A DNA stretch of 44,802 nt from Verrucomicrobiota bacterium (lineage in GTDB: Bacteria > Verrucomicrobiota > Verrucomicrobiia > Limisphaerales > UBA8199), in contig JARKQH010000290.1 of the NCBI GenBank assembly GCA_029974925.1, positions 1 to 44,802 on the forward strand. Reading direction: 5' to 3'. Shown here one piece after another: positions 1-44,802 of the stretch. The notes beneath the pieces were generated by a model that had not been told where the DNA came from, did not search any database, and was given only the letters and a program-made list of their open reading frames with translations. Position numbers and translations under genes: made by a program. Numbering within the stretch: position 1 is the first letter of the stretch; every line of letters starts with the position of its first letter.

Positions 1-301
1 CGGGATGGAGTTTGTCGGCGAGCGCCTTGTTGCGCTCGAACTCACTCGGGCCGCCGTCTTTGCCCGGGGTCACGAAGCCGCCACTCAGGTTGACCACCAC
101 GCCCAGGCCCACGGCGTCCATGATTCGCACCGCGCGCGCCAGGTGCTGCGTGGTGCAACTGACATGCTGGTGGAGGTCAATCAGACGATGGTCGCGACGC
201 CACAGGTCAGCCCGCTCCGCCGCGGCGGGCCCGGCCCCGGCCGAGGCAGTGAGGCACGCGGCCAACAGCAGCAGCCACCGAAGCTTGTCATTCGCGAACA
301 T
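1..301 (-). CDS. Exported amidohydrolase-family protein, C-terminal part cut by window edge
   Basis: Reading the minus strand from the ATG at 301 gives an open frame of 100 codons that runs off the left edge without a stop. The first ~28 residues look like a signal peptide (MFANDKLRWLLLLAACL, then small Ala/Gly residues). It is followed by DLHQHV at residues 41-46, an H-x-H pair in the position where amidohydrolase-2 (TIM-barrel) enzymes bind their metal. The next segment, MDAVGLGVVVNLSGG, also fits that family, where a beta-strand and glycine loop follow the metal site. The enzyme would act outside the cytoplasm. The substrate cannot be told. The start is 137 nt downstream of the stop of the nitronate monooxygenase gene on the same strand, so co-transcription is possible. 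The family call is moderate because most of the protein is missing. Confidence 0.6.
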   Translation of the reverse strand, partial: MFANDKLRWLLLLAACLTASAGAGPAAAERADLWRRDHRLIDLHQHVSCTTQHLARAVRIMDAVGLGVVVNLSGGFVTPGKDGGPSEFERNKALADKLHP

Positions 302-437
302 ATCGCCGCTTTTCAAGGTCGTCGCAGCCTAACCAAAATTCAGCGTGTGACGCAACGTACTTCGGCAGGCCAGGACTCCTTTGTTCCGCTCCCCGCCAGT
401 GGTGGCGGGTTCGGAGGCGATTCGCCCGGCGGCCTTC

Positions 438-1907
438 TCATTTCGCTTCCAGCACCAGGTCGGCCGCCAACTCCATGTCTGGCGGCGCCGGCCGGGCCAG
501 AAGCCGCTCGATCACGTCCGCGGCGCGGTAGCAATCCTCACCCGGCGGCAGAAACGCGCCAATCTGGTCGAGATCATCGCCGGACGTCACCAACGGCAGC
601 TCCGGGGCCGCGTCCAGGCGTTGCTGGCCCATGCCCGCGGTGGCCGGCAACCCGTTGCAGACACACTTGCGCCCTTGCGTTTGGTCAATTGTTCCGCCCT
701 TGCGAAGGTAACTTTGAACCGGTTCAGCCGGGCAACGATAGCCAATGCTGCCGTCGTCCTTGCGGTAGAGGTGCCGTAAATAACCGAGGTCACAAACGCG
801 CTCGCGCGCAGCATACAGGCCCGCATCAGAAAGCGTGCCGGCCACCTGCGCCACCTTCAGGGGAAAGCCCGTCGGCGAAGCCAGCGGGTCGGTGAAAACC
901 TTCGCGCGGCCCTGCCGGCTCAGTTCGAGGACCTGGCGCTTGAGGTCCGGATCCAGACCGGATTCCTCGCAGTAGGCAAACGCGGTGCCCACCTGGATGC
1001 CCGCGGCGCCCAGCCGTTCCGCCTCCGCCAACTTGCCAACCCGGCCATAAGAACCCGCCATCCAGAAGGGCCGGTTCAGCGCTCGAATCTTTTCCAGCTC
1101 GGGAACGTCGCGCTCGCCATAAACCGGCTCGCCGGTCGCGCTGAGCTGCAGCGGGCCGCGCGGGGGCGCATTGTGGCCGCCAGCGGTGGGACCCTCGATG
1201 ACGAAGCCGTCCACCCGCCCGCTGGCCTTTTTCGCCAGGGCAATGGCCAGCGTCGCCGATGACACGATGCCGAGAAACTGCGGACGTTTGAGCTGCGGCG
1301 CGGCGCCGCGGCAAAAGGCCTGAGGATCGAAGGTTGTAAAGTGGTCCTCACCCGGCAACGCGCCTTCAACGTCCACGCGCAATTGAGCCGGTTGGCCGCA
1401 GGCAAACGAGTCCAGGACGCCGGGAATGGCGCGGGGAATCCCCGCCCCCATGAGCACATAGTCCACGCCCGCGAGCATCGCCCCGAAAAGGGAGGCCAGC
1501 GTTGGCAACTGGATCTTCTCAAGATAATTGATGCCCACCGGGCCGGAATGCCCCTGCCGGGCGAGAAACACCTCGACAAAATTGGCCACCACGGTCAACT
1601 CGACCAGACCGGGGCGCGGCTGAAGCGTCGGCATCGGCGTGAGCTTGAAGGGAGCGTCCGCAGGCTTGCCATGGGGAATGAAAAAATCGGCCAGCACACG
1701 ATCGGCCATCTCCGGGAAAGGAAAACGCGACAGGGCAAGGCGAAGCTCGCCCCCGGGATCGCCCAGTTGCAGGCGGCGGGCGAGGACGACGGCCAGCGCC
1801 GTGCCGGAAACCACGCCGAGTTGTCCCAGACGCGAAACCGCGCGTGCCAGGGCCCAGCCGGACACGGCAACGCCCATTCCACCCTGAATGATTCGGGGTT
1901 GTATCAT
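438..1907 (-). CDS. Nitronate monooxygenase / 2-nitropropane dioxygenase family flavoprotein
   Basis: This 489-residue protein starts MIQPRIIQGGMGVAVSGW, the usual opening of the NPD/nitronate monooxygenase TIM barrel, where the Gly-rich QGGMG loop contacts FMN. The signature EGPTAGGHNAP lies near residue 237. A later GAAGIQVGTAFAYCEESG segment matches the phosphate-binding end of the barrel. Family members use FMN to oxidise alkyl nitronates; others are enoyl reductases of lipid synthesis (FabK, PfaD). At 489 residues it is longer than typical nitronate monooxygenases (about 320-360), with an extra C-terminal part containing CVCNGLPATAG, as in the longer PfaD-like branch. No signal peptide is seen, so it is probably cytoplasmic. 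accD (fatty-acid synthesis) lies next upstream on the same strand, which fits a lipid role weakly. Substrate is unassigned. Confidence 0.8.
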   Translation of the reverse strand: MIQPRIIQGGMGVAVSGWALARAVSRLGQLGVVSGTALAVVLARRLQLGDPGGELRLALSRFPFPEMADRVLADFFIPHGKPADAPFKLTPMPTLQPRPGLVELTVVANFVEVFLARQGHSGPVGINYLEKIQLPTLASLFGAMLAGVDYVLMGAGIPRAIPGVLDSFACGQPAQLRVDVEGALPGEDHFTTFDPQAFCRGAAPQLKRPQFLGIVSSATLAIALAKKASGRVDGFVIEGPTAGGHNAPPRGPLQLSATGEPVYGERDVPELEKIRALNRPFWMAGSYGRVGKLAEAERLGAAGIQVGTAFAYCEESGLDPDLKRQVLELSRQGRAKVFTDPLASPTGFPLKVAQVAGTLSDAGLYAARERVCDLGYLRHLYRKDDGSIGYRCPAEPVQSYLRKGGTIDQTQGRKCVCNGLPATAGMGQQRLDAAPELPLVTSGDDLDQIGAFLPPGEDCYRAADVIERLLARPAPPDMELAADLVLEAK

Positions 1908-2217
1908 GATATGCTAACGCAAATTCTCCCTCGGTTGGGAGGGTCCTACGCGGCAGGAAAGTCTGGAGTCAGCCGGCCACTGGCCAACCTTGTTCACTTA
2001 GCGTGAGTCCGTCGGAAGCCGACGCGTGCCCCCAACTTAACCCTTTCCGGCCGGATGTCCACCCCGCATCGCAGTTTTTTTCCCGCCCCGGAAAAGAAGA
2101 GAGCAAAAAGCGAAACGCCGGCATGCCGAAGTTGCCACCCCGCCTTCCACCTCAAGAGCCCGCCGGCTTGGCCTGTACGGCCGGCCGACGGCCAAAGTCC
2201 ATGGGACCCGCGGCCCG
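1908..2217 (-). other. Spacer between nitronate monooxygenase gene and accD
   Basis: This 310-nt stretch should hold the end of the accD transcript and the promoter of the gene at 438-1907. It has several short GC palindromes, such as a 10-nt self-complementary CGGCATGCCG near 2119, but no hairpin followed by a T-run that I would call a terminator. The short open frames here have no recognisable protein character. Confidence 0.4.
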
Positions 2218-3165
2218 TCAAAGGCCGGCTGCGGCCTTCTGCCCGCCCGTCAGGTAATCGAGATACTTGATCAACTGCGCCTTCATTTGGTTGCGGGAAA
2301 TGATCGCGTCAATGAGGCCGTGATCGAGGAGGAATTCGGCCGTTTGGAATCCCGGCGGGAGCTCCGCCTGCGTGGTGTCTTTGATCACGCGAGGGCCGGC
2401 AAAGCCGATCATGGCGCCGGGCTCGGCGATGATGAGGTCGCCCACACTGGCGTAACTGGCCATGACGCCGGCGGTGGTGGGATGCGTCAGCACGCTGATG
2501 TAGGGCAGGCGGGCCTGAGCGTGGTAGGCCAGGGCCGCGCACGTCTTGGCCATTTGCATGAGGCTGAACATGCCTTCGTACATCCGGGCGCCGCCGCTGG
2601 TGGAAATGATGATCAAGGGCAGGGTTTTCTCGGTGGCGCGCTCGATAAGGCGGGTGAGCTTCTCGCCCACGACCGAGCCCATGGAGCCTCCCAGAAAGCT
2701 GAAATCCATGACGCCGAGGGCCACACGGTGGGGGCCCATGCGGCAGATGCCGGTGATGACGGCGTCTTTGAGGCCGGTGGCGCGCTGATAATCCTGCAAT
2801 TTGGAGGTGTACGAGGCAACGCCGGTGAACTGGAGCACGTCCACGCTGGTCATGTCGGCGTCCATCTCCTCGAAGGTGCAGGTTTCGACCAGCGAATGGA
2901 TACGCTCGCGGGCGCTGATGGGGAAATGATGTTCGCACTGGAGGCAAACCTTCAAATTCTCGTCCAGCTCCTTGTCGAACACCATGGTCCCGCATTTCGG
3001 GCATTTGGTCCAAAGCCCTTCGGGAATCTCGCGCTTCTTGGGCTTGGCGGCGAGCTTGGGCTTCTTGTTGAATGAGGAAACCGGCGGAGCGGCCGGCGGC
3101 GGGGTCAAAGCCGGTTCAGTGGTCTCCAGCCCTAGGGTCTTTTTGGTGAAAGAAGTCGTTGACAT
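2218..3165 (-). CDS. accD: Acetyl-CoA carboxylase, carboxyltransferase beta subunit
   Basis: AccD pairs with AccA to transfer the carboxyl group from biotin to acetyl-CoA, giving malonyl-CoA for fatty-acid synthesis in the cytoplasm. The 315-residue product carries the N-terminal zinc ribbon typical of bacterial AccD (CPKC at residues 55-58 and CLQC at 74-77), followed by the crotonase-like carboxyltransferase fold with FLGGSMGSVVGEK, STSGGARMYEG and HPTTAGVMASYASVGDLIIAEPGA-type segments that form the CoA site and oxyanion hole. I chose the ATG at 3165 (MSTTSFTKK) over an in-frame upstream start at 3210 because the extra 15 residues are not AccD-like. A Pro/Ala/Lys-rich linker of about 45 residues precedes the zinc ribbon and is longer than usual. 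accA is not in the window. Confidence 0.97.
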   Translation of the reverse strand: MSTTSFTKKTLGLETTEPALTPPPAAPPVSSFNKKPKLAAKPKKREIPEGLWTKCPKCGTMVFDKELDENLKVCLQCEHHFPISARERIHSLVETCTFEEMDADMTSVDVLQFTGVASYTSKLQDYQRATGLKDAVITGICRMGPHRVALGVMDFSFLGGSMGSVVGEKLTRLIERATEKTLPLIIISTSGGARMYEGMFSLMQMAKTCAALAYHAQARLPYISVLTHPTTAGVMASYASVGDLIIAEPGAMIGFAGPRVIKDTTQAELPPGFQTAEFLLDHGLIDAIISRNQMKAQLIKYLDYLTGGQKAAAGL

Positions 3166-3267
3166 ACTCCGAGGGATTCCAGCTATCAGGCCGCACCCAA
3201 CCGGGACCACGGCAGTTCCCCGTTTGCACGGGTGTCAGTCAGAGTTCTTCTCATTACCACAATGAGC

Positions 3268-4020
3268 TTATGATACTCGCAGACCCCGGGCAACTGTCCA
3301 GACACAAACTGCGGCGGCGCCGGCTTCGCGAAGCACCCGGGCGCAGGCGTTGGTGGTGGCGCCGGTGGTGAACACATCGTCCACCAACACCAGCCGCCGC
3401 CCGGCGAGACTGCGGTTCGTTCGAAGGGCGAAGGCCTTGCGCACGTTGGCTTGCCGTTCCTCCCGGCTCAGCATGGTCTGGGTGCGCGTATTGAGAACCC
3501 GGCGCAGCAGCTTCGAATCCACCGGCAGGTCGCACGCCCGGCCCAAACGCCGGGCCAGGCGCTCCGCCTGGTTGAATTCCCGTTCGCGTTGGCGGGTTGG
3601 GTGGAGAGGCACCGGCACAATACCATCCCAGGACTCCGCCGCAAGCGCCGGCCGGGCCGCGGTAATCAGCAGCCCCGCCAGGAACGGCTCGGCCCACAAG
3701 GCGCGCTGGTATTTGTACCGATGAATCAAATCCAGCACGGGCTCGAGCGTGCCCACCGCCCCACGAGCCCAATCGAACCACGGCACCGCCTCGCGGCAAT
3801 GCGAGCATACAAACGCGGTGGTGATCGCGCCCGCCACCGGCTCGCCGCACCGCTCACACCAGGGCGGCCGGATCCATTTGACCTGCGCCCGGCAATCGGG
3901 GCAAACGAACCCGTCGGCCGGCCCGGCCCGGCGCTGGCGGCAAACCTGGCAGATTTCCGGAAAGAAAAAACTCAATCCGGCGTTGATCCAGGGACCCAGC
4001 CATGGAACCAGGGAACCCAT
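3268..4020 (-). CDS. comF: ComF family phosphoribosyltransferase-like protein
   Basis: The 250-residue product has the ComF/GntX layout. Four N-terminal CXXC pairs (C24/C27, C40/C43, C55/C58, C72/C75) form two zinc knuckles, followed by a type I phosphoribosyltransferase domain. The PRPP loop LVLVDDVFTTGATT is at residues 210-223, and the PLHPTRQREREFNQAE segment typical of ComF is near residue 138. In naturally competent bacteria ComF helps convert incoming single-stranded DNA into recombination intermediates; in others the role is unclear. The start ATG shares its A with the TGA stop of the upstream giant surface-protein gene (TGATG, a 1-nt overlap), so translation is probably coupled. There is no functional reason I know of for that pairing. 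Confidence 0.93.
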   Translation of the reverse strand: MGSLVPWLGPWINAGLSFFFPEICQVCRQRRAGPADGFVCPDCRAQVKWIRPPWCERCGEPVAGAITTAFVCSHCREAVPWFDWARGAVGTLEPVLDLIHRYKYQRALWAEPFLAGLLITAARPALAAESWDGIVPVPLHPTRQREREFNQAERLARRLGRACDLPVDSKLLRRVLNTRTQTMLSREERQANVRKAFALRTNRSLAGRRLVLVDDVFTTGATTNACARVLREAGAAAVCVWTVARGLRVS

Positions 4021-7000
4021 CAGCGCGGCGGAACGGCTGGAGTCACCAGCCGATAAAAGCGCACGGTGCGGCCTCCCTCGGGATCGGTCACGGAGCGGGT
4101 CGTGGTCACGGCCGAGGCGGGGACATCCACCAGGCGGGCCCAGTCAGGATCGCTTAATGAGTTTTTGTAAAGCACGGAATACGTTCGATTCGAGACCGCC
4201 TGGAACCAGAGCTGGACTTCGCTCCCGGGGACGATGCGGTCAAACTTGAGGTGGCTGGCCGGGTCCAGGTGGTTTGTCCCCGCGAGATACTCCTGCAGGT
4301 TGGTGGCGCCGTCGCCATCCCAATCCTCCCCGGCGTCGCGGGGGTCGCTGGGATTCAGCCCCATGGCCTCCTCCGCGGCGTCCGGGATGCCGTCGCCGTC
4401 GCTGTCGAGTGGCGCGAAACGGTTTTCGCCTCCCGGCGTGGGCGGGGCGGCGGTCCAATGGAGCGGTTCGTTGCCATAGAGATCGCCGGACAGGCGCTGT
4501 AAAGAGTGGCCGCCGCCGTCCGCCAACCCGGCCGGCCAAGGGGCCGCATCCGAATAGAGCACGCGATCGGCAACCACGTACGGGACGAATCCGGCATCGG
4601 GATTGGGCGGCTGCTGGGGGCGGTCAGGTCGCTCCAACACCAGTTCTTCGCCTTCATTGGCCAGCTTGCCGGAGAAGGGCCCGAGCACTGGAACCCCGGG
4701 ATCCACCGCATAGCGAGCGCGAAAGGCGGCCAAGGCCACCGAGTCCGAAGGGTCAAAATCCACGACCAATAGGTACCCTCCGGCCGGCAGGATCAAGCCG
4801 GGGGGAAAGGTGTAATCCACTCCACCAGCCAGACGCCAGCGGTTGGTCGGGTAAACCGGATCGAACAGAGGGACGGAAACGGTCGTCAGGTTGCGCAGTT
4901 CGATGAATTCCCGGCTGCCAACATCCCCGTCGGGCGGATGGTAAAAGATTTCATTGATGACCACCGGCCCGACAATCGGGGCGGCATTGGGGGCGCCCTG
5001 CCCGGTGCGAAAATGCGCGAGACTCGAAGGATTGGCGACGCCAAAGGTGGGATAGGCCAGCGGCGCAAAATCCCACCCGGTGGAGGTCTCGACCCGGCCA
5101 AAGGAGATGCCGTTGAACGACGCCCCGAACGCGGCGAAGGCGCGTTCCCCCGTTTCGACGCCACCGACCGCCGCGGAGAGCCAGATTTCATCTCCGTGGG
5201 CGGAATTGAGCGCGAAGGCGTTGGTGGTGCCATTGTTGAACTGGTATTCGTAAAACACGCAATACCCTCCGGCTGGCAGGGTGGTGCCCGGGGGAATCTG
5301 GTATTTCCGGCGGTCCGTCCGGCTGTTGCTCAGGAACCAGCCCCCAATGTTGAGCGGCGCCGCGGTGGGATTGTAAAGCTCGATGGCGTCCTCCAGCGGC
5401 GGGTCCGTATGGGCGAGCGCCTCGCTAAACACCACGTTTTGGAGCAGCCGGTAGTTGCTCTCCCCCGGAGTGGGCGAGCCGGGAAAATCAGTCACGGTGA
5501 CGGCGCCGTCAGGCAGGCGGCCGTGAGAAACCCCTTCCGGCAGCGCTCCGAACCCCACGCCATCCACCAGGTTGAACGTGGTCCCGCTCACGCTGTACAA
5601 CAAGAGGGACTCGCCATTCGAGTCGAGCGCGAAGTTGACATGGTTGCGTCCCTGCCCGGGGTCGGCATCCGCCACCCATTTGACGAAGCCGTTTGGTCCG
5701 ATAAAGCTTAAGGCCACCGGCCGGAATTTGCTTTCGCCCGCAATGGACGGATCATCGGTCAAAGAGAGCGTGGCGAGGCTGACGGGCCGGTTGGTGGTGT
5801 TGAATACCTCGAACCAGTCGGCGCCCTTGGCAGGCTTGGGCATCCATTCGTTGAGGCGCAGGGCGGAAACCAAGCCGAGAACGGCCGGACCGGCGTTGGC
5901 GGCGCCCGGGGTTGCGGCGCTCAGCAGCCGCCACTGGCCTCCAGTCAGGCCTATGGGCAAATCCTCGGCCTGCAGCCCATACTCCACCGAACTGACCACC
6001 TGCCCGGCGGCATTGAAAAGCCAGGCGCCCCCGCTTTCCCCATCCAGCGATTGGCCCAGATTGAAACCACCAATCTGGGTCGAAGCCGGCGATGCCCCAT
6101 CGCATTGCACCACCAAATACCCGTAGCCCGCGATCAGCGCCCCCGCCGGAAAGACCCATTGACCGGGCCGGGCCGAATTGACACTGAGGCTCATGCCCGA
6201 AAGGTCGAAGCTGCCGGCATTGGGGTTGTAGAGCTCGAGGTAATCCACCACTTTCCCCCCGACGCTGACGGATTTGTTCCGCGCCAGAACCTCGTTGAGC
6301 ACCGGACCGCTGTAGGAGCTGACATAGTTGGGCGCGCCGGGGCTGGCGGTCCCCGGGAAGCTGGTGACCTGCGTCGAGCCGTCAGGCAGCCGGCCTTGGG
6401 AGACGCCCTCGCTTTGAACGCCATAGAGGACGGTTTGGATGGGATTGCCCGTGGGGTCGGACAGGGTGATGGCGCCGCCGCTGGCGGGCAGTTTGAAATC
6501 CAAATGATCCGCTCCCACCCCTTCATCCGCAAACAACTGAATGTGCCCGGAAGGAGGGAGGAACGAGAGGCTGGTGAGCTGGTGCAGTCCGTTGCTGGTG
6601 GACAGGTAAATGCCTTGAAGCGACACCGGCGCGGCGGCCGAGCGGTTGAACAACTCGATCCAGTCCGGCTCGCCCGGCAGGGGATTGGCCATCCATTCAT
6701 TCAAGGCGAGGTTGGCGGCAGAAACCACCGTCGCGGCGACGTTGGCCGCGTTGGTCGTAGGCTGCGTCAGCACCCACTTGCCTCCCACCCTCCCCACAGA
6801 ATAATTGGTGAGCTGGAAGCCGTAAGTCAGGGCATCAATCCGGTTGGTATTCGGGTCATACAGAGAAAGGGTCTCCCCTTCGCGATCCAGGGCAAAGCCG
6901 GTGTGCAGGCCCGGCGTGGTATTGGTCGCCGCGTCGCACCACGCCACCAGGTATCCGTTGGCGGGAATTGTGATGGAGGGGAAAACATACTTTCGCGGGT

Positions 7001-10000
7001 TGCCATCGTCCGTCAGGCTCCAGCCGGCCAAATTGACCGGGCTGGCGCTGAGGTTCCGCAACTCGACCCAGTCGGGGAACGTGCCGCCATGGTTCACCAC
7101 CCCGCCGTTCGCCTCCATGATTTCGTTGAGCTGCACCACCTGGACCGGCGGAGCGGAATTGGCCGTCCCGGGCGTGCCGTTGGGCACCGTGCTGGCCTGC
7201 CAGTTGGCCGGCTCGTCCGGGTTGCCGTTCGGGTCCAGAATCTCCAGCGAACTCCCTCCTCCGTCCGCAGCCGCCGGCCATCCGCCGCTGTCCCGATAGT
7301 CCACCGACGTGATAATCCTGCCAAACCCGTCGTAAAGGGTGATGCGCTCGCCCCCGTTGTTGAGGTTGCCGCTGTACCACCCAAACACCGGGACGCCCGG
7401 ATACAGCGCTTTCCACGCATTGGTGTCGGTATTGTTCGCCAGAACCAGCCGGGCGCCGCCGGGCAAAATCGAGCCCGCGTTGAACAGAAACGTGATCCCG
7501 TCAAAGTACATTCCGCTCAAGTCCACCGGGGTGGCCCCAATGTTTTGGAGCTCCAGGAACTCATACAGCGAGCCGCCCGGCGGGTTGTACATGATTTCCG
7601 TGATCCGCAACGGAATGCCCAGTGAGCCAACCGTGAACACCGCCTCGGTCACCGCGCTCCAGTTGGCGCCGGATAAAGAACGAGCCCGGATGCCCACCGA
7701 GGCGGTCAAAGGGACGGGCCCAGTATAAGCAACGGCGGAGGGTGAAACCGCCCCGGTGAAGGGCACGCGCGGGTCGGTGCCGTCGGTGGTATAATAAATC
7801 GTGCCGGAGAGGTTGGTCATGACCAAAGCGAACCCCGTTGGCACCCGCCCGCCAAACTGATTGAAGCCAGGGGCGTTCGAGGAAGCCATCAGCCCCAAGG
7901 CGTTCATCTGGTTGAAGAAAACCGGCTGGCGGTCCCGAACCCAATTCAGAATACCCACATCCATGTTGGGGATGAGCGCGGAGAGTTCGTTGCGCAGCTC
8001 GTTGAAACGGTTCGTGATATGGGCCCCCGTCAGCACCCCCCCATTGAAGAAGTGCTTGTGCACCCGGTCAGCCCATAACAGGCGAAATTCCGGGCTGGTC
8101 CGCAGCTTCTGGAACATCCGGGCGATTTCGGAGCTGTTGGCCAGCCCCGAGGAGTTGGGGTCGCCATCCGAGGAGAGAGTGAACGAGTTGATGGTGAGGG
8201 GCGACCGTCCGTAAATGCCCATGCCCCATTCCGCATCCCACACCACGAATCGCCAGATGCCGTTGGTCGAGATTTCGCGGCCGGCGCGCCAGTTGTTCTG
8301 GGGCCAGTCCCCCATCCCCGCATAAGTGTTCAGCAGGCAGTAATCCACGAAGTTGGTCAGGTCCAGCCGCCGGCCCACATAGCTGTAAACGCTTTGCAGC
8401 GTCATCGTGCTGCTGTTGATAAAGTTCACCAGATTCTGGAAATCCGTGAAGGTCCCGTCCACGGCCCCGCCGCCTTCGGACCAAGGCGGCCTGACCACAT
8501 CCCACTCCTCGCCCCCGCCCAAATGGCTTTGAAAGAACTCCTCGTGAACGCGTTCGCACGGATTATACCAGGGGCTGCTGGCGTAATAGGTCCCGTTGAC
8601 AAACACCACGGCCAGGTTTCCATGCGAGGCAATCTGCCCCATGTCGTGCGACAATCGCCGGTGCAGCTCGTCCCGTATAAACGGATTGCCCTGTTCGTTG
8701 AACCCCGCCCGCAACACCAGTTGGTCAAAGTCCTGCACGGTGGTCAGCGGGAACAGCGGGTACTTCAACCGGCCCGGCCCGTAGTCGTTCCGAAAATACA
8801 GGCGGAAGGAGAATTTGCTCGAGGGAGTGAGACGGGGACGCTGGTAATCGCTGCCGTGCACGCGAATGCCGCAGTCCACCTGAAACCCCGAGTTGTCCTC
8901 CGGGCGAATCCACTCGACCGAGACCGGCCGTTCCCAGGCCAGTCCGTGTTTGCTGGGGTTATGGTAGTCGCCCGGGGCAATCGGTTGCCAGGGGCCGCTG
9001 CTGTAGGTGCCGCCCTGGATGCCCAAAATGCCACTGCTGCCGTAAAGATGGTTGGTCGCCGTCACAATCGAAAGCACGGGCAGGGACCGTAGGGCGGCGG
9101 GCAGGTTGAACAGATAGCTGTGGGTAATGGTTTGCGAGGGCAAATGGTTGGGCTTGAACGCCGCGGCGCGAAACAGCGTCGTGCCCGAAATCCGCACGGT
9201 GCCGGGGAACAGCGGGCTTGAAGCGGTCGGCTCCGAACCATCCGTCGTGTAACGCAGCTCGGCTCCGGGCGTCGCGCAAGACAGCACCAGGTCAAATGGA
9301 CGCGAGAAATGTCCACGGCTGACATTCGCATGCACGGGCGCGCAGACGCCCACAATCGTGCTGACCCCATTGGGCGCGCCCGGAGTGGGCGTGGCAAAGT
9401 AGCGCAAGCCGTTGGTGCCGTCGCGGCCATAGGAAATGTCGTTGCGCTGCTCGGGATAGGGATCAAACCCGTCCACCAGCACACGGGGAGCATCCGGCGA
9501 ATACAGGCCCAGGTGCTCGCCCGGCGTGCCCAGCCGGAAGTTCGTGTGCAGGACGCTGGTGGTATTGGTGGAACGCCGGTCTTTTCCAGAGGCAAACACC
9601 ACCAGGTAGCTGTTGGGCTCGAGAATGCGCGCCGGAAACGTCCACAACCCCGGCAGGGCCGGGTCATCGCTCAGCGACCAATTCTCGAGGTTCACCGGGT
9701 CCACGCCCCGGTTGTAAATCTCGATCCAGTCCTGCTGCTCGCCGTCCTCGTCGGCCAAACCGTTGGTCCGCACGTTGGACGCCAGGAATTCGTTGATAAC
9801 CAAGTCCCCCCCGCGCGCGTTGGGGTCCACGGTATAATTCCATGACCCGCCGCCAAAGGCATTGGGCGTCGTCGCCGTGTCCGTAATCCCGTGGCCCGGC
9901 GCCCAGGATAGCGTGACCAACCCGTTGGCCGGCGGAGGAAAGCTAAACCGGTAGGCGTACCCGCCCAGCGGGGTGAGGCCCGTGGCGGGCGCGCCGTTGA

Positions 10001-11009
10001 CAAGCAAATCCTGGGCATCCACACCCGTCACCGCTTCGCTGAAGGTCACCTCCACCTGCGCCAGCGTGCGCAGGGTCAGGCCGGCCGGAGGATGCAACGC
10101 CGCAACCACGGGCGGAACCGCATCCACAAGATTGTATTGCCAACTGGCGCCGGGCGCCCCGGCGTCAAACGCGTTCGGCGGCGTGGCCAGGTCGGTAATG
10201 CCATGGCCGCTAATCCAGTTGATATAGACCGGGCCGTAGGGCGGCTGGGCAAACCGGAAAATATAGGTGTTCCCGCTCACGCTCAGCGTGCTGATGGGAA
10301 CGCCGTCTATCAGGAAGTCGTCCGCGGTCAGCCCGATGACCGGCTCCGAAAACGTAACCGCAATTTCGGTCAACTCGCTCACCGTGCCCGGCGGCGGACT
10401 CACGCCCACAATCACCGGCGGAGTGGTCTCGAAAATCGTGACGTCGAGCAGTGCGTCAAAACCGAAGTCGCTGCTGCCGAGGGTCGTATTGAAGGCCTGA
10501 ACAACCAGCACGTTGGTGCCGGACCGCAAATAGCCCGCCGGCGCGGGAAGCGTATAGGTCACCAGCGGCACCGGCTCCGCCGCGTTGGCCGCAAGGGTTT
10601 GATACGTCGGCTCCGCATCTGCCACATTCGTCCGGGCCACCTCCACACCGTTGATCCAGGCCACAAAGCCGTCGTCCACGTAAGCCCTCAGCCGCATCGA
10701 GACCACCTGCGCCGCATTGCCGATCTGAAACGGACGGCGCAGGAAAATGCACGAATAACGATTCTGCATGTCGGTCAGTTGCGTCCCCCCGACCCGCAAA
10801 TCCCCGTACCAGAACGGCGCCGCCGCATCCGCAAAACCCGCCGCCGCGTCGTTGAACTCCACCGCGCGCCACGCCCCCACCGGCGAAGACGCCTCGCTCA
10901 GTCCCCGGCGAAACCGCCAGGTGGAATTGGTGGAGAAAATCTCGGTGGCAAGAGTCCAACCCTGGCTGAGCCCCAGGATCACCCAGGTAATAAGGCAGAC
11001 GGTTCGCAT
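4020..11009 (-). CDS. Giant secreted lamin-tail / CotH-kinase-like multidomain protein (2329 aa)
   Basis: The start at 11009 (MRTVCLITWVILGLSQGWTLA) gives a signal peptide and has an AGGAGG ribosome site 6 nt upstream. In rough order: an Asp/Trp-rich beta-sandwich (residues 25-180, with WINGVEV and GTNVLVVQAFN); two Ig-like 'FSEPV/FSEAV' repeats (190-390); a first lamin-tail domain (LTD, from ~400, GGDLVINEFLASN); a chitobiase-type TTDGSEPT domain (~570-606); a CotH-like kinase domain (~700-1000, with LVLRAGFNEQGNPFIRDE, FVNGTYY and VVWDAEWGMG); a second TTDGTDP domain (~1055-1085); and seven further LTDs from ~1133, 1290, 1433, 1568, 1716, 1858 and 2015. Then come calcium-binding DSDGDG/DWDGDG loops (~2200-2250) and a C-terminal domain ending in FYRLVTPA. 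CotH-family proteins phosphorylate spore-coat proteins in Bacillus; in this multidomain surface context the role is unknown. Adhesion or scaffold function is inference. Confidence 0.88.
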   Translation of the reverse strand: MRTVCLITWVILGLSQGWTLATEIFSTNSTWRFRRGLSEASSPVGAWRAVEFNDAAAGFADAAAPFWYGDLRVGGTQLTDMQNRYSCIFLRRPFQIGNAAQVVSMRLRAYVDDGFVAWINGVEVARTNVADAEPTYQTLAANAAEPVPLVTYTLPAPAGYLRSGTNVLVVQAFNTTLGSSDFGFDALLDVTIFETTPPVIVGVSPPPGTVSELTEIAVTFSEPVIGLTADDFLIDGVPISTLSVSGNTYIFRFAQPPYGPVYINWISGHGITDLATPPNAFDAGAPGASWQYNLVDAVPPVVAALHPPAGLTLRTLAQVEVTFSEAVTGVDAQDLLVNGAPATGLTPLGGYAYRFSFPPPANGLVTLSWAPGHGITDTATTPNAFGGGSWNYTVDPNARGGDLVINEFLASNVRTNGLADEDGEQQDWIEIYNRGVDPVNLENWSLSDDPALPGLWTFPARILEPNSYLVVFASGKDRRSTNTTSVLHTNFRLGTPGEHLGLYSPDAPRVLVDGFDPYPEQRNDISYGRDGTNGLRYFATPTPGAPNGVSTIVGVCAPVHANVSRGHFSRPFDLVLSCATPGAELRYTTDGSEPTASSPLFPGTVRISGTTLFRAAAFKPNHLPSQTITHSYLFNLPAALRSLPVLSIVTATNHLYGSSGILGIQGGTYSSGPWQPIAPGDYHNPSKHGLAWERPVSVEWIRPEDNSGFQVDCGIRVHGSDYQRPRLTPSSKFSFRLYFRNDYGPGRLKYPLFPLTTVQDFDQLVLRAGFNEQGNPFIRDELHRRLSHDMGQIASHGNLAVVFVNGTYYASSPWYNPCERVHEEFFQSHLGGGEEWDVVRPPWSEGGGAVDGTFTDFQNLVNFINSSTMTLQSVYSYVGRRLDLTNFVDYCLLNTYAGMGDWPQNNWRAGREISTNGIWRFVVWDAEWGMGIYGRSPLTINSFTLSSDGDPNSSGLANSSEIARMFQKLRTSPEFRLLWADRVHKHFFNGGVLTGAHITNRFNELRNELSALIPNMDVGILNWVRDRQPVFFNQMNALGLMASSNAPGFNQFGGRVPTGFALVMTNLSGTIYYTTDGTDPRVPFTGAVSPSAVAYTGPVPLTASVGIRARSLSGANWSAVTEAVFTVGSLGIPLRITEIMYNPPGGSLYEFLELQNIGATPVDLSGMYFDGITFLFNAGSILPGGARLVLANNTDTNAWKALYPGVPVFGWYSGNLNNGGERITLYDGFGRIITSVDYRDSGGWPAAADGGGSSLEILDPNGNPDEPANWQASTVPNGTPGTANSAPPVQVVQLNEIMEANGGVVNHGGTFPDWVELRNLSASPVNLAGWSLTDDGNPRKYVFPSITIPANGYLVAWCDAATNTTPGLHTGFALDREGETLSLYDPNTNRIDALTYGFQLTNYSVGRVGGKWVLTQPTTNAANVAATVVSAANLALNEWMANPLPGEPDWIELFNRSAAAPVSLQGIYLSTSNGLHQLTSLSFLPPSGHIQLFADEGVGADHLDFKLPASGGAITLSDPTGNPIQTVLYGVQSEGVSQGRLPDGSTQVTSFPGTASPGAPNYVSSYSGPVLNEVLARNKSVSVGGKVVDYLELYNPNAGSFDLSGMSLSVNSARPGQWVFPAGALIAGYGYLVVQCDGASPASTQIGGFNLGQSLDGESGGAWLFNAAGQVVSSVEYGLQAEDLPIGLTGGQWRLLSAATPGAANAGPAVLGLVSALRLNEWMPKPAKGADWFEVFNTTNRPVSLATLSLTDDPSIAGESKFRPVALSFIGPNGFVKWVADADPGQGRNHVNFALDSNGESLLLYSVSGTTFNLVDGVGFGALPEGVSHGRLPDGAVTVTDFPGSPTPGESNYRLLQNVVFSEALAHTDPPLEDAIELYNPTAAPLNIGGWFLSNSRTDRRKYQIPPGTTLPAGGYCVFYEYQFNNGTTNAFALNSAHGDEIWLSAAVGGVETGERAFAAFGASFNGISFGRVETSTGWDFAPLAYPTFGVANPSSLAHFRTGQGAPNAAPIVGPVVINEIFYHPPDGDVGSREFIELRNLTTVSVPLFDPVYPTNRWRLAGGVDYTFPPGLILPAGGYLLVVDFDPSDSVALAAFRARYAVDPGVPVLGPFSGKLANEGEELVLERPDRPQQPPNPDAGFVPYVVADRVLYSDAAPWPAGLADGGGHSLQRLSGDLYGNEPLHWTAAPPTPGGENRFAPLDSDGDGIPDAAEEAMGLNPSDPRDAGEDWDGDGATNLQEYLAGTNHLDPASHLKFDRIVPGSEVQLWFQAVSNRTYSVLYKNSLSDPDWARLVDVPASAVTTTRSVTDPEGGRTVRFYRLVTPAVPPR

Positions 11010-11015
11010 GTTCAA

Positions 11016-11021
11016 CCTCCT
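11016..11021 (-). promoter_or_regulatory. Strong Shine-Dalgarno site of the giant CotH/lamin-tail gene
   Basis: The minus strand reads AGGAGG, then 6 nt, then the ATG at 11009. It is the clearest ribosome binding site among the genes I checked and decides the start over the in-frame ATG at 11054, which lies 15 codons upstream and would put charged residues before the signal peptide. Confidence 0.85.
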
Positions 11022-11221
11022 ATATCTTAATCGCATCAGCCGTGGAAGCACCAACCTTTCTTGTCGTGTCTTTTACTGACACGGCCCGCGGCGTTTCCCC
11101 ACTCTCAGCATGCTCCGTCCGCTCGGCGGTTCACTTGCTCTCGACCAACTGCTCATGCGACATCAACACCAGCCCCAGCCTTGGTCGAGAACGTGGCGGA
11201 CTCCTTCAGCCCCCAGCGGGG

Positions 11222-11482
11222 TGGCGACCTCTCGTCGCCAACTGCCCCCCTCGCACCCAAAACTTTCTGGGACGAGACGTCCCAGCCCCCATCCACACCG
11301 TCAATGACTTCGGGGGTGGAGACGTCTCGTCTCCACACTCCCACGCCTTCGAAACCAACACCGTCTGGGACGAGACGTCCCAGCCCCAATCCAGACCCTC
11401 AATGACTTCGGCGGTGGAGACGTCTCGTCTCCACGCCTCCCACGCCTTCGAAACCAACACCCTCTGGGACGAGATGTCCCAG
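11222..11482. repeat. Array of alternating palindromes, ~98-bp period
   Basis: Six hairpin-forming palindromes alternate in two types. Type A reads CTGGGACG-AGA-CGTCCCAG and lies at 11267-11285, 11365-11383 and 11464-11482; the last copy has one G-T wobble. Type B has the core GACG-TCT-CGTC with GTGGA/TCCAC arms at 11316-11336 and 11414-11434, and a variant with TGGCGAC/GTCGCCA arms around CTCTC at 11222-11240. Copies of each type are 98-99 nt apart, and the linkers (for example CACGCCTTCGAAACCAACACC and the TCAATGACTTCGG segment) are also repeated. The core of A is the reverse complement of the core of B. No coding function is evident. Not a CRISPR: the units are long and lack unique spacers. 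Confidence 0.85.
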
Positions 11483-11560
11483 CCCCCATCCAGACCCTCA
11501 AATACCTCGCAGCTCGTCATCAGTTCGGGACTTCCCCTGCCCTTCCCCAACCCGTCTTCA

Positions 11561-11620
11561 AAACCCTGAAAGGGTTTCAGACAGTAGCCGGGGGTAAGGC
11601 CGTCAGGCCGCCACCCCCGG
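11561..11620. repeat. Double-hairpin intergenic element (AAACCCT-GAA-AGGGTTT plus GC hairpin)
   Basis: A perfect 7-bp hairpin, AAACCCT-GAA-AGGGTTT (11561-11577), is followed 10 nt later by CCGGGGGT...ACCCCCGG (11588-11595 with 11613-11620), whose loop contains a small GGCC-GTCA-GGCC hairpin. The layout of an A/T-ended hairpin plus a G-rich stem resembles dispersed short elements I associate with Verrucomicrobia and Planctomycetes spacers. That resemblance is memory, not a search. There is no T-run that would make it a standard terminator. Confidence 0.5.
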
Positions 11621-11643
11621 TCCCCCGTCCCCAAAACGTCCAG

Positions 11644-11665
11644 CCCCCTCCGCTTGCGGAGGGGG
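11644..11665. repeat. Perfect 10-bp GC hairpin
   Basis: CCCCCTCCGC is followed by TT and by its exact reverse complement GCGGAGGGGG. No T-run follows on either strand within a few bases, so an intrinsic terminator is not supported. It may be part of the same repeat-rich block as the palindrome array. Confidence 0.6.
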
Positions 11666-12059
11666 TTGGGGGTGGTGGCATCCCAGAGCCTCCGCAAGCC
11701 GTGAGTCTCCGCGATTCCACGGCGACGAAACAAAGCCCATCCAGGGAGCCTCCCTCGGGCGAACGGAGCCTGTGCGGGCCGAGGCGCAGCCCAGTTCTGC
11801 GTCTTTCTGCGTGCTCTGCGGGCCTGTGCTCCCTGCCGCGAAGCCTGAAGGCTGAGGTGCGGCGCGCCGAGCCCAGGAAGCATGCCCTACGCGTGACCGG
11901 CCAAAGAAGGGACCGCGGATTTCGCGGATGAGGGAGACGCCGCACAGGGCTCCCGGTGGCGGGGCAAAGTCGCTCGTCCCTGACATCGCCCTGTTTGCCG
12001 CCATTCCCTCCGGCTCTGTCTTATCGTGCCATCCGCGGTCAAATCCACCCTCTCGGGGA

Positions 12060-12076
12060 GGCGACGTCTCGTCGCC
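12060..12076. repeat. Solo copy of the GACG-TCT-CGTC palindrome
   Basis: GGCGACG-TCT-CGTCGCC forms a 7-bp perfect stem around the same TCT loop seen in the array 600-800 nt away. Its outer arm pair (GGC/GCC) differs from those of the array copies (GGA/TCC, GGG/CCC), yet pairing is kept. Confidence 0.75.
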
Positions 12077-12211
12077 CTCTTCCACGCCGCAACCTTCGCC
12101 ACTTCAAGGAACCTGAGGCGGGCTGGCGGCGCGGAGCGGAGTGCGCGCGCGGCCTGGTTGCAGCGCAAGAATGGGCTTTGCTCGGGGCGTGGGCGGACGC
12201 AAGATGGCGTC

Positions 12212-14056
12212 ATGCTCACCGTGCGCGATTCGGTTTTGGTGGTGTCGCTCGGCGTCATCGGGTTGTGTTTGACGGGGATCCTGGGGGCGGCGCCCGCCCC
12301 GGACCCGCGCAATTTCGGCAATGGCTGGCTGTTGCCGGATGAGAATTACTGCGATCAACCGCGGATTGTGGTGGCGCGGGACGGGACGTGGGTGTGCGTG
12401 TTGACGACGGGCAAAGGGGAGGAAGGGGCCCCGGGGCAGCACGTGGTCAGCGCGTCGAGCGCCGACCAGGGGCGGACGTGGTCGGGCCTGGTGGATGTCG
12501 AGCCGGCGGACCCGGACCGGACGTCGGCATACGCGCTGGCGCTGATCACGCCGGGGGACCGGGTTTACGCGTTTTACTGTTACAACGGCGACGGCATCCG
12601 CTCGCTGCCGGACGGCACGCGCATCCGGGACGACATGCAAGGGTGGCTCTGTTTCCGCTATTCCGACGACCGGGGCCGGAGCTGGTCGGAGCGGCACCGG
12701 ATTCCGCTGCGGGTGACGGCGGCGGACCGGCGCAACCAGTGGGGGGGCCGGCTGCAATTGTGGTGGGCGATTGGCACCCCGGCGGTGTTCGAGGGCCGGA
12801 TGATTTTCGGGTTTACCAAGCTGGGACGTTACATTCTGGAGGAGGGCGAAGGCTGGTTTTGCCGGTCGGACAATGTGCTGGTGGAGAGGGACCCGGGAAA
12901 GATTGACTGGCAGATTCTGCCCGAGGGCGACCAAGGGGTGCGGAATCCGGCGTTCGGGTCGGTGCAGGAGGAATTCGATGTGGTTCACCTCCGGGGCGAG
13001 GAGCTTTTCTGCGTTTACCGCACGGCCCGGGGTCATGCGGCCTCGGCCTACAGCCGGGATGGGGGGCGGACGTGGAGCCAGCCGGACCAGTTGCGCTACG
13101 CGCCGGGGGGGCGGCCGATCAAGCAACCGCGGGCCTGCCCCAAGATTTGGAAGACCCGGAACGGGCGTTTTCTGCTGTGGTTTCACAACAACAGCACGAC
13201 GACGTACAACAACGGGCCGAACGCGGGGAGCCGGAACGTGGCGTGGCTGAGCGCCGGGCGGGAGGTGAACGGTTTCGTGCAGTGGACGGAACCGGAGATT
13301 GTCGCTTATGTCGAGGGCGGGCTGGAAGGCTGCAGTTATCCGGACTTGGTGGAAGACGGCGGGAAGGTTTTCATCTGCGCGACGCAGAAGACCGAGGCGC
13401 GCGTCTTCGAGGTCCAGCCCGGGTTATTGGAAGCCCTCTGGGCCCAGGACGGGCCCGGGGCGATTGCCAGCAACGGACTGGTGCTGTCGCTGGAGGGGGA
13501 GGCATGCCGCTCGGGAGCCGTGGTTAAAGCGCCGCGGCTCGAGCCGCTGGGCGGCGAACCCCAAGGCCGCCGGCTGCGGCCCGATGAGGGCAAAGGATTC
13601 ACGGTGGACGTTGCCCTGCGCCTGCACAGCCTGGCGCCGGACCAAACGCTGCTGGACACCCGGGACCGGGCGGGCCGCGGTTATCGTTTGAAGACCGGCG
13701 ACGGCGGCAGCGTTTGGCTGGAATTCTGCGACGGCTGGCAGGCGGCCGGATGGGAATCCGACCGGGGTCTGCTTGGGACCAACCAGTTGCACCACGTCGT
13801 GGCGACGGTGGATGGCCGGGCGCGGGTGATTACGTTCGTCGTGGATGGAAAGCTGTGCGACGGCGGTTCGGAACGGCAATTCGGGTTTGGGCGATTCGGC
13901 CCCAATTTCAAACAGATCAGCGGCGACCGGCTGCGGGTCGCGCCCGATTTGAAGGGGGAGCTCCACCATGTGCGCCTGTACAACCGGGCGTTGTGGACCA
14001 GCGAAGCGGTCGGGAATTTCAAGGCCTCAACCGGCGCGCGAGGGCCCGGCGAATAG
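12212..14056 (+). CDS. Secreted sialidase-like (BNR/Asp-box) protein with LamG-type C-terminal domain
   Basis: From the ATG at 12212 the product is 614 residues and begins with a signal peptide (MLTVRDSVLVVSLGVIGLCLTGILGAA); the open frame continues 62 codons upstream through non-protein-like sequence, so this start is preferred. Three Asp-box motifs (SSADQGRTWS, SDDRGRSWS, SRDGGRTWS) mark a six-bladed sialidase/BNR propeller spanning roughly residues 35-410. The last ~180 residues look like a LamG/concanavalin jelly roll (LHHVVATVDG and ELHHVRLYNRAL). Proteins of this kind cleave or bind terminal sugars outside the cell. Known exo-sialidases need an arginine triad that I cannot place reliably, so the glycan is unassigned. 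Stands alone on the plus strand, convergent with the aldo/keto reductase gene. Confidence 0.8.
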   Translation: MLTVRDSVLVVSLGVIGLCLTGILGAAPAPDPRNFGNGWLLPDENYCDQPRIVVARDGTWVCVLTTGKGEEGAPGQHVVSASSADQGRTWSGLVDVEPADPDRTSAYALALITPGDRVYAFYCYNGDGIRSLPDGTRIRDDMQGWLCFRYSDDRGRSWSERHRIPLRVTAADRRNQWGGRLQLWWAIGTPAVFEGRMIFGFTKLGRYILEEGEGWFCRSDNVLVERDPGKIDWQILPEGDQGVRNPAFGSVQEEFDVVHLRGEELFCVYRTARGHAASAYSRDGGRTWSQPDQLRYAPGGRPIKQPRACPKIWKTRNGRFLLWFHNNSTTTYNNGPNAGSRNVAWLSAGREVNGFVQWTEPEIVAYVEGGLEGCSYPDLVEDGGKVFICATQKTEARVFEVQPGLLEALWAQDGPGAIASNGLVLSLEGEACRSGAVVKAPRLEPLGGEPQGRRLRPDEGKGFTVDVALRLHSLAPDQTLLDTRDRAGRGYRLKTGDGGSVWLEFCDGWQAAGWESDRGLLGTNQLHHVVATVDGRARVITFVVDGKLCDGGSERQFGFGRFGPNFKQISGDRLRVAPDLKGELHHVRLYNRALWTSEAVGNFKASTGARGPGE

Positions 14057-14078
14057 GCGCGGCGCCGGCTTTCAACAG

Positions 14079-14100
14079 CTCTGCCCCCCGCCGGGCAGAG
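14079..14100. terminator. Possible hairpin terminator between convergent genes
   Basis: CTCTGCCC-(6 nt)-GGGCAGAG forms a perfect 8-bp stem midway between the stop of the sialidase-like gene (14056) and the stop of the aldo/keto reductase gene (14111). There is no T-run on either side, so termination is suggested mainly by position. Confidence 0.35.
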
Positions 14101-14110
14101 GCCCGGGCCG

Positions 14111-15004
14111 CTATGCGGAAACCAGGTCCGCGGCGGCGGCGTTGGAGCGGACCTGGGCGGGGTCTTTGCAGCCCGGGATGACGGCGCTAACCAGCGGATT
14201 TCGCAGGCACCAGGCCAGCGCCCACTGGCTGAGCGGCACGCCGGGAGGAACCTCGTTTTTCTTGATTTGCTCGACTGCGGCCAGGTCGGCTTTCAACTTC
14301 TCGCGGTCGAACGTGCTGCGCACGTCGTTGGGCGGGAAATTGGCGGCGGTGTATTTGCCGCTCAACAGGCCGCTGGCCAGCGGCACACGAGCGAGGATTC
14401 CCAGTTGGTCCGTTTCCGCCCAGGGGAACACGGTTTGTTCGGGGCGGCGGTCCAGGCGGTTGTAAATCACCTGCAAAGCGGCGGCGCCGACTCGCGAGGC
14501 CTCGCGCGCCTGGAGCTCGCTGCCTTTGCCCAAAATCGAAATGCCCAGGTGGGCAATCCTGCCGGCCGCCTGCTGGCGCCGCAGCATTTCCCAAAGGTCG
14601 TCGTTGAGGAAGGCCGCGTCCGGCCCGGAGTGGAACTGGTACAAGTCAATGCGGTCCACCCGCAGCGCGCGCAGGGAGCCTTCGAGCTGCCGCTGAACGT
14701 CCGCGGGCGAAAAATCCTCGGTCCGCTTCATGAAGCTGTGGAAGTGGTGGCCGAACTTGGTGGCGACGACCCAGCGGGAGCGGTCGCGGCGGGAGAGGTA
14801 ATCCCCGATCAGTTTTTCGGACAGGCGGTCGCCGTAACACTCGGCGGTGTCCACCAGGTTGATGCCGGCCTCGGCCGCGGCGTCGAGGATGGCGTCGGCT
14901 TGCGACTGATCATAGTCGCGTCCCCATTCCCCGCCGAACTGCCAGGTGCCGACGCCAATCACGGAAACCCGCAGGCCGGTGCGGCCCAGGATTCGATAAC
15001 GCAT
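14111..15004 (-). CDS. Aldo/keto reductase
   Basis: The 297-residue product is a full-length (beta/alpha)8 aldo/keto reductase. The catalytic tetrad is visible: D52 and Y57 in VDTAECYG, K83 in ATKFGHH and H125 in LYQFHSG. The NADP(H)-binding end (IPGCKDPAQVRSNAAAA) is intact. It reduces a carbonyl compound with NAD(P)H in the cytoplasm; the natural substrate is not evident. The N-terminus MRYRILGRTGLRVSVIGVGTW is typical and fixes the start. There is no strong ribosome site. It follows the small membrane protein gene on the same strand after a 97-nt gap, so the two may share a transcript. Confidence 0.93.
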   Translation of the reverse strand: MRYRILGRTGLRVSVIGVGTWQFGGEWGRDYDQSQADAILDAAAEAGINLVDTAECYGDRLSEKLIGDYLSRRDRSRWVVATKFGHHFHSFMKRTEDFSPADVQRQLEGSLRALRVDRIDLYQFHSGPDAAFLNDDLWEMLRRQQAAGRIAHLGISILGKGSELQAREASRVGAAALQVIYNRLDRRPEQTVFPWAETDQLGILARVPLASGLLSGKYTAANFPPNDVRSTFDREKLKADLAAVEQIKKNEVPPGVPLSQWALAWCLRNPLVSAVIPGCKDPAQVRSNAAAADLVSA

Positions 15005-15101
15005 GGGGCGAGGTTACGCGGCGGGGGCGGGTTTGTCTGCCGGAATTTGCGGAACCCGGGAAGCGGGGCCGGCGCGGACGCCGCGGGGTGCGGCGTGGGG
15101 C

Positions 15102-15914
15102 TCAGGCCGTTTCGAGGGTCATGATTTGGATCGGGCGCCGCTCCTCCCGGCGGGCCGATTCGTCTTCGGAAAAGGCCAGGTAGAGGATGGAAAAGAGGTT
15201 GGTCACCGGCAGGAGGAGCAGGACGGTGAAGATGAGGTTTTTGCCGCGGGCCTGGACGATCTTGAAGGACCAAAGAATATGCGCCACGAGATTCAACAGC
15301 GGCACGAAAAAGGCCAGGAACCAGAGCCGCGACATGCCCGCGGCCCGCAGGAGGGGGATGAGCTGGAGCACCGGGATCCAGAGCAGGACACCACCGGGCT
15401 TGCCGGCCTTGCGGCAGATCAGCATCCAGCAATAACAGAAGAAGACGTAAGACAGGAGCGCGGCCGCGGCCAGACCCGCCAGAAGCGCCGGGTTGAGACG
15501 GACCCGGGTGGGGTCCATGGCCCCCGCCGGAAGCCCCAGCGTTTTGCTGAGGCGCTCCTCGACCTGTTTGAGCTCCTCCGAATGGACTTTGGTGAGGGTT
15601 TGTTTGGCCCACGCCAGGGACGAGTTGGTCGAGCTTTTCTGCTTGTCGGGTCCGTAGCCGAGCAGGAGCCGGACGTCGTCGGGCATGTCGGCCACCTTGA
15701 CGTTGGCCATGCCGGTGCTGTGGAGGAGGAAGACGTAGTCTTTGGCCTTGGTGGTGACTGTCACGTTTGTGTACGAACGTGTCCCAATCCTAAGAACGTC
15801 GAAGGATTGTTCGACGGCTGCCCGGGCCGGCGGGGGGGCGCCGAGCGTCAGGAACGCTGCCACCCCGAGGGCCGGCGCGAGTTTATTGCATGTGACCCGC
15901 CACAGACTCGTCAT
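15102..15914 (-). CDS. Exported membrane protein with C-terminal four-helix region (DUF5684-like)
   Basis: The start at 15914 gives a signal peptide (MTSLWRVTCNKLAPALGVAAFLTLGAPPPARA) and a 270-residue protein. A short soluble beta-rich domain (RIGTRSYTNVTVTTKAKDYV, residues ~40-80) is followed by a charged helical linker (AKQTLTKVHSEELKQVEERL) and then by hydrophobic segments from ~residue 145. The segment ICRKAGKPGGVLLWIPVLQL with the later LWFLAFFVPLLNL resembles the DUF5684 membrane domain, where an AGKPG motif follows the first helix. Function is unknown for that family. An in-frame ATG at 15959 would add 15 residues before the signal peptide and is less likely. The soluble domain resembles 'Tyr-Xn-Val' periplasmic domains of Verrucomicrobia, which is only an impression. 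Confidence 0.65.
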   Translation of the reverse strand: MTSLWRVTCNKLAPALGVAAFLTLGAPPPARAAVEQSFDVLRIGTRSYTNVTVTTKAKDYVFLLHSTGMANVKVADMPDDVRLLLGYGPDKQKSSTNSSLAWAKQTLTKVHSEELKQVEERLSKTLGLPAGAMDPTRVRLNPALLAGLAAAALLSYVFFCYCWMLICRKAGKPGGVLLWIPVLQLIPLLRAAGMSRLWFLAFFVPLLNLVAHILWSFKIVQARGKNLIFTVLLLLPVTNLFSILYLAFSEDESARREERRPIQIMTLETA

Positions 15915-16000
15915 ATCACGTGAAGATGTTAGCAAGTTTGCTGATCGAACAAGGGGCATGGTGCACGAAACATGCCATTCCCAAACCTGACACAGACGCG

Positions 16001-16027
16001 AAAAAGGCCGGCCCTTGCGAGCCGGCC
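16001..16027 (-). terminator. Rho-independent terminator of the Gfo/Idh/MocA gene
   Basis: On the minus strand GGCCGGC-(TCGCAAGG)-GCCGGCC forms a 7-bp perfect GC stem followed directly by TTTTT. It lies 22 nt past the stop of the dehydrogenase gene at 16050 and separates it from the next minus-strand gene at 15914. Confidence 0.9.
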
Positions 16028-16049
16028 TGGTGATTACAGAACAAGCGTT

Positions 16050-17381
16050 TCAGGACTTGGCCACGGGCACAACGGGCGGGTCGCGCAGGACGTTGTGGGC
16101 GTTGGGCACCGGCGGTTGCAACACGCGGAAGGGGCCCCACTGCATCCGGGCGCAATCGGTGTAGAGCAAATCCGGGCCGTAGGCGAATTTCGAGTTGAGG
16201 ATTTCGTCCCAAGACACCCCGGCGCCGCTGTAGGCGGCTTCACGGCCCATGATGGCGGTGAGGGTGCTGTCGGTGACGTTCTTGGTTTCGTTCAGCTCGG
16301 TGTCGTTGACAATGGCCTTGATGAGGTCCACATGCTCCTGCATGTAGGGGTCGGTGGCCCGGTCGCGGAAGCGCCACATGGCGCCGCCATTGGGGCGAAT
16401 CATGCCGCCGGGGTTGGCGGTGCCTTTGCTGCCATGCACCGCCTCGCTGACCGACGACCAATCGCGCTTGATTTGGCCGCAGTAACTGAACATGCGCACG
16501 CCGTTTTCATACTCGAACTCGACGGCGAAGTTGTCCCAGATTTCGCCGGACTTGTCGCCGAGCTGCTGGCGGGCGCCCATGCCCCAGCAACGGACGGGAT
16601 GCGTGCCCATGATCCAGTTGCAGACGTCTATGTTGTGGACGTGCTGTTCGCAGATGTGGTCGCCGCAGAGCCAGATGTAATGATACCAGTTGCGGACTTG
16701 GCGCTCCAATTCGGTGCTGCCGCGCTCGCCGCGATGCCAGATGGGCCCGCCGTTGACCCAGTAGGCGCGCAGGGCCACGACGTCGCCGATTTCGCCGCCC
16801 TGGATGCGTTTGATGGTTTCGATGTAGCCGGCCTGGTGGCGCCGCTGCGTTCCCGCCGCGACTTTGAGTCCCTTCTGTTTGGCCAGTTCGCCGGCTTCAT
16901 ACATGATGCGGGCGCCGGGGCCGTCCACCGCCACCGGTTTCTCCATGAAAACATGTTTCCCGGCCTCGATGCAAGCTTTGAAATGGGGCGGGCGGAATCC
17001 CGGCGGGGCGGCCAGGATGGCGTAGTTGACGCCCGGCACCTCGAGGGCCTTGCGATAGCCGTCGAAACCGCTGAAACATTTGTCTTCGGGGACGCCGAAG
17101 GCCTCTTTGCCGCGCAGGGCCTGCTCGGGGAAGATATCGGCCACCGCCACAATTTTGCCTTCCACGCCGGCCTCTTTGCAGGCGTCGAGAAAGTTGCGGC
17201 CCGCCCCGCCCCCGCGGCCCCCGACGCCGATGATGACGGCGTTAAAGGTCTGCTTGTTCTGGGCGTGAACCAGCGCGGGGAAACTGGCGACCGCCGCCGC
17301 CGACGCCGCCATTAATGAGGATTGTCGGATGAACTGGCGGCGGGAGACCGCCGCGCCTTGTGTGCTTGGATTCTCTTGCAT
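16050..17381 (-). CDS. Tat-exported Gfo/Idh/MocA family oxidoreductase
   Basis: The 443-residue protein begins with a twin-arginine signal (SRRQF at residues 13-17, then a hydrophobic Ala-rich stretch to ALVHAQ at 41), so it is probably exported folded with its cofactor. The Rossmann NAD(P) motif VIIGVGGRGGG is at 49-59 and the family signature EKPV at 147-150. The C-terminal beta-sheet domain contains HIDVCNWIMGTHP-like residues (CEQHVHNIDVCNW), which place a catalytic histidine. Such exported dehydrogenases are abundant in Verrucomicrobia and Planctomycetes and act on sugars or inositols; some are redox-neutral glycosidases with bound NAD. The substrate here is not known. It lies 84 nt downstream of the FG-GAP/FGE-like gene on the same strand and is followed by a strong terminator, so the two probably form an operon. 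Confidence 0.92.
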   Translation of the reverse strand: MQENPSTQGAAVSRRQFIRQSSLMAASAAAVASFPALVHAQNKQTFNAVIIGVGGRGGGAGRNFLDACKEAGVEGKIVAVADIFPEQALRGKEAFGVPEDKCFSGFDGYRKALEVPGVNYAILAAPPGFRPPHFKACIEAGKHVFMEKPVAVDGPGARIMYEAGELAKQKGLKVAAGTQRRHQAGYIETIKRIQGGEIGDVVALRAYWVNGGPIWHRGERGSTELERQVRNWYHYIWLCGDHICEQHVHNIDVCNWIMGTHPVRCWGMGARQQLGDKSGEIWDNFAVEFEYENGVRMFSYCGQIKRDWSSVSEAVHGSKGTANPGGMIRPNGGAMWRFRDRATDPYMQEHVDLIKAIVNDTELNETKNVTDSTLTAIMGREAAYSGAGVSWDEILNSKFAYGPDLLYTDCARMQWGPFRVLQPPVPNAHNVLRDPPVVPVAKS

Positions 17382-17465
17382 GGGCTCTATTGCATTTTGT
17401 GTTGTTTCAGCTTTCGGCCGCTTTGCCGCGGCTGTTGGACGCGTTGACCGCGCCCGAAATTCATT

Positions 17466-19634
17466 CTAGTCCCGTTCCACGCCGCTGGACCAGTATTTCT
17501 GCATCTCCTCGGGCGGGGGGATGCGCAGGGGCCGGACGATGCGGAAGCCGACGAACTGGGCGTCCGAAAAATACCAGATGCTCTTGGGCAGTTGCGGGTC
17601 CTGCATTTTCCACGACCGGTCCGAGCCGCGCCGGGCGGCGCTGCGCAGCATGGTTTCCTCATCGTCCCAGGAACCGCCGCGGACGGAGTGGGGGTAGGGT
17701 TTGGTGGCCTTGTTCCAGGGGTCCTTGACGAGGCCCTGGGCGCTGGAACGCTGGTAGTACTCGGGGTCGTACTGGTCGAGCACCCATTCGACGACGTTGC
17801 CGCACATGTCGTAGAGCCCCCAAGGATTGGGCTTTTTCCGGCCCACTTTTTGGTATTTGAAGTCGCTGTTCTGCTCATACCAGGCGTGGTCCTTGAGCGC
17901 CGCCGGGTCATCGCCGAAATAGTAGGCGGTGGTGGTGCCGGCGCGGCAGGCGTATTCCCACTCCGCCTCGGTCGGCAGGCGGTAGAAGTGGCCGGTCTTG
18001 GCGCTGAGCCACTGGCAATACTTGTTGGCGGCGTGCTGGGTCATGCTGATGGCGGGGAAGCCATCCTTGCCCATGCCGAAACTCATCTCGACGTAAGGCC
18101 GCGAAGGGTGCGTGACGGCGTCCGCCAGCTTGTCGCCCTCCTCGTCGGTCGGGACCGTGGCCCGGGTTCGTTTCTCCTCGTCCGGATACATGAACAGCTC
18201 GTATTCGTTCCAGGTGATTTCGCACTGGCCCATCCAGAATGGGGAGATTTCGACCTTGTGCTGCGGGCCCTCATCCGGCTTGCGGCCGGGTTCGCTTTCG
18301 GGACTGCCCATGACGAACTGGCCGCCGGGAATCGGCACCATGACGTAGGTGACGCGCGTGCCGGGGATGGTGTTGGTGTAAATCTTCATCTCCTCCGGCT
18401 TGGTGACCTGGTTTTTCGCCACGATCCGGGCGTGGATGCCGGGGATTGTGAGGTTGTCGTTGTCCGCCAGGGTTGGCAGGCTGCCGAACACGCCGGGGAC
18501 ATATTCTCCGTCCGCCGCTTGGTACATCTGGTAGCGGGTGGAGAACTTCGAGGTCGCGGGTTCGGAAAACACGATCATCCCGCCGGCCGTGGGCAGGGCG
18601 CAGGTGATGACGTCGTTGGTGGCCACGACAGTCTGCACCAGCGTGGGAGCCTGCCTGCCATCAAACGCAAAGACACCCGCCTTTTCGCCGTTGCCGAAAA
18701 CGACGAACAATTGCCGCTTCGCCGGCGCCAGGGTAATCACGCGCCGAATCGGGCCCCCGAGGTCAAACTTTGCCGGGTCGCCGAAGCGGACCTGCCCGGC
18801 TTCAACCGCCTCGACCGGGCGGACAATCAGGGTCGCATCCCCGGGTTTGTAGAACAGGAACTCGGGGGTGGGAGCGCCGCGAAAATGGCCCAGGGTGTAT
18901 TCCGCTCCCGCCGGCAACCCTTTGAGGGTCGCCACGGTGGTGAATTTTCCCGCGTGAACGTCCTGCAGATGAAAGCTGTCTTCGCTGCCCTGCCGGGTGA
19001 GCAGGCCCACGAATTCCCCTCGGGCGGGCGCCAGCACCACCCGCTGGCCGCCAGCCGGCACTCCGGGCAGGGCCGTCTCCGCCAGCTTGGGCAATTCCTG
19101 GCCATCGTTGCGCAACAAGGTCGCCAGGTTCTCATCCGGGGAATTGTAAATGCTGGCCACGTAAAGGTCCGCTGCCGGGGTGTTCCCTTCCCCGCCAATT
19201 TCCTGCGGCACCACGACCGTCGGACCGAGCGCGGCGTTGAAATTGATCACCCGGGGCCGCTCGGGGGCGGTGGGGCTGGAGGCTTCGGCCAGCACGATCT
19301 GGTTCGCATCCGCCGTGGTCAGCACCAAGCCGTCGCGGTTGGTCACCATCAACGGCCCGAGGCTGAACCCCGAGATGCCTTTGATTCCGCTCGGCCGGTT
19401 GTCCACCCAGTTGAACAGCCCGGATTCCGCCCCATACCCCAGCCGATACTTCCCCGTCTCCTTGTCCACAATCACCACGTCACGCCGGCCGTCCCCGTCA
19501 AAATCCCCGCTCCCGAAAAATTCCTGTGCGGTTTCATATATGAGGGGCGGATTCTGGAGCTCCGCCTGAACCGTCACGAGCGGCACCGACAAAAGACCTG
19601 CTGCAACCACTGGGAAGAAGAAGTAAGCTTTCAT
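17466..19634 (-). CDS. Secreted FG-GAP plus formylglycine-generating-enzyme-like protein (probably non-catalytic)
   Basis: The 722-residue product has a signal peptide (MKAYFFFPVVAAGLLSVPLVTVQA). Near residue 45 there is a calcium-binding FG-GAP loop (DFDGDGRRDVVIVD), followed by ~370 residues of propeller-like repeats. An FGE/SUMF1-type domain runs from ~430 (MVPIPGGQFVMGSPE) to ~711, with YRLPTEAEWEYACRAG, CGNVVEWVLD, VRGGSW and GFRIVRP motifs. Catalytic FGEs use two cysteines in the stretch after the RGGSW-type motif; here that stretch reads RGGSWDDEETMLRSAARRG and has none, so formylglycine formation is unlikely. The domain may instead bind ligand or have another role. A GTG at 19643 is an alternative start three codons upstream; neither has a strong ribosome site. 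First gene of a probable operon with the Gfo/Idh/MocA gene. Confidence 0.88.
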   Translation of the reverse strand: MKAYFFFPVVAAGLLSVPLVTVQAELQNPPLIYETAQEFFGSGDFDGDGRRDVVIVDKETGKYRLGYGAESGLFNWVDNRPSGIKGISGFSLGPLMVTNRDGLVLTTADANQIVLAEASSPTAPERPRVINFNAALGPTVVVPQEIGGEGNTPAADLYVASIYNSPDENLATLLRNDGQELPKLAETALPGVPAGGQRVVLAPARGEFVGLLTRQGSEDSFHLQDVHAGKFTTVATLKGLPAGAEYTLGHFRGAPTPEFLFYKPGDATLIVRPVEAVEAGQVRFGDPAKFDLGGPIRRVITLAPAKRQLFVVFGNGEKAGVFAFDGRQAPTLVQTVVATNDVITCALPTAGGMIVFSEPATSKFSTRYQMYQAADGEYVPGVFGSLPTLADNDNLTIPGIHARIVAKNQVTKPEEMKIYTNTIPGTRVTYVMVPIPGGQFVMGSPESEPGRKPDEGPQHKVEISPFWMGQCEITWNEYELFMYPDEEKRTRATVPTDEEGDKLADAVTHPSRPYVEMSFGMGKDGFPAISMTQHAANKYCQWLSAKTGHFYRLPTEAEWEYACRAGTTTAYYFGDDPAALKDHAWYEQNSDFKYQKVGRKKPNPWGLYDMCGNVVEWVLDQYDPEYYQRSSAQGLVKDPWNKATKPYPHSVRGGSWDDEETMLRSAARRGSDRSWKMQDPQLPKSIWYFSDAQFVGFRIVRPLRIPPPEEMQKYWSSGVERD

Positions 19635-20298
19635 TAAAATCACAAAACTTGCCGGCTAGTCTTGTAAGCCTTCGCCCGGAAGTCAATTGGAGAAACCGGC
19701 ATTGAAAAAACCGGCGAAGCGGGACGACCGGGGACTCCCCGCTCCCCGCCAAACCAGTCGAGTCGAGACGAGAGCACGGGCTGAAAGGCGCGGAGCCCAT
19801 GGCCGCCGCTCCCCTCTGCCTCGTCGAAACGGACATGGAGCTTACCCCCCCATGCTTCCCTGGCGCTTTCCGGAATACACCGAAGGGAGGGGGAGGCCTG
19901 GACCGCTGACCGCCGACGTCCTCGCGCTACACCTTTCAACCTTCCTACCTTCCAACCTTCCTACTTTCCCACTTTCCTACTTTCCCACTCCCCCCCTCCC
20001 ACGTCGCCCCCATTCAGCCGTCCCAACCCAAGGCGCGAAAATCCAAAGCGGCGCGGCAGTGCCGCAGTCCAGGGGGGCGATGAATGGAGCGAGTTCTCCA
20101 GCTTCGGATCGGCCTGTCTGACAACATGGAGGGGAGAATCCAGCCCGGTGCGCCAAGGATGGTTTTTCCCCGACCATGACATTTCAACCAACTTACTATT
20201 GTCCATAAGTTAAGGGTTGATATAGTTGGGCGAATCGGCGTGCGGCTTTGGCGCCTCTGCCTGCGGCGGAGCCGCGAGGGTGCAACCGGTTTGAAGTT
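19635..20298. other. Divergent spacer with repeat remnants
   Basis: This 660-nt spacer lies between the divergent FGE-like gene and the second giant lamin-tail gene and should contain both promoters. It holds a period-8 pyrimidine tract (listed separately) and a GCGGC-AGT-GCCGC hairpin at about 20055-20067. The 17-nt string starting in that hairpin at 20056 recurs exactly at 20959 inside the next gene. The open frames here are short and lack protein character. I see no clear -35/-10 pair. Confidence 0.55.
19932..19987. repeat. Seven tandem octamers, polypyrimidine (consensus CYTTYCNA)
   Basis: Seven units follow without interruption: CCTTTCAA, CCTTCCTA, CCTTCCAA, CCTTCCTA, CTTTCCCA, CTTTCCTA, CTTTCCCA. 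A C-rich stretch then continues to about 20000. The complementary strand is almost all purine with GGAAAG or GGAAGG in nearly every unit. Such tracts can slip during replication or adopt triplex structure. Confidence 0.9.
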
Positions 20299-23200
20299 AT
20301 GTATTCTTCTTTGTTTCGCGTCCGCGCGCTGGCAGTGGTGGTGTGCGTGAGCCTGTGCCAGTTTGAGGTGGCGGCGGAGGTGCTCATCAATGAAATCATG
20401 TACCACTCCCCTCCCGCGGTGCCGGAGGTGCCGGCTTTCGAGTGGGTGGAACTTTTGAATCGCGGGAGCAACTCGGTGGATTTGACGGGGTGGCGTCTGG
20501 ACAAAGGAGTGGCGTTCACGTTTACGAACGTGGCCCTTGCGCCGGGGGGCTGCCTGGTGGTGGCGGCCAGCCGCGCAGCCTTTCTAACCAATCACCCCGG
20601 CATAACCAATGTCGTCGGAGACTGGACCGGCAAGCTCCGCAACCGCGGGGAGACGGTCCGTTTGGTGGATGCGACGGGGCGGGAGGTGGACCGGGTAAGC
20701 TATGCGGCGGAAGGCGACTGGGCGGAGCGGAGAGTTGGGGAGCCCTTCCCAGGCCAGCCGGGCTGGTGGCGGGGCTGGCAATGGGTCACGCCCGCCGATG
20801 GCGGGGGCAAATCCATTGAATTGCGGAATCCGGTATTGGCGCACGATCAAGGCCAGAACTGGGCGCCGAGCGGGCCGGAAGGCGGGACGCCGGGGCAGCC
20901 GAATTCCATGGCGACCAATAACATTCCTCCGATGATTCTGGAGGTGACCCATTATCCCGCAGTGCCGCAGTCCAGCGATCCGGTCACCGTGACGGCGCGG
21001 ATTGTGGATGAAGGGGCCAACCCGACCGTCAGCGTCCATTTCCGGGTGGACGGCGCCCCCGCCTTCGAGGTCAGCGCGATGTTGGACGACGGGCAGCACG
21101 GCGACGGGCTGCCGGGCGACGGGCTGTATGGGGCGGTGCTGCCTCCAAGAGCGGACAAGACGGTGGTTGAGTTTTATGTCGAGGCGGTGGATGGCGGGGG
21201 GCGAAGGCGGACCTGGCCGGGACCCACCGATGAGCTGGGGACCCAGGGAGCCAATGCGCTGTATCAGGTGGATGATTTTGGATACACCGGGGGCCAGTCG
21301 CTGTACCGATTCATTGTCACGGCGGGCGAATGGGCGGCGTGGCTGGGGTTGATGGACAACACGACGGGGGGGCGTTACAGCGACGCAGCCATGAACGGCG
21401 CATTGGTCCGCGTGGATGGGACCGGCACCGAGGTGCGTTACGCGGTGGCCATTCGAAATCGTGGGGCCGGCACGCGAGCCGCTCACCCCCATAATTTTCA
21501 TTTATCCATCCCGGACGACCGGCCGTTGCAGGGAGTTCGGAAGTTAAATTTCAACACGCGAACGGTTCACGCCCAGGTGGCCGGAAATGCCCTGTTCGTG
21601 GCGGCCGGGCTGCTGAACGCCTACGGGGCGCCGGTTCAGGTGCGGGTGAATGGGAATAATCTGGCGAACGCGACTCCGACGGGGAGCGCGGATTCGTATC
21701 AATTTGGCTCGTATTACTGTTTTGAACCCTACGACAGCGATTGGGCGGCCAGCCACATTCCGCAGGACGCCGGCGGCAACATTTACCAAGGGTATTGGTA
21801 TTTGGACAACGTGAAGCTGCTGCAAGGGGCGACACTGGATTACCTGGGAACGAACGTGGAGAGTTACCGGCGGACTTATTCGCCGACCGGGGCGGTGGCC
21901 ACCACCGGGGCGTATCAGAAGCAAAGCAACACGGCCGAAGACGACTGGTCGGACCTGATTGACCTGACTTACGTGTTGAGCACGAACACTCCCGACTCGA
22001 ATTACGTGCAAGCCATCAGCCGGCGGGTTGATATCGAGCAGTGGCTCAGACACATCGCCGTCAACTCGTTGATTTTGAACATGGAGACGACGCTGGCGAC
22101 CGGGGTGGGCGACGATTATATGGCGTACTGCGGGGTGCTGGACCCCCGGTTTCGGCTGTTAAACCACGACAACGACACGTTGCTGGGGCAGGGCGAGGGC
22201 ACCCCAGCCTGGACACGCTCCATTTTCAAGGCGGCGGACCTGCCGGTGCTTAGCCGGTTCCTGAAGCACCCGGAAATTGCGCCGCGCTATTTCGCGATTC
22301 TAAAGGAGTATGCCGACACGCTGTTCGTGCCGGAGAGGATCGGGGCGGAGTTGGAGCGGCAATTGAAGGACTTCGTGCCGGCGCCGTACATCCAAAGCAT
22401 GAAAGACGCAGCGGAGCGGCGCCGGACCAACGTGCTGGCGCAAATTCCAATGCGGCTGAGCGTCCAGAGCCCGCTGGCCGTCAGCAACGGCTATCCGCGG
22501 GCGACGTCGGCCCTCACCACGCTCTCCGGCACTGCCAACGCCATTTTGACGCGGCAGGTTCTGGTGAACGGCGCGGCGGCGAATTACGTGCCGTGGCAGG
22601 GGGCGTGGAGCGCCGGGAACGTGGCTTTGCATCCCGGCATCAACCGGGTGCTCATCCAAGCTATGAACACCAACGGCGTGGAATGCGGCCGAACCCATAT
22701 TGACATTTGGTATGATGATGGGTCGGCGCAGGTTGCAGGCGGGGCGATTGGGGCCAATGTCTTGTGGACCGCTTTGGAAGGTCCTTACCACGTCGTCTCA
22801 AATCTGGTCATCAACAGCGGCGCGACTCTCGCGATCGAACCCGGGACGACTGTTTACCTTGGGCCGGGGGTCAGTGTGGCCGTGGCGGACGGGGGCAGAT
22901 TGGTGGCTGAAGGGACGGCGAACGCGCCGATTCGATTTGCGGTCCTGCCGGGGTCGGGAGCCAGGTGGGGTGGGATAACCATCAACGGTTCGGCCAGCTC
23001 GCCGGAGACCCGGATTGCCTACGCTCATTTTGAGGGCAACAGCAACACCTGCCTCCAGGTTAGCGGGGGGACGATTTATCTGGCTCACAGCAGCTTCGGC
23101 ACGACCGACCGGACGTATTTGTCATTGGATGGGGCTTCGTTTCTGGTGACTCACTGCAGTTTCCCCTCGGGGAGCGCAGGGTTTGAACTGGTGCACGGCA

Positions 23201-26200
23201 CCGGTGGCATCAAGGCCGGCGGGCGGGGGATCATTCGAAACTGCTTTTTCGGCAAGCCGGTTGGCTACAACGATGTGATTGATTTCACGGGGGGTAACCG
23301 CAATTACAGCCAGCCCATTCTGCAGCTTTATCAGAATGTCTTCACCGGAGCCACCGATGACGTGCTGGACCTGGACGGGACGGATGCCTGGATCGAAGGG
23401 AACCTTTTTCTGCACTGCCATCGGAACGGGGCGCCCGACAGCTCCAGCGCCATCTCGGGGGGGAGTTCGGGCCCGGACACTTCCGAAGTCACAGTGATTG
23501 GGAACTTGTTCTTCGATTGTGATCACGTCGCGACGGCCAAGGAGGGCAACTTCTACACCTTCCTGAACAATACCATGGTCCGGATCACCCAGGTCGGGGG
23601 CATGGACACGGCCTCGGCGGTGTTCAACCTGAGGGACACCGAACCGTCGCCCACGGCGTTCGGCGCCGGCATCTACGCCGAGGGCAACATCATTGTGGAA
23701 GCGGCAGCCTTGGTGCGGAACTATGATCCGGCCCAAAGCACGGTGGTTTTCAACCGCAATCTTCTGCCCTCTGGCTGGAGCGGGCCAGGAAGCGGCAATT
23801 CGACCAACGCGCCCCGGCTAAGCCATGTGCCTACTCTGGAAGAGACGCAGTTCGGTTCGTGGGAGGAAGCCCAGGCGATGTGGCAATGGCTGAGTCTGGG
23901 ACCAGGCTCGCCCGGGCGGGGCACGGGTCCCAACGGGCGGGATATGGGAGGGGTTATACCGCTGGGCGCGTCGGTTTCCGGGGAGCCGGACAGCTTGACT
24001 TCGTCCAACAGCGCGCGACTGGAGGTTGGGGTGGTGCGCACGGGCAACGGCATACCCGTGGCGGGGTTTCCGCAAGGGTCGGGTTATACGCATTACAAGT
24101 GGCGGCTCAATGACGGTGCCTGGAGCGCCGAGACGCCCGTCGGGACACCGGTGGTGTTGTCGAACCTAAGTGACGGCACCTATTGGGTGGAAGTGACCGG
24201 AAAACGGGACTCGGGTTGGTATCAGGACGCGGTGGAGCTGGAGGGAAGCACGACCCTCTCGAAGGCCTGGACCGTGCAGGCCGGGTTGTCCGGACTGCGG
24301 ATCAACGAAATTCTGGCGCGCAACGGGGGCATCCTGGTGACCAATGGCGAATCGCCGGACTTGATCGAGCTGTTCAACGCCGGGCAGAGTGTTGTGAACC
24401 TGTCGGGCAAGGGGCTGACCGACAACCCGCTGAACCCGTATAAGTTCATTTTCCCAAGCGGGACGAGCCTGGCTCCGGGGCAATATCTTTTGCTTTATGG
24501 GGATGTGGGTCCCGATCCGGCCCGTTACACGGGTTTTGGTTTGAAGCAGGAGGGTGATGTTCTTTATCTGTATGATTCCGTGGCGGAGGGGGGCGGGCTT
24601 CGGGAAAAGGTCGAATTCGGGCCCCAGCTTGCCAATCTGTCCATTGGCCGTCTGCCGGGCGGACAGTGGGGGCTGTGCCAGCCGACGCCCGGGAGCGCCA
24701 ACAAGGAGCACCCGACCGGCGATTTCCGCGCGCTGAGAATCAATGAATGGCTGGCAGCCGGGACCCCGGCGCTTCCGGATGACTTTGTCGAGCTTTACAA
24801 CCCGGATGCCTTGCCGGTGGACATGGGAGGATGCTACCTGAGCGACGCTCCGGACGGGAGTCCGGCCCTCCATCGCATCAGGCCGCTCAGCTTCATCGCC
24901 GGCGGCGGCTTTTTTGTGTTCAAGGCGGATGGGAACACCGGGCAGGGGCCGGAACATCTTGGGTTCAGCCTGCGGTCGGAAGGCGGAGGGATTGGTCTTT
25001 TCGGGCCGGACCTGGCGGTGATTGACCGGGTGTTTTACGGCCCGCAAAGCGCCGGCATTTCCGAAGGGCGGTCGCCCAATGGGGCGGCGGCGTTGCGATT
25101 CTTTTCGACGCCCACACCGGGGGCGGGAAATCCCGGCGGCAGTCCCGATGTAACGGTGATCACGACGACCTACCGGCTGCTGGAGCTGACCAACGAATGG
25201 CGTTATTACGCGATGGGAGCCGAGCCGGCAGGAACATGGAAGAACCCTCAGTATGCGGACACGTCCTGGCCTCTGGGAAGTGGCCTGCTGGGGGTGGAAA
25301 ACACGTCGCCGTATCCGTATCCGGCCCCGATCCTGACGCCGCTGCCCCTGACCAACGGGCAGGGATCGAACATTCTGACTTATTACTTCAGGACGACTTT
25401 TGTTGTGCCCACGAACCTTGCGGGATTTGCAATAGACACGGGAATCTACCTGGATGACGGAGCGGTGTTCTATTTGAATGGCAATGAAGCGGGCCGTTTG
25501 CGGCTGCCGGGGGGGACAATCGCGTATTCAACCCTGGCGACCAACCAACCGTCCGAGGGAGTCCGCGAATCACTCCCCATTCCGGCGTCGGCCCTGTTGC
25601 CGGGAACCAACACCCTGGCGGTGGAAGTGCATCAAAGCGCGGTGACCAGCAGCGACATCGTGTTTGGGATGACGTTGAGCGCTTCCCGAACGGTCTATAT
25701 CACCAATTATCAGAGCCTGGTGATCAACGAGGTGTTTGCCGGCAACGGCCCTGCCGGCGACGCCATCGAACTTTATAACCCGGGCAATCTGCCGTTGAGC
25801 CTGGCCGGGTACCGATTGACCGATGACCTGGCCCAACCCGAGCGCTGGGTTTTCCCTGCGGGCGTCATTCTCGCGGCTGGGGAGCGGTTGGTGGTTCGAT
25901 TTGACTCCGGAACGGCCCCCTCAACGACCACGGGTCCCACCCTGAACACGGGATTTGCTTTGAATTCCGCTGGCGACGCAGTTTACCTGCTGGACCCGAC
26001 CTCTTCGCTGGCCGACGCGGTGGTGTTTGGGCCGCAGGCAGCGGATTTCTCGATTGGACGGATTCCCGACGGCACAGCGCGGTGGACGATCAATTTGCCG
26101 ACGCTTGGGTCCCAGAATATTGAGGCCACGGTCGGTGACCCGACAAAGCTGAGGATCAACGAGTGGGCGGCAAGCGTGGCCGGCGGACCCGACTGGTTCG

Positions 26201-27999
26201 AGATTTACAATCCCAATGCGCAGCCGGTGGCGCTGGGCGGACTGTATCTGACCGACAAGCTGTCAAATCGGACGAAACATCCGATTGCGGCGCTGTCGTA
26301 TATTGGCGTGTCCACCAACGCCTTTCGGAAATTCATCGCCGATGGCGACACGGCGCAAGGGCCGCAGCATGTCAATTTCTCCCTGGACGCGGGCACGGGG
26401 GAGGCGCTGGGGCTGTTTCCGCCGGGAACGGGGCCGGCCATTGACACGGTGGTTTTCGGTCCTCAAACCACGGGCATTTCGGAGGGGCGCCTGCCGGACG
26501 GTTCGACCAATCGCGTGTTTTTGCCCGTGCCGACTCCGGGGGAAGCCAACTGGCTGCCTTTGAGCAACGTTTTCATCAACGAGGTGCTCACGCACACCGA
26601 CCCGCCGCTGGAGGATGCCGTCGAGCTGTATAACGCCGGCGCCACGCCCGTCAACATTGGGGGCTGGTATCTCAGCGATTCGCGGCGCGAGTTGTTCAAG
26701 TTCAGAATTCCGGACAACACCATTGTGGCCGCGGGCGGTTACAAAGTTTTCTACGAATATCAGTTCAATTCCGATCCGCTGGAGCCGGAGAGCTTTGCAT
26801 TTAGTTCCGCGAAGGGGGACGAGGTGTGGCTGATCGCGTGCGACACCAACGGGTTGCCCACCGGCTACCGGGACCGGGTTAGTTACGGTCCCCAGTTCAA
26901 CGGCGTGTCATTCGGGCGGTTTTTGACGAGCCAAGGCGCGGAGTTTACGGCGCAGAGCGCCCTGACACTGGGAACGTCGGTGACCCGAGTCAGCCCGACC
27001 AATCAACTGCCGCTCTTTCGGACGGGAACCGGCGCGCCCAATGCCTACCCGCGGGTGGGGCCGGTGGTGATCAGCGAAATCATGTATTCGCCCGCGCCCC
27101 TGGGGACCAATGAGAACGTGCAGGAGGAGTATATCGAGTTGCACAATTTGACCGGGGTGGCCGTTCCGCTATTTGACATTGCGCATCCAACCAACGGCTG
27201 GCGGCTGACCAAGGGGGTCGAGTTTGTCTTCTCGACCAATCACGCGCTGCCGCCATTGGGTTACCTGGTCGTGGTGGGATTCAATCCCGCAACCAATGCC
27301 GCTGTCACCGCGGCCTTCCGCGCCAAGTATGGCGCCGCCAGCCTGCTGGCCGGGCCGTGGTCGGGCAAACTCGCCAACAGCGGCGAGGTGATCGAGTTGC
27401 AGGCGCCGGACGCGCCCCAGACGGTGCCGGGGCCGGATTGGGGGTTGGTTCCCTATGTGACGGTGGATCGGGTGGCCTACTCCCCTGCCCCGCCGTGGCC
27501 CGCCAACACGGATGGCCTCGGGCTTTCGCTGCAACGCCTCACGCCAACGGCTTACGGCAACGAGCCCACCAACTGGTGCGCGGCGGTTCCGAATGCCGGA
27601 TCGGGCGGCCAGGCCGACAGCGACGGCGACGGGATGCCCGACCCATGGGAAGAGGGTCACGGTCTGAACAAATACGTCAACGACGCCGGGCTGGACCCGG
27701 ACGGGGACGGGCTTTCCAACCTGCAGGAGTTTCTGGCGGGAACCGATCCCCAGGACCGGCACAGTTATTTGCGAATCGCGGGAGTGTCGGATTCTCCGAC
27801 CGGCATCCGCATCGAGTTTGAGGCGCGGGCGGGGCGCACTTATTCAGTTCTTTACACTGACCGGTTGGGGCTGGGGCCCTGGCAGAAACTGGCGGACGTG
27901 CCTGCTCCACCGAACGACCAGACAGCGGTTATCATTGACAGCGGCATCTCGGACGGCGGCGGACGGTTTTACCGGCTGGTGACCCCCGCCCTGCCCTGA
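20299..27999 (+). CDS. Giant secreted lamin-tail / CotH-like / beta-helix protein (2566 aa)
   Basis: The ATG at 20299 gives a signal peptide (MYSSLFRVRALAVVVCVSLC) ending just before the first lamin-tail domain (EVLINEIMYHSPP, ~27-130); an upstream in-frame TTG at 20248 adds 17 residues and is less likely. Next come an Ig-like stretch (~230-310), a CotH-like region (~365-727, with VRVNGNNLANA and FRLLNHDNDTLLGQGE), a right-handed beta-helix (~834-1167), LTDs from ~1330 and ~1479, a sandwich domain (~1620-1797, YLDDGAVFYLNGNEAGR and GTNTLAVEVHQS), LTDs from ~1807, 1950, 2090 and 2255, calcium-binding DSDGDG/DPDGDG loops (~2438-2480) and a C-terminal domain ending FYRLVTPALP. It is a paralogue of the giant at 4020-11009: the final two LTDs, Ca-loops and end domain correspond block by block. 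Surface adhesion or matrix function is inferred only. Confidence 0.88.
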   Translation: MYSSLFRVRALAVVVCVSLCQFEVAAEVLINEIMYHSPPAVPEVPAFEWVELLNRGSNSVDLTGWRLDKGVAFTFTNVALAPGGCLVVAASRAAFLTNHPGITNVVGDWTGKLRNRGETVRLVDATGREVDRVSYAAEGDWAERRVGEPFPGQPGWWRGWQWVTPADGGGKSIELRNPVLAHDQGQNWAPSGPEGGTPGQPNSMATNNIPPMILEVTHYPAVPQSSDPVTVTARIVDEGANPTVSVHFRVDGAPAFEVSAMLDDGQHGDGLPGDGLYGAVLPPRADKTVVEFYVEAVDGGGRRRTWPGPTDELGTQGANALYQVDDFGYTGGQSLYRFIVTAGEWAAWLGLMDNTTGGRYSDAAMNGALVRVDGTGTEVRYAVAIRNRGAGTRAAHPHNFHLSIPDDRPLQGVRKLNFNTRTVHAQVAGNALFVAAGLLNAYGAPVQVRVNGNNLANATPTGSADSYQFGSYYCFEPYDSDWAASHIPQDAGGNIYQGYWYLDNVKLLQGATLDYLGTNVESYRRTYSPTGAVATTGAYQKQSNTAEDDWSDLIDLTYVLSTNTPDSNYVQAISRRVDIEQWLRHIAVNSLILNMETTLATGVGDDYMAYCGVLDPRFRLLNHDNDTLLGQGEGTPAWTRSIFKAADLPVLSRFLKHPEIAPRYFAILKEYADTLFVPERIGAELERQLKDFVPAPYIQSMKDAAERRRTNVLAQIPMRLSVQSPLAVSNGYPRATSALTTLSGTANAILTRQVLVNGAAANYVPWQGAWSAGNVALHPGINRVLIQAMNTNGVECGRTHIDIWYDDGSAQVAGGAIGANVLWTALEGPYHVVSNLVINSGATLAIEPGTTVYLGPGVSVAVADGGRLVAEGTANAPIRFAVLPGSGARWGGITINGSASSPETRIAYAHFEGNSNTCLQVSGGTIYLAHSSFGTTDRTYLSLDGASFLVTHCSFPSGSAGFELVHGTGGIKAGGRGIIRNCFFGKPVGYNDVIDFTGGNRNYSQPILQLYQNVFTGATDDVLDLDGTDAWIEGNLFLHCHRNGAPDSSSAISGGSSGPDTSEVTVIGNLFFDCDHVATAKEGNFYTFLNNTMVRITQVGGMDTASAVFNLRDTEPSPTAFGAGIYAEGNIIVEAAALVRNYDPAQSTVVFNRNLLPSGWSGPGSGNSTNAPRLSHVPTLEETQFGSWEEAQAMWQWLSLGPGSPGRGTGPNGRDMGGVIPLGASVSGEPDSLTSSNSARLEVGVVRTGNGIPVAGFPQGSGYTHYKWRLNDGAWSAETPVGTPVVLSNLSDGTYWVEVTGKRDSGWYQDAVELEGSTTLSKAWTVQAGLSGLRINEILARNGGILVTNGESPDLIELFNAGQSVVNLSGKGLTDNPLNPYKFIFPSGTSLAPGQYLLLYGDVGPDPARYTGFGLKQEGDVLYLYDSVAEGGGLREKVEFGPQLANLSIGRLPGGQWGLCQPTPGSANKEHPTGDFRALRINEWLAAGTPALPDDFVELYNPDALPVDMGGCYLSDAPDGSPALHRIRPLSFIAGGGFFVFKADGNTGQGPEHLGFSLRSEGGGIGLFGPDLAVIDRVFYGPQSAGISEGRSPNGAAALRFFSTPTPGAGNPGGSPDVTVITTTYRLLELTNEWRYYAMGAEPAGTWKNPQYADTSWPLGSGLLGVENTSPYPYPAPILTPLPLTNGQGSNILTYYFRTTFVVPTNLAGFAIDTGIYLDDGAVFYLNGNEAGRLRLPGGTIAYSTLATNQPSEGVRESLPIPASALLPGTNTLAVEVHQSAVTSSDIVFGMTLSASRTVYITNYQSLVINEVFAGNGPAGDAIELYNPGNLPLSLAGYRLTDDLAQPERWVFPAGVILAAGERLVVRFDSGTAPSTTTGPTLNTGFALNSAGDAVYLLDPTSSLADAVVFGPQAADFSIGRIPDGTARWTINLPTLGSQNIEATVGDPTKLRINEWAASVAGGPDWFEIYNPNAQPVALGGLYLTDKLSNRTKHPIAALSYIGVSTNAFRKFIADGDTAQGPQHVNFSLDAGTGEALGLFPPGTGPAIDTVVFGPQTTGISEGRLPDGSTNRVFLPVPTPGEANWLPLSNVFINEVLTHTDPPLEDAVELYNAGATPVNIGGWYLSDSRRELFKFRIPDNTIVAAGGYKVFYEYQFNSDPLEPESFAFSSAKGDEVWLIACDTNGLPTGYRDRVSYGPQFNGVSFGRFLTSQGAEFTAQSALTLGTSVTRVSPTNQLPLFRTGTGAPNAYPRVGPVVISEIMYSPAPLGTNENVQEEYIELHNLTGVAVPLFDIAHPTNGWRLTKGVEFVFSTNHALPPLGYLVVVGFNPATNAAVTAAFRAKYGAASLLAGPWSGKLANSGEVIELQAPDAPQTVPGPDWGLVPYVTVDRVAYSPAPPWPANTDGLGLSLQRLTPTAYGNEPTNWCAAVPNAGSGGQADSDGDGMPDPWEEGHGLNKYVNDAGLDPDGDGLSNLQEFLAGTDPQDRHSYLRIAGVSDSPTGIRIEFEARAGRTYSVLYTDRLGLGPWQKLADVPAPPNDQTAVIIDSGISDGGGRFYRLVTPALP

Positions 28000-28018
28000 G
28001 GCCCCTGAAGGTTTTGCC

Positions 28019-30799
28019 ATGAAATTACGATTATTCACAAAGCTTGCGACGAATTTGGCGGCGTTGGCGGCGATACCGCTCTTCGGCCAGACGGTGGTAA
28101 CCGGCGTTGCTGACAAAGGCATTTACACCGACCGGGCGACCTTTACCGTCACCGCCCAACCGGGCTACACGTGCGGCGCGCGGCTGGACGGCATACCAGT
28201 TCCGATCGCTGCGGCGGTGGCCGTATCCAACGCGGATTATCACGAGCTGTCCGTGTCTGCGACCAACGACAGCACCTTGACGGTGACGACCCAACTCATC
28301 CGCTTCATCGTCACCTCGAGCGAACGCGGCAACACCGAGACGGGCCTGCCGCCGTGGGTGCCCTACCCCGTGGTCAATTCGGCGCCGGAGGAGTTTGCGG
28401 GCAGTCAACTGCGCGTGATCGTGCCGGAGAATTTTCCCAGCGGCTACGCGATCCCGGTGGTGGCGTGGGTCGAAGCCGCCGCGGGACATGCCCTGCGGGC
28501 CAATGGCTTGCTGAGCGCGACCGGACAGCCAGCGATCCAGCTTCGCCGGGGCGTGGGCTCCGGGTTCCTGCCCGCACCGGCGGCGCCCGGTGCCCTGGTC
28601 TATGCCGCCACGGTTGGGAGTTTGGCCGTGGAGAAGACGATCGGAGTCGAGACCAACACCGTGTGGACGGAGGCGGCGGGAGAAATTCAGGGAGTGTCGG
28701 TGTGGCCGGCAGGGTCGCGGATCGAGATCAAACAAAACCTGACGATTTCGGCCGGGGCTTCGCTTGTCATCGGGGAAGGCACCGTCGTGCGGCTGGCCCA
28801 CCGTGTAAACCTGACCAACAACGGCAGCCTGCTCATCCAAGGCACGACCGCCCGGCCGGTTGTCTTCATGCCCGAAGCCCCGGCCCTGCCGTGGGGCGGA
28901 ATCATCATGCATGCGGCCGGGGCTCAGCTCGAGGCCACCGGAGCAATTTTTACCGGCAGCGGCGCCGAGCCGTGCTTTTTCGACAGCCAGTTTTGCGCGC
29001 GGGCCGGGGCGCCGCACAGCCATCGCGGCGAGCAACCGCTGCTTTCCTGCATCGGTTCGGGAATCAGCGTCTCGATGACCGACTCGGCGGCCATTTCGCT
29101 GAGCGGCCAGTTTGGGCATTCGGTTGATGGCGGGTCGTACACCTTTCGATTCACCCGGTTTCTGATGCAGCGGTGCACGACGGGCGGTGAATACACCGGC
29201 GCAGCCTTTGTGGTCAACGACAGCGCCTTTATCGAATGTCCGGCGGACACGGCCGAGTTTGTGGATGGGGACAATGACTGTCTGTACCTGGTGAACGGGA
29301 CGCACGGATTCACCAACACGTTGTTTGGCTATTGCAAGGACGACGCGATTGACTCCGGGGCCAGTGGCGCCGGGGTGTTCAACTACCAGGATTGCTGGTT
29401 CGAATCCGCTTTTCACGAGGCGAATTCGCTGTCCGGCACGGGCAAGCAGGTCGTGCATTGCCGGAGCGTCTTTTTGAACTCAGGCCAGGCGCTGGAGGCC
29501 GGCTACGAGAGTCCGGAGGGCACTTTGGATCAGTGCCTGGCCATTGGCAATGTGGTGGGGGGCCGGTTTGGGGACAATTATGATTGGTCCTACAACGGTT
29601 TTTTGCGCGCGACGAATTCCATTCTGCTTTACAACCACCACGATGTGTGGGGGATGAATTGGGCCGATTGGAGTTACCGCACCGGCCGGATGTCCGTGGT
29701 CAGCAACTATCTAAGCGTATCGGACCCGTTCTGGCCGTCGAACGCGGTGTGGAATGCAGCGACGGACGCGCCGGTGCTGGCCGGATATTTCAATGGGCCG
29801 GCGGAAAGCCCGGTGGGGATTGGCATGGCGTTGTGGTCCTCGCGGCTGGCGCCCGGTGCGACGACCATCCCGGTGAGGCTGAGCCGTTTCAGCACGAATA
29901 TTGTTTCCGTGCGTTACCTTGCCGAGAGCCCGGGGGGTTCGCACGGGTCGGGCACGCTGACCTTTCAGCCGGGGGAAATGGTGAAGACCATTCCTTTGGC
30001 GGGCTTGTATCCGGCGGAAGCGGAAATGGTTTTGATCCGTTTGCTGGATGCCGAAAATGGCCAGCTTACGGGCTTGAGCCAGGTGTTTGCCCTGAACCGC
30101 AATTCGGACCCCAACGCATCCGCGACCCTGATTGCCAAGGGAGCGGTGTGGCGGTTTCTCGACACCGGCACCAACCTGGGAACGACGTGGGTGAACCTTG
30201 GGTTTGCCGATGACGATTGGAAGAGCGGACCGGCCCAACTGGGTTTTGGCGACAACGACGAGGTCACTTTGGTGGCCAGCAACCGGCAGGTGACCACTTA
30301 CTTCCGTCACCGTTTTGTGGTGGCGGATCCGGCGGAATTCACGAGCCTGTCGCTGGGTCTGCTGCGGGACGACGGCGGAGTGGTGTATCTGAACGGGACC
30401 GAAGTCTTTCGCAGCAACCTTCCCCTTGGGCCCATTGACTACCTGACCCTGGCCACCAATGCCCTGCCCCAGGACGAAACCACGTACTTTTATACGAACA
30501 CCGTTCCGGCCAGTCTGCTGGTGCCGGGAACCAACATCATCGCCGTGGAAATTCATCAATCCTCGGTGACCTCTTCAGACCTCAGTTTCGACCTCTGGCT
30601 TGAAGGAGTGCGACCGCCCGCTCCCCTGCTGCTGCGGCAGGTGCGAATCGGCCGGCAACTCGTGTTGTTCTGGAGCGAGCCGGACGCGGTTTTGGAGAAA
30701 GCCGCGGCCCTGGAAGGACCTTGGAGCGCGGAGAGCACCGGCAATCCGCAGGCGTTTGACCTGAGCGGCCCGCAGTGGTTTTTCAGGTTGAAACGGTGA
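28019..30799 (+). CDS. Secreted right-handed beta-helix protein with C-terminal sandwich domains (926 aa)
   Basis: The protein starts with a signal peptide (MKLRLFTKLATNLAALAAIPLFGQ). A central right-handed parallel beta-helix (residues ~230-560) shows repeating 'NGSLLIQGTTARPVVF', 'GGIIMHAAGAQLEATGAIF' and 'DSAFIECPADTAEF' rungs and an Asp/Asn-rich stretch (VDGDNDCLYLVNG, CKDDAIDSGASG) as in pectate-lyase-like or alginate-binding helices. From ~700 follows a jelly-roll domain also present in the upstream giant (LLRDDGGVVYLNGTEVFRSNLP and GTNIIAVEIHQSSVTSSDLSF), then a short C-terminal domain ending in WFFRLKR. The start is 19 nt after the upstream stop with a GAAGG ribosome site, so the two genes form one unit. 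A polysaccharide-binding or lyase role is possible; no catalytic residues can be assigned. Confidence 0.85.
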   Translation: MKLRLFTKLATNLAALAAIPLFGQTVVTGVADKGIYTDRATFTVTAQPGYTCGARLDGIPVPIAAAVAVSNADYHELSVSATNDSTLTVTTQLIRFIVTSSERGNTETGLPPWVPYPVVNSAPEEFAGSQLRVIVPENFPSGYAIPVVAWVEAAAGHALRANGLLSATGQPAIQLRRGVGSGFLPAPAAPGALVYAATVGSLAVEKTIGVETNTVWTEAAGEIQGVSVWPAGSRIEIKQNLTISAGASLVIGEGTVVRLAHRVNLTNNGSLLIQGTTARPVVFMPEAPALPWGGIIMHAAGAQLEATGAIFTGSGAEPCFFDSQFCARAGAPHSHRGEQPLLSCIGSGISVSMTDSAAISLSGQFGHSVDGGSYTFRFTRFLMQRCTTGGEYTGAAFVVNDSAFIECPADTAEFVDGDNDCLYLVNGTHGFTNTLFGYCKDDAIDSGASGAGVFNYQDCWFESAFHEANSLSGTGKQVVHCRSVFLNSGQALEAGYESPEGTLDQCLAIGNVVGGRFGDNYDWSYNGFLRATNSILLYNHHDVWGMNWADWSYRTGRMSVVSNYLSVSDPFWPSNAVWNAATDAPVLAGYFNGPAESPVGIGMALWSSRLAPGATTIPVRLSRFSTNIVSVRYLAESPGGSHGSGTLTFQPGEMVKTIPLAGLYPAEAEMVLIRLLDAENGQLTGLSQVFALNRNSDPNASATLIAKGAVWRFLDTGTNLGTTWVNLGFADDDWKSGPAQLGFGDNDEVTLVASNRQVTTYFRHRFVVADPAEFTSLSLGLLRDDGGVVYLNGTEVFRSNLPLGPIDYLTLATNALPQDETTYFYTNTVPASLLVPGTNIIAVEIHQSSVTSSDLSFDLWLEGVRPPAPLLLRQVRIGRQLVLFWSEPDAVLEKAAALEGPWSAESTGNPQAFDLSGPQWFFRLKR

Positions 30800-30859
30800 C
30801 GGCCGGAACGGCGGCGGTGTCTTGCGGGTCTCCGCCCACGCACGGGGCCGCGGAGGGCC

Positions 30860-32608
30860 TCAAGGGGCGTAGGCTTTGGCGTCGTGGTCGGCGCCGTGGC
30901 ACGTCAAGGAGCAATTGCCGCGGCGGAGGCCTGTGGAGAGGTATTCGAGCCGGCCGTTGGAGGAGGCGGACACGTAGTCGCGATTGAAGTTGATGAGGTG
31001 GGGGACCGTTTGGACGCCGTGCGAGTCGTGGCAGGTGGTACAGGCGGCGCGTTCATCCACGATGTGGAGGCGGTGAAACGGGAAGCTGTCATCGGCGAGG
31101 ATGCTGACACGGTCGTGGCATTTGTAACAGAGGGCGTAGGTGCCGGCGCTTTCGGCGTTGAAATCCTGGAGCACAAGCTGGCGTTCGAGAATCGGCTGAT
31201 AAATGGAGCCGTGGGGGCCGTTGGGGCCGGAACCGCCGTTCCCGGGGCCCTGGTCGCTGTTGTGACAGTCGGTGCAGTAAACGCGACTGGCGGTGCTCCA
31301 GCCGGGCAGGAGGCTGGGGACCGAGGGGTTTTTGCCGGCGGTCATCACGGGGTGGAAGGAGGCATTGCCGGGCTGGAATTCCAGGCGGGTGTTGGTTTGA
31401 ACGAACTGGCGGTTCACGCGAGCCGGCCCGCGATTCAAACTGTCGGCGTGGCAACGGAAGCAAAGCTCGTACTCCATGGTGAGGGGCTCGGCAACGGTGC
31501 CGGCGGCAGTGATGCCTTTGACACCTGCCAGGGCGCCGGTGGCCAGGGGCGCCTGGGCAGACGACCGGCGGGAGGCGTGAGGATTGTGGCAATCCACGCA
31601 CTCGACATGGCGGGGCGGGTTGAGGGCATCCTCGGCGGGGTCATGGACGCCCGAGGTGTCGAGAATGGGGTGGGCGCTGAACTTGTTGAACTCGGGCTGG
31701 AGGTTGTGAGTGGCCACGTTGCCGTTGTGACAGGCAAAGCAGTTGTCTTCCTCGAGGGCGTGGTTGAGGAGGCGGGGTTTGGTGCCGGCGGCGTGGGAGG
31801 CATGGCAACTGGCGCAGGCGTTGGCCGCCACCGTCGTGTTGGTCGAGTGCGGCCAGGGATTCAGTCCGGTCCCGTTCCAGGTCTTGTTGGAGAGCCGGTG
31901 GGCCGAATCGGCCCAATAATTGGGGTTGTGACATTGCAGGCAGAGGGCGGAGGCATAGTTGTCCTGGACCAGGAACTTGCCGTATTGATTGTCGTGGGGG
32001 TCGTGGCAGGAGGTGCATTGCATCTGGCCGGTGTGGTCGAGGCGCACCTTGTTGTTCAGGGTCGCGGGATCACGCAACTGGCCGTGGGCAGTCGCCAGGG
32101 CGCTGTCATAGACAAAGGAGATCGGGTGATCGTCGGAGAGGTCGGTTCCGAGATTGGCCGGTCCGGCCGGCATGGTGGTGACTGCATTGCGCATTTCAAT
32201 GGGAACCGACCGGCTGTGAACCATTCCCAGCGCAACGGTTCCATCATGGCAGCTCAGGCAGAGTTTGGAAGAGCCGGTGGGCTGACCGATGGTGGCTTTG
32301 ATGGTCGAGCTGCTGTACGGGATGTAGGCCGCTTGTGACATGGCATGGTTCCACAGCGGCAATTCGCCGGTGCCGCGATGCGGCGTGTGACAGAACAGAC
32401 AGACTTCGGACTCGGTGCTGGCCTTGATGGCGCCGCGGCCGGCGATGGAAAGGTCATGTTTCGAAGCCAGGATGGTTTCGCCGGATGCCGCGCCGGGGTG
32501 GAGAACCAGCCCCAAGGCGGGCAGCAGGGTGCTGGTTGCGAAAAGGAGCCGGCGGCCGAAAATGGCCGCGCGAGCAAGGCGGGAATGGCTGAAACGACTG
32601 GAACTCAT
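30860..32608 (-). CDS. Exported dodecahaem c-type cytochrome (11 CXXCH + 1 CX3CH), outer-surface candidate
   Basis: The 582-residue product has a long signal peptide (cleavage near ASG-ETI, residue 43) and no lipobox. Haem motifs start at C70, C117, C198, C223, C265, C290, C337, C383, C445, C494 and C523; a last site at C566 is CSLTCH, a CX3CH variant. Residues 50-230 match the separate tetrahaem cytochrome (38692-39420) in motif order: CxxCH, PLWxHA, GSSxxCLSCHDGTVA, HPISFxYDxALA, MQCxSCHDxH, LCxxCH. It is the last gene of the porin-cytochrome block; its ATG overlaps the TGA of the upstream propeller gene (ATGA). By analogy with Geobacter OmcB-type conduits it would sit on the cell surface and pass electrons to external acceptors; this is inference from haem number and context. 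Confidence 0.9.
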   Translation of the reverse strand: MSSSRFSHSRLARAAIFGRRLLFATSTLLPALGLVLHPGAASGETILASKHDLSIAGRGAIKASTESEVCLFCHTPHRGTGELPLWNHAMSQAAYIPYSSSTIKATIGQPTGSSKLCLSCHDGTVALGMVHSRSVPIEMRNAVTTMPAGPANLGTDLSDDHPISFVYDSALATAHGQLRDPATLNNKVRLDHTGQMQCTSCHDPHDNQYGKFLVQDNYASALCLQCHNPNYWADSAHRLSNKTWNGTGLNPWPHSTNTTVAANACASCHASHAAGTKPRLLNHALEEDNCFACHNGNVATHNLQPEFNKFSAHPILDTSGVHDPAEDALNPPRHVECVDCHNPHASRRSSAQAPLATGALAGVKGITAAGTVAEPLTMEYELCFRCHADSLNRGPARVNRQFVQTNTRLEFQPGNASFHPVMTAGKNPSVPSLLPGWSTASRVYCTDCHNSDQGPGNGGSGPNGPHGSIYQPILERQLVLQDFNAESAGTYALCYKCHDRVSILADDSFPFHRLHIVDERAACTTCHDSHGVQTVPHLINFNRDYVSASSNGRLEYLSTGLRRGNCSLTCHGADHDAKAYAP

Positions 32609-33714
32609 GACGGGCCGATGTATTTGAAAATCTGCAGCCGGCGGTTATAGGAATCGGCGACAAAAATTTCGTTGTTGCGGCTGATGGCAATGCCGTTGGG
32701 CAGCCAGAATTCGCCCGCGCCCGAGCCCGGGGCGCCGAAGGCGAGCAGGAGGCGGCCCGCCGGATCGAAGATCTGGACGTTATCAAACAGGGCATCTATG
32801 ACATAAACATGGCCGAAGGAATCGGCGGCGACCCCCTTGGGGCGGCTGAACTGGCCGGGGCTGTCGCCCAGCCGGCCGATTTGGCCAACGAACCGGCCAG
32901 CCGCATCCAGGATTTGCACGCGGCTGTTCATGGAGTCGGTGACCAGGAGGCGGCCCTCGGAGTCCGCCGCCAGGTGCGTGGGGAAATTGAATTCGCCGGG
33001 GCCGTCGCCGCGGCGGCCGAATTCAGCGACGAATTGCCCTTGCCTGTCGAAGACGACGATGCAATGGCGCAGGGAATCGGCGACACAGAGGCGGCCAAGG
33101 CTGATAGCCAATCCGGCGGGGCGCTCGAGGCGGTTGGTGAGCTGGCCCTGGAGCTTGCCTGACAGGTCGAACGTGATGACCCGGCCCAGGCCGGAATCCG
33201 CGACAAACAGGAGGTCCCCTTGTTTGGCGACGGCGACAGGCGAGACGAAACGGACCGAGCCCACTTTCGTCCAGCGATGCCATTTTTTCCTGGACCGATC
33301 GTAATAGCAGACGGCAGCAGCCCCGGTGTCGGTCACGCAGAGGTTATCCGATTCGTCCAGGGCAAGGCCAAAAGGCTTGAGCAGGGGTTCGTTGCCTTTG
33401 TCTGAACCCGTCAGCCACTGGCCAAAGCGGGTGAAGGCCGAGCGGGTGATGCCGAGGTCGGCCGGACGCCAGACGCTTTGCGAATAGCCGATGCGGGCGG
33501 TCAGAGGGGGTTCGGGCCAGACCGGAGGAGCGACCGGCTCGGCTGCGTGGGGCTGGCGGGACACGCGGGCGCAACCCGTGAGGACGGACATGCCGCCGGC
33601 CAGGAGCGCCAGCCCGGCAAGGAGCGGCAAGACGACCGACCGCGCCCCAGGGCACGATGAGCCTGGGCGGGACTTGCCGCGGCGCAACCGGGATTGGCGT
33701 CGGACCATCATCAC
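32605..33714 (-). CDS. NHL-repeat six-bladed beta-propeller lipoprotein (downstream copy)
   Basis: The 369-residue product has an Arg-rich N-terminus, a hydrophobic segment and a lipobox (L45-T46-G47-C48), so it is probably a lipoprotein. Six NHL-type blades follow, each with a version of PxGLAxxxxGxLxVxDxxxxxVxxFDxxGxxxxxFG, for example PTHLAADSEGRLLVTDSMNSRVQILDAAGRF. NHL propellers usually bind protein or sugar ligands and have no enzymatic signature here. The frame opens with GTG-ATG-ATG at 33714; the exact start among these is not decidable. The start lies 6 nt after the barrel stop and the stop overlaps the 12-haem cytochrome start, so it is translated with the conduit. A role as an outer-membrane assembly or docking partner is inferred. 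Confidence 0.9.
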   Translation of the reverse strand: MMMVRRQSRLRRGKSRPGSSCPGARSVVLPLLAGLALLAGGMSVLTGCARVSRQPHAAEPVAPPVWPEPPLTARIGYSQSVWRPADLGITRSAFTRFGQWLTGSDKGNEPLLKPFGLALDESDNLCVTDTGAAAVCYYDRSRKKWHRWTKVGSVRFVSPVAVAKQGDLLFVADSGLGRVITFDLSGKLQGQLTNRLERPAGLAISLGRLCVADSLRHCIVVFDRQGQFVAEFGRRGDGPGEFNFPTHLAADSEGRLLVTDSMNSRVQILDAAGRFVGQIGRLGDSPGQFSRPKGVAADSFGHVYVIDALFDNVQIFDPAGRLLLAFGAPGSGAGEFWLPNGIAISRNNEIFVADSYNRRLQIFKYIGPS

Positions 33715-33720
33715 GAATGC

Positions 33721-35829
33721 TCAGAATATTCGTTTGAGGCGGACAAAGAGCAAATGCTTTTGCCGTTCCTGTTGGTCGAGGTACAGCTCGTAGTCGTAAT
33801 CGTACCCCACATTCAGGGTGGTGCGGCCAATCACGTAACGGAGCGAAGGCCGGAGAGTCGCCAGAATCTGTTTCGGACCCAAACCCCGGCGGTAAGCGAC
33901 CCCGGCGTCGGCGTCCAGGCCAAGGCGGCGGGTCAGGGCGCGGCGGTAACGGGTGGTGAAGCGGTAGTCTTCCTCGGTCCGGTTGAGGCTAGTAAAGTCC
34001 GTGAGCGTTTCAGTGAAGTCCAGGTTTAGAGAGGACACGTCATCCGGCCGAAACATGAAGGACTGGAAGAGGCGGGTGACGTTGTAGTCCGAGTCGGTTG
34101 AATCGTAGATTTGGTATTCGGCACCGGCGCGGAACCAGCGCCAGTTGAAATCCGTGCCGACGGTGTAGGTGCTGTATTCCTGGATGCGGAGGTCAGCAGG
34201 GGCGTTGTTCTCGTTGACGCTGACGCGGCCGTAGAGGCCCAGGAGGTTTTTCCAGAGATCGAACCGAATGTGAAAGAGGGTCGTGAGGGTTTCATAGCTG
34301 CCCGGGGGCGTAATGTCGCTCTGGTAATCCACCACCACGGCGGGAGGGATGGGTTCGCCGATGGGCCGGAGCCAGACGATGGCGGTGCGGGAGCCGCGGG
34401 GCTCGACGAGGTAATGGAAGCCGTTGAAGAAGGTGCGCAGGGGATCGTCCGGGTCGCGGACCACGATGGTGGCGGTGAGGACGTTGGGGAATTCGAGGAG
34501 GAAGCTCCACGGGCCGGCGCCGGGCTCGCCGGCGGCGGTGACGGTGTGCCGCTCGTTTTGGATGGTGCGAAAGTCGCCGGTGTTTTCCTGTTCGTTATGG
34601 TCCAGGAACACGGAGGCGCCGAGGCGCAGATGATGCTCGTCGGTGAGGCGCTTGGTATAGACCTCGGAGATGCCGCCGCCAACGCGGGTGATGGAGCTGG
34701 AGCTGGCGGCATCCGAGCTTTGGGCGTCCGACCCGCGAACAATCAGGCTGGAGCCCAGGCTTTCGTAAAGCTGATGCGAGAGGGTGCCCTGCCCGTTGAA
34801 ATTGTCCGAGGTGAAGGGGCCGGTTTCGAAATGGTCATAGGTCAGGTCGTATTGGCTGCGGAGGTTGGGGCGGTGTTCGGCGCTGAAGCCGAGGTTGCCA
34901 ATGTACTCGTCGCTGGTTTCGAAGGTGGTATCGCGTTTGACCATGCTGGCGCTGGCGTGGAGGCGGTATTGATCCGCCGCGCCGAACCGTTCGTTGTCGC
35001 CAATGGAAACGGCGTGATCGGTTCCGTCGCTGAGGGAGGGGCCGTCGGCGCGGCTGTAATGATTGAGGCTGTAGCTGAGGAGGCTGTCGCCCCGGTCGCG
35101 GCGGTGGCGCAATTCCAGATTGGCATTATCCTCGTCAATCACCGTTTCCTGGGTGACATCCACGGTATTGGTTTGGGGGACGAAAACGGGTGTTCCGCCG
35201 ATCCACACCGGCACCAGGACGACCTGGTTGATCGGGTAACGGCTCGACCCGTTTTCGCCCCGGTGCTGATAGCCGGCGGTAAACAGCCAGGGTTCGTGGT
35301 CCCACACCAGCCGCCCGCCGTAGCGCCAGCTTTCGACCAGGGTGCGGGTGAAGAAATCGTTATCCCGGTAGGAATGATCGTAGCTGGCGAAGGCGGAAGC
35401 GTTGAAGGGTTTGTCCGCCAGGAAGAGCAGCTCGGTGGAAAAACTGCCGAGGTACTGCCACTCGCGAGTGGTGGTGGAGGCGCCGCTGCGTACTTTGTAT
35501 TCCGAGTAGCCAAAGGCGCCATCCGTGCGGAGGAAATACTGGAGGAGGTTGGGATGATAGACGGAGCCATTGGCATTGAGGCTGAGGGAAGGCCCGGCAA
35601 AAAGCCGTTGGTAACTGACGGTGGCGCCGGAATTTTCCACGCGGGTTTGCTGGTAATTTCCCTCGGCGTACACGCCGGCGCTGACCTCGGAGAGGCGGAA
35701 CGTGAACCACTGGGGTTCGATGTAGCGGGGCTGGTAACGGGCCTGGGCGAAGGCGCAGGGGCTGGCGCCCGCCGCCACCCAGAGCAGAAACAACCAGAAC
35801 CGCGCGCTGTGCATGGGTCTGAGCATCAT
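33721..35829 (-). CDS. Outer-membrane beta-barrel of porin-cytochrome conduit (MtrB/OmbB-like role)
   Basis: From the ATG at 35829 (overlapping the upstream stop as ATGA) the product is 702 residues; ATGs at 35826 and 35814 are alternatives, the last placing the signal peptide MHSARFWLFLLWVAAGASPC right at the start. The mature part is a series of alternating polar/aromatic strands with Asp/Asn/Gly-rich loops, for example YGGRLVWDHEPWLFTAGYQH and RTTLNVGYDYDYELYLDQQ, and ends ...LLFVRLKRIF, where a terminal Phe is the usual BamA recognition signal. There is no Cys in the mature protein. I cannot count strands exactly; size is similar to MtrB and OmbB barrels, which sheathe a multihaem cytochrome through the outer membrane. 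Sequence is not recognisably MtrB, so the functional call rests on fold and position between multihaem cytochromes. Confidence 0.85.
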   Translation of the reverse strand: MMLRPMHSARFWLFLLWVAAGASPCAFAQARYQPRYIEPQWFTFRLSEVSAGVYAEGNYQQTRVENSGATVSYQRLFAGPSLSLNANGSVYHPNLLQYFLRTDGAFGYSEYKVRSGASTTTREWQYLGSFSTELLFLADKPFNASAFASYDHSYRDNDFFTRTLVESWRYGGRLVWDHEPWLFTAGYQHRGENGSSRYPINQVVLVPVWIGGTPVFVPQTNTVDVTQETVIDEDNANLELRHRRDRGDSLLSYSLNHYSRADGPSLSDGTDHAVSIGDNERFGAADQYRLHASASMVKRDTTFETSDEYIGNLGFSAEHRPNLRSQYDLTYDHFETGPFTSDNFNGQGTLSHQLYESLGSSLIVRGSDAQSSDAASSSSITRVGGGISEVYTKRLTDEHHLRLGASVFLDHNEQENTGDFRTIQNERHTVTAAGEPGAGPWSFLLEFPNVLTATIVVRDPDDPLRTFFNGFHYLVEPRGSRTAIVWLRPIGEPIPPAVVVDYQSDITPPGSYETLTTLFHIRFDLWKNLLGLYGRVSVNENNAPADLRIQEYSTYTVGTDFNWRWFRAGAEYQIYDSTDSDYNVTRLFQSFMFRPDDVSSLNLDFTETLTDFTSLNRTEEDYRFTTRYRRALTRRLGLDADAGVAYRRGLGPKQILATLRPSLRYVIGRTTLNVGYDYDYELYLDQQERQKHLLFVRLKRIF

Positions 35830-37208
35830 TTGGGGGATTCGCCTGGCGGAGCGGCCGGAGGTTTGGCCCCGGGCTTGAGGAACAACTTTTCGGCCCCGGC
35901 GTGGGGGTCGTGGCACGTCGAGCAGCCTTGGCCAGCCGGGGCTTTGGCATGCGCTTCGACGGCCGCCATGTCTTTCTCCTCGTGACACTCGAAGCAAACC
36001 TGCCGGGCATCCTTGAGCAACAGGGCCGGCTCGGCGGCGTGGTGCGGGGCATGGCAGGAGGCGCATTCGCCGTTGGCGGCGGGATCATGCTTGAAAGCGG
36101 CCTTTTCGATGGCTTGTTGCAGGTCTTCGTGGCACTCGAAGCACAGCTTGCCGTCCGGCTTCGCGAGCAGGCCTTTCAGCTCGGCCTGATGCGGCTGGTG
36201 ACAGGAGGAGCATTCGCCGTTCTCGGCCGGTTGATGCTTCACCTTGGCGGCCTGAAGCTGCTGCTGAACGTCCTCGTGGCACTCGAAGCACAGCTTGCCG
36301 TCCGGCTTCGCAAGCAGGCCTTTCAGCTCGGCCTGATGCGGCTGGTGACAGGAGGAGCATTCGCCGTTTTCGGCCGGTTGATGCTTCACCTTGGCAGCCT
36401 GAAGCTGCTGCTGAACATCCTCGTGGCACTCGAAGCACAATTGCCCGTCGGGCTTGAGCAGCAGCTTGGGCTGGTCGGCGAAGTGCGGATTGTGGCACGA
36501 GCTGCATTCGCCATTGTCTGCCGGCTGGTGTTTGACCTTGGCGGCCTGAAGGCTCTGCTGGATATCCTCATGGCATTCGAAGCACAATTTATCCTCCGCC
36601 CGGGTCAGCAGCCCCTTGAATTCCGACCCATGGGCCAGGTGACAGGAGTGGCACTCGCCGTTCTCGACCGGCTGGTGCTTTGCTTTGGCCTGGGCAGGAA
36701 ACGGGTCATGACATTCGGCACACAAGGCGGCGCCGGTCAGGTGCAGCATGTGGGGATTGGCCGATCCGTGGGGATCGTGGCAGCCGGTGCATTCGCCGTT
36801 TTCGGCGGGTTGATGTTTGACCTTAAGGGCGGTCAGGAAATTGTCGTGGCATCCAAAGCAGATTTGGGTCTGCGGTCCCTTCATTTTCACCGAGAAGCGC
36901 GAGACATGGCACTCGGTGCAGTTTTTGTCCTCATAAGGAGGATGGGGGGTGAAGGCGTGCACGACCGGGACGGGGGCCGGGGCCGGGGCAGCCTCCGGCA
37001 TCGCCAGCGGCCGGCCATCCTCGTCGTATTGCACACGGGCTGGAGCGTTGGTGGCGCCCGGAGCCGGGACGCCGTCGAAGAAGAAGGTCAGCCAGCGATG
37101 CTTGGTTTGGGTACTGCAGCCGACCAGCAGCCCAACGCCGAGGAGCACGATCCAGAACCCCGGCCGCGGCGGTCGTTTTCGATGGGGCGCGTCAGGTGCG
37201 GCGGGCAT
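35826..37208 (-). CDS. Pentadecahaem (15 CXXCH) cytochrome lipoprotein built of 49-residue repeats
   Basis: The 460-residue product has an N-terminal helix with lipobox (L28-V29-G30-C31), then HRWLTFFFDGVP, a motif I associate with multihaem proteins of this type, and a Pro/Ala linker. Fifteen CXXCH motifs follow (C97, 117, 140, 163, 186, 209, 235, 258, 284, 307, 333, 356, 382, 405, 429), alternating 23 and 26 residues apart over most of the length. The repeating unit carries two haems (CFECHED...KVKHQPAENGECSSCHxPH...LLxKPDGKL), the 'doubled CXXCH' pattern. Extra conserved His in KHQP probably serve as second axial ligands. It is encoded directly upstream of the barrel with a 4-nt overlap and would be the lipid-anchored electron wire of the conduit; whether it faces the periplasm or the outside cannot be told. 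Confidence 0.93.
   Translation of the reverse strand: MPAAPDAPHRKRPPRPGFWIVLLGVGLLVGCSTQTKHRWLTFFFDGVPAPGATNAPARVQYDEDGRPLAMPEAAPAPAPVPVVHAFTPHPPYEDKNCTECHVSRFSVKMKGPQTQICFGCHDNFLTALKVKHQPAENGECTGCHDPHGSANPHMLHLTGAALCAECHDPFPAQAKAKHQPVENGECHSCHLAHGSEFKGLLTRAEDKLCFECHEDIQQSLQAAKVKHQPADNGECSSCHNPHFADQPKLLLKPDGQLCFECHEDVQQQLQAAKVKHQPAENGECSSCHQPHQAELKGLLAKPDGKLCFECHEDVQQQLQAAKVKHQPAENGECSSCHQPHQAELKGLLAKPDGKLCFECHEDLQQAIEKAAFKHDPAANGECASCHAPHHAAEPALLLKDARQVCFECHEEKDMAAVEAHAKAPAGQGCSTCHDPHAGAEKLFLKPGAKPPAAPPGESPK
36128..36568 (-). repeat. 147-bp in-frame tandem repeat inside the 15-haem gene
   Basis: Three consecutive 147-nt units start at 36128, 36275 and 36422 (each beginning at the CGTGGCACTCGAAG that encodes CFECH on the minus strand). 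A related copy begins at 36569 with CATGGCATTCGAAG. The first two are nearly identical in DNA, including at silent positions, which indicates recent duplication or gene conversion. Each unit codes 49 residues with two haem sites, so copy-number change would alter haem number by two without a frameshift. Confidence 0.9.
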
Positions 37209-37253
37209 GTTTAGAGGGAAACGGAATCGCGCTGAAGCGGTTGAATAACGGGG

Positions 37254-38327
37254 TTAGCGTTTCTTGAGGAAGCCATAAACGCTGACTTTGTTCGGGCCGG
37301 CCTGGTTGGTGACCAGGATAAGGTACTCCAGCTTCTGGCCGGGGGCGACGTACTTCTGAAACAAGCCCAGGTTGTCATAGTCAATGGCCAGACCAGCGGG
37401 CAGGTATAGAGCCGCCGGCCCGCTGGACCGGGGTTCGCCGAACCACATCAGGAGACGGCCCTCGGGATCAAAGACCTGGGCGACCGGGGCGGCGGCGTCA
37501 ATCACGTAGCAACGATTCTGCCGGTCCACGCCGATGCCTTTGGGCATGGCAAAACGTCCCGGGGTCACGCCCAGCTCGCCGAAGGTCTGCAGGTGGTTGC
37601 CCTGCGCATCGTAAACTTTGACGGCGAAACCGCCCGTATCGCTGACGTAGATGCGGCCATCGTCGCCAATCGCCAGGTTGGTGGGCTGGAACAGGCGCTT
37701 TTGGTCGTCGAGGTCCAGCGTCGGGAAGGTTCGCAGGAGCTGGCGCGAGGCCTTGTCGTAAACGCGTACGCAGCGCCCTTTCAAATCGGTCAGGTAAAGC
37801 CGGTCGCCGGCCAGCGCGATGCCGCAGGGTTTCATCTCGTCCTTCACCCCAATGGCACCCAGATAATTGAGGTTTTTGTCAAAGATGAGCACCTGCTCGC
37901 GGCCGGTGTCGGTGATGTACATCGTCCCATCGTCATCCACGGCAATGTTGATGGGAACCTTGAAGGCACCCGCGCCGACCGGTTTGAGATAGCGCATTTT
38001 TCGGGCAGCCAAATCCGCGATGCTCACGTTCACCGCCTGGGTGTCACAGACATAGATCTTGCCCTTCTTGATCGTGATGCCGTAAGGCTTGATGATCGGG
38101 CGGTAAACCCGCTCCTTGCCAACCACGAAGTCGCTGAACTTGCCGCGGGCGCCCAGCTCGGATTCCGAGCCGTAACTCATCAGGTATTGTATCCGGGGTT
38201 CGTCAGGCGGAGGGGGGAACACCACGTAGTTTGCCGGCGCTGGTTTGCGGGCGGCGCAGCCCGCAGCCAGGAGCAGCACCGCCAGAGGCCAGAACCCACG
38301 ACGCAAGGCTTTAGAGATCGTCGTCAT
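37254..38327 (-). CDS. NHL-like six-bladed beta-propeller lipoprotein (upstream copy)
   Basis: The 357-residue product carries a signal with lipobox (LLLAAGC, C24), then PANYVVFPPPPDEPRIQYL and about six propeller blades, such as PINIAVDDDGTMYITDTGREQVLIFDKNLNYLGAIG and PTNLAIGDDGRIYVSDTGGFAVKVYDAQGNHLQTFG. The PPPP..EPRIQYL opening is common to NHL lipoproteins found next to multihaem cytochromes. It is more diverged from the downstream propeller than a recent duplicate would be. The ATG at 38327 has GGGTGA a few nt upstream. Its stop lies 45 nt before the 15-haem lipoprotein start. Location is probably the periplasmic or outer face of the outer membrane. There are no haem motifs; a structural or assembly role is inferred. 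Confidence 0.9.
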   Translation of the reverse strand: MTTISKALRRGFWPLAVLLLAAGCAARKPAPANYVVFPPPPDEPRIQYLMSYGSESELGARGKFSDFVVGKERVYRPIIKPYGITIKKGKIYVCDTQAVNVSIADLAARKMRYLKPVGAGAFKVPINIAVDDDGTMYITDTGREQVLIFDKNLNYLGAIGVKDEMKPCGIALAGDRLYLTDLKGRCVRVYDKASRQLLRTFPTLDLDDQKRLFQPTNLAIGDDGRIYVSDTGGFAVKVYDAQGNHLQTFGELGVTPGRFAMPKGIGVDRQNRCYVIDAAAPVAQVFDPEGRLLMWFGEPRSSGPAALYLPAGLAIDYDNLGLFQKYVAPGQKLEYLILVTNQAGPNKVSVYGFLKKR

Positions 38328-38640
38328 AGATCACCCATTCGTGTTCAGTCAGCTTCTCCAAGGGCGCAATCCGCCATGCCAGCACGCAAGTCGCCGTTGC
38401 ACCGTAACTTTCACGCGCGCAGGATGCTAAGGCAGCGGTCGGGCGACAACACCGTTGTTGTTTGAGACTTCGCATTTTTTGGTTTGCGGACCGCTGGCGG
38501 CCCAGCCCTGTCAGCGTCGGGATTCTAGCGGGCCAGCCTTTGGCGCGCATCAAAAAAGGCAAAAAAAGCGAAGCACCGCCTCCCCACGCTTGTGAGGCCG
38601 CCTGCCGTCGCATCCGAAAGGGAACGGCGAGTCGAGGCCG
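38328..38640 (-). other. Leader region of the porin-cytochrome genes, possible small ORF
   Basis: The 313-nt stretch lies between the terminator of the tetrahaem gene and the upstream propeller gene, so it should contain the promoter for the propeller/15-haem/barrel/12-haem unit. A minus-strand frame ending at 38311 overlaps the propeller start by 17 nt. Its last residues read LEKLTEHEWVIYDDDL, which is more protein-like than random shadow sequence, but no start with a ribosome site is evident. I do not annotate it as a gene. Confidence 0.35.
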
Positions 38641-38673
38641 AAAACGAAGAGGCCCTGTTACCAGGGCCTCTTC
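38641..38673 (-). terminator. Rho-independent terminator of the tetrahaem cytochrome gene
   Basis: The minus strand forms a perfect 12-bp stem (GAAGAGGCCCTG and its complement) around a 4-nt loop, followed by GTTTT. It starts 19 nt past the stop at 38692. It separates the tetrahaem gene from the conduit genes, so the tetrahaem protein can be made in a different amount from the rest. Confidence 0.9.
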
Positions 38674-38691
38674 TCGGTGAGTAAACGGTGG

Positions 38692-39420
38692 TTACTTGAT
38701 GTGGCAGGTGCGGCAGATCAAGCTGCCCCGGCCTTGGGCATCCGAGCCGGTAATCTTCATGAGAATGCCGCTCGAAGGCGCCGAGCCAATGAGCTTGTGA
38801 ACATCATGGCAGGAGGAGCACTGCATTTTGCCACCGACCAGCAAGGCTTCATCAATCGTCTTGCCGGTGAGGCTGGTGCCGCTCCAGCTCGCCGGCACCG
38901 GGGCGGTCTGGACCGTGAGGGCGGTCTTGGGATCGCCGATTTTGTAGGTGCTGGGGTTTTCGAGCCCGCCGTCCAACAACGCCAGACTGGCATCGTAGGT
39001 AAACGAGATCGGGTGGGTGGTATGGAGGTCCGGACCGATCTGGGCCGCCGGATCAATCATCACCGCCGCGCCGTTGGTGCCGCTGAGCGAGGCGTTGATG
39101 GCGACCGTGCCATCGTGGCAGCTCAAGCACGCCAGCGAACTGCCGTTGGGCGACCCGGGACGGGCGGCCTGGAAGGTTGGACTATCGTACATGACGAAGG
39201 GACCGGACGAGGTCGCGTGGACCCACAACGGAACGATCTGCGCGTCATCGGTATGATGCGCCGCATGGCAGGGAGAGCAGACGCCGGACCGGGTATTCCA
39301 GGTATTGTTGGTTCCGGAGAAGTCGTGAACCGACCCTTCGATACCCTTGTTGACCGCCGCCTGCGAGAGGAGGGGCAGGGAAAGTGCCACCCCAACCAGG
39401 AGGAGTTTTAGTTTTCTCAT
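38692..39420 (-). CDS. Exported tetrahaem c-type cytochrome, candidate OmcE-like electron carrier or filament subunit
   Basis: The ATG at 39420 gives a signal peptide (MRKLKLLLVGVALSLPLLSQAA) and a mature protein of ~220 residues with CXXCH at C48, C98, C201 and C236. In-frame codons continue upstream to 39591 but are not protein-like. Conserved context includes SVHDFSG, PLWVHA, GSSLACLSCHDGTVA, HPISFTYDASLALLDGG and MQCSSCHDVH. The long gap between haems 2 and 3 (103 residues), four haems and mature size resemble my recollection of Geobacter OmcE, whose subunits polymerise into cytochrome nanowires; no comparison was run. A periplasmic shuttle is the alternative. Own terminator and 177-nt upstream spacer suggest separate regulation. 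The same haem pattern recurs at the N-terminus of the 12-haem cytochrome. Confidence 0.88.
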   Translation of the reverse strand: MRKLKLLLVGVALSLPLLSQAAVNKGIEGSVHDFSGTNNTWNTRSGVCSPCHAAHHTDDAQIVPLWVHATSSGPFVMYDSPTFQAARPGSPNGSSLACLSCHDGTVAINASLSGTNGAAVMIDPAAQIGPDLHTTHPISFTYDASLALLDGGLENPSTYKIGDPKTALTVQTAPVPASWSGTSLTGKTIDEALLVGGKMQCSSCHDVHKLIGSAPSSGILMKITGSDAQGRGSLICRTCHIK

Positions 39421-39597
39421 ACTACTTTCTACTAGCACGTGCTGTGTGTTTGTTACTGTCGGCAGGCGGCACCAGCTTAGTGCCGCCTTCACACGGCCTC
39501 GACCGGAGACCGTGCGTTTCCACGAGATCAGACCGCCAGCGAGCTCGCCGGCCGGTCCATTCGTTGAAAGTGTTGGGATGCGGGCCATCATGGGGGA

Positions 39598-40674
39598 TCA
39601 GGCTTGGGCAGGCGCAACGTCCCACGCGGGGGGCGACACGGGGGCGCGGACGCCGCCGGGGATGGAGGGAGCATCAAAGCGCTGCATCAGTTCGCGGGCG
39701 CTCTGCTGAATGATGGTGTGGCAACGGGCCAGCTCCTGTTCACGGAGCCGGACGTTTTCGCGCACGATGGTTTCCAGATGGTCCACGTTGTAAAGGTAAA
39801 CGTTGGGCAAATCCTGCACCTCCGGCGCGACATCGCGGGGGACGGCGATGTCAATAAGGAACAAAGGACGGTTGCGCCGGGCGGCCATCACCGCAGCCAC
39901 TTGATCGCGGTGCAGAATGGTCTGCGGCGCACCTGTGGAGGTGACGACGATGTCCACGCCCGCCATGGCCTCGAGGCAGCCGTCCATCCCGACGGCCCGG
40001 CCGCCGAATTCGTCCGCCAGGAGCCGGGCCCGCTCGGGCGAGCGGTTCGCCACGATCACCGACTGGATACCTTTCTTGGCGAGGTGCCGGATGCAGGCTT
40101 CGCCCATTTTGCCGGCGCCGATGATCATGACGGATTTGTCGGAGAGGTTATGATCGAAAATACGCTCGGCCAGCTCAACGGCAACGCTGCCGACAGAAGT
40201 CGCTCCCCGGCCAATGCAGGTTTCGGTGCGGATGCGTTTGGCGGTCTGCAAGGCGGCCTGGAACAGGCGGTTGGTAATGCGGCCGGTCAGCTTTGCCTCC
40301 TGTGCGGCCAGATAGGCCTGTTTTACCTGTCCCGTGATTTCGGTCTCGCCAATCACCATGGAGTCCAAGCCACCGGCAACCGCGAAAAGATGTTCGACTG
40401 CCTCGATGCCTTCCTTGATATACAGGTACGGGGTAAAATCGAGCTCTGCGGTGCTCAACAACTGAAACAGCCGGTGCGCCTTTCCTTTCGCCCAATTCGT
40501 CACCCCGTAAACCTCGACGCGGTTGCAGGTGGACACCAGCACGACCTCGGACAGGTTTCCGGCCAGCTTGAGCCGGCAACCATGGCAACGCAGGCGCGAA
40601 GCATGAACCGCCAGCCGCTCGCGGATTTCGACGGGCGCGGTTTTGTAGCTTAGGCCGGCGACGAAGAGTTTCAT
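39598..40674 (-). CDS. hemA: Glutamyl-tRNA reductase, short C-terminus
   Basis: HemA reduces glutamyl-tRNA to glutamate-1-semialdehyde with NADPH, the first committed step of haem synthesis by the C5 pathway. The start at 40674 (MKLFVAGLSYKTAPVEIRE) is the family's N-terminus; a GTG 17 codons upstream is unlikely. The catalytic Cys lies in VVLVSTCNRVEVYG; GLDSMVIGETEITGQVKQAY and the Rossmann VMIIGAGKMGE are intact. At 358 residues it is shorter than the usual ~410-430: the C-terminal dimerisation helices stop after ARELMQRFDAPSIP and a Pro-rich tail. Placement among five multihaem cytochrome genes fits a high haem demand. A probable terminator of the gene upstream lies at 40769-40790, so hemA should have its own promoter in the ~100 nt before its start. 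Confidence 0.95.
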   Translation of the reverse strand: MKLFVAGLSYKTAPVEIRERLAVHASRLRCHGCRLKLAGNLSEVVLVSTCNRVEVYGVTNWAKGKAHRLFQLLSTAELDFTPYLYIKEGIEAVEHLFAVAGGLDSMVIGETEITGQVKQAYLAAQEAKLTGRITNRLFQAALQTAKRIRTETCIGRGATSVGSVAVELAERIFDHNLSDKSVMIIGAGKMGEACIRHLAKKGIQSVIVANRSPERARLLADEFGGRAVGMDGCLEAMAGVDIVVTSTGAPQTILHRDQVAAVMAARRNRPLFLIDIAVPRDVAPEVQDLPNVYLYNVDHLETIVRENVRLREQELARCHTIIQQSARELMQRFDAPSIPGGVRAPVSPPAWDVAPAQA

Positions 40675-40768
40675 AGGCGCGGGAGACTGGTGACTGGATG
40701 CAACAATTCTTGCGTTGGTTAACACTAATTCAAGCTATCCATCTGATTTCACGCCCACAAGCCTATGA

Positions 40769-40790
40769 AAAAGCGGTTTTCCCGCTTTTC
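40769..40790 (-). terminator. Probable intrinsic terminator of the CbcL-like gene at 40907
   Basis: The minus strand reads AAAAGCGG-GAAAA-CCGCTTTTT: an 8-bp stem with A/U ends and a run of five T. It is 117 nt past the stop of the cytochrome b/c gene, a little far, but no better candidate lies between. Confidence 0.65.
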
Positions 40791-40906
40791 GCGGGTTGGC
40801 AATAACTTTGCATTTTTTGCCATGCCGGTTCAATAGCAGCAAAATACAATCTAATCCCGCAAAACTTCTGAGTGAGAAAAGGTGGTTTTCCTGCTCGAGG
40901 CCTGGC

Positions 40907-42673
40907 TCAGGAACCGGCGGGTGTGGACGGGCTGGCTTTCGCTTCGCGCACGGGTTCCTGGGGGGTGGTTGAGTCCGTCCCCGCCACCGCCGGGTCGAGG
41001 GGATGCTCCTCCTCGGCCCAGTGTTTGGAAACGCGTCCGTTCCAGCAGGCCCAGTTGAGCGGATAAACATCGGGGTCGAAGATGACATGGTAGAAATGCC
41101 AGACGAGGATGGCGAGGCAGGCCAGGATCGCTTCGTAATAATGGATGGTGAGGGCGACATCCACGATCCAGCGGGGGAGGAAGCGGGTGACGTCAATCTT
41201 AAACCAAATCATCAAGCCGGTGACGCCCATGATGATGGTGCCCCAGACCACCGCCCAGTATTCCATTTTTTCCGCGTAGCCGAAGCGGCCGATCCGCGGC
41301 TTTTGGGTGCTCAGGCCGGTGAGGAAGCGGGCGTTGTCCCCCAGGTCCGCCAGGTCCTTTTTCGCGGGCAACAAGTCTTTGACCAATTGCCGGCCCTCTT
41401 TTCGGGCAAAGATATAGAAGAGGTGGTAAGCCCCCACGGCGAGGAGGACGACCCCGGCGACGCGGTGGCTCCAGCTTCGGACCAATTCGTTCGAGCCCAT
41501 CAGGCGGGACAGCCAGGAATCGGGGAACTTGAGGGCGAAGCCGGTGACGGCGAGGATGATGAAACTGACCGCGAGCACCAGGTGCTGCATGCGCTGCGAG
41601 AAGTTCATGCGGAGGATGCTAAGGTCGGCGGCGCGGTACCGGGCGGCGACCTTGCGCCAAAAGACCAGGAGGTTGTGGGCGAGCATGAAGCCGATCGTGC
41701 CGAAGATCAGGATCAGATAAATGCGGCGGACCCACCAGTTGACTTTGCCGCCAATGCCGTCGCCTTCGCTTTCGGCGGAGACGTGGATTTTGCTTTCGAC
41801 GAAGTTCGCCGTGGCGCCGGCGTGGCACTTGCCGCAGGTCTCGACGAGGTTGTCTTTGTGGATGCTGGAGCGCGGGTCGGAGGACGGCAGGATTTTGTGG
41901 ACGCCATGGCAACTGGCGCAGTTGGCGGCGAGCGTGGAGCCGTACTGGGCGGCGAGGCCATGGTAGCTTTCGAAGAAGGTCTTCACGCGGTCGGGTGGCA
42001 GGCGGTACTTGGTGTTCAGCCGCTCGGAGGCGTGACAGTTGCTGCAAACATCGGCCGAGATGCGGAGGGGGCTGCTGCCTTTGAGACCCTGGATTTGGTG
42101 CTCGTAATGGCAGTCGGTGCAGGTCGGGGCTTCGCGGCGGCCCAGGGCAGTCGCTTTGCCGTGGACACTTTCCGCGACATCGCGGGCGGCTTGTTCATGG
42201 CAGGCGCCGCAGGTTTCAGCGAGCTTCGAAAAATGCAGGGGGGAATCCGCAGAGGTGGGGGGCAGGATGGAGTGCGTGCCATGACAATCGCTGCAGGTGG
42301 CGGAGCCAACTTCGCCGCGAGCCAGGGCGAGGCCATGAACGCTGGCGCCATAACTGGCGGATTGCTCCTCGTGACACTTCGCGCAATGGACCGGCTCGGC
42401 CGCAACCTCGTCGTCGGGATGTTTGTCAGTGATGTCGTCGTGGCAACTGGCGCAGGTGTTCGTTTTGTGAACCGAGGCTTTCAGCTTGTCCAGATCCACA
42501 TAGAGGGAGATGGCGCGTCCGGCGGCATTCGTTTTGTACAAGTCCTTGTCCGAGTGGCAGTCCATGCAGGAGCTGTCTTTGATCTCCTCCGCGGCACGGA
42601 GGGCGAGGGGCCGGCCCGCCACCAAGGCGGCGAGCAGGACAACCAGCGGAAGCAAGAAACGCGCAGACACCAT
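40907..42673 (-). CDS. CbcL-like inner-membrane cytochrome: nonahaem c domain fused to b-type cytochrome
   Basis: From the ATG at 42673 the product is 588 residues. After a signal/anchor segment (ARFLLPLVVLLAALVAG), nine CXXCH motifs (C36, 74, 97, 127, 155, 185, 210, 252, 280) fill the periplasmic part, with repeated SVHG and CxDCHGTHSILP features. From ~315 there are about five membrane helices with histidines placed for two b haems (H364, H403, H417, H511, H526/H529), as in HydC/FdnI-type cytochrome b subunits. Geobacter CbcL has the same plan, nine c haems plus a diheme b domain, and oxidises menaquinol for electron transfer to low-potential external acceptors. By that analogy this is the quinol-side entry of the chain. 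Relation to CbcL is architectural; I have not aligned them. An in-frame TTG lies two codons upstream. Confidence 0.9.
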   Translation of the reverse strand: MVSARFLLPLVVLLAALVAGRPLALRAAEEIKDSSCMDCHSDKDLYKTNAAGRAISLYVDLDKLKASVHKTNTCASCHDDITDKHPDDEVAAEPVHCAKCHEEQSASYGASVHGLALARGEVGSATCSDCHGTHSILPPTSADSPLHFSKLAETCGACHEQAARDVAESVHGKATALGRREAPTCTDCHYEHQIQGLKGSSPLRISADVCSNCHASERLNTKYRLPPDRVKTFFESYHGLAAQYGSTLAANCASCHGVHKILPSSDPRSSIHKDNLVETCGKCHAGATANFVESKIHVSAESEGDGIGGKVNWWVRRIYLILIFGTIGFMLAHNLLVFWRKVAARYRAADLSILRMNFSQRMQHLVLAVSFIILAVTGFALKFPDSWLSRLMGSNELVRSWSHRVAGVVLLAVGAYHLFYIFARKEGRQLVKDLLPAKKDLADLGDNARFLTGLSTQKPRIGRFGYAEKMEYWAVVWGTIIMGVTGLMIWFKIDVTRFLPRWIVDVALTIHYYEAILACLAILVWHFYHVIFDPDVYPLNWACWNGRVSKHWAEEEHPLDPAVAGTDSTTPQEPVREAKASPSTPAGS

Positions 42674-42906
42674 AATCAATCTTATTCAAGAAAGCCCGAT
42701 CCATCACGTAAGGCTCTACATGACTTGCCCAATGTTTCGCATTTTTTGCACTGTGTGGCCGGGAGGCGGCCGAAAATGCGGAGGCCGCGGCATGTGGCGG
42801 GCGGCCTGGGTTGCGTCCAACCAGCCGAAAATTGCGCGCTGGCCGGCCAGAAGGGGTCAGCGGCGCACCACGGAGACCCGAGGGGACAGACGAGCCGGCT
42901 GCCGGC

Positions 42907-44802
42907 TCAGTGGACCAGGCGGGTGGTCATGGCGTAGATGATGAGGATCAGAAGCAGAACGCCCAAACCGAAGAAAATGTAGCCGAACGAGCGCGCAATC
43001 CCCTTCCAGCGCTGCCATTCGTCGCGGACCCGGAAATCGTCCAGCCGGCCTTCAGCGACCAGGCGGTCGTACCAGCGGCGGCGTTCGTGGAGCATTTCGT
43101 TCTTGGAGACGCGGCCGGAGAAGATGACCGTGTCCATGGGGAATTTCTCGATGCGGAAATGCGTGTTGAAGAAGTGAATGGAGAAGATGAAGCCGGCGGC
43201 CAGCAGCGCTTCGTCCGAATGAATGATCAAGGCAACGTTAATGATCCAGCCGGGGAGAAAGGAAGTGAAGAATTCCGGGAACCACATGATGAGGCCCGAG
43301 GCGCCGATGATGAAGACGCCCCAAAAGACGGCGAAGTAATCGAATTTTTCCCAATAGGTCCAGCGGTCGAATTGAGGTTTGGGTCCCTTGCCAAAGAACC
43401 ACTTGTTGTGGGCGACGAAATCGCGCCAGTCATGGAGGGTGGGAACCATCGAATCCGGGCCGAAGAGAACATTCCAGAGTTGTTTGAAACTCAGCTTGCC
43501 GGTTTGCGAATCGCGGACCTTGTGGCGGCCATGCCAGGCCTTGACGGCAAGCGAGGCCAGATGCAAGCCGAAATACAGGAAGGTCACGATGGCGCCCAGG
43601 CGGTGGAGGGCGCGGGCGGTTTCGGCGCCGCCGATGAACTGGAAGAGGGTTTTGGCCCAATCCGTGTAATAGAACTTGAGCGGCATGCCGGTAATGACGA
43701 GCAGGAGGAAGCTGGTGACCACCAGGAAATGGAGGAAGCGGTCAAACGGGGCAAAGCGGGTGAACCATTCGCCGCCGGTCTGCGTCTCGATTTTGGCCTC
43801 GCGAAACCGTTTTGAGTCATGGAGGTAGAGGTACACGGCGCGGAACAGCCAGGCGATGGTGTGGCCGCCAAAGAAGACGAAGACCCCGACCAGGAGGCTG
43901 GTCATGAACATGAAGGTCCAATACAGAACCGGGAAGCGCTCGCGGTCCAAAGGGTTGGCGTGAGGCTGGTAGGCGGCAAAGCCCGGATTGGCGTCCGGAT
44001 GGCATTGCTGGCAGGTGGCGACGATGTTGGTTTTGGAGAGGCGCGAGGCGGGGTTGGAGGGCGGCAGGACGTCGTGGTGGCCGTGGCAGTCGTAGCAGGC
44101 GGCGACATCGGGAGCCGCATTGGGCTTGCCCAGCGCCATGGCCTTGCCGTGGTAGGTATCGCGGTAATGAGTCAGGCTGTCCTGGTGGCATTTGCCGCAG
44201 CGCTGGTCGCTGGCCATCTTAAAATGGCCGGTGGTGGGGGGTTCGACATCATGAGCCGTGTGGCAGTCCGTGCAGACGGGACCGCGTTTGTCGCCTTTGG
44301 CCAGCAACTGGCCATGGACGCTGGACATGTAGGTCTCCTCGACCTTGTAATGGCATTTGCCACACGTCTTGGCGACGTTGGCGGGATTGATGGGCGAATC
44401 GCGGTCCACCGCGCGTTTGATGTCGTGAACGCCGTGGCAATCGTTGCACGAGGGGGCGACAATCAAGCCCTGTTTGAGGAGTTTCTGGCCGTGGATGCTG
44501 TCCATGTAATGGGACGCAGCCTCCGTGTTCTTCATTTTGTATTCCTGGGTGAGGCCCTCGTTGCTGTGACAGGCCGCGCAGGTGCGTGGCAGGTTGAGTT
44601 TGAAGACGGGGGAATGGCCATCGGTCACGGGCAGGATGCCATGGGAACCGTGGCAGTCCCAGCAACTGGCAGCCCCGGAGGCGCCGAGGGTGTGGCTGAC
44701 ACCATGAATGCTGGTGGCGTACTGGGCGGCCGCCTTTTGATGGCTTTCTTTGGGTTCGTGACAATTGATGCAGTTGGGCGGGGGCAGTTTGCTTTCGTGA
44801 AC
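42907..44802 (-). CDS. Second CbcL-like multihaem c / cytochrome b fusion, N-terminus cut by window edge
   Basis: The frame stays open to the right edge, so the gene is 5'-truncated; a GTG at 44628 is internal because the 58 codons before it encode two further haem motifs (CINCH and CWDCH) in the same repeat style. The visible 631 residues contain nine CXXCH motifs (CINCH, CWDCH, CAACH, CNDCH, CGKCH, CTDCH, CGKCH, CYDCH, CQQCH), so the full protein has at least nine. About six membrane helices follow from FPVLYWTFMFMTSLLVGVFVFF onward, with histidines in FLHFLVV, ALHRLG, GLHLAS, LIIHSDEA and SIHFFNTHF for b haems. Compared with the gene downstream it has one extra C-terminal helix (SFGYIFFGLGVLLLILIIYAM) and a longer loop between helices. 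Likely an inner-membrane quinol dehydrogenase of the electron-export chain. Confidence 0.9.
   Translation of the reverse strand, partial: VHESKLPPPNCINCHEPKESHQKAAAQYATSIHGVSHTLGASGAASCWDCHGSHGILPVTDGHSPVFKLNLPRTCAACHSNEGLTQEYKMKNTEAASHYMDSIHGQKLLKQGLIVAPSCNDCHGVHDIKRAVDRDSPINPANVAKTCGKCHYKVEETYMSSVHGQLLAKGDKRGPVCTDCHTAHDVEPPTTGHFKMASDQRCGKCHQDSLTHYRDTYHGKAMALGKPNAAPDVAACYDCHGHHDVLPPSNPASRLSKTNIVATCQQCHPDANPGFAAYQPHANPLDRERFPVLYWTFMFMTSLLVGVFVFFGGHTIAWLFRAVYLYLHDSKRFREAKIETQTGGEWFTRFAPFDRFLHFLVVTSFLLLVITGMPLKFYYTDWAKTLFQFIGGAETARALHRLGAIVTFLYFGLHLASLAVKAWHGRHKVRDSQTGKLSFKQLWNVLFGPDSMVPTLHDWRDFVAHNKWFFGKGPKPQFDRWTYWEKFDYFAVFWGVFIIGASGLIMWFPEFFTSFLPGWIINVALIIHSDEALLAAGFIFSIHFFNTHFRIEKFPMDTVIFSGRVSKNEMLHERRRWYDRLVAEGRLDDFRVRDEWQRWKGIARSFGYIFFGLGVLLLILIIYAMTTRLVH

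Follow-up and report, generated by a model that had tools for sequence, protein, structure and literature searches.

Gene cluster around the tetrahaem cytochrome

The window (the whole stretch of DNA that was analysed, 44,802 nt) carries a UetA/OmcE-like tetrahaem cytochrome gene at 38692..39420, which specifies a precursor of 242 aa. The coding strand of this ORF is the minus strand, which the initial annotation left unstated, and the plus-strand reading contains a stop. Downstream of it and co-directional (all minus strand) are the genes for an NHL beta-propeller lipoprotein-like protein (NHL2, 37254..38327), a putative lipoprotein with 15 CXXCH motifs (35826..37208), a putative outer-membrane beta-barrel (33721..35829), a second NHL beta-propeller (NHL1, 32605..33714), and a UetJ-like conduit cytochrome with 12 haems (30860..32608; 11 CXXCH and one CxxxCH). 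Both NHL assignments rest on Pfam NHL matches and synteny, the lipoprotein on its CXXCH count and synteny, and the barrel, which occupies the conduit's porin position, has a C-terminal Phe and gave no Pfam match. Upstream lie a hemA-like gene for glutamyl-tRNA reductase (39598..40725, minus) and two multihaem-cytochrome b fusions of CbcL type, putative quinone oxidoreductases (40907..42679 and 42907..44628, both minus), the first with Ni_hydr_CYTB and c7/c3 haem domains and the second also recognised from its Pfam domains. A viral-contig scan of the window returned nothing, and no PHROGs matches were seen.

This gene order recurs in family relatives, and also, with some rearrangement, in Calditrichota, Bacteroidota, Nitrospirota, Desulfobacterota, Gamma- and Betaproteobacteria, Verrucomicrobiota and others. 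Among 33 long loci, each NHL protein is present in 31 and the conduit cytochrome in 30. Within the order of the source organism, the tetrahaem protein and the large conduit protein are both clearly present in 35 of 43 matching genomes, or 38 of 43 if fragments at contig ends are included (counted by hand, with one weak match left out). In most family relatives hemA directly adjoins the tetrahaem gene on its upstream side, an arrangement that may couple the supply of haem to the making of cytochromes. The conduit multihaem lipoprotein has 15 CXXCH motifs here, 17–19 in several relatives and five in most other phyla, an expansion of haem repeats.

The cluster resembles the Uet system (uetABCDEFGHIJ) of Tenderiales and Gallionella, which comprises the tetrahaem UetA, the porin UetC, the NHL proteins UetHI and the undecahaem UetJ (PMC10734462). 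The window holds candidates for UetA, UetHI, UetC and UetJ, including a conduit protein with 11 CXXCH motifs, a likeness of architecture to the published description (PMC10734462) and not to named UetA or UetJ sequences. The trihaem UetDEG and the peptidyl-prolyl isomerase UetB were not seen among the ORFs of the cluster and their Pfam matches, and the window has instead the 15-haem lipoprotein, hemA and two CbcL-like genes; since UetB and UetDEG are missing, the cluster is called Uet-like and not Uet. Porin-multihaem gene clusters have been described in Verrucomicrobiota, with a proposed role in extracellular electron transfer and with no homologs of Geobacter outer-surface cytochromes reported (He et al. 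2017, PMC5615132). The present cluster is similar to these by description, and differs in that an OmcE homolog is demonstrated in it. The OetABI/OmcKL conduits were also considered and set aside; their source paper makes no mention of NHL proteins or OmcE (PMC10553843).

Relationship of the tetrahaem protein to OmcE

The protein carries a Sec-type signal peptide (~39358-39420, minus), and cleavage after SQA-21, placed by eye, would leave a mature part (~38695-39357) of about 221 aa; no secretion signature was seen beyond this Sec signal. There are exactly four CXXCH motifs, ending in H52, H102, H205 and H240, and these are, on the minus strand, CSPCH of haem 1 (C48-H52, 39265..39279), which is invariant in 115 homologs, CLSCH of haem 2 (C98-H102, 39115..39129, part of CLSCHDGTVA), CSSCH of haem 3 (C201-H205, 38806..38820) and CRTCH of haem 4 (C236-H240, 38701..38715), the last three identified from the sequence and the homolog alignment. 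The gaps between haems are 45, 98 and 30 residues, compared to 47, 93 and 20 in OmcE and 49, 82 and 21 in the 'putative multiheme cytochrome c' of PDB entry 9yuq. The initial annotation had proposed an OmcE-like subunit on the basis of four CXXCH motifs, a mature size near 220 residues, a long haem 2–3 spacing and an HPISF and CLSCHDGTVA context, and each of these features is borne out by the translated ORF.

A phmmer search of all PDB sequences with the tetrahaem protein matched the OmcE filament of Geobacter sulfurreducens (7tfs, E 3.4e-10) and 9yuq (E 3.1e-9), while the other four matches had E values of 0.09–1. With a profile of nine family relatives the same two entries were matched over the full length at E 2.6e-33 and 1.9e-32, respectively. 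An AlphaFold2 model, built on an alignment of 123 sequences (pLDDT 83.8, pTM 0.82), was used for a Foldseek search of the PDB, and 7tfs was the sole match below E 0.001 (E 2.8e-8, probability 1.00), although other folds missing from such match lists are not thereby contradicted. Alignment of the model with 7tfs (VIA-align) gave a Z score of 13.1 and 2.8 Å over 174 residues, with a TM score (target) of 0.57. The structural match to OmcE that the initial annotation had called for therefore exists. Matches to the c3/c7 Pfam models were limited to weak C-terminal haem-motif hits below the cut-offs, and a small, compact fold as in periplasmic shuttles of c3/STC/c7 type was rejected, the predicted fold being that of OmcE. 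OmcS, a hexahaem filament protein that has neither sequence nor fold similarity to OmcE, was not among the matches in the PDB sequence, profile or structure searches, but the haems of OmcE superpose on haems 1–4 of OmcS, including the interfacial His coordination (PMC9473688).

Besides the four CXXCH histidines, four further positions are (nearly) always His among 115 standalone homologs and 55 homologous domains of conduit cytochromes, and all eight axial positions are also His in OmcE and 9yuq. The four are H32, an N-terminal distal ligand in HDFS (39325..39327; 112/115 standalone proteins and 55/55 conduit domains), H55 in the CxxCHxxH of haem 1 (39256..39258), H136, a distal ligand in THPISF (39013..39015; 115/115 and 55/55), and H208, which follows the haem 3 motif (38797-38799), all on the minus strand. 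The protein thus resembles OmcE in its four CXXCH motifs, near-identical spacing, eight axial His positions and predicted fold, and departs from it in overall identity (26–27% in structural alignments), in the PLW motif (PLWVH/PLWNH against PLWNR), and in gene context. The gene stands first in a conduit cluster whose partner cytochrome carries an OmcE-like domain, which is missing at the OmcE locus of genome G359.

Taken by sequence and fold, it is near certain that the tetrahaem protein belongs to the OmcE family, and the OmcE-like identity proposed for it stands, with homology, predicted fold, ligand set and haem spacing all in agreement. Direct orthology to OmcE was ruled out by the tree. 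With wide sampling, OmcE, 9yuq and desulfobacterial homologs form one group (support 99/94), Uet-like standalone proteins join on both sides of this group, and the conduit domains form another (100/99); an early tree, in which OmcE lay beside the conduit domains with all standalone proteins opposite, changed under better sampling. The nearest named locus in the tree is L034 (Verrucomicrobia subdivision 3), which makes a verrucomicrobial origin of the window probable. While 9yuq shares full-length homology and all eight ligands with the tetrahaem protein, it clusters with OmcE in the tree. The tetrahaem protein and OmcE are non-orthologous members of one family, the former within a clade of Uet-like conduit clusters, and because this clade is separate, the protein is filed as an OmcE-family protein and not as OmcE.

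A hairpin after the tetrahaem gene

A terminator-like intercistronic hairpin (38646..38673, minus) lies between the tetrahaem gene and the next co-directional gene. It has a perfect 12-bp stem followed by GTTTTC, with a dG of -29.4 kcal/mol (z -4.8 relative to shuffles), consistent with the initial annotation of a terminator belonging to this gene. A consensus scanner missed it because of the short T-run, and reported a second terminator-like site at 38562-38585. The position of the hairpin is conserved but its sequence is not: in an initial set of six loci, five relatives and the window, every tetrahaem gene is followed by a strong hairpin, and these hairpins differ in sequence. More widely, a strong stem was found at 39 of 72 tetrahaem-to-NHL junctions compared to 4 of 104 other junctions (Fisher p 7e-15), counts in which loci related by descent are not independent, and a comparison for which the greater length of the gap that follows the tetrahaem gene (median 93 nt) is in part a confounder. 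A shuffle control is free of this confounding, and in it 50% of the stretches after the tetrahaem gene beat all 20 dinucleotide shuffles, against about 5% expected and 6–15% for other genes.

Such a hairpin would let the amount of subunit vary independently of the amount of conduit. It had been proposed that the subunit is made in excess; the conserved hairpins agree with this, but codon adaptation lends no support, and as a sign of high expression it was not borne out, the tetrahaem gene having the lowest value in the cluster (0.576 compared to 0.61–0.68, with only three ribosomal genes as the reference).

A domain common to the tetrahaem protein and the conduit cytochrome

The N-terminal part of the UetJ-like conduit cytochrome (31925..32518, minus) is a complete OmcE-like tetrahaem domain, detected by profile and BLASTP searches. 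A profile of these conduit domains matches OmcE (7tfs) at E 8.4e-36, up to haem 4, and the domain of the window matches the tetrahaem protein at E 7e-25 (BLASTP). It has been kept in 55 conduit homologs across many phyla, and in all 55 the donor His of its haem 1 CxxCHxxH is present, as is a further CxxCHxxH, that of haem 5, which follows haem 4 at a distance of 36–51 residues.

In OmcE and OmcS, one of the His ligands of an interfacial haem is supplied by the neighbouring subunit (PMC12954529; PMC9473688). The passage of electrons from cytochrome filaments into the cell has been described as not well understood (PMC10553843).

By analogy with CxxCHxxH motifs in general and with OmcS, the CxxCHxxH of one OmcE subunit may donate the ligand to haem 4 of its neighbour. 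The CxxCHxxH that follows haem 4 in the conduit cytochrome resembles a covalent copy of the presumed junction between OmcE subunits. If OmcE subunits are indeed joined via haem 4 and CxxCHxxH, then the conduit contains this junction in covalent form, and the His of its own first CxxCHxxH is free for an incoming subunit.

The best explanation, to which we assign a probability of about 0.65, is that the tetrahaem protein is an extracellular subunit of an OmcE-family filament, part of a Uet-like system for extracellular electron transfer, and that its docking site is a first subunit built into the conduit. Each subunit would hold four bis-His c-type haems in the OmcE arrangement, and polymerisation would proceed head to tail, H55 in the CxxCHxxH of haem 1 ligating haem 4 of the neighbour. 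At the cell, the haem 5 CxxCHxxH would serve in cis as the ligand donor to haem 4 of the UetJ-like N-domain, itself an OmcE-like subunit, and the free CxxCHxxH His of this N-domain would take the first subunit of the wire and so attach it. Electrons would probably pass from the CbcL-like quinone oxidoreductases via the multihaem lipoprotein, the barrel and UetJ to the wire. While the tests of sequence, fold and ligands settle homology and the predicted fold, polymerisation is something we infer from the homology with OmcE; that the tetrahaem protein forms a filament is, on its own, probable. Docking on the UetJ-like domain is held more tentatively, and so is the broader proposal that UetJ-type conduit cytochromes are filament-conduit adaptors. 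In these the N-domain would be a built-in first subunit that sets the polarity of the wire and links the wire to the outer-membrane porin complex by the wire's own haem 4/CxxCHxxH junction, with paralogs lacking the donor His serving as caps that end the wire in some phyla.

Indirect evidence for trans ligation by H55 comes from its pattern of retention and loss. It is conserved in 105 of the 115 standalone proteins, in 55/55 conduit domains, in OmcE and in 9yuq. Ten standalone paralogs, from Calditrichota, Bacteroidota and related clusters, lack this His and mostly also the adjacent PLWN[H/R] motif (L030:10799, L028:16276, L073:17410, L027:14890, L037:16633, L038:11140, L029:16479, L102:12496, L059:11756 and L032:6668). 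Exceptions are L030, which retains PLWNR and has lost only H55, and L037, which retains PLW. All ten keep the proximal histidines, H136 and H208, and two also lack H32. They do not represent ten independent losses, as the three that were sampled in the first careful tree share one fast-evolving group. This pattern is what an end subunit with a single contact side would show, and it points to H55 as a ligand in trans. The standalone proteins have an additional conserved histidine, H68 (101/115), and if it were a ligand then all eight ligands could sit in one chain, but such a role is unlikely because OmcE, 9yuq and most conduit domains have Arg or Lys there.

An alternative that concerns only the docking step, and agrees with the preferred reading on polymerisation, is that a filament forms but is not attached via UetJ, the OmcE-like domain of UetJ being an old gene fusion with no docking role. 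In three genomes with close homologs of OmcE (G359, G583 and G449), an OmcE-like domain was not found in any long protein, so this type of filament does not require such a protein; the OmcE homolog of G359 (locus L124, 61% identity) is adjoined by NHL and 8-haem genes. Weighing against the fusion is the conservation, in 55/55 conduit homologs, of the haem 1 donor His in a domain where it would have no haem in cis to ligate if it is OmcE-like, and we regard an unattached filament as unlikely.

Less probable again is a non-polymeric partnership, in which the tetrahaem protein binds the UetJ N-domain 1:1, acting as a cap or as a terminal reductase that can be exchanged, and the heterodimer mimics two filament subunits but grows no further. 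The tetrahaem protein is nearly always found together with a UetJ-like protein, its clade is separate from OmcE, and filaments have been reported for OmcE and not for tetrahaem proteins of Uet clusters. A cap would need the acceptor haem 4 and no donor His, yet the donor is retained in the great majority of standalone proteins and lost only in the separate set of paralogs, and the hairpin suggests expression that is not stoichiometric. Improbable is a soluble periplasmic or surface shuttle that feeds the conduit, ligates every haem within its own chain and has inherited the OmcE fold from an ancestor without polymerising. The Sec-only signal peptide and the conserved H68, which could complete an in-chain ligand set, would suit it, but the full OmcE fold and the selective loss of H55 in paralogs, which suggests ligation outside the chain, speak against it, and so does the presence of Arg or Lys in place of H68 in OmcE, in 9yuq and in conduit domains.

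The window encodes a subunit of filament type next to a conduit with which it shares a domain, and docking can thus be framed as a concrete hypothesis that names its residues. The 16 chains of 9yuq within one PDB entry may also fit a filament. The tetrahaem gene itself joins the known OmcE family, and it is the domain common to wire and conduit that is of interest; no description of it was found in the literature searched, a search that left most subscription journals outside. The analysis also links Uet-like systems to OmcE, of which the Uet papers searched make no mention, and shows that conduit clusters in several phyla encode members of the OmcE family, some of them in organisms that are not known to make nanowires. 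If the adaptor reading is true, cytochrome nanowires in many phyla would have a general type of plug.

Several other features were seen in the window and its relatives. The tetrahaem gene is tandemly duplicated in one family relative (G010; L019:14770-16405), and two relatives carry a further cluster that encodes an OmcE-like tetrahaem protein (L023:8891-19991 and L024:3317-13949), where the two co-directional genes after the tetrahaem gene resemble, by eye, those for ResB/CcsA proteins of cytochrome c biogenesis. Elsewhere in the window there are two giant ORFs, 4020-11054 (minus; 2344 aa) and 20248-27999 (plus; 2583 aa), whose products carry lamin-tail and CotH kinase domains.
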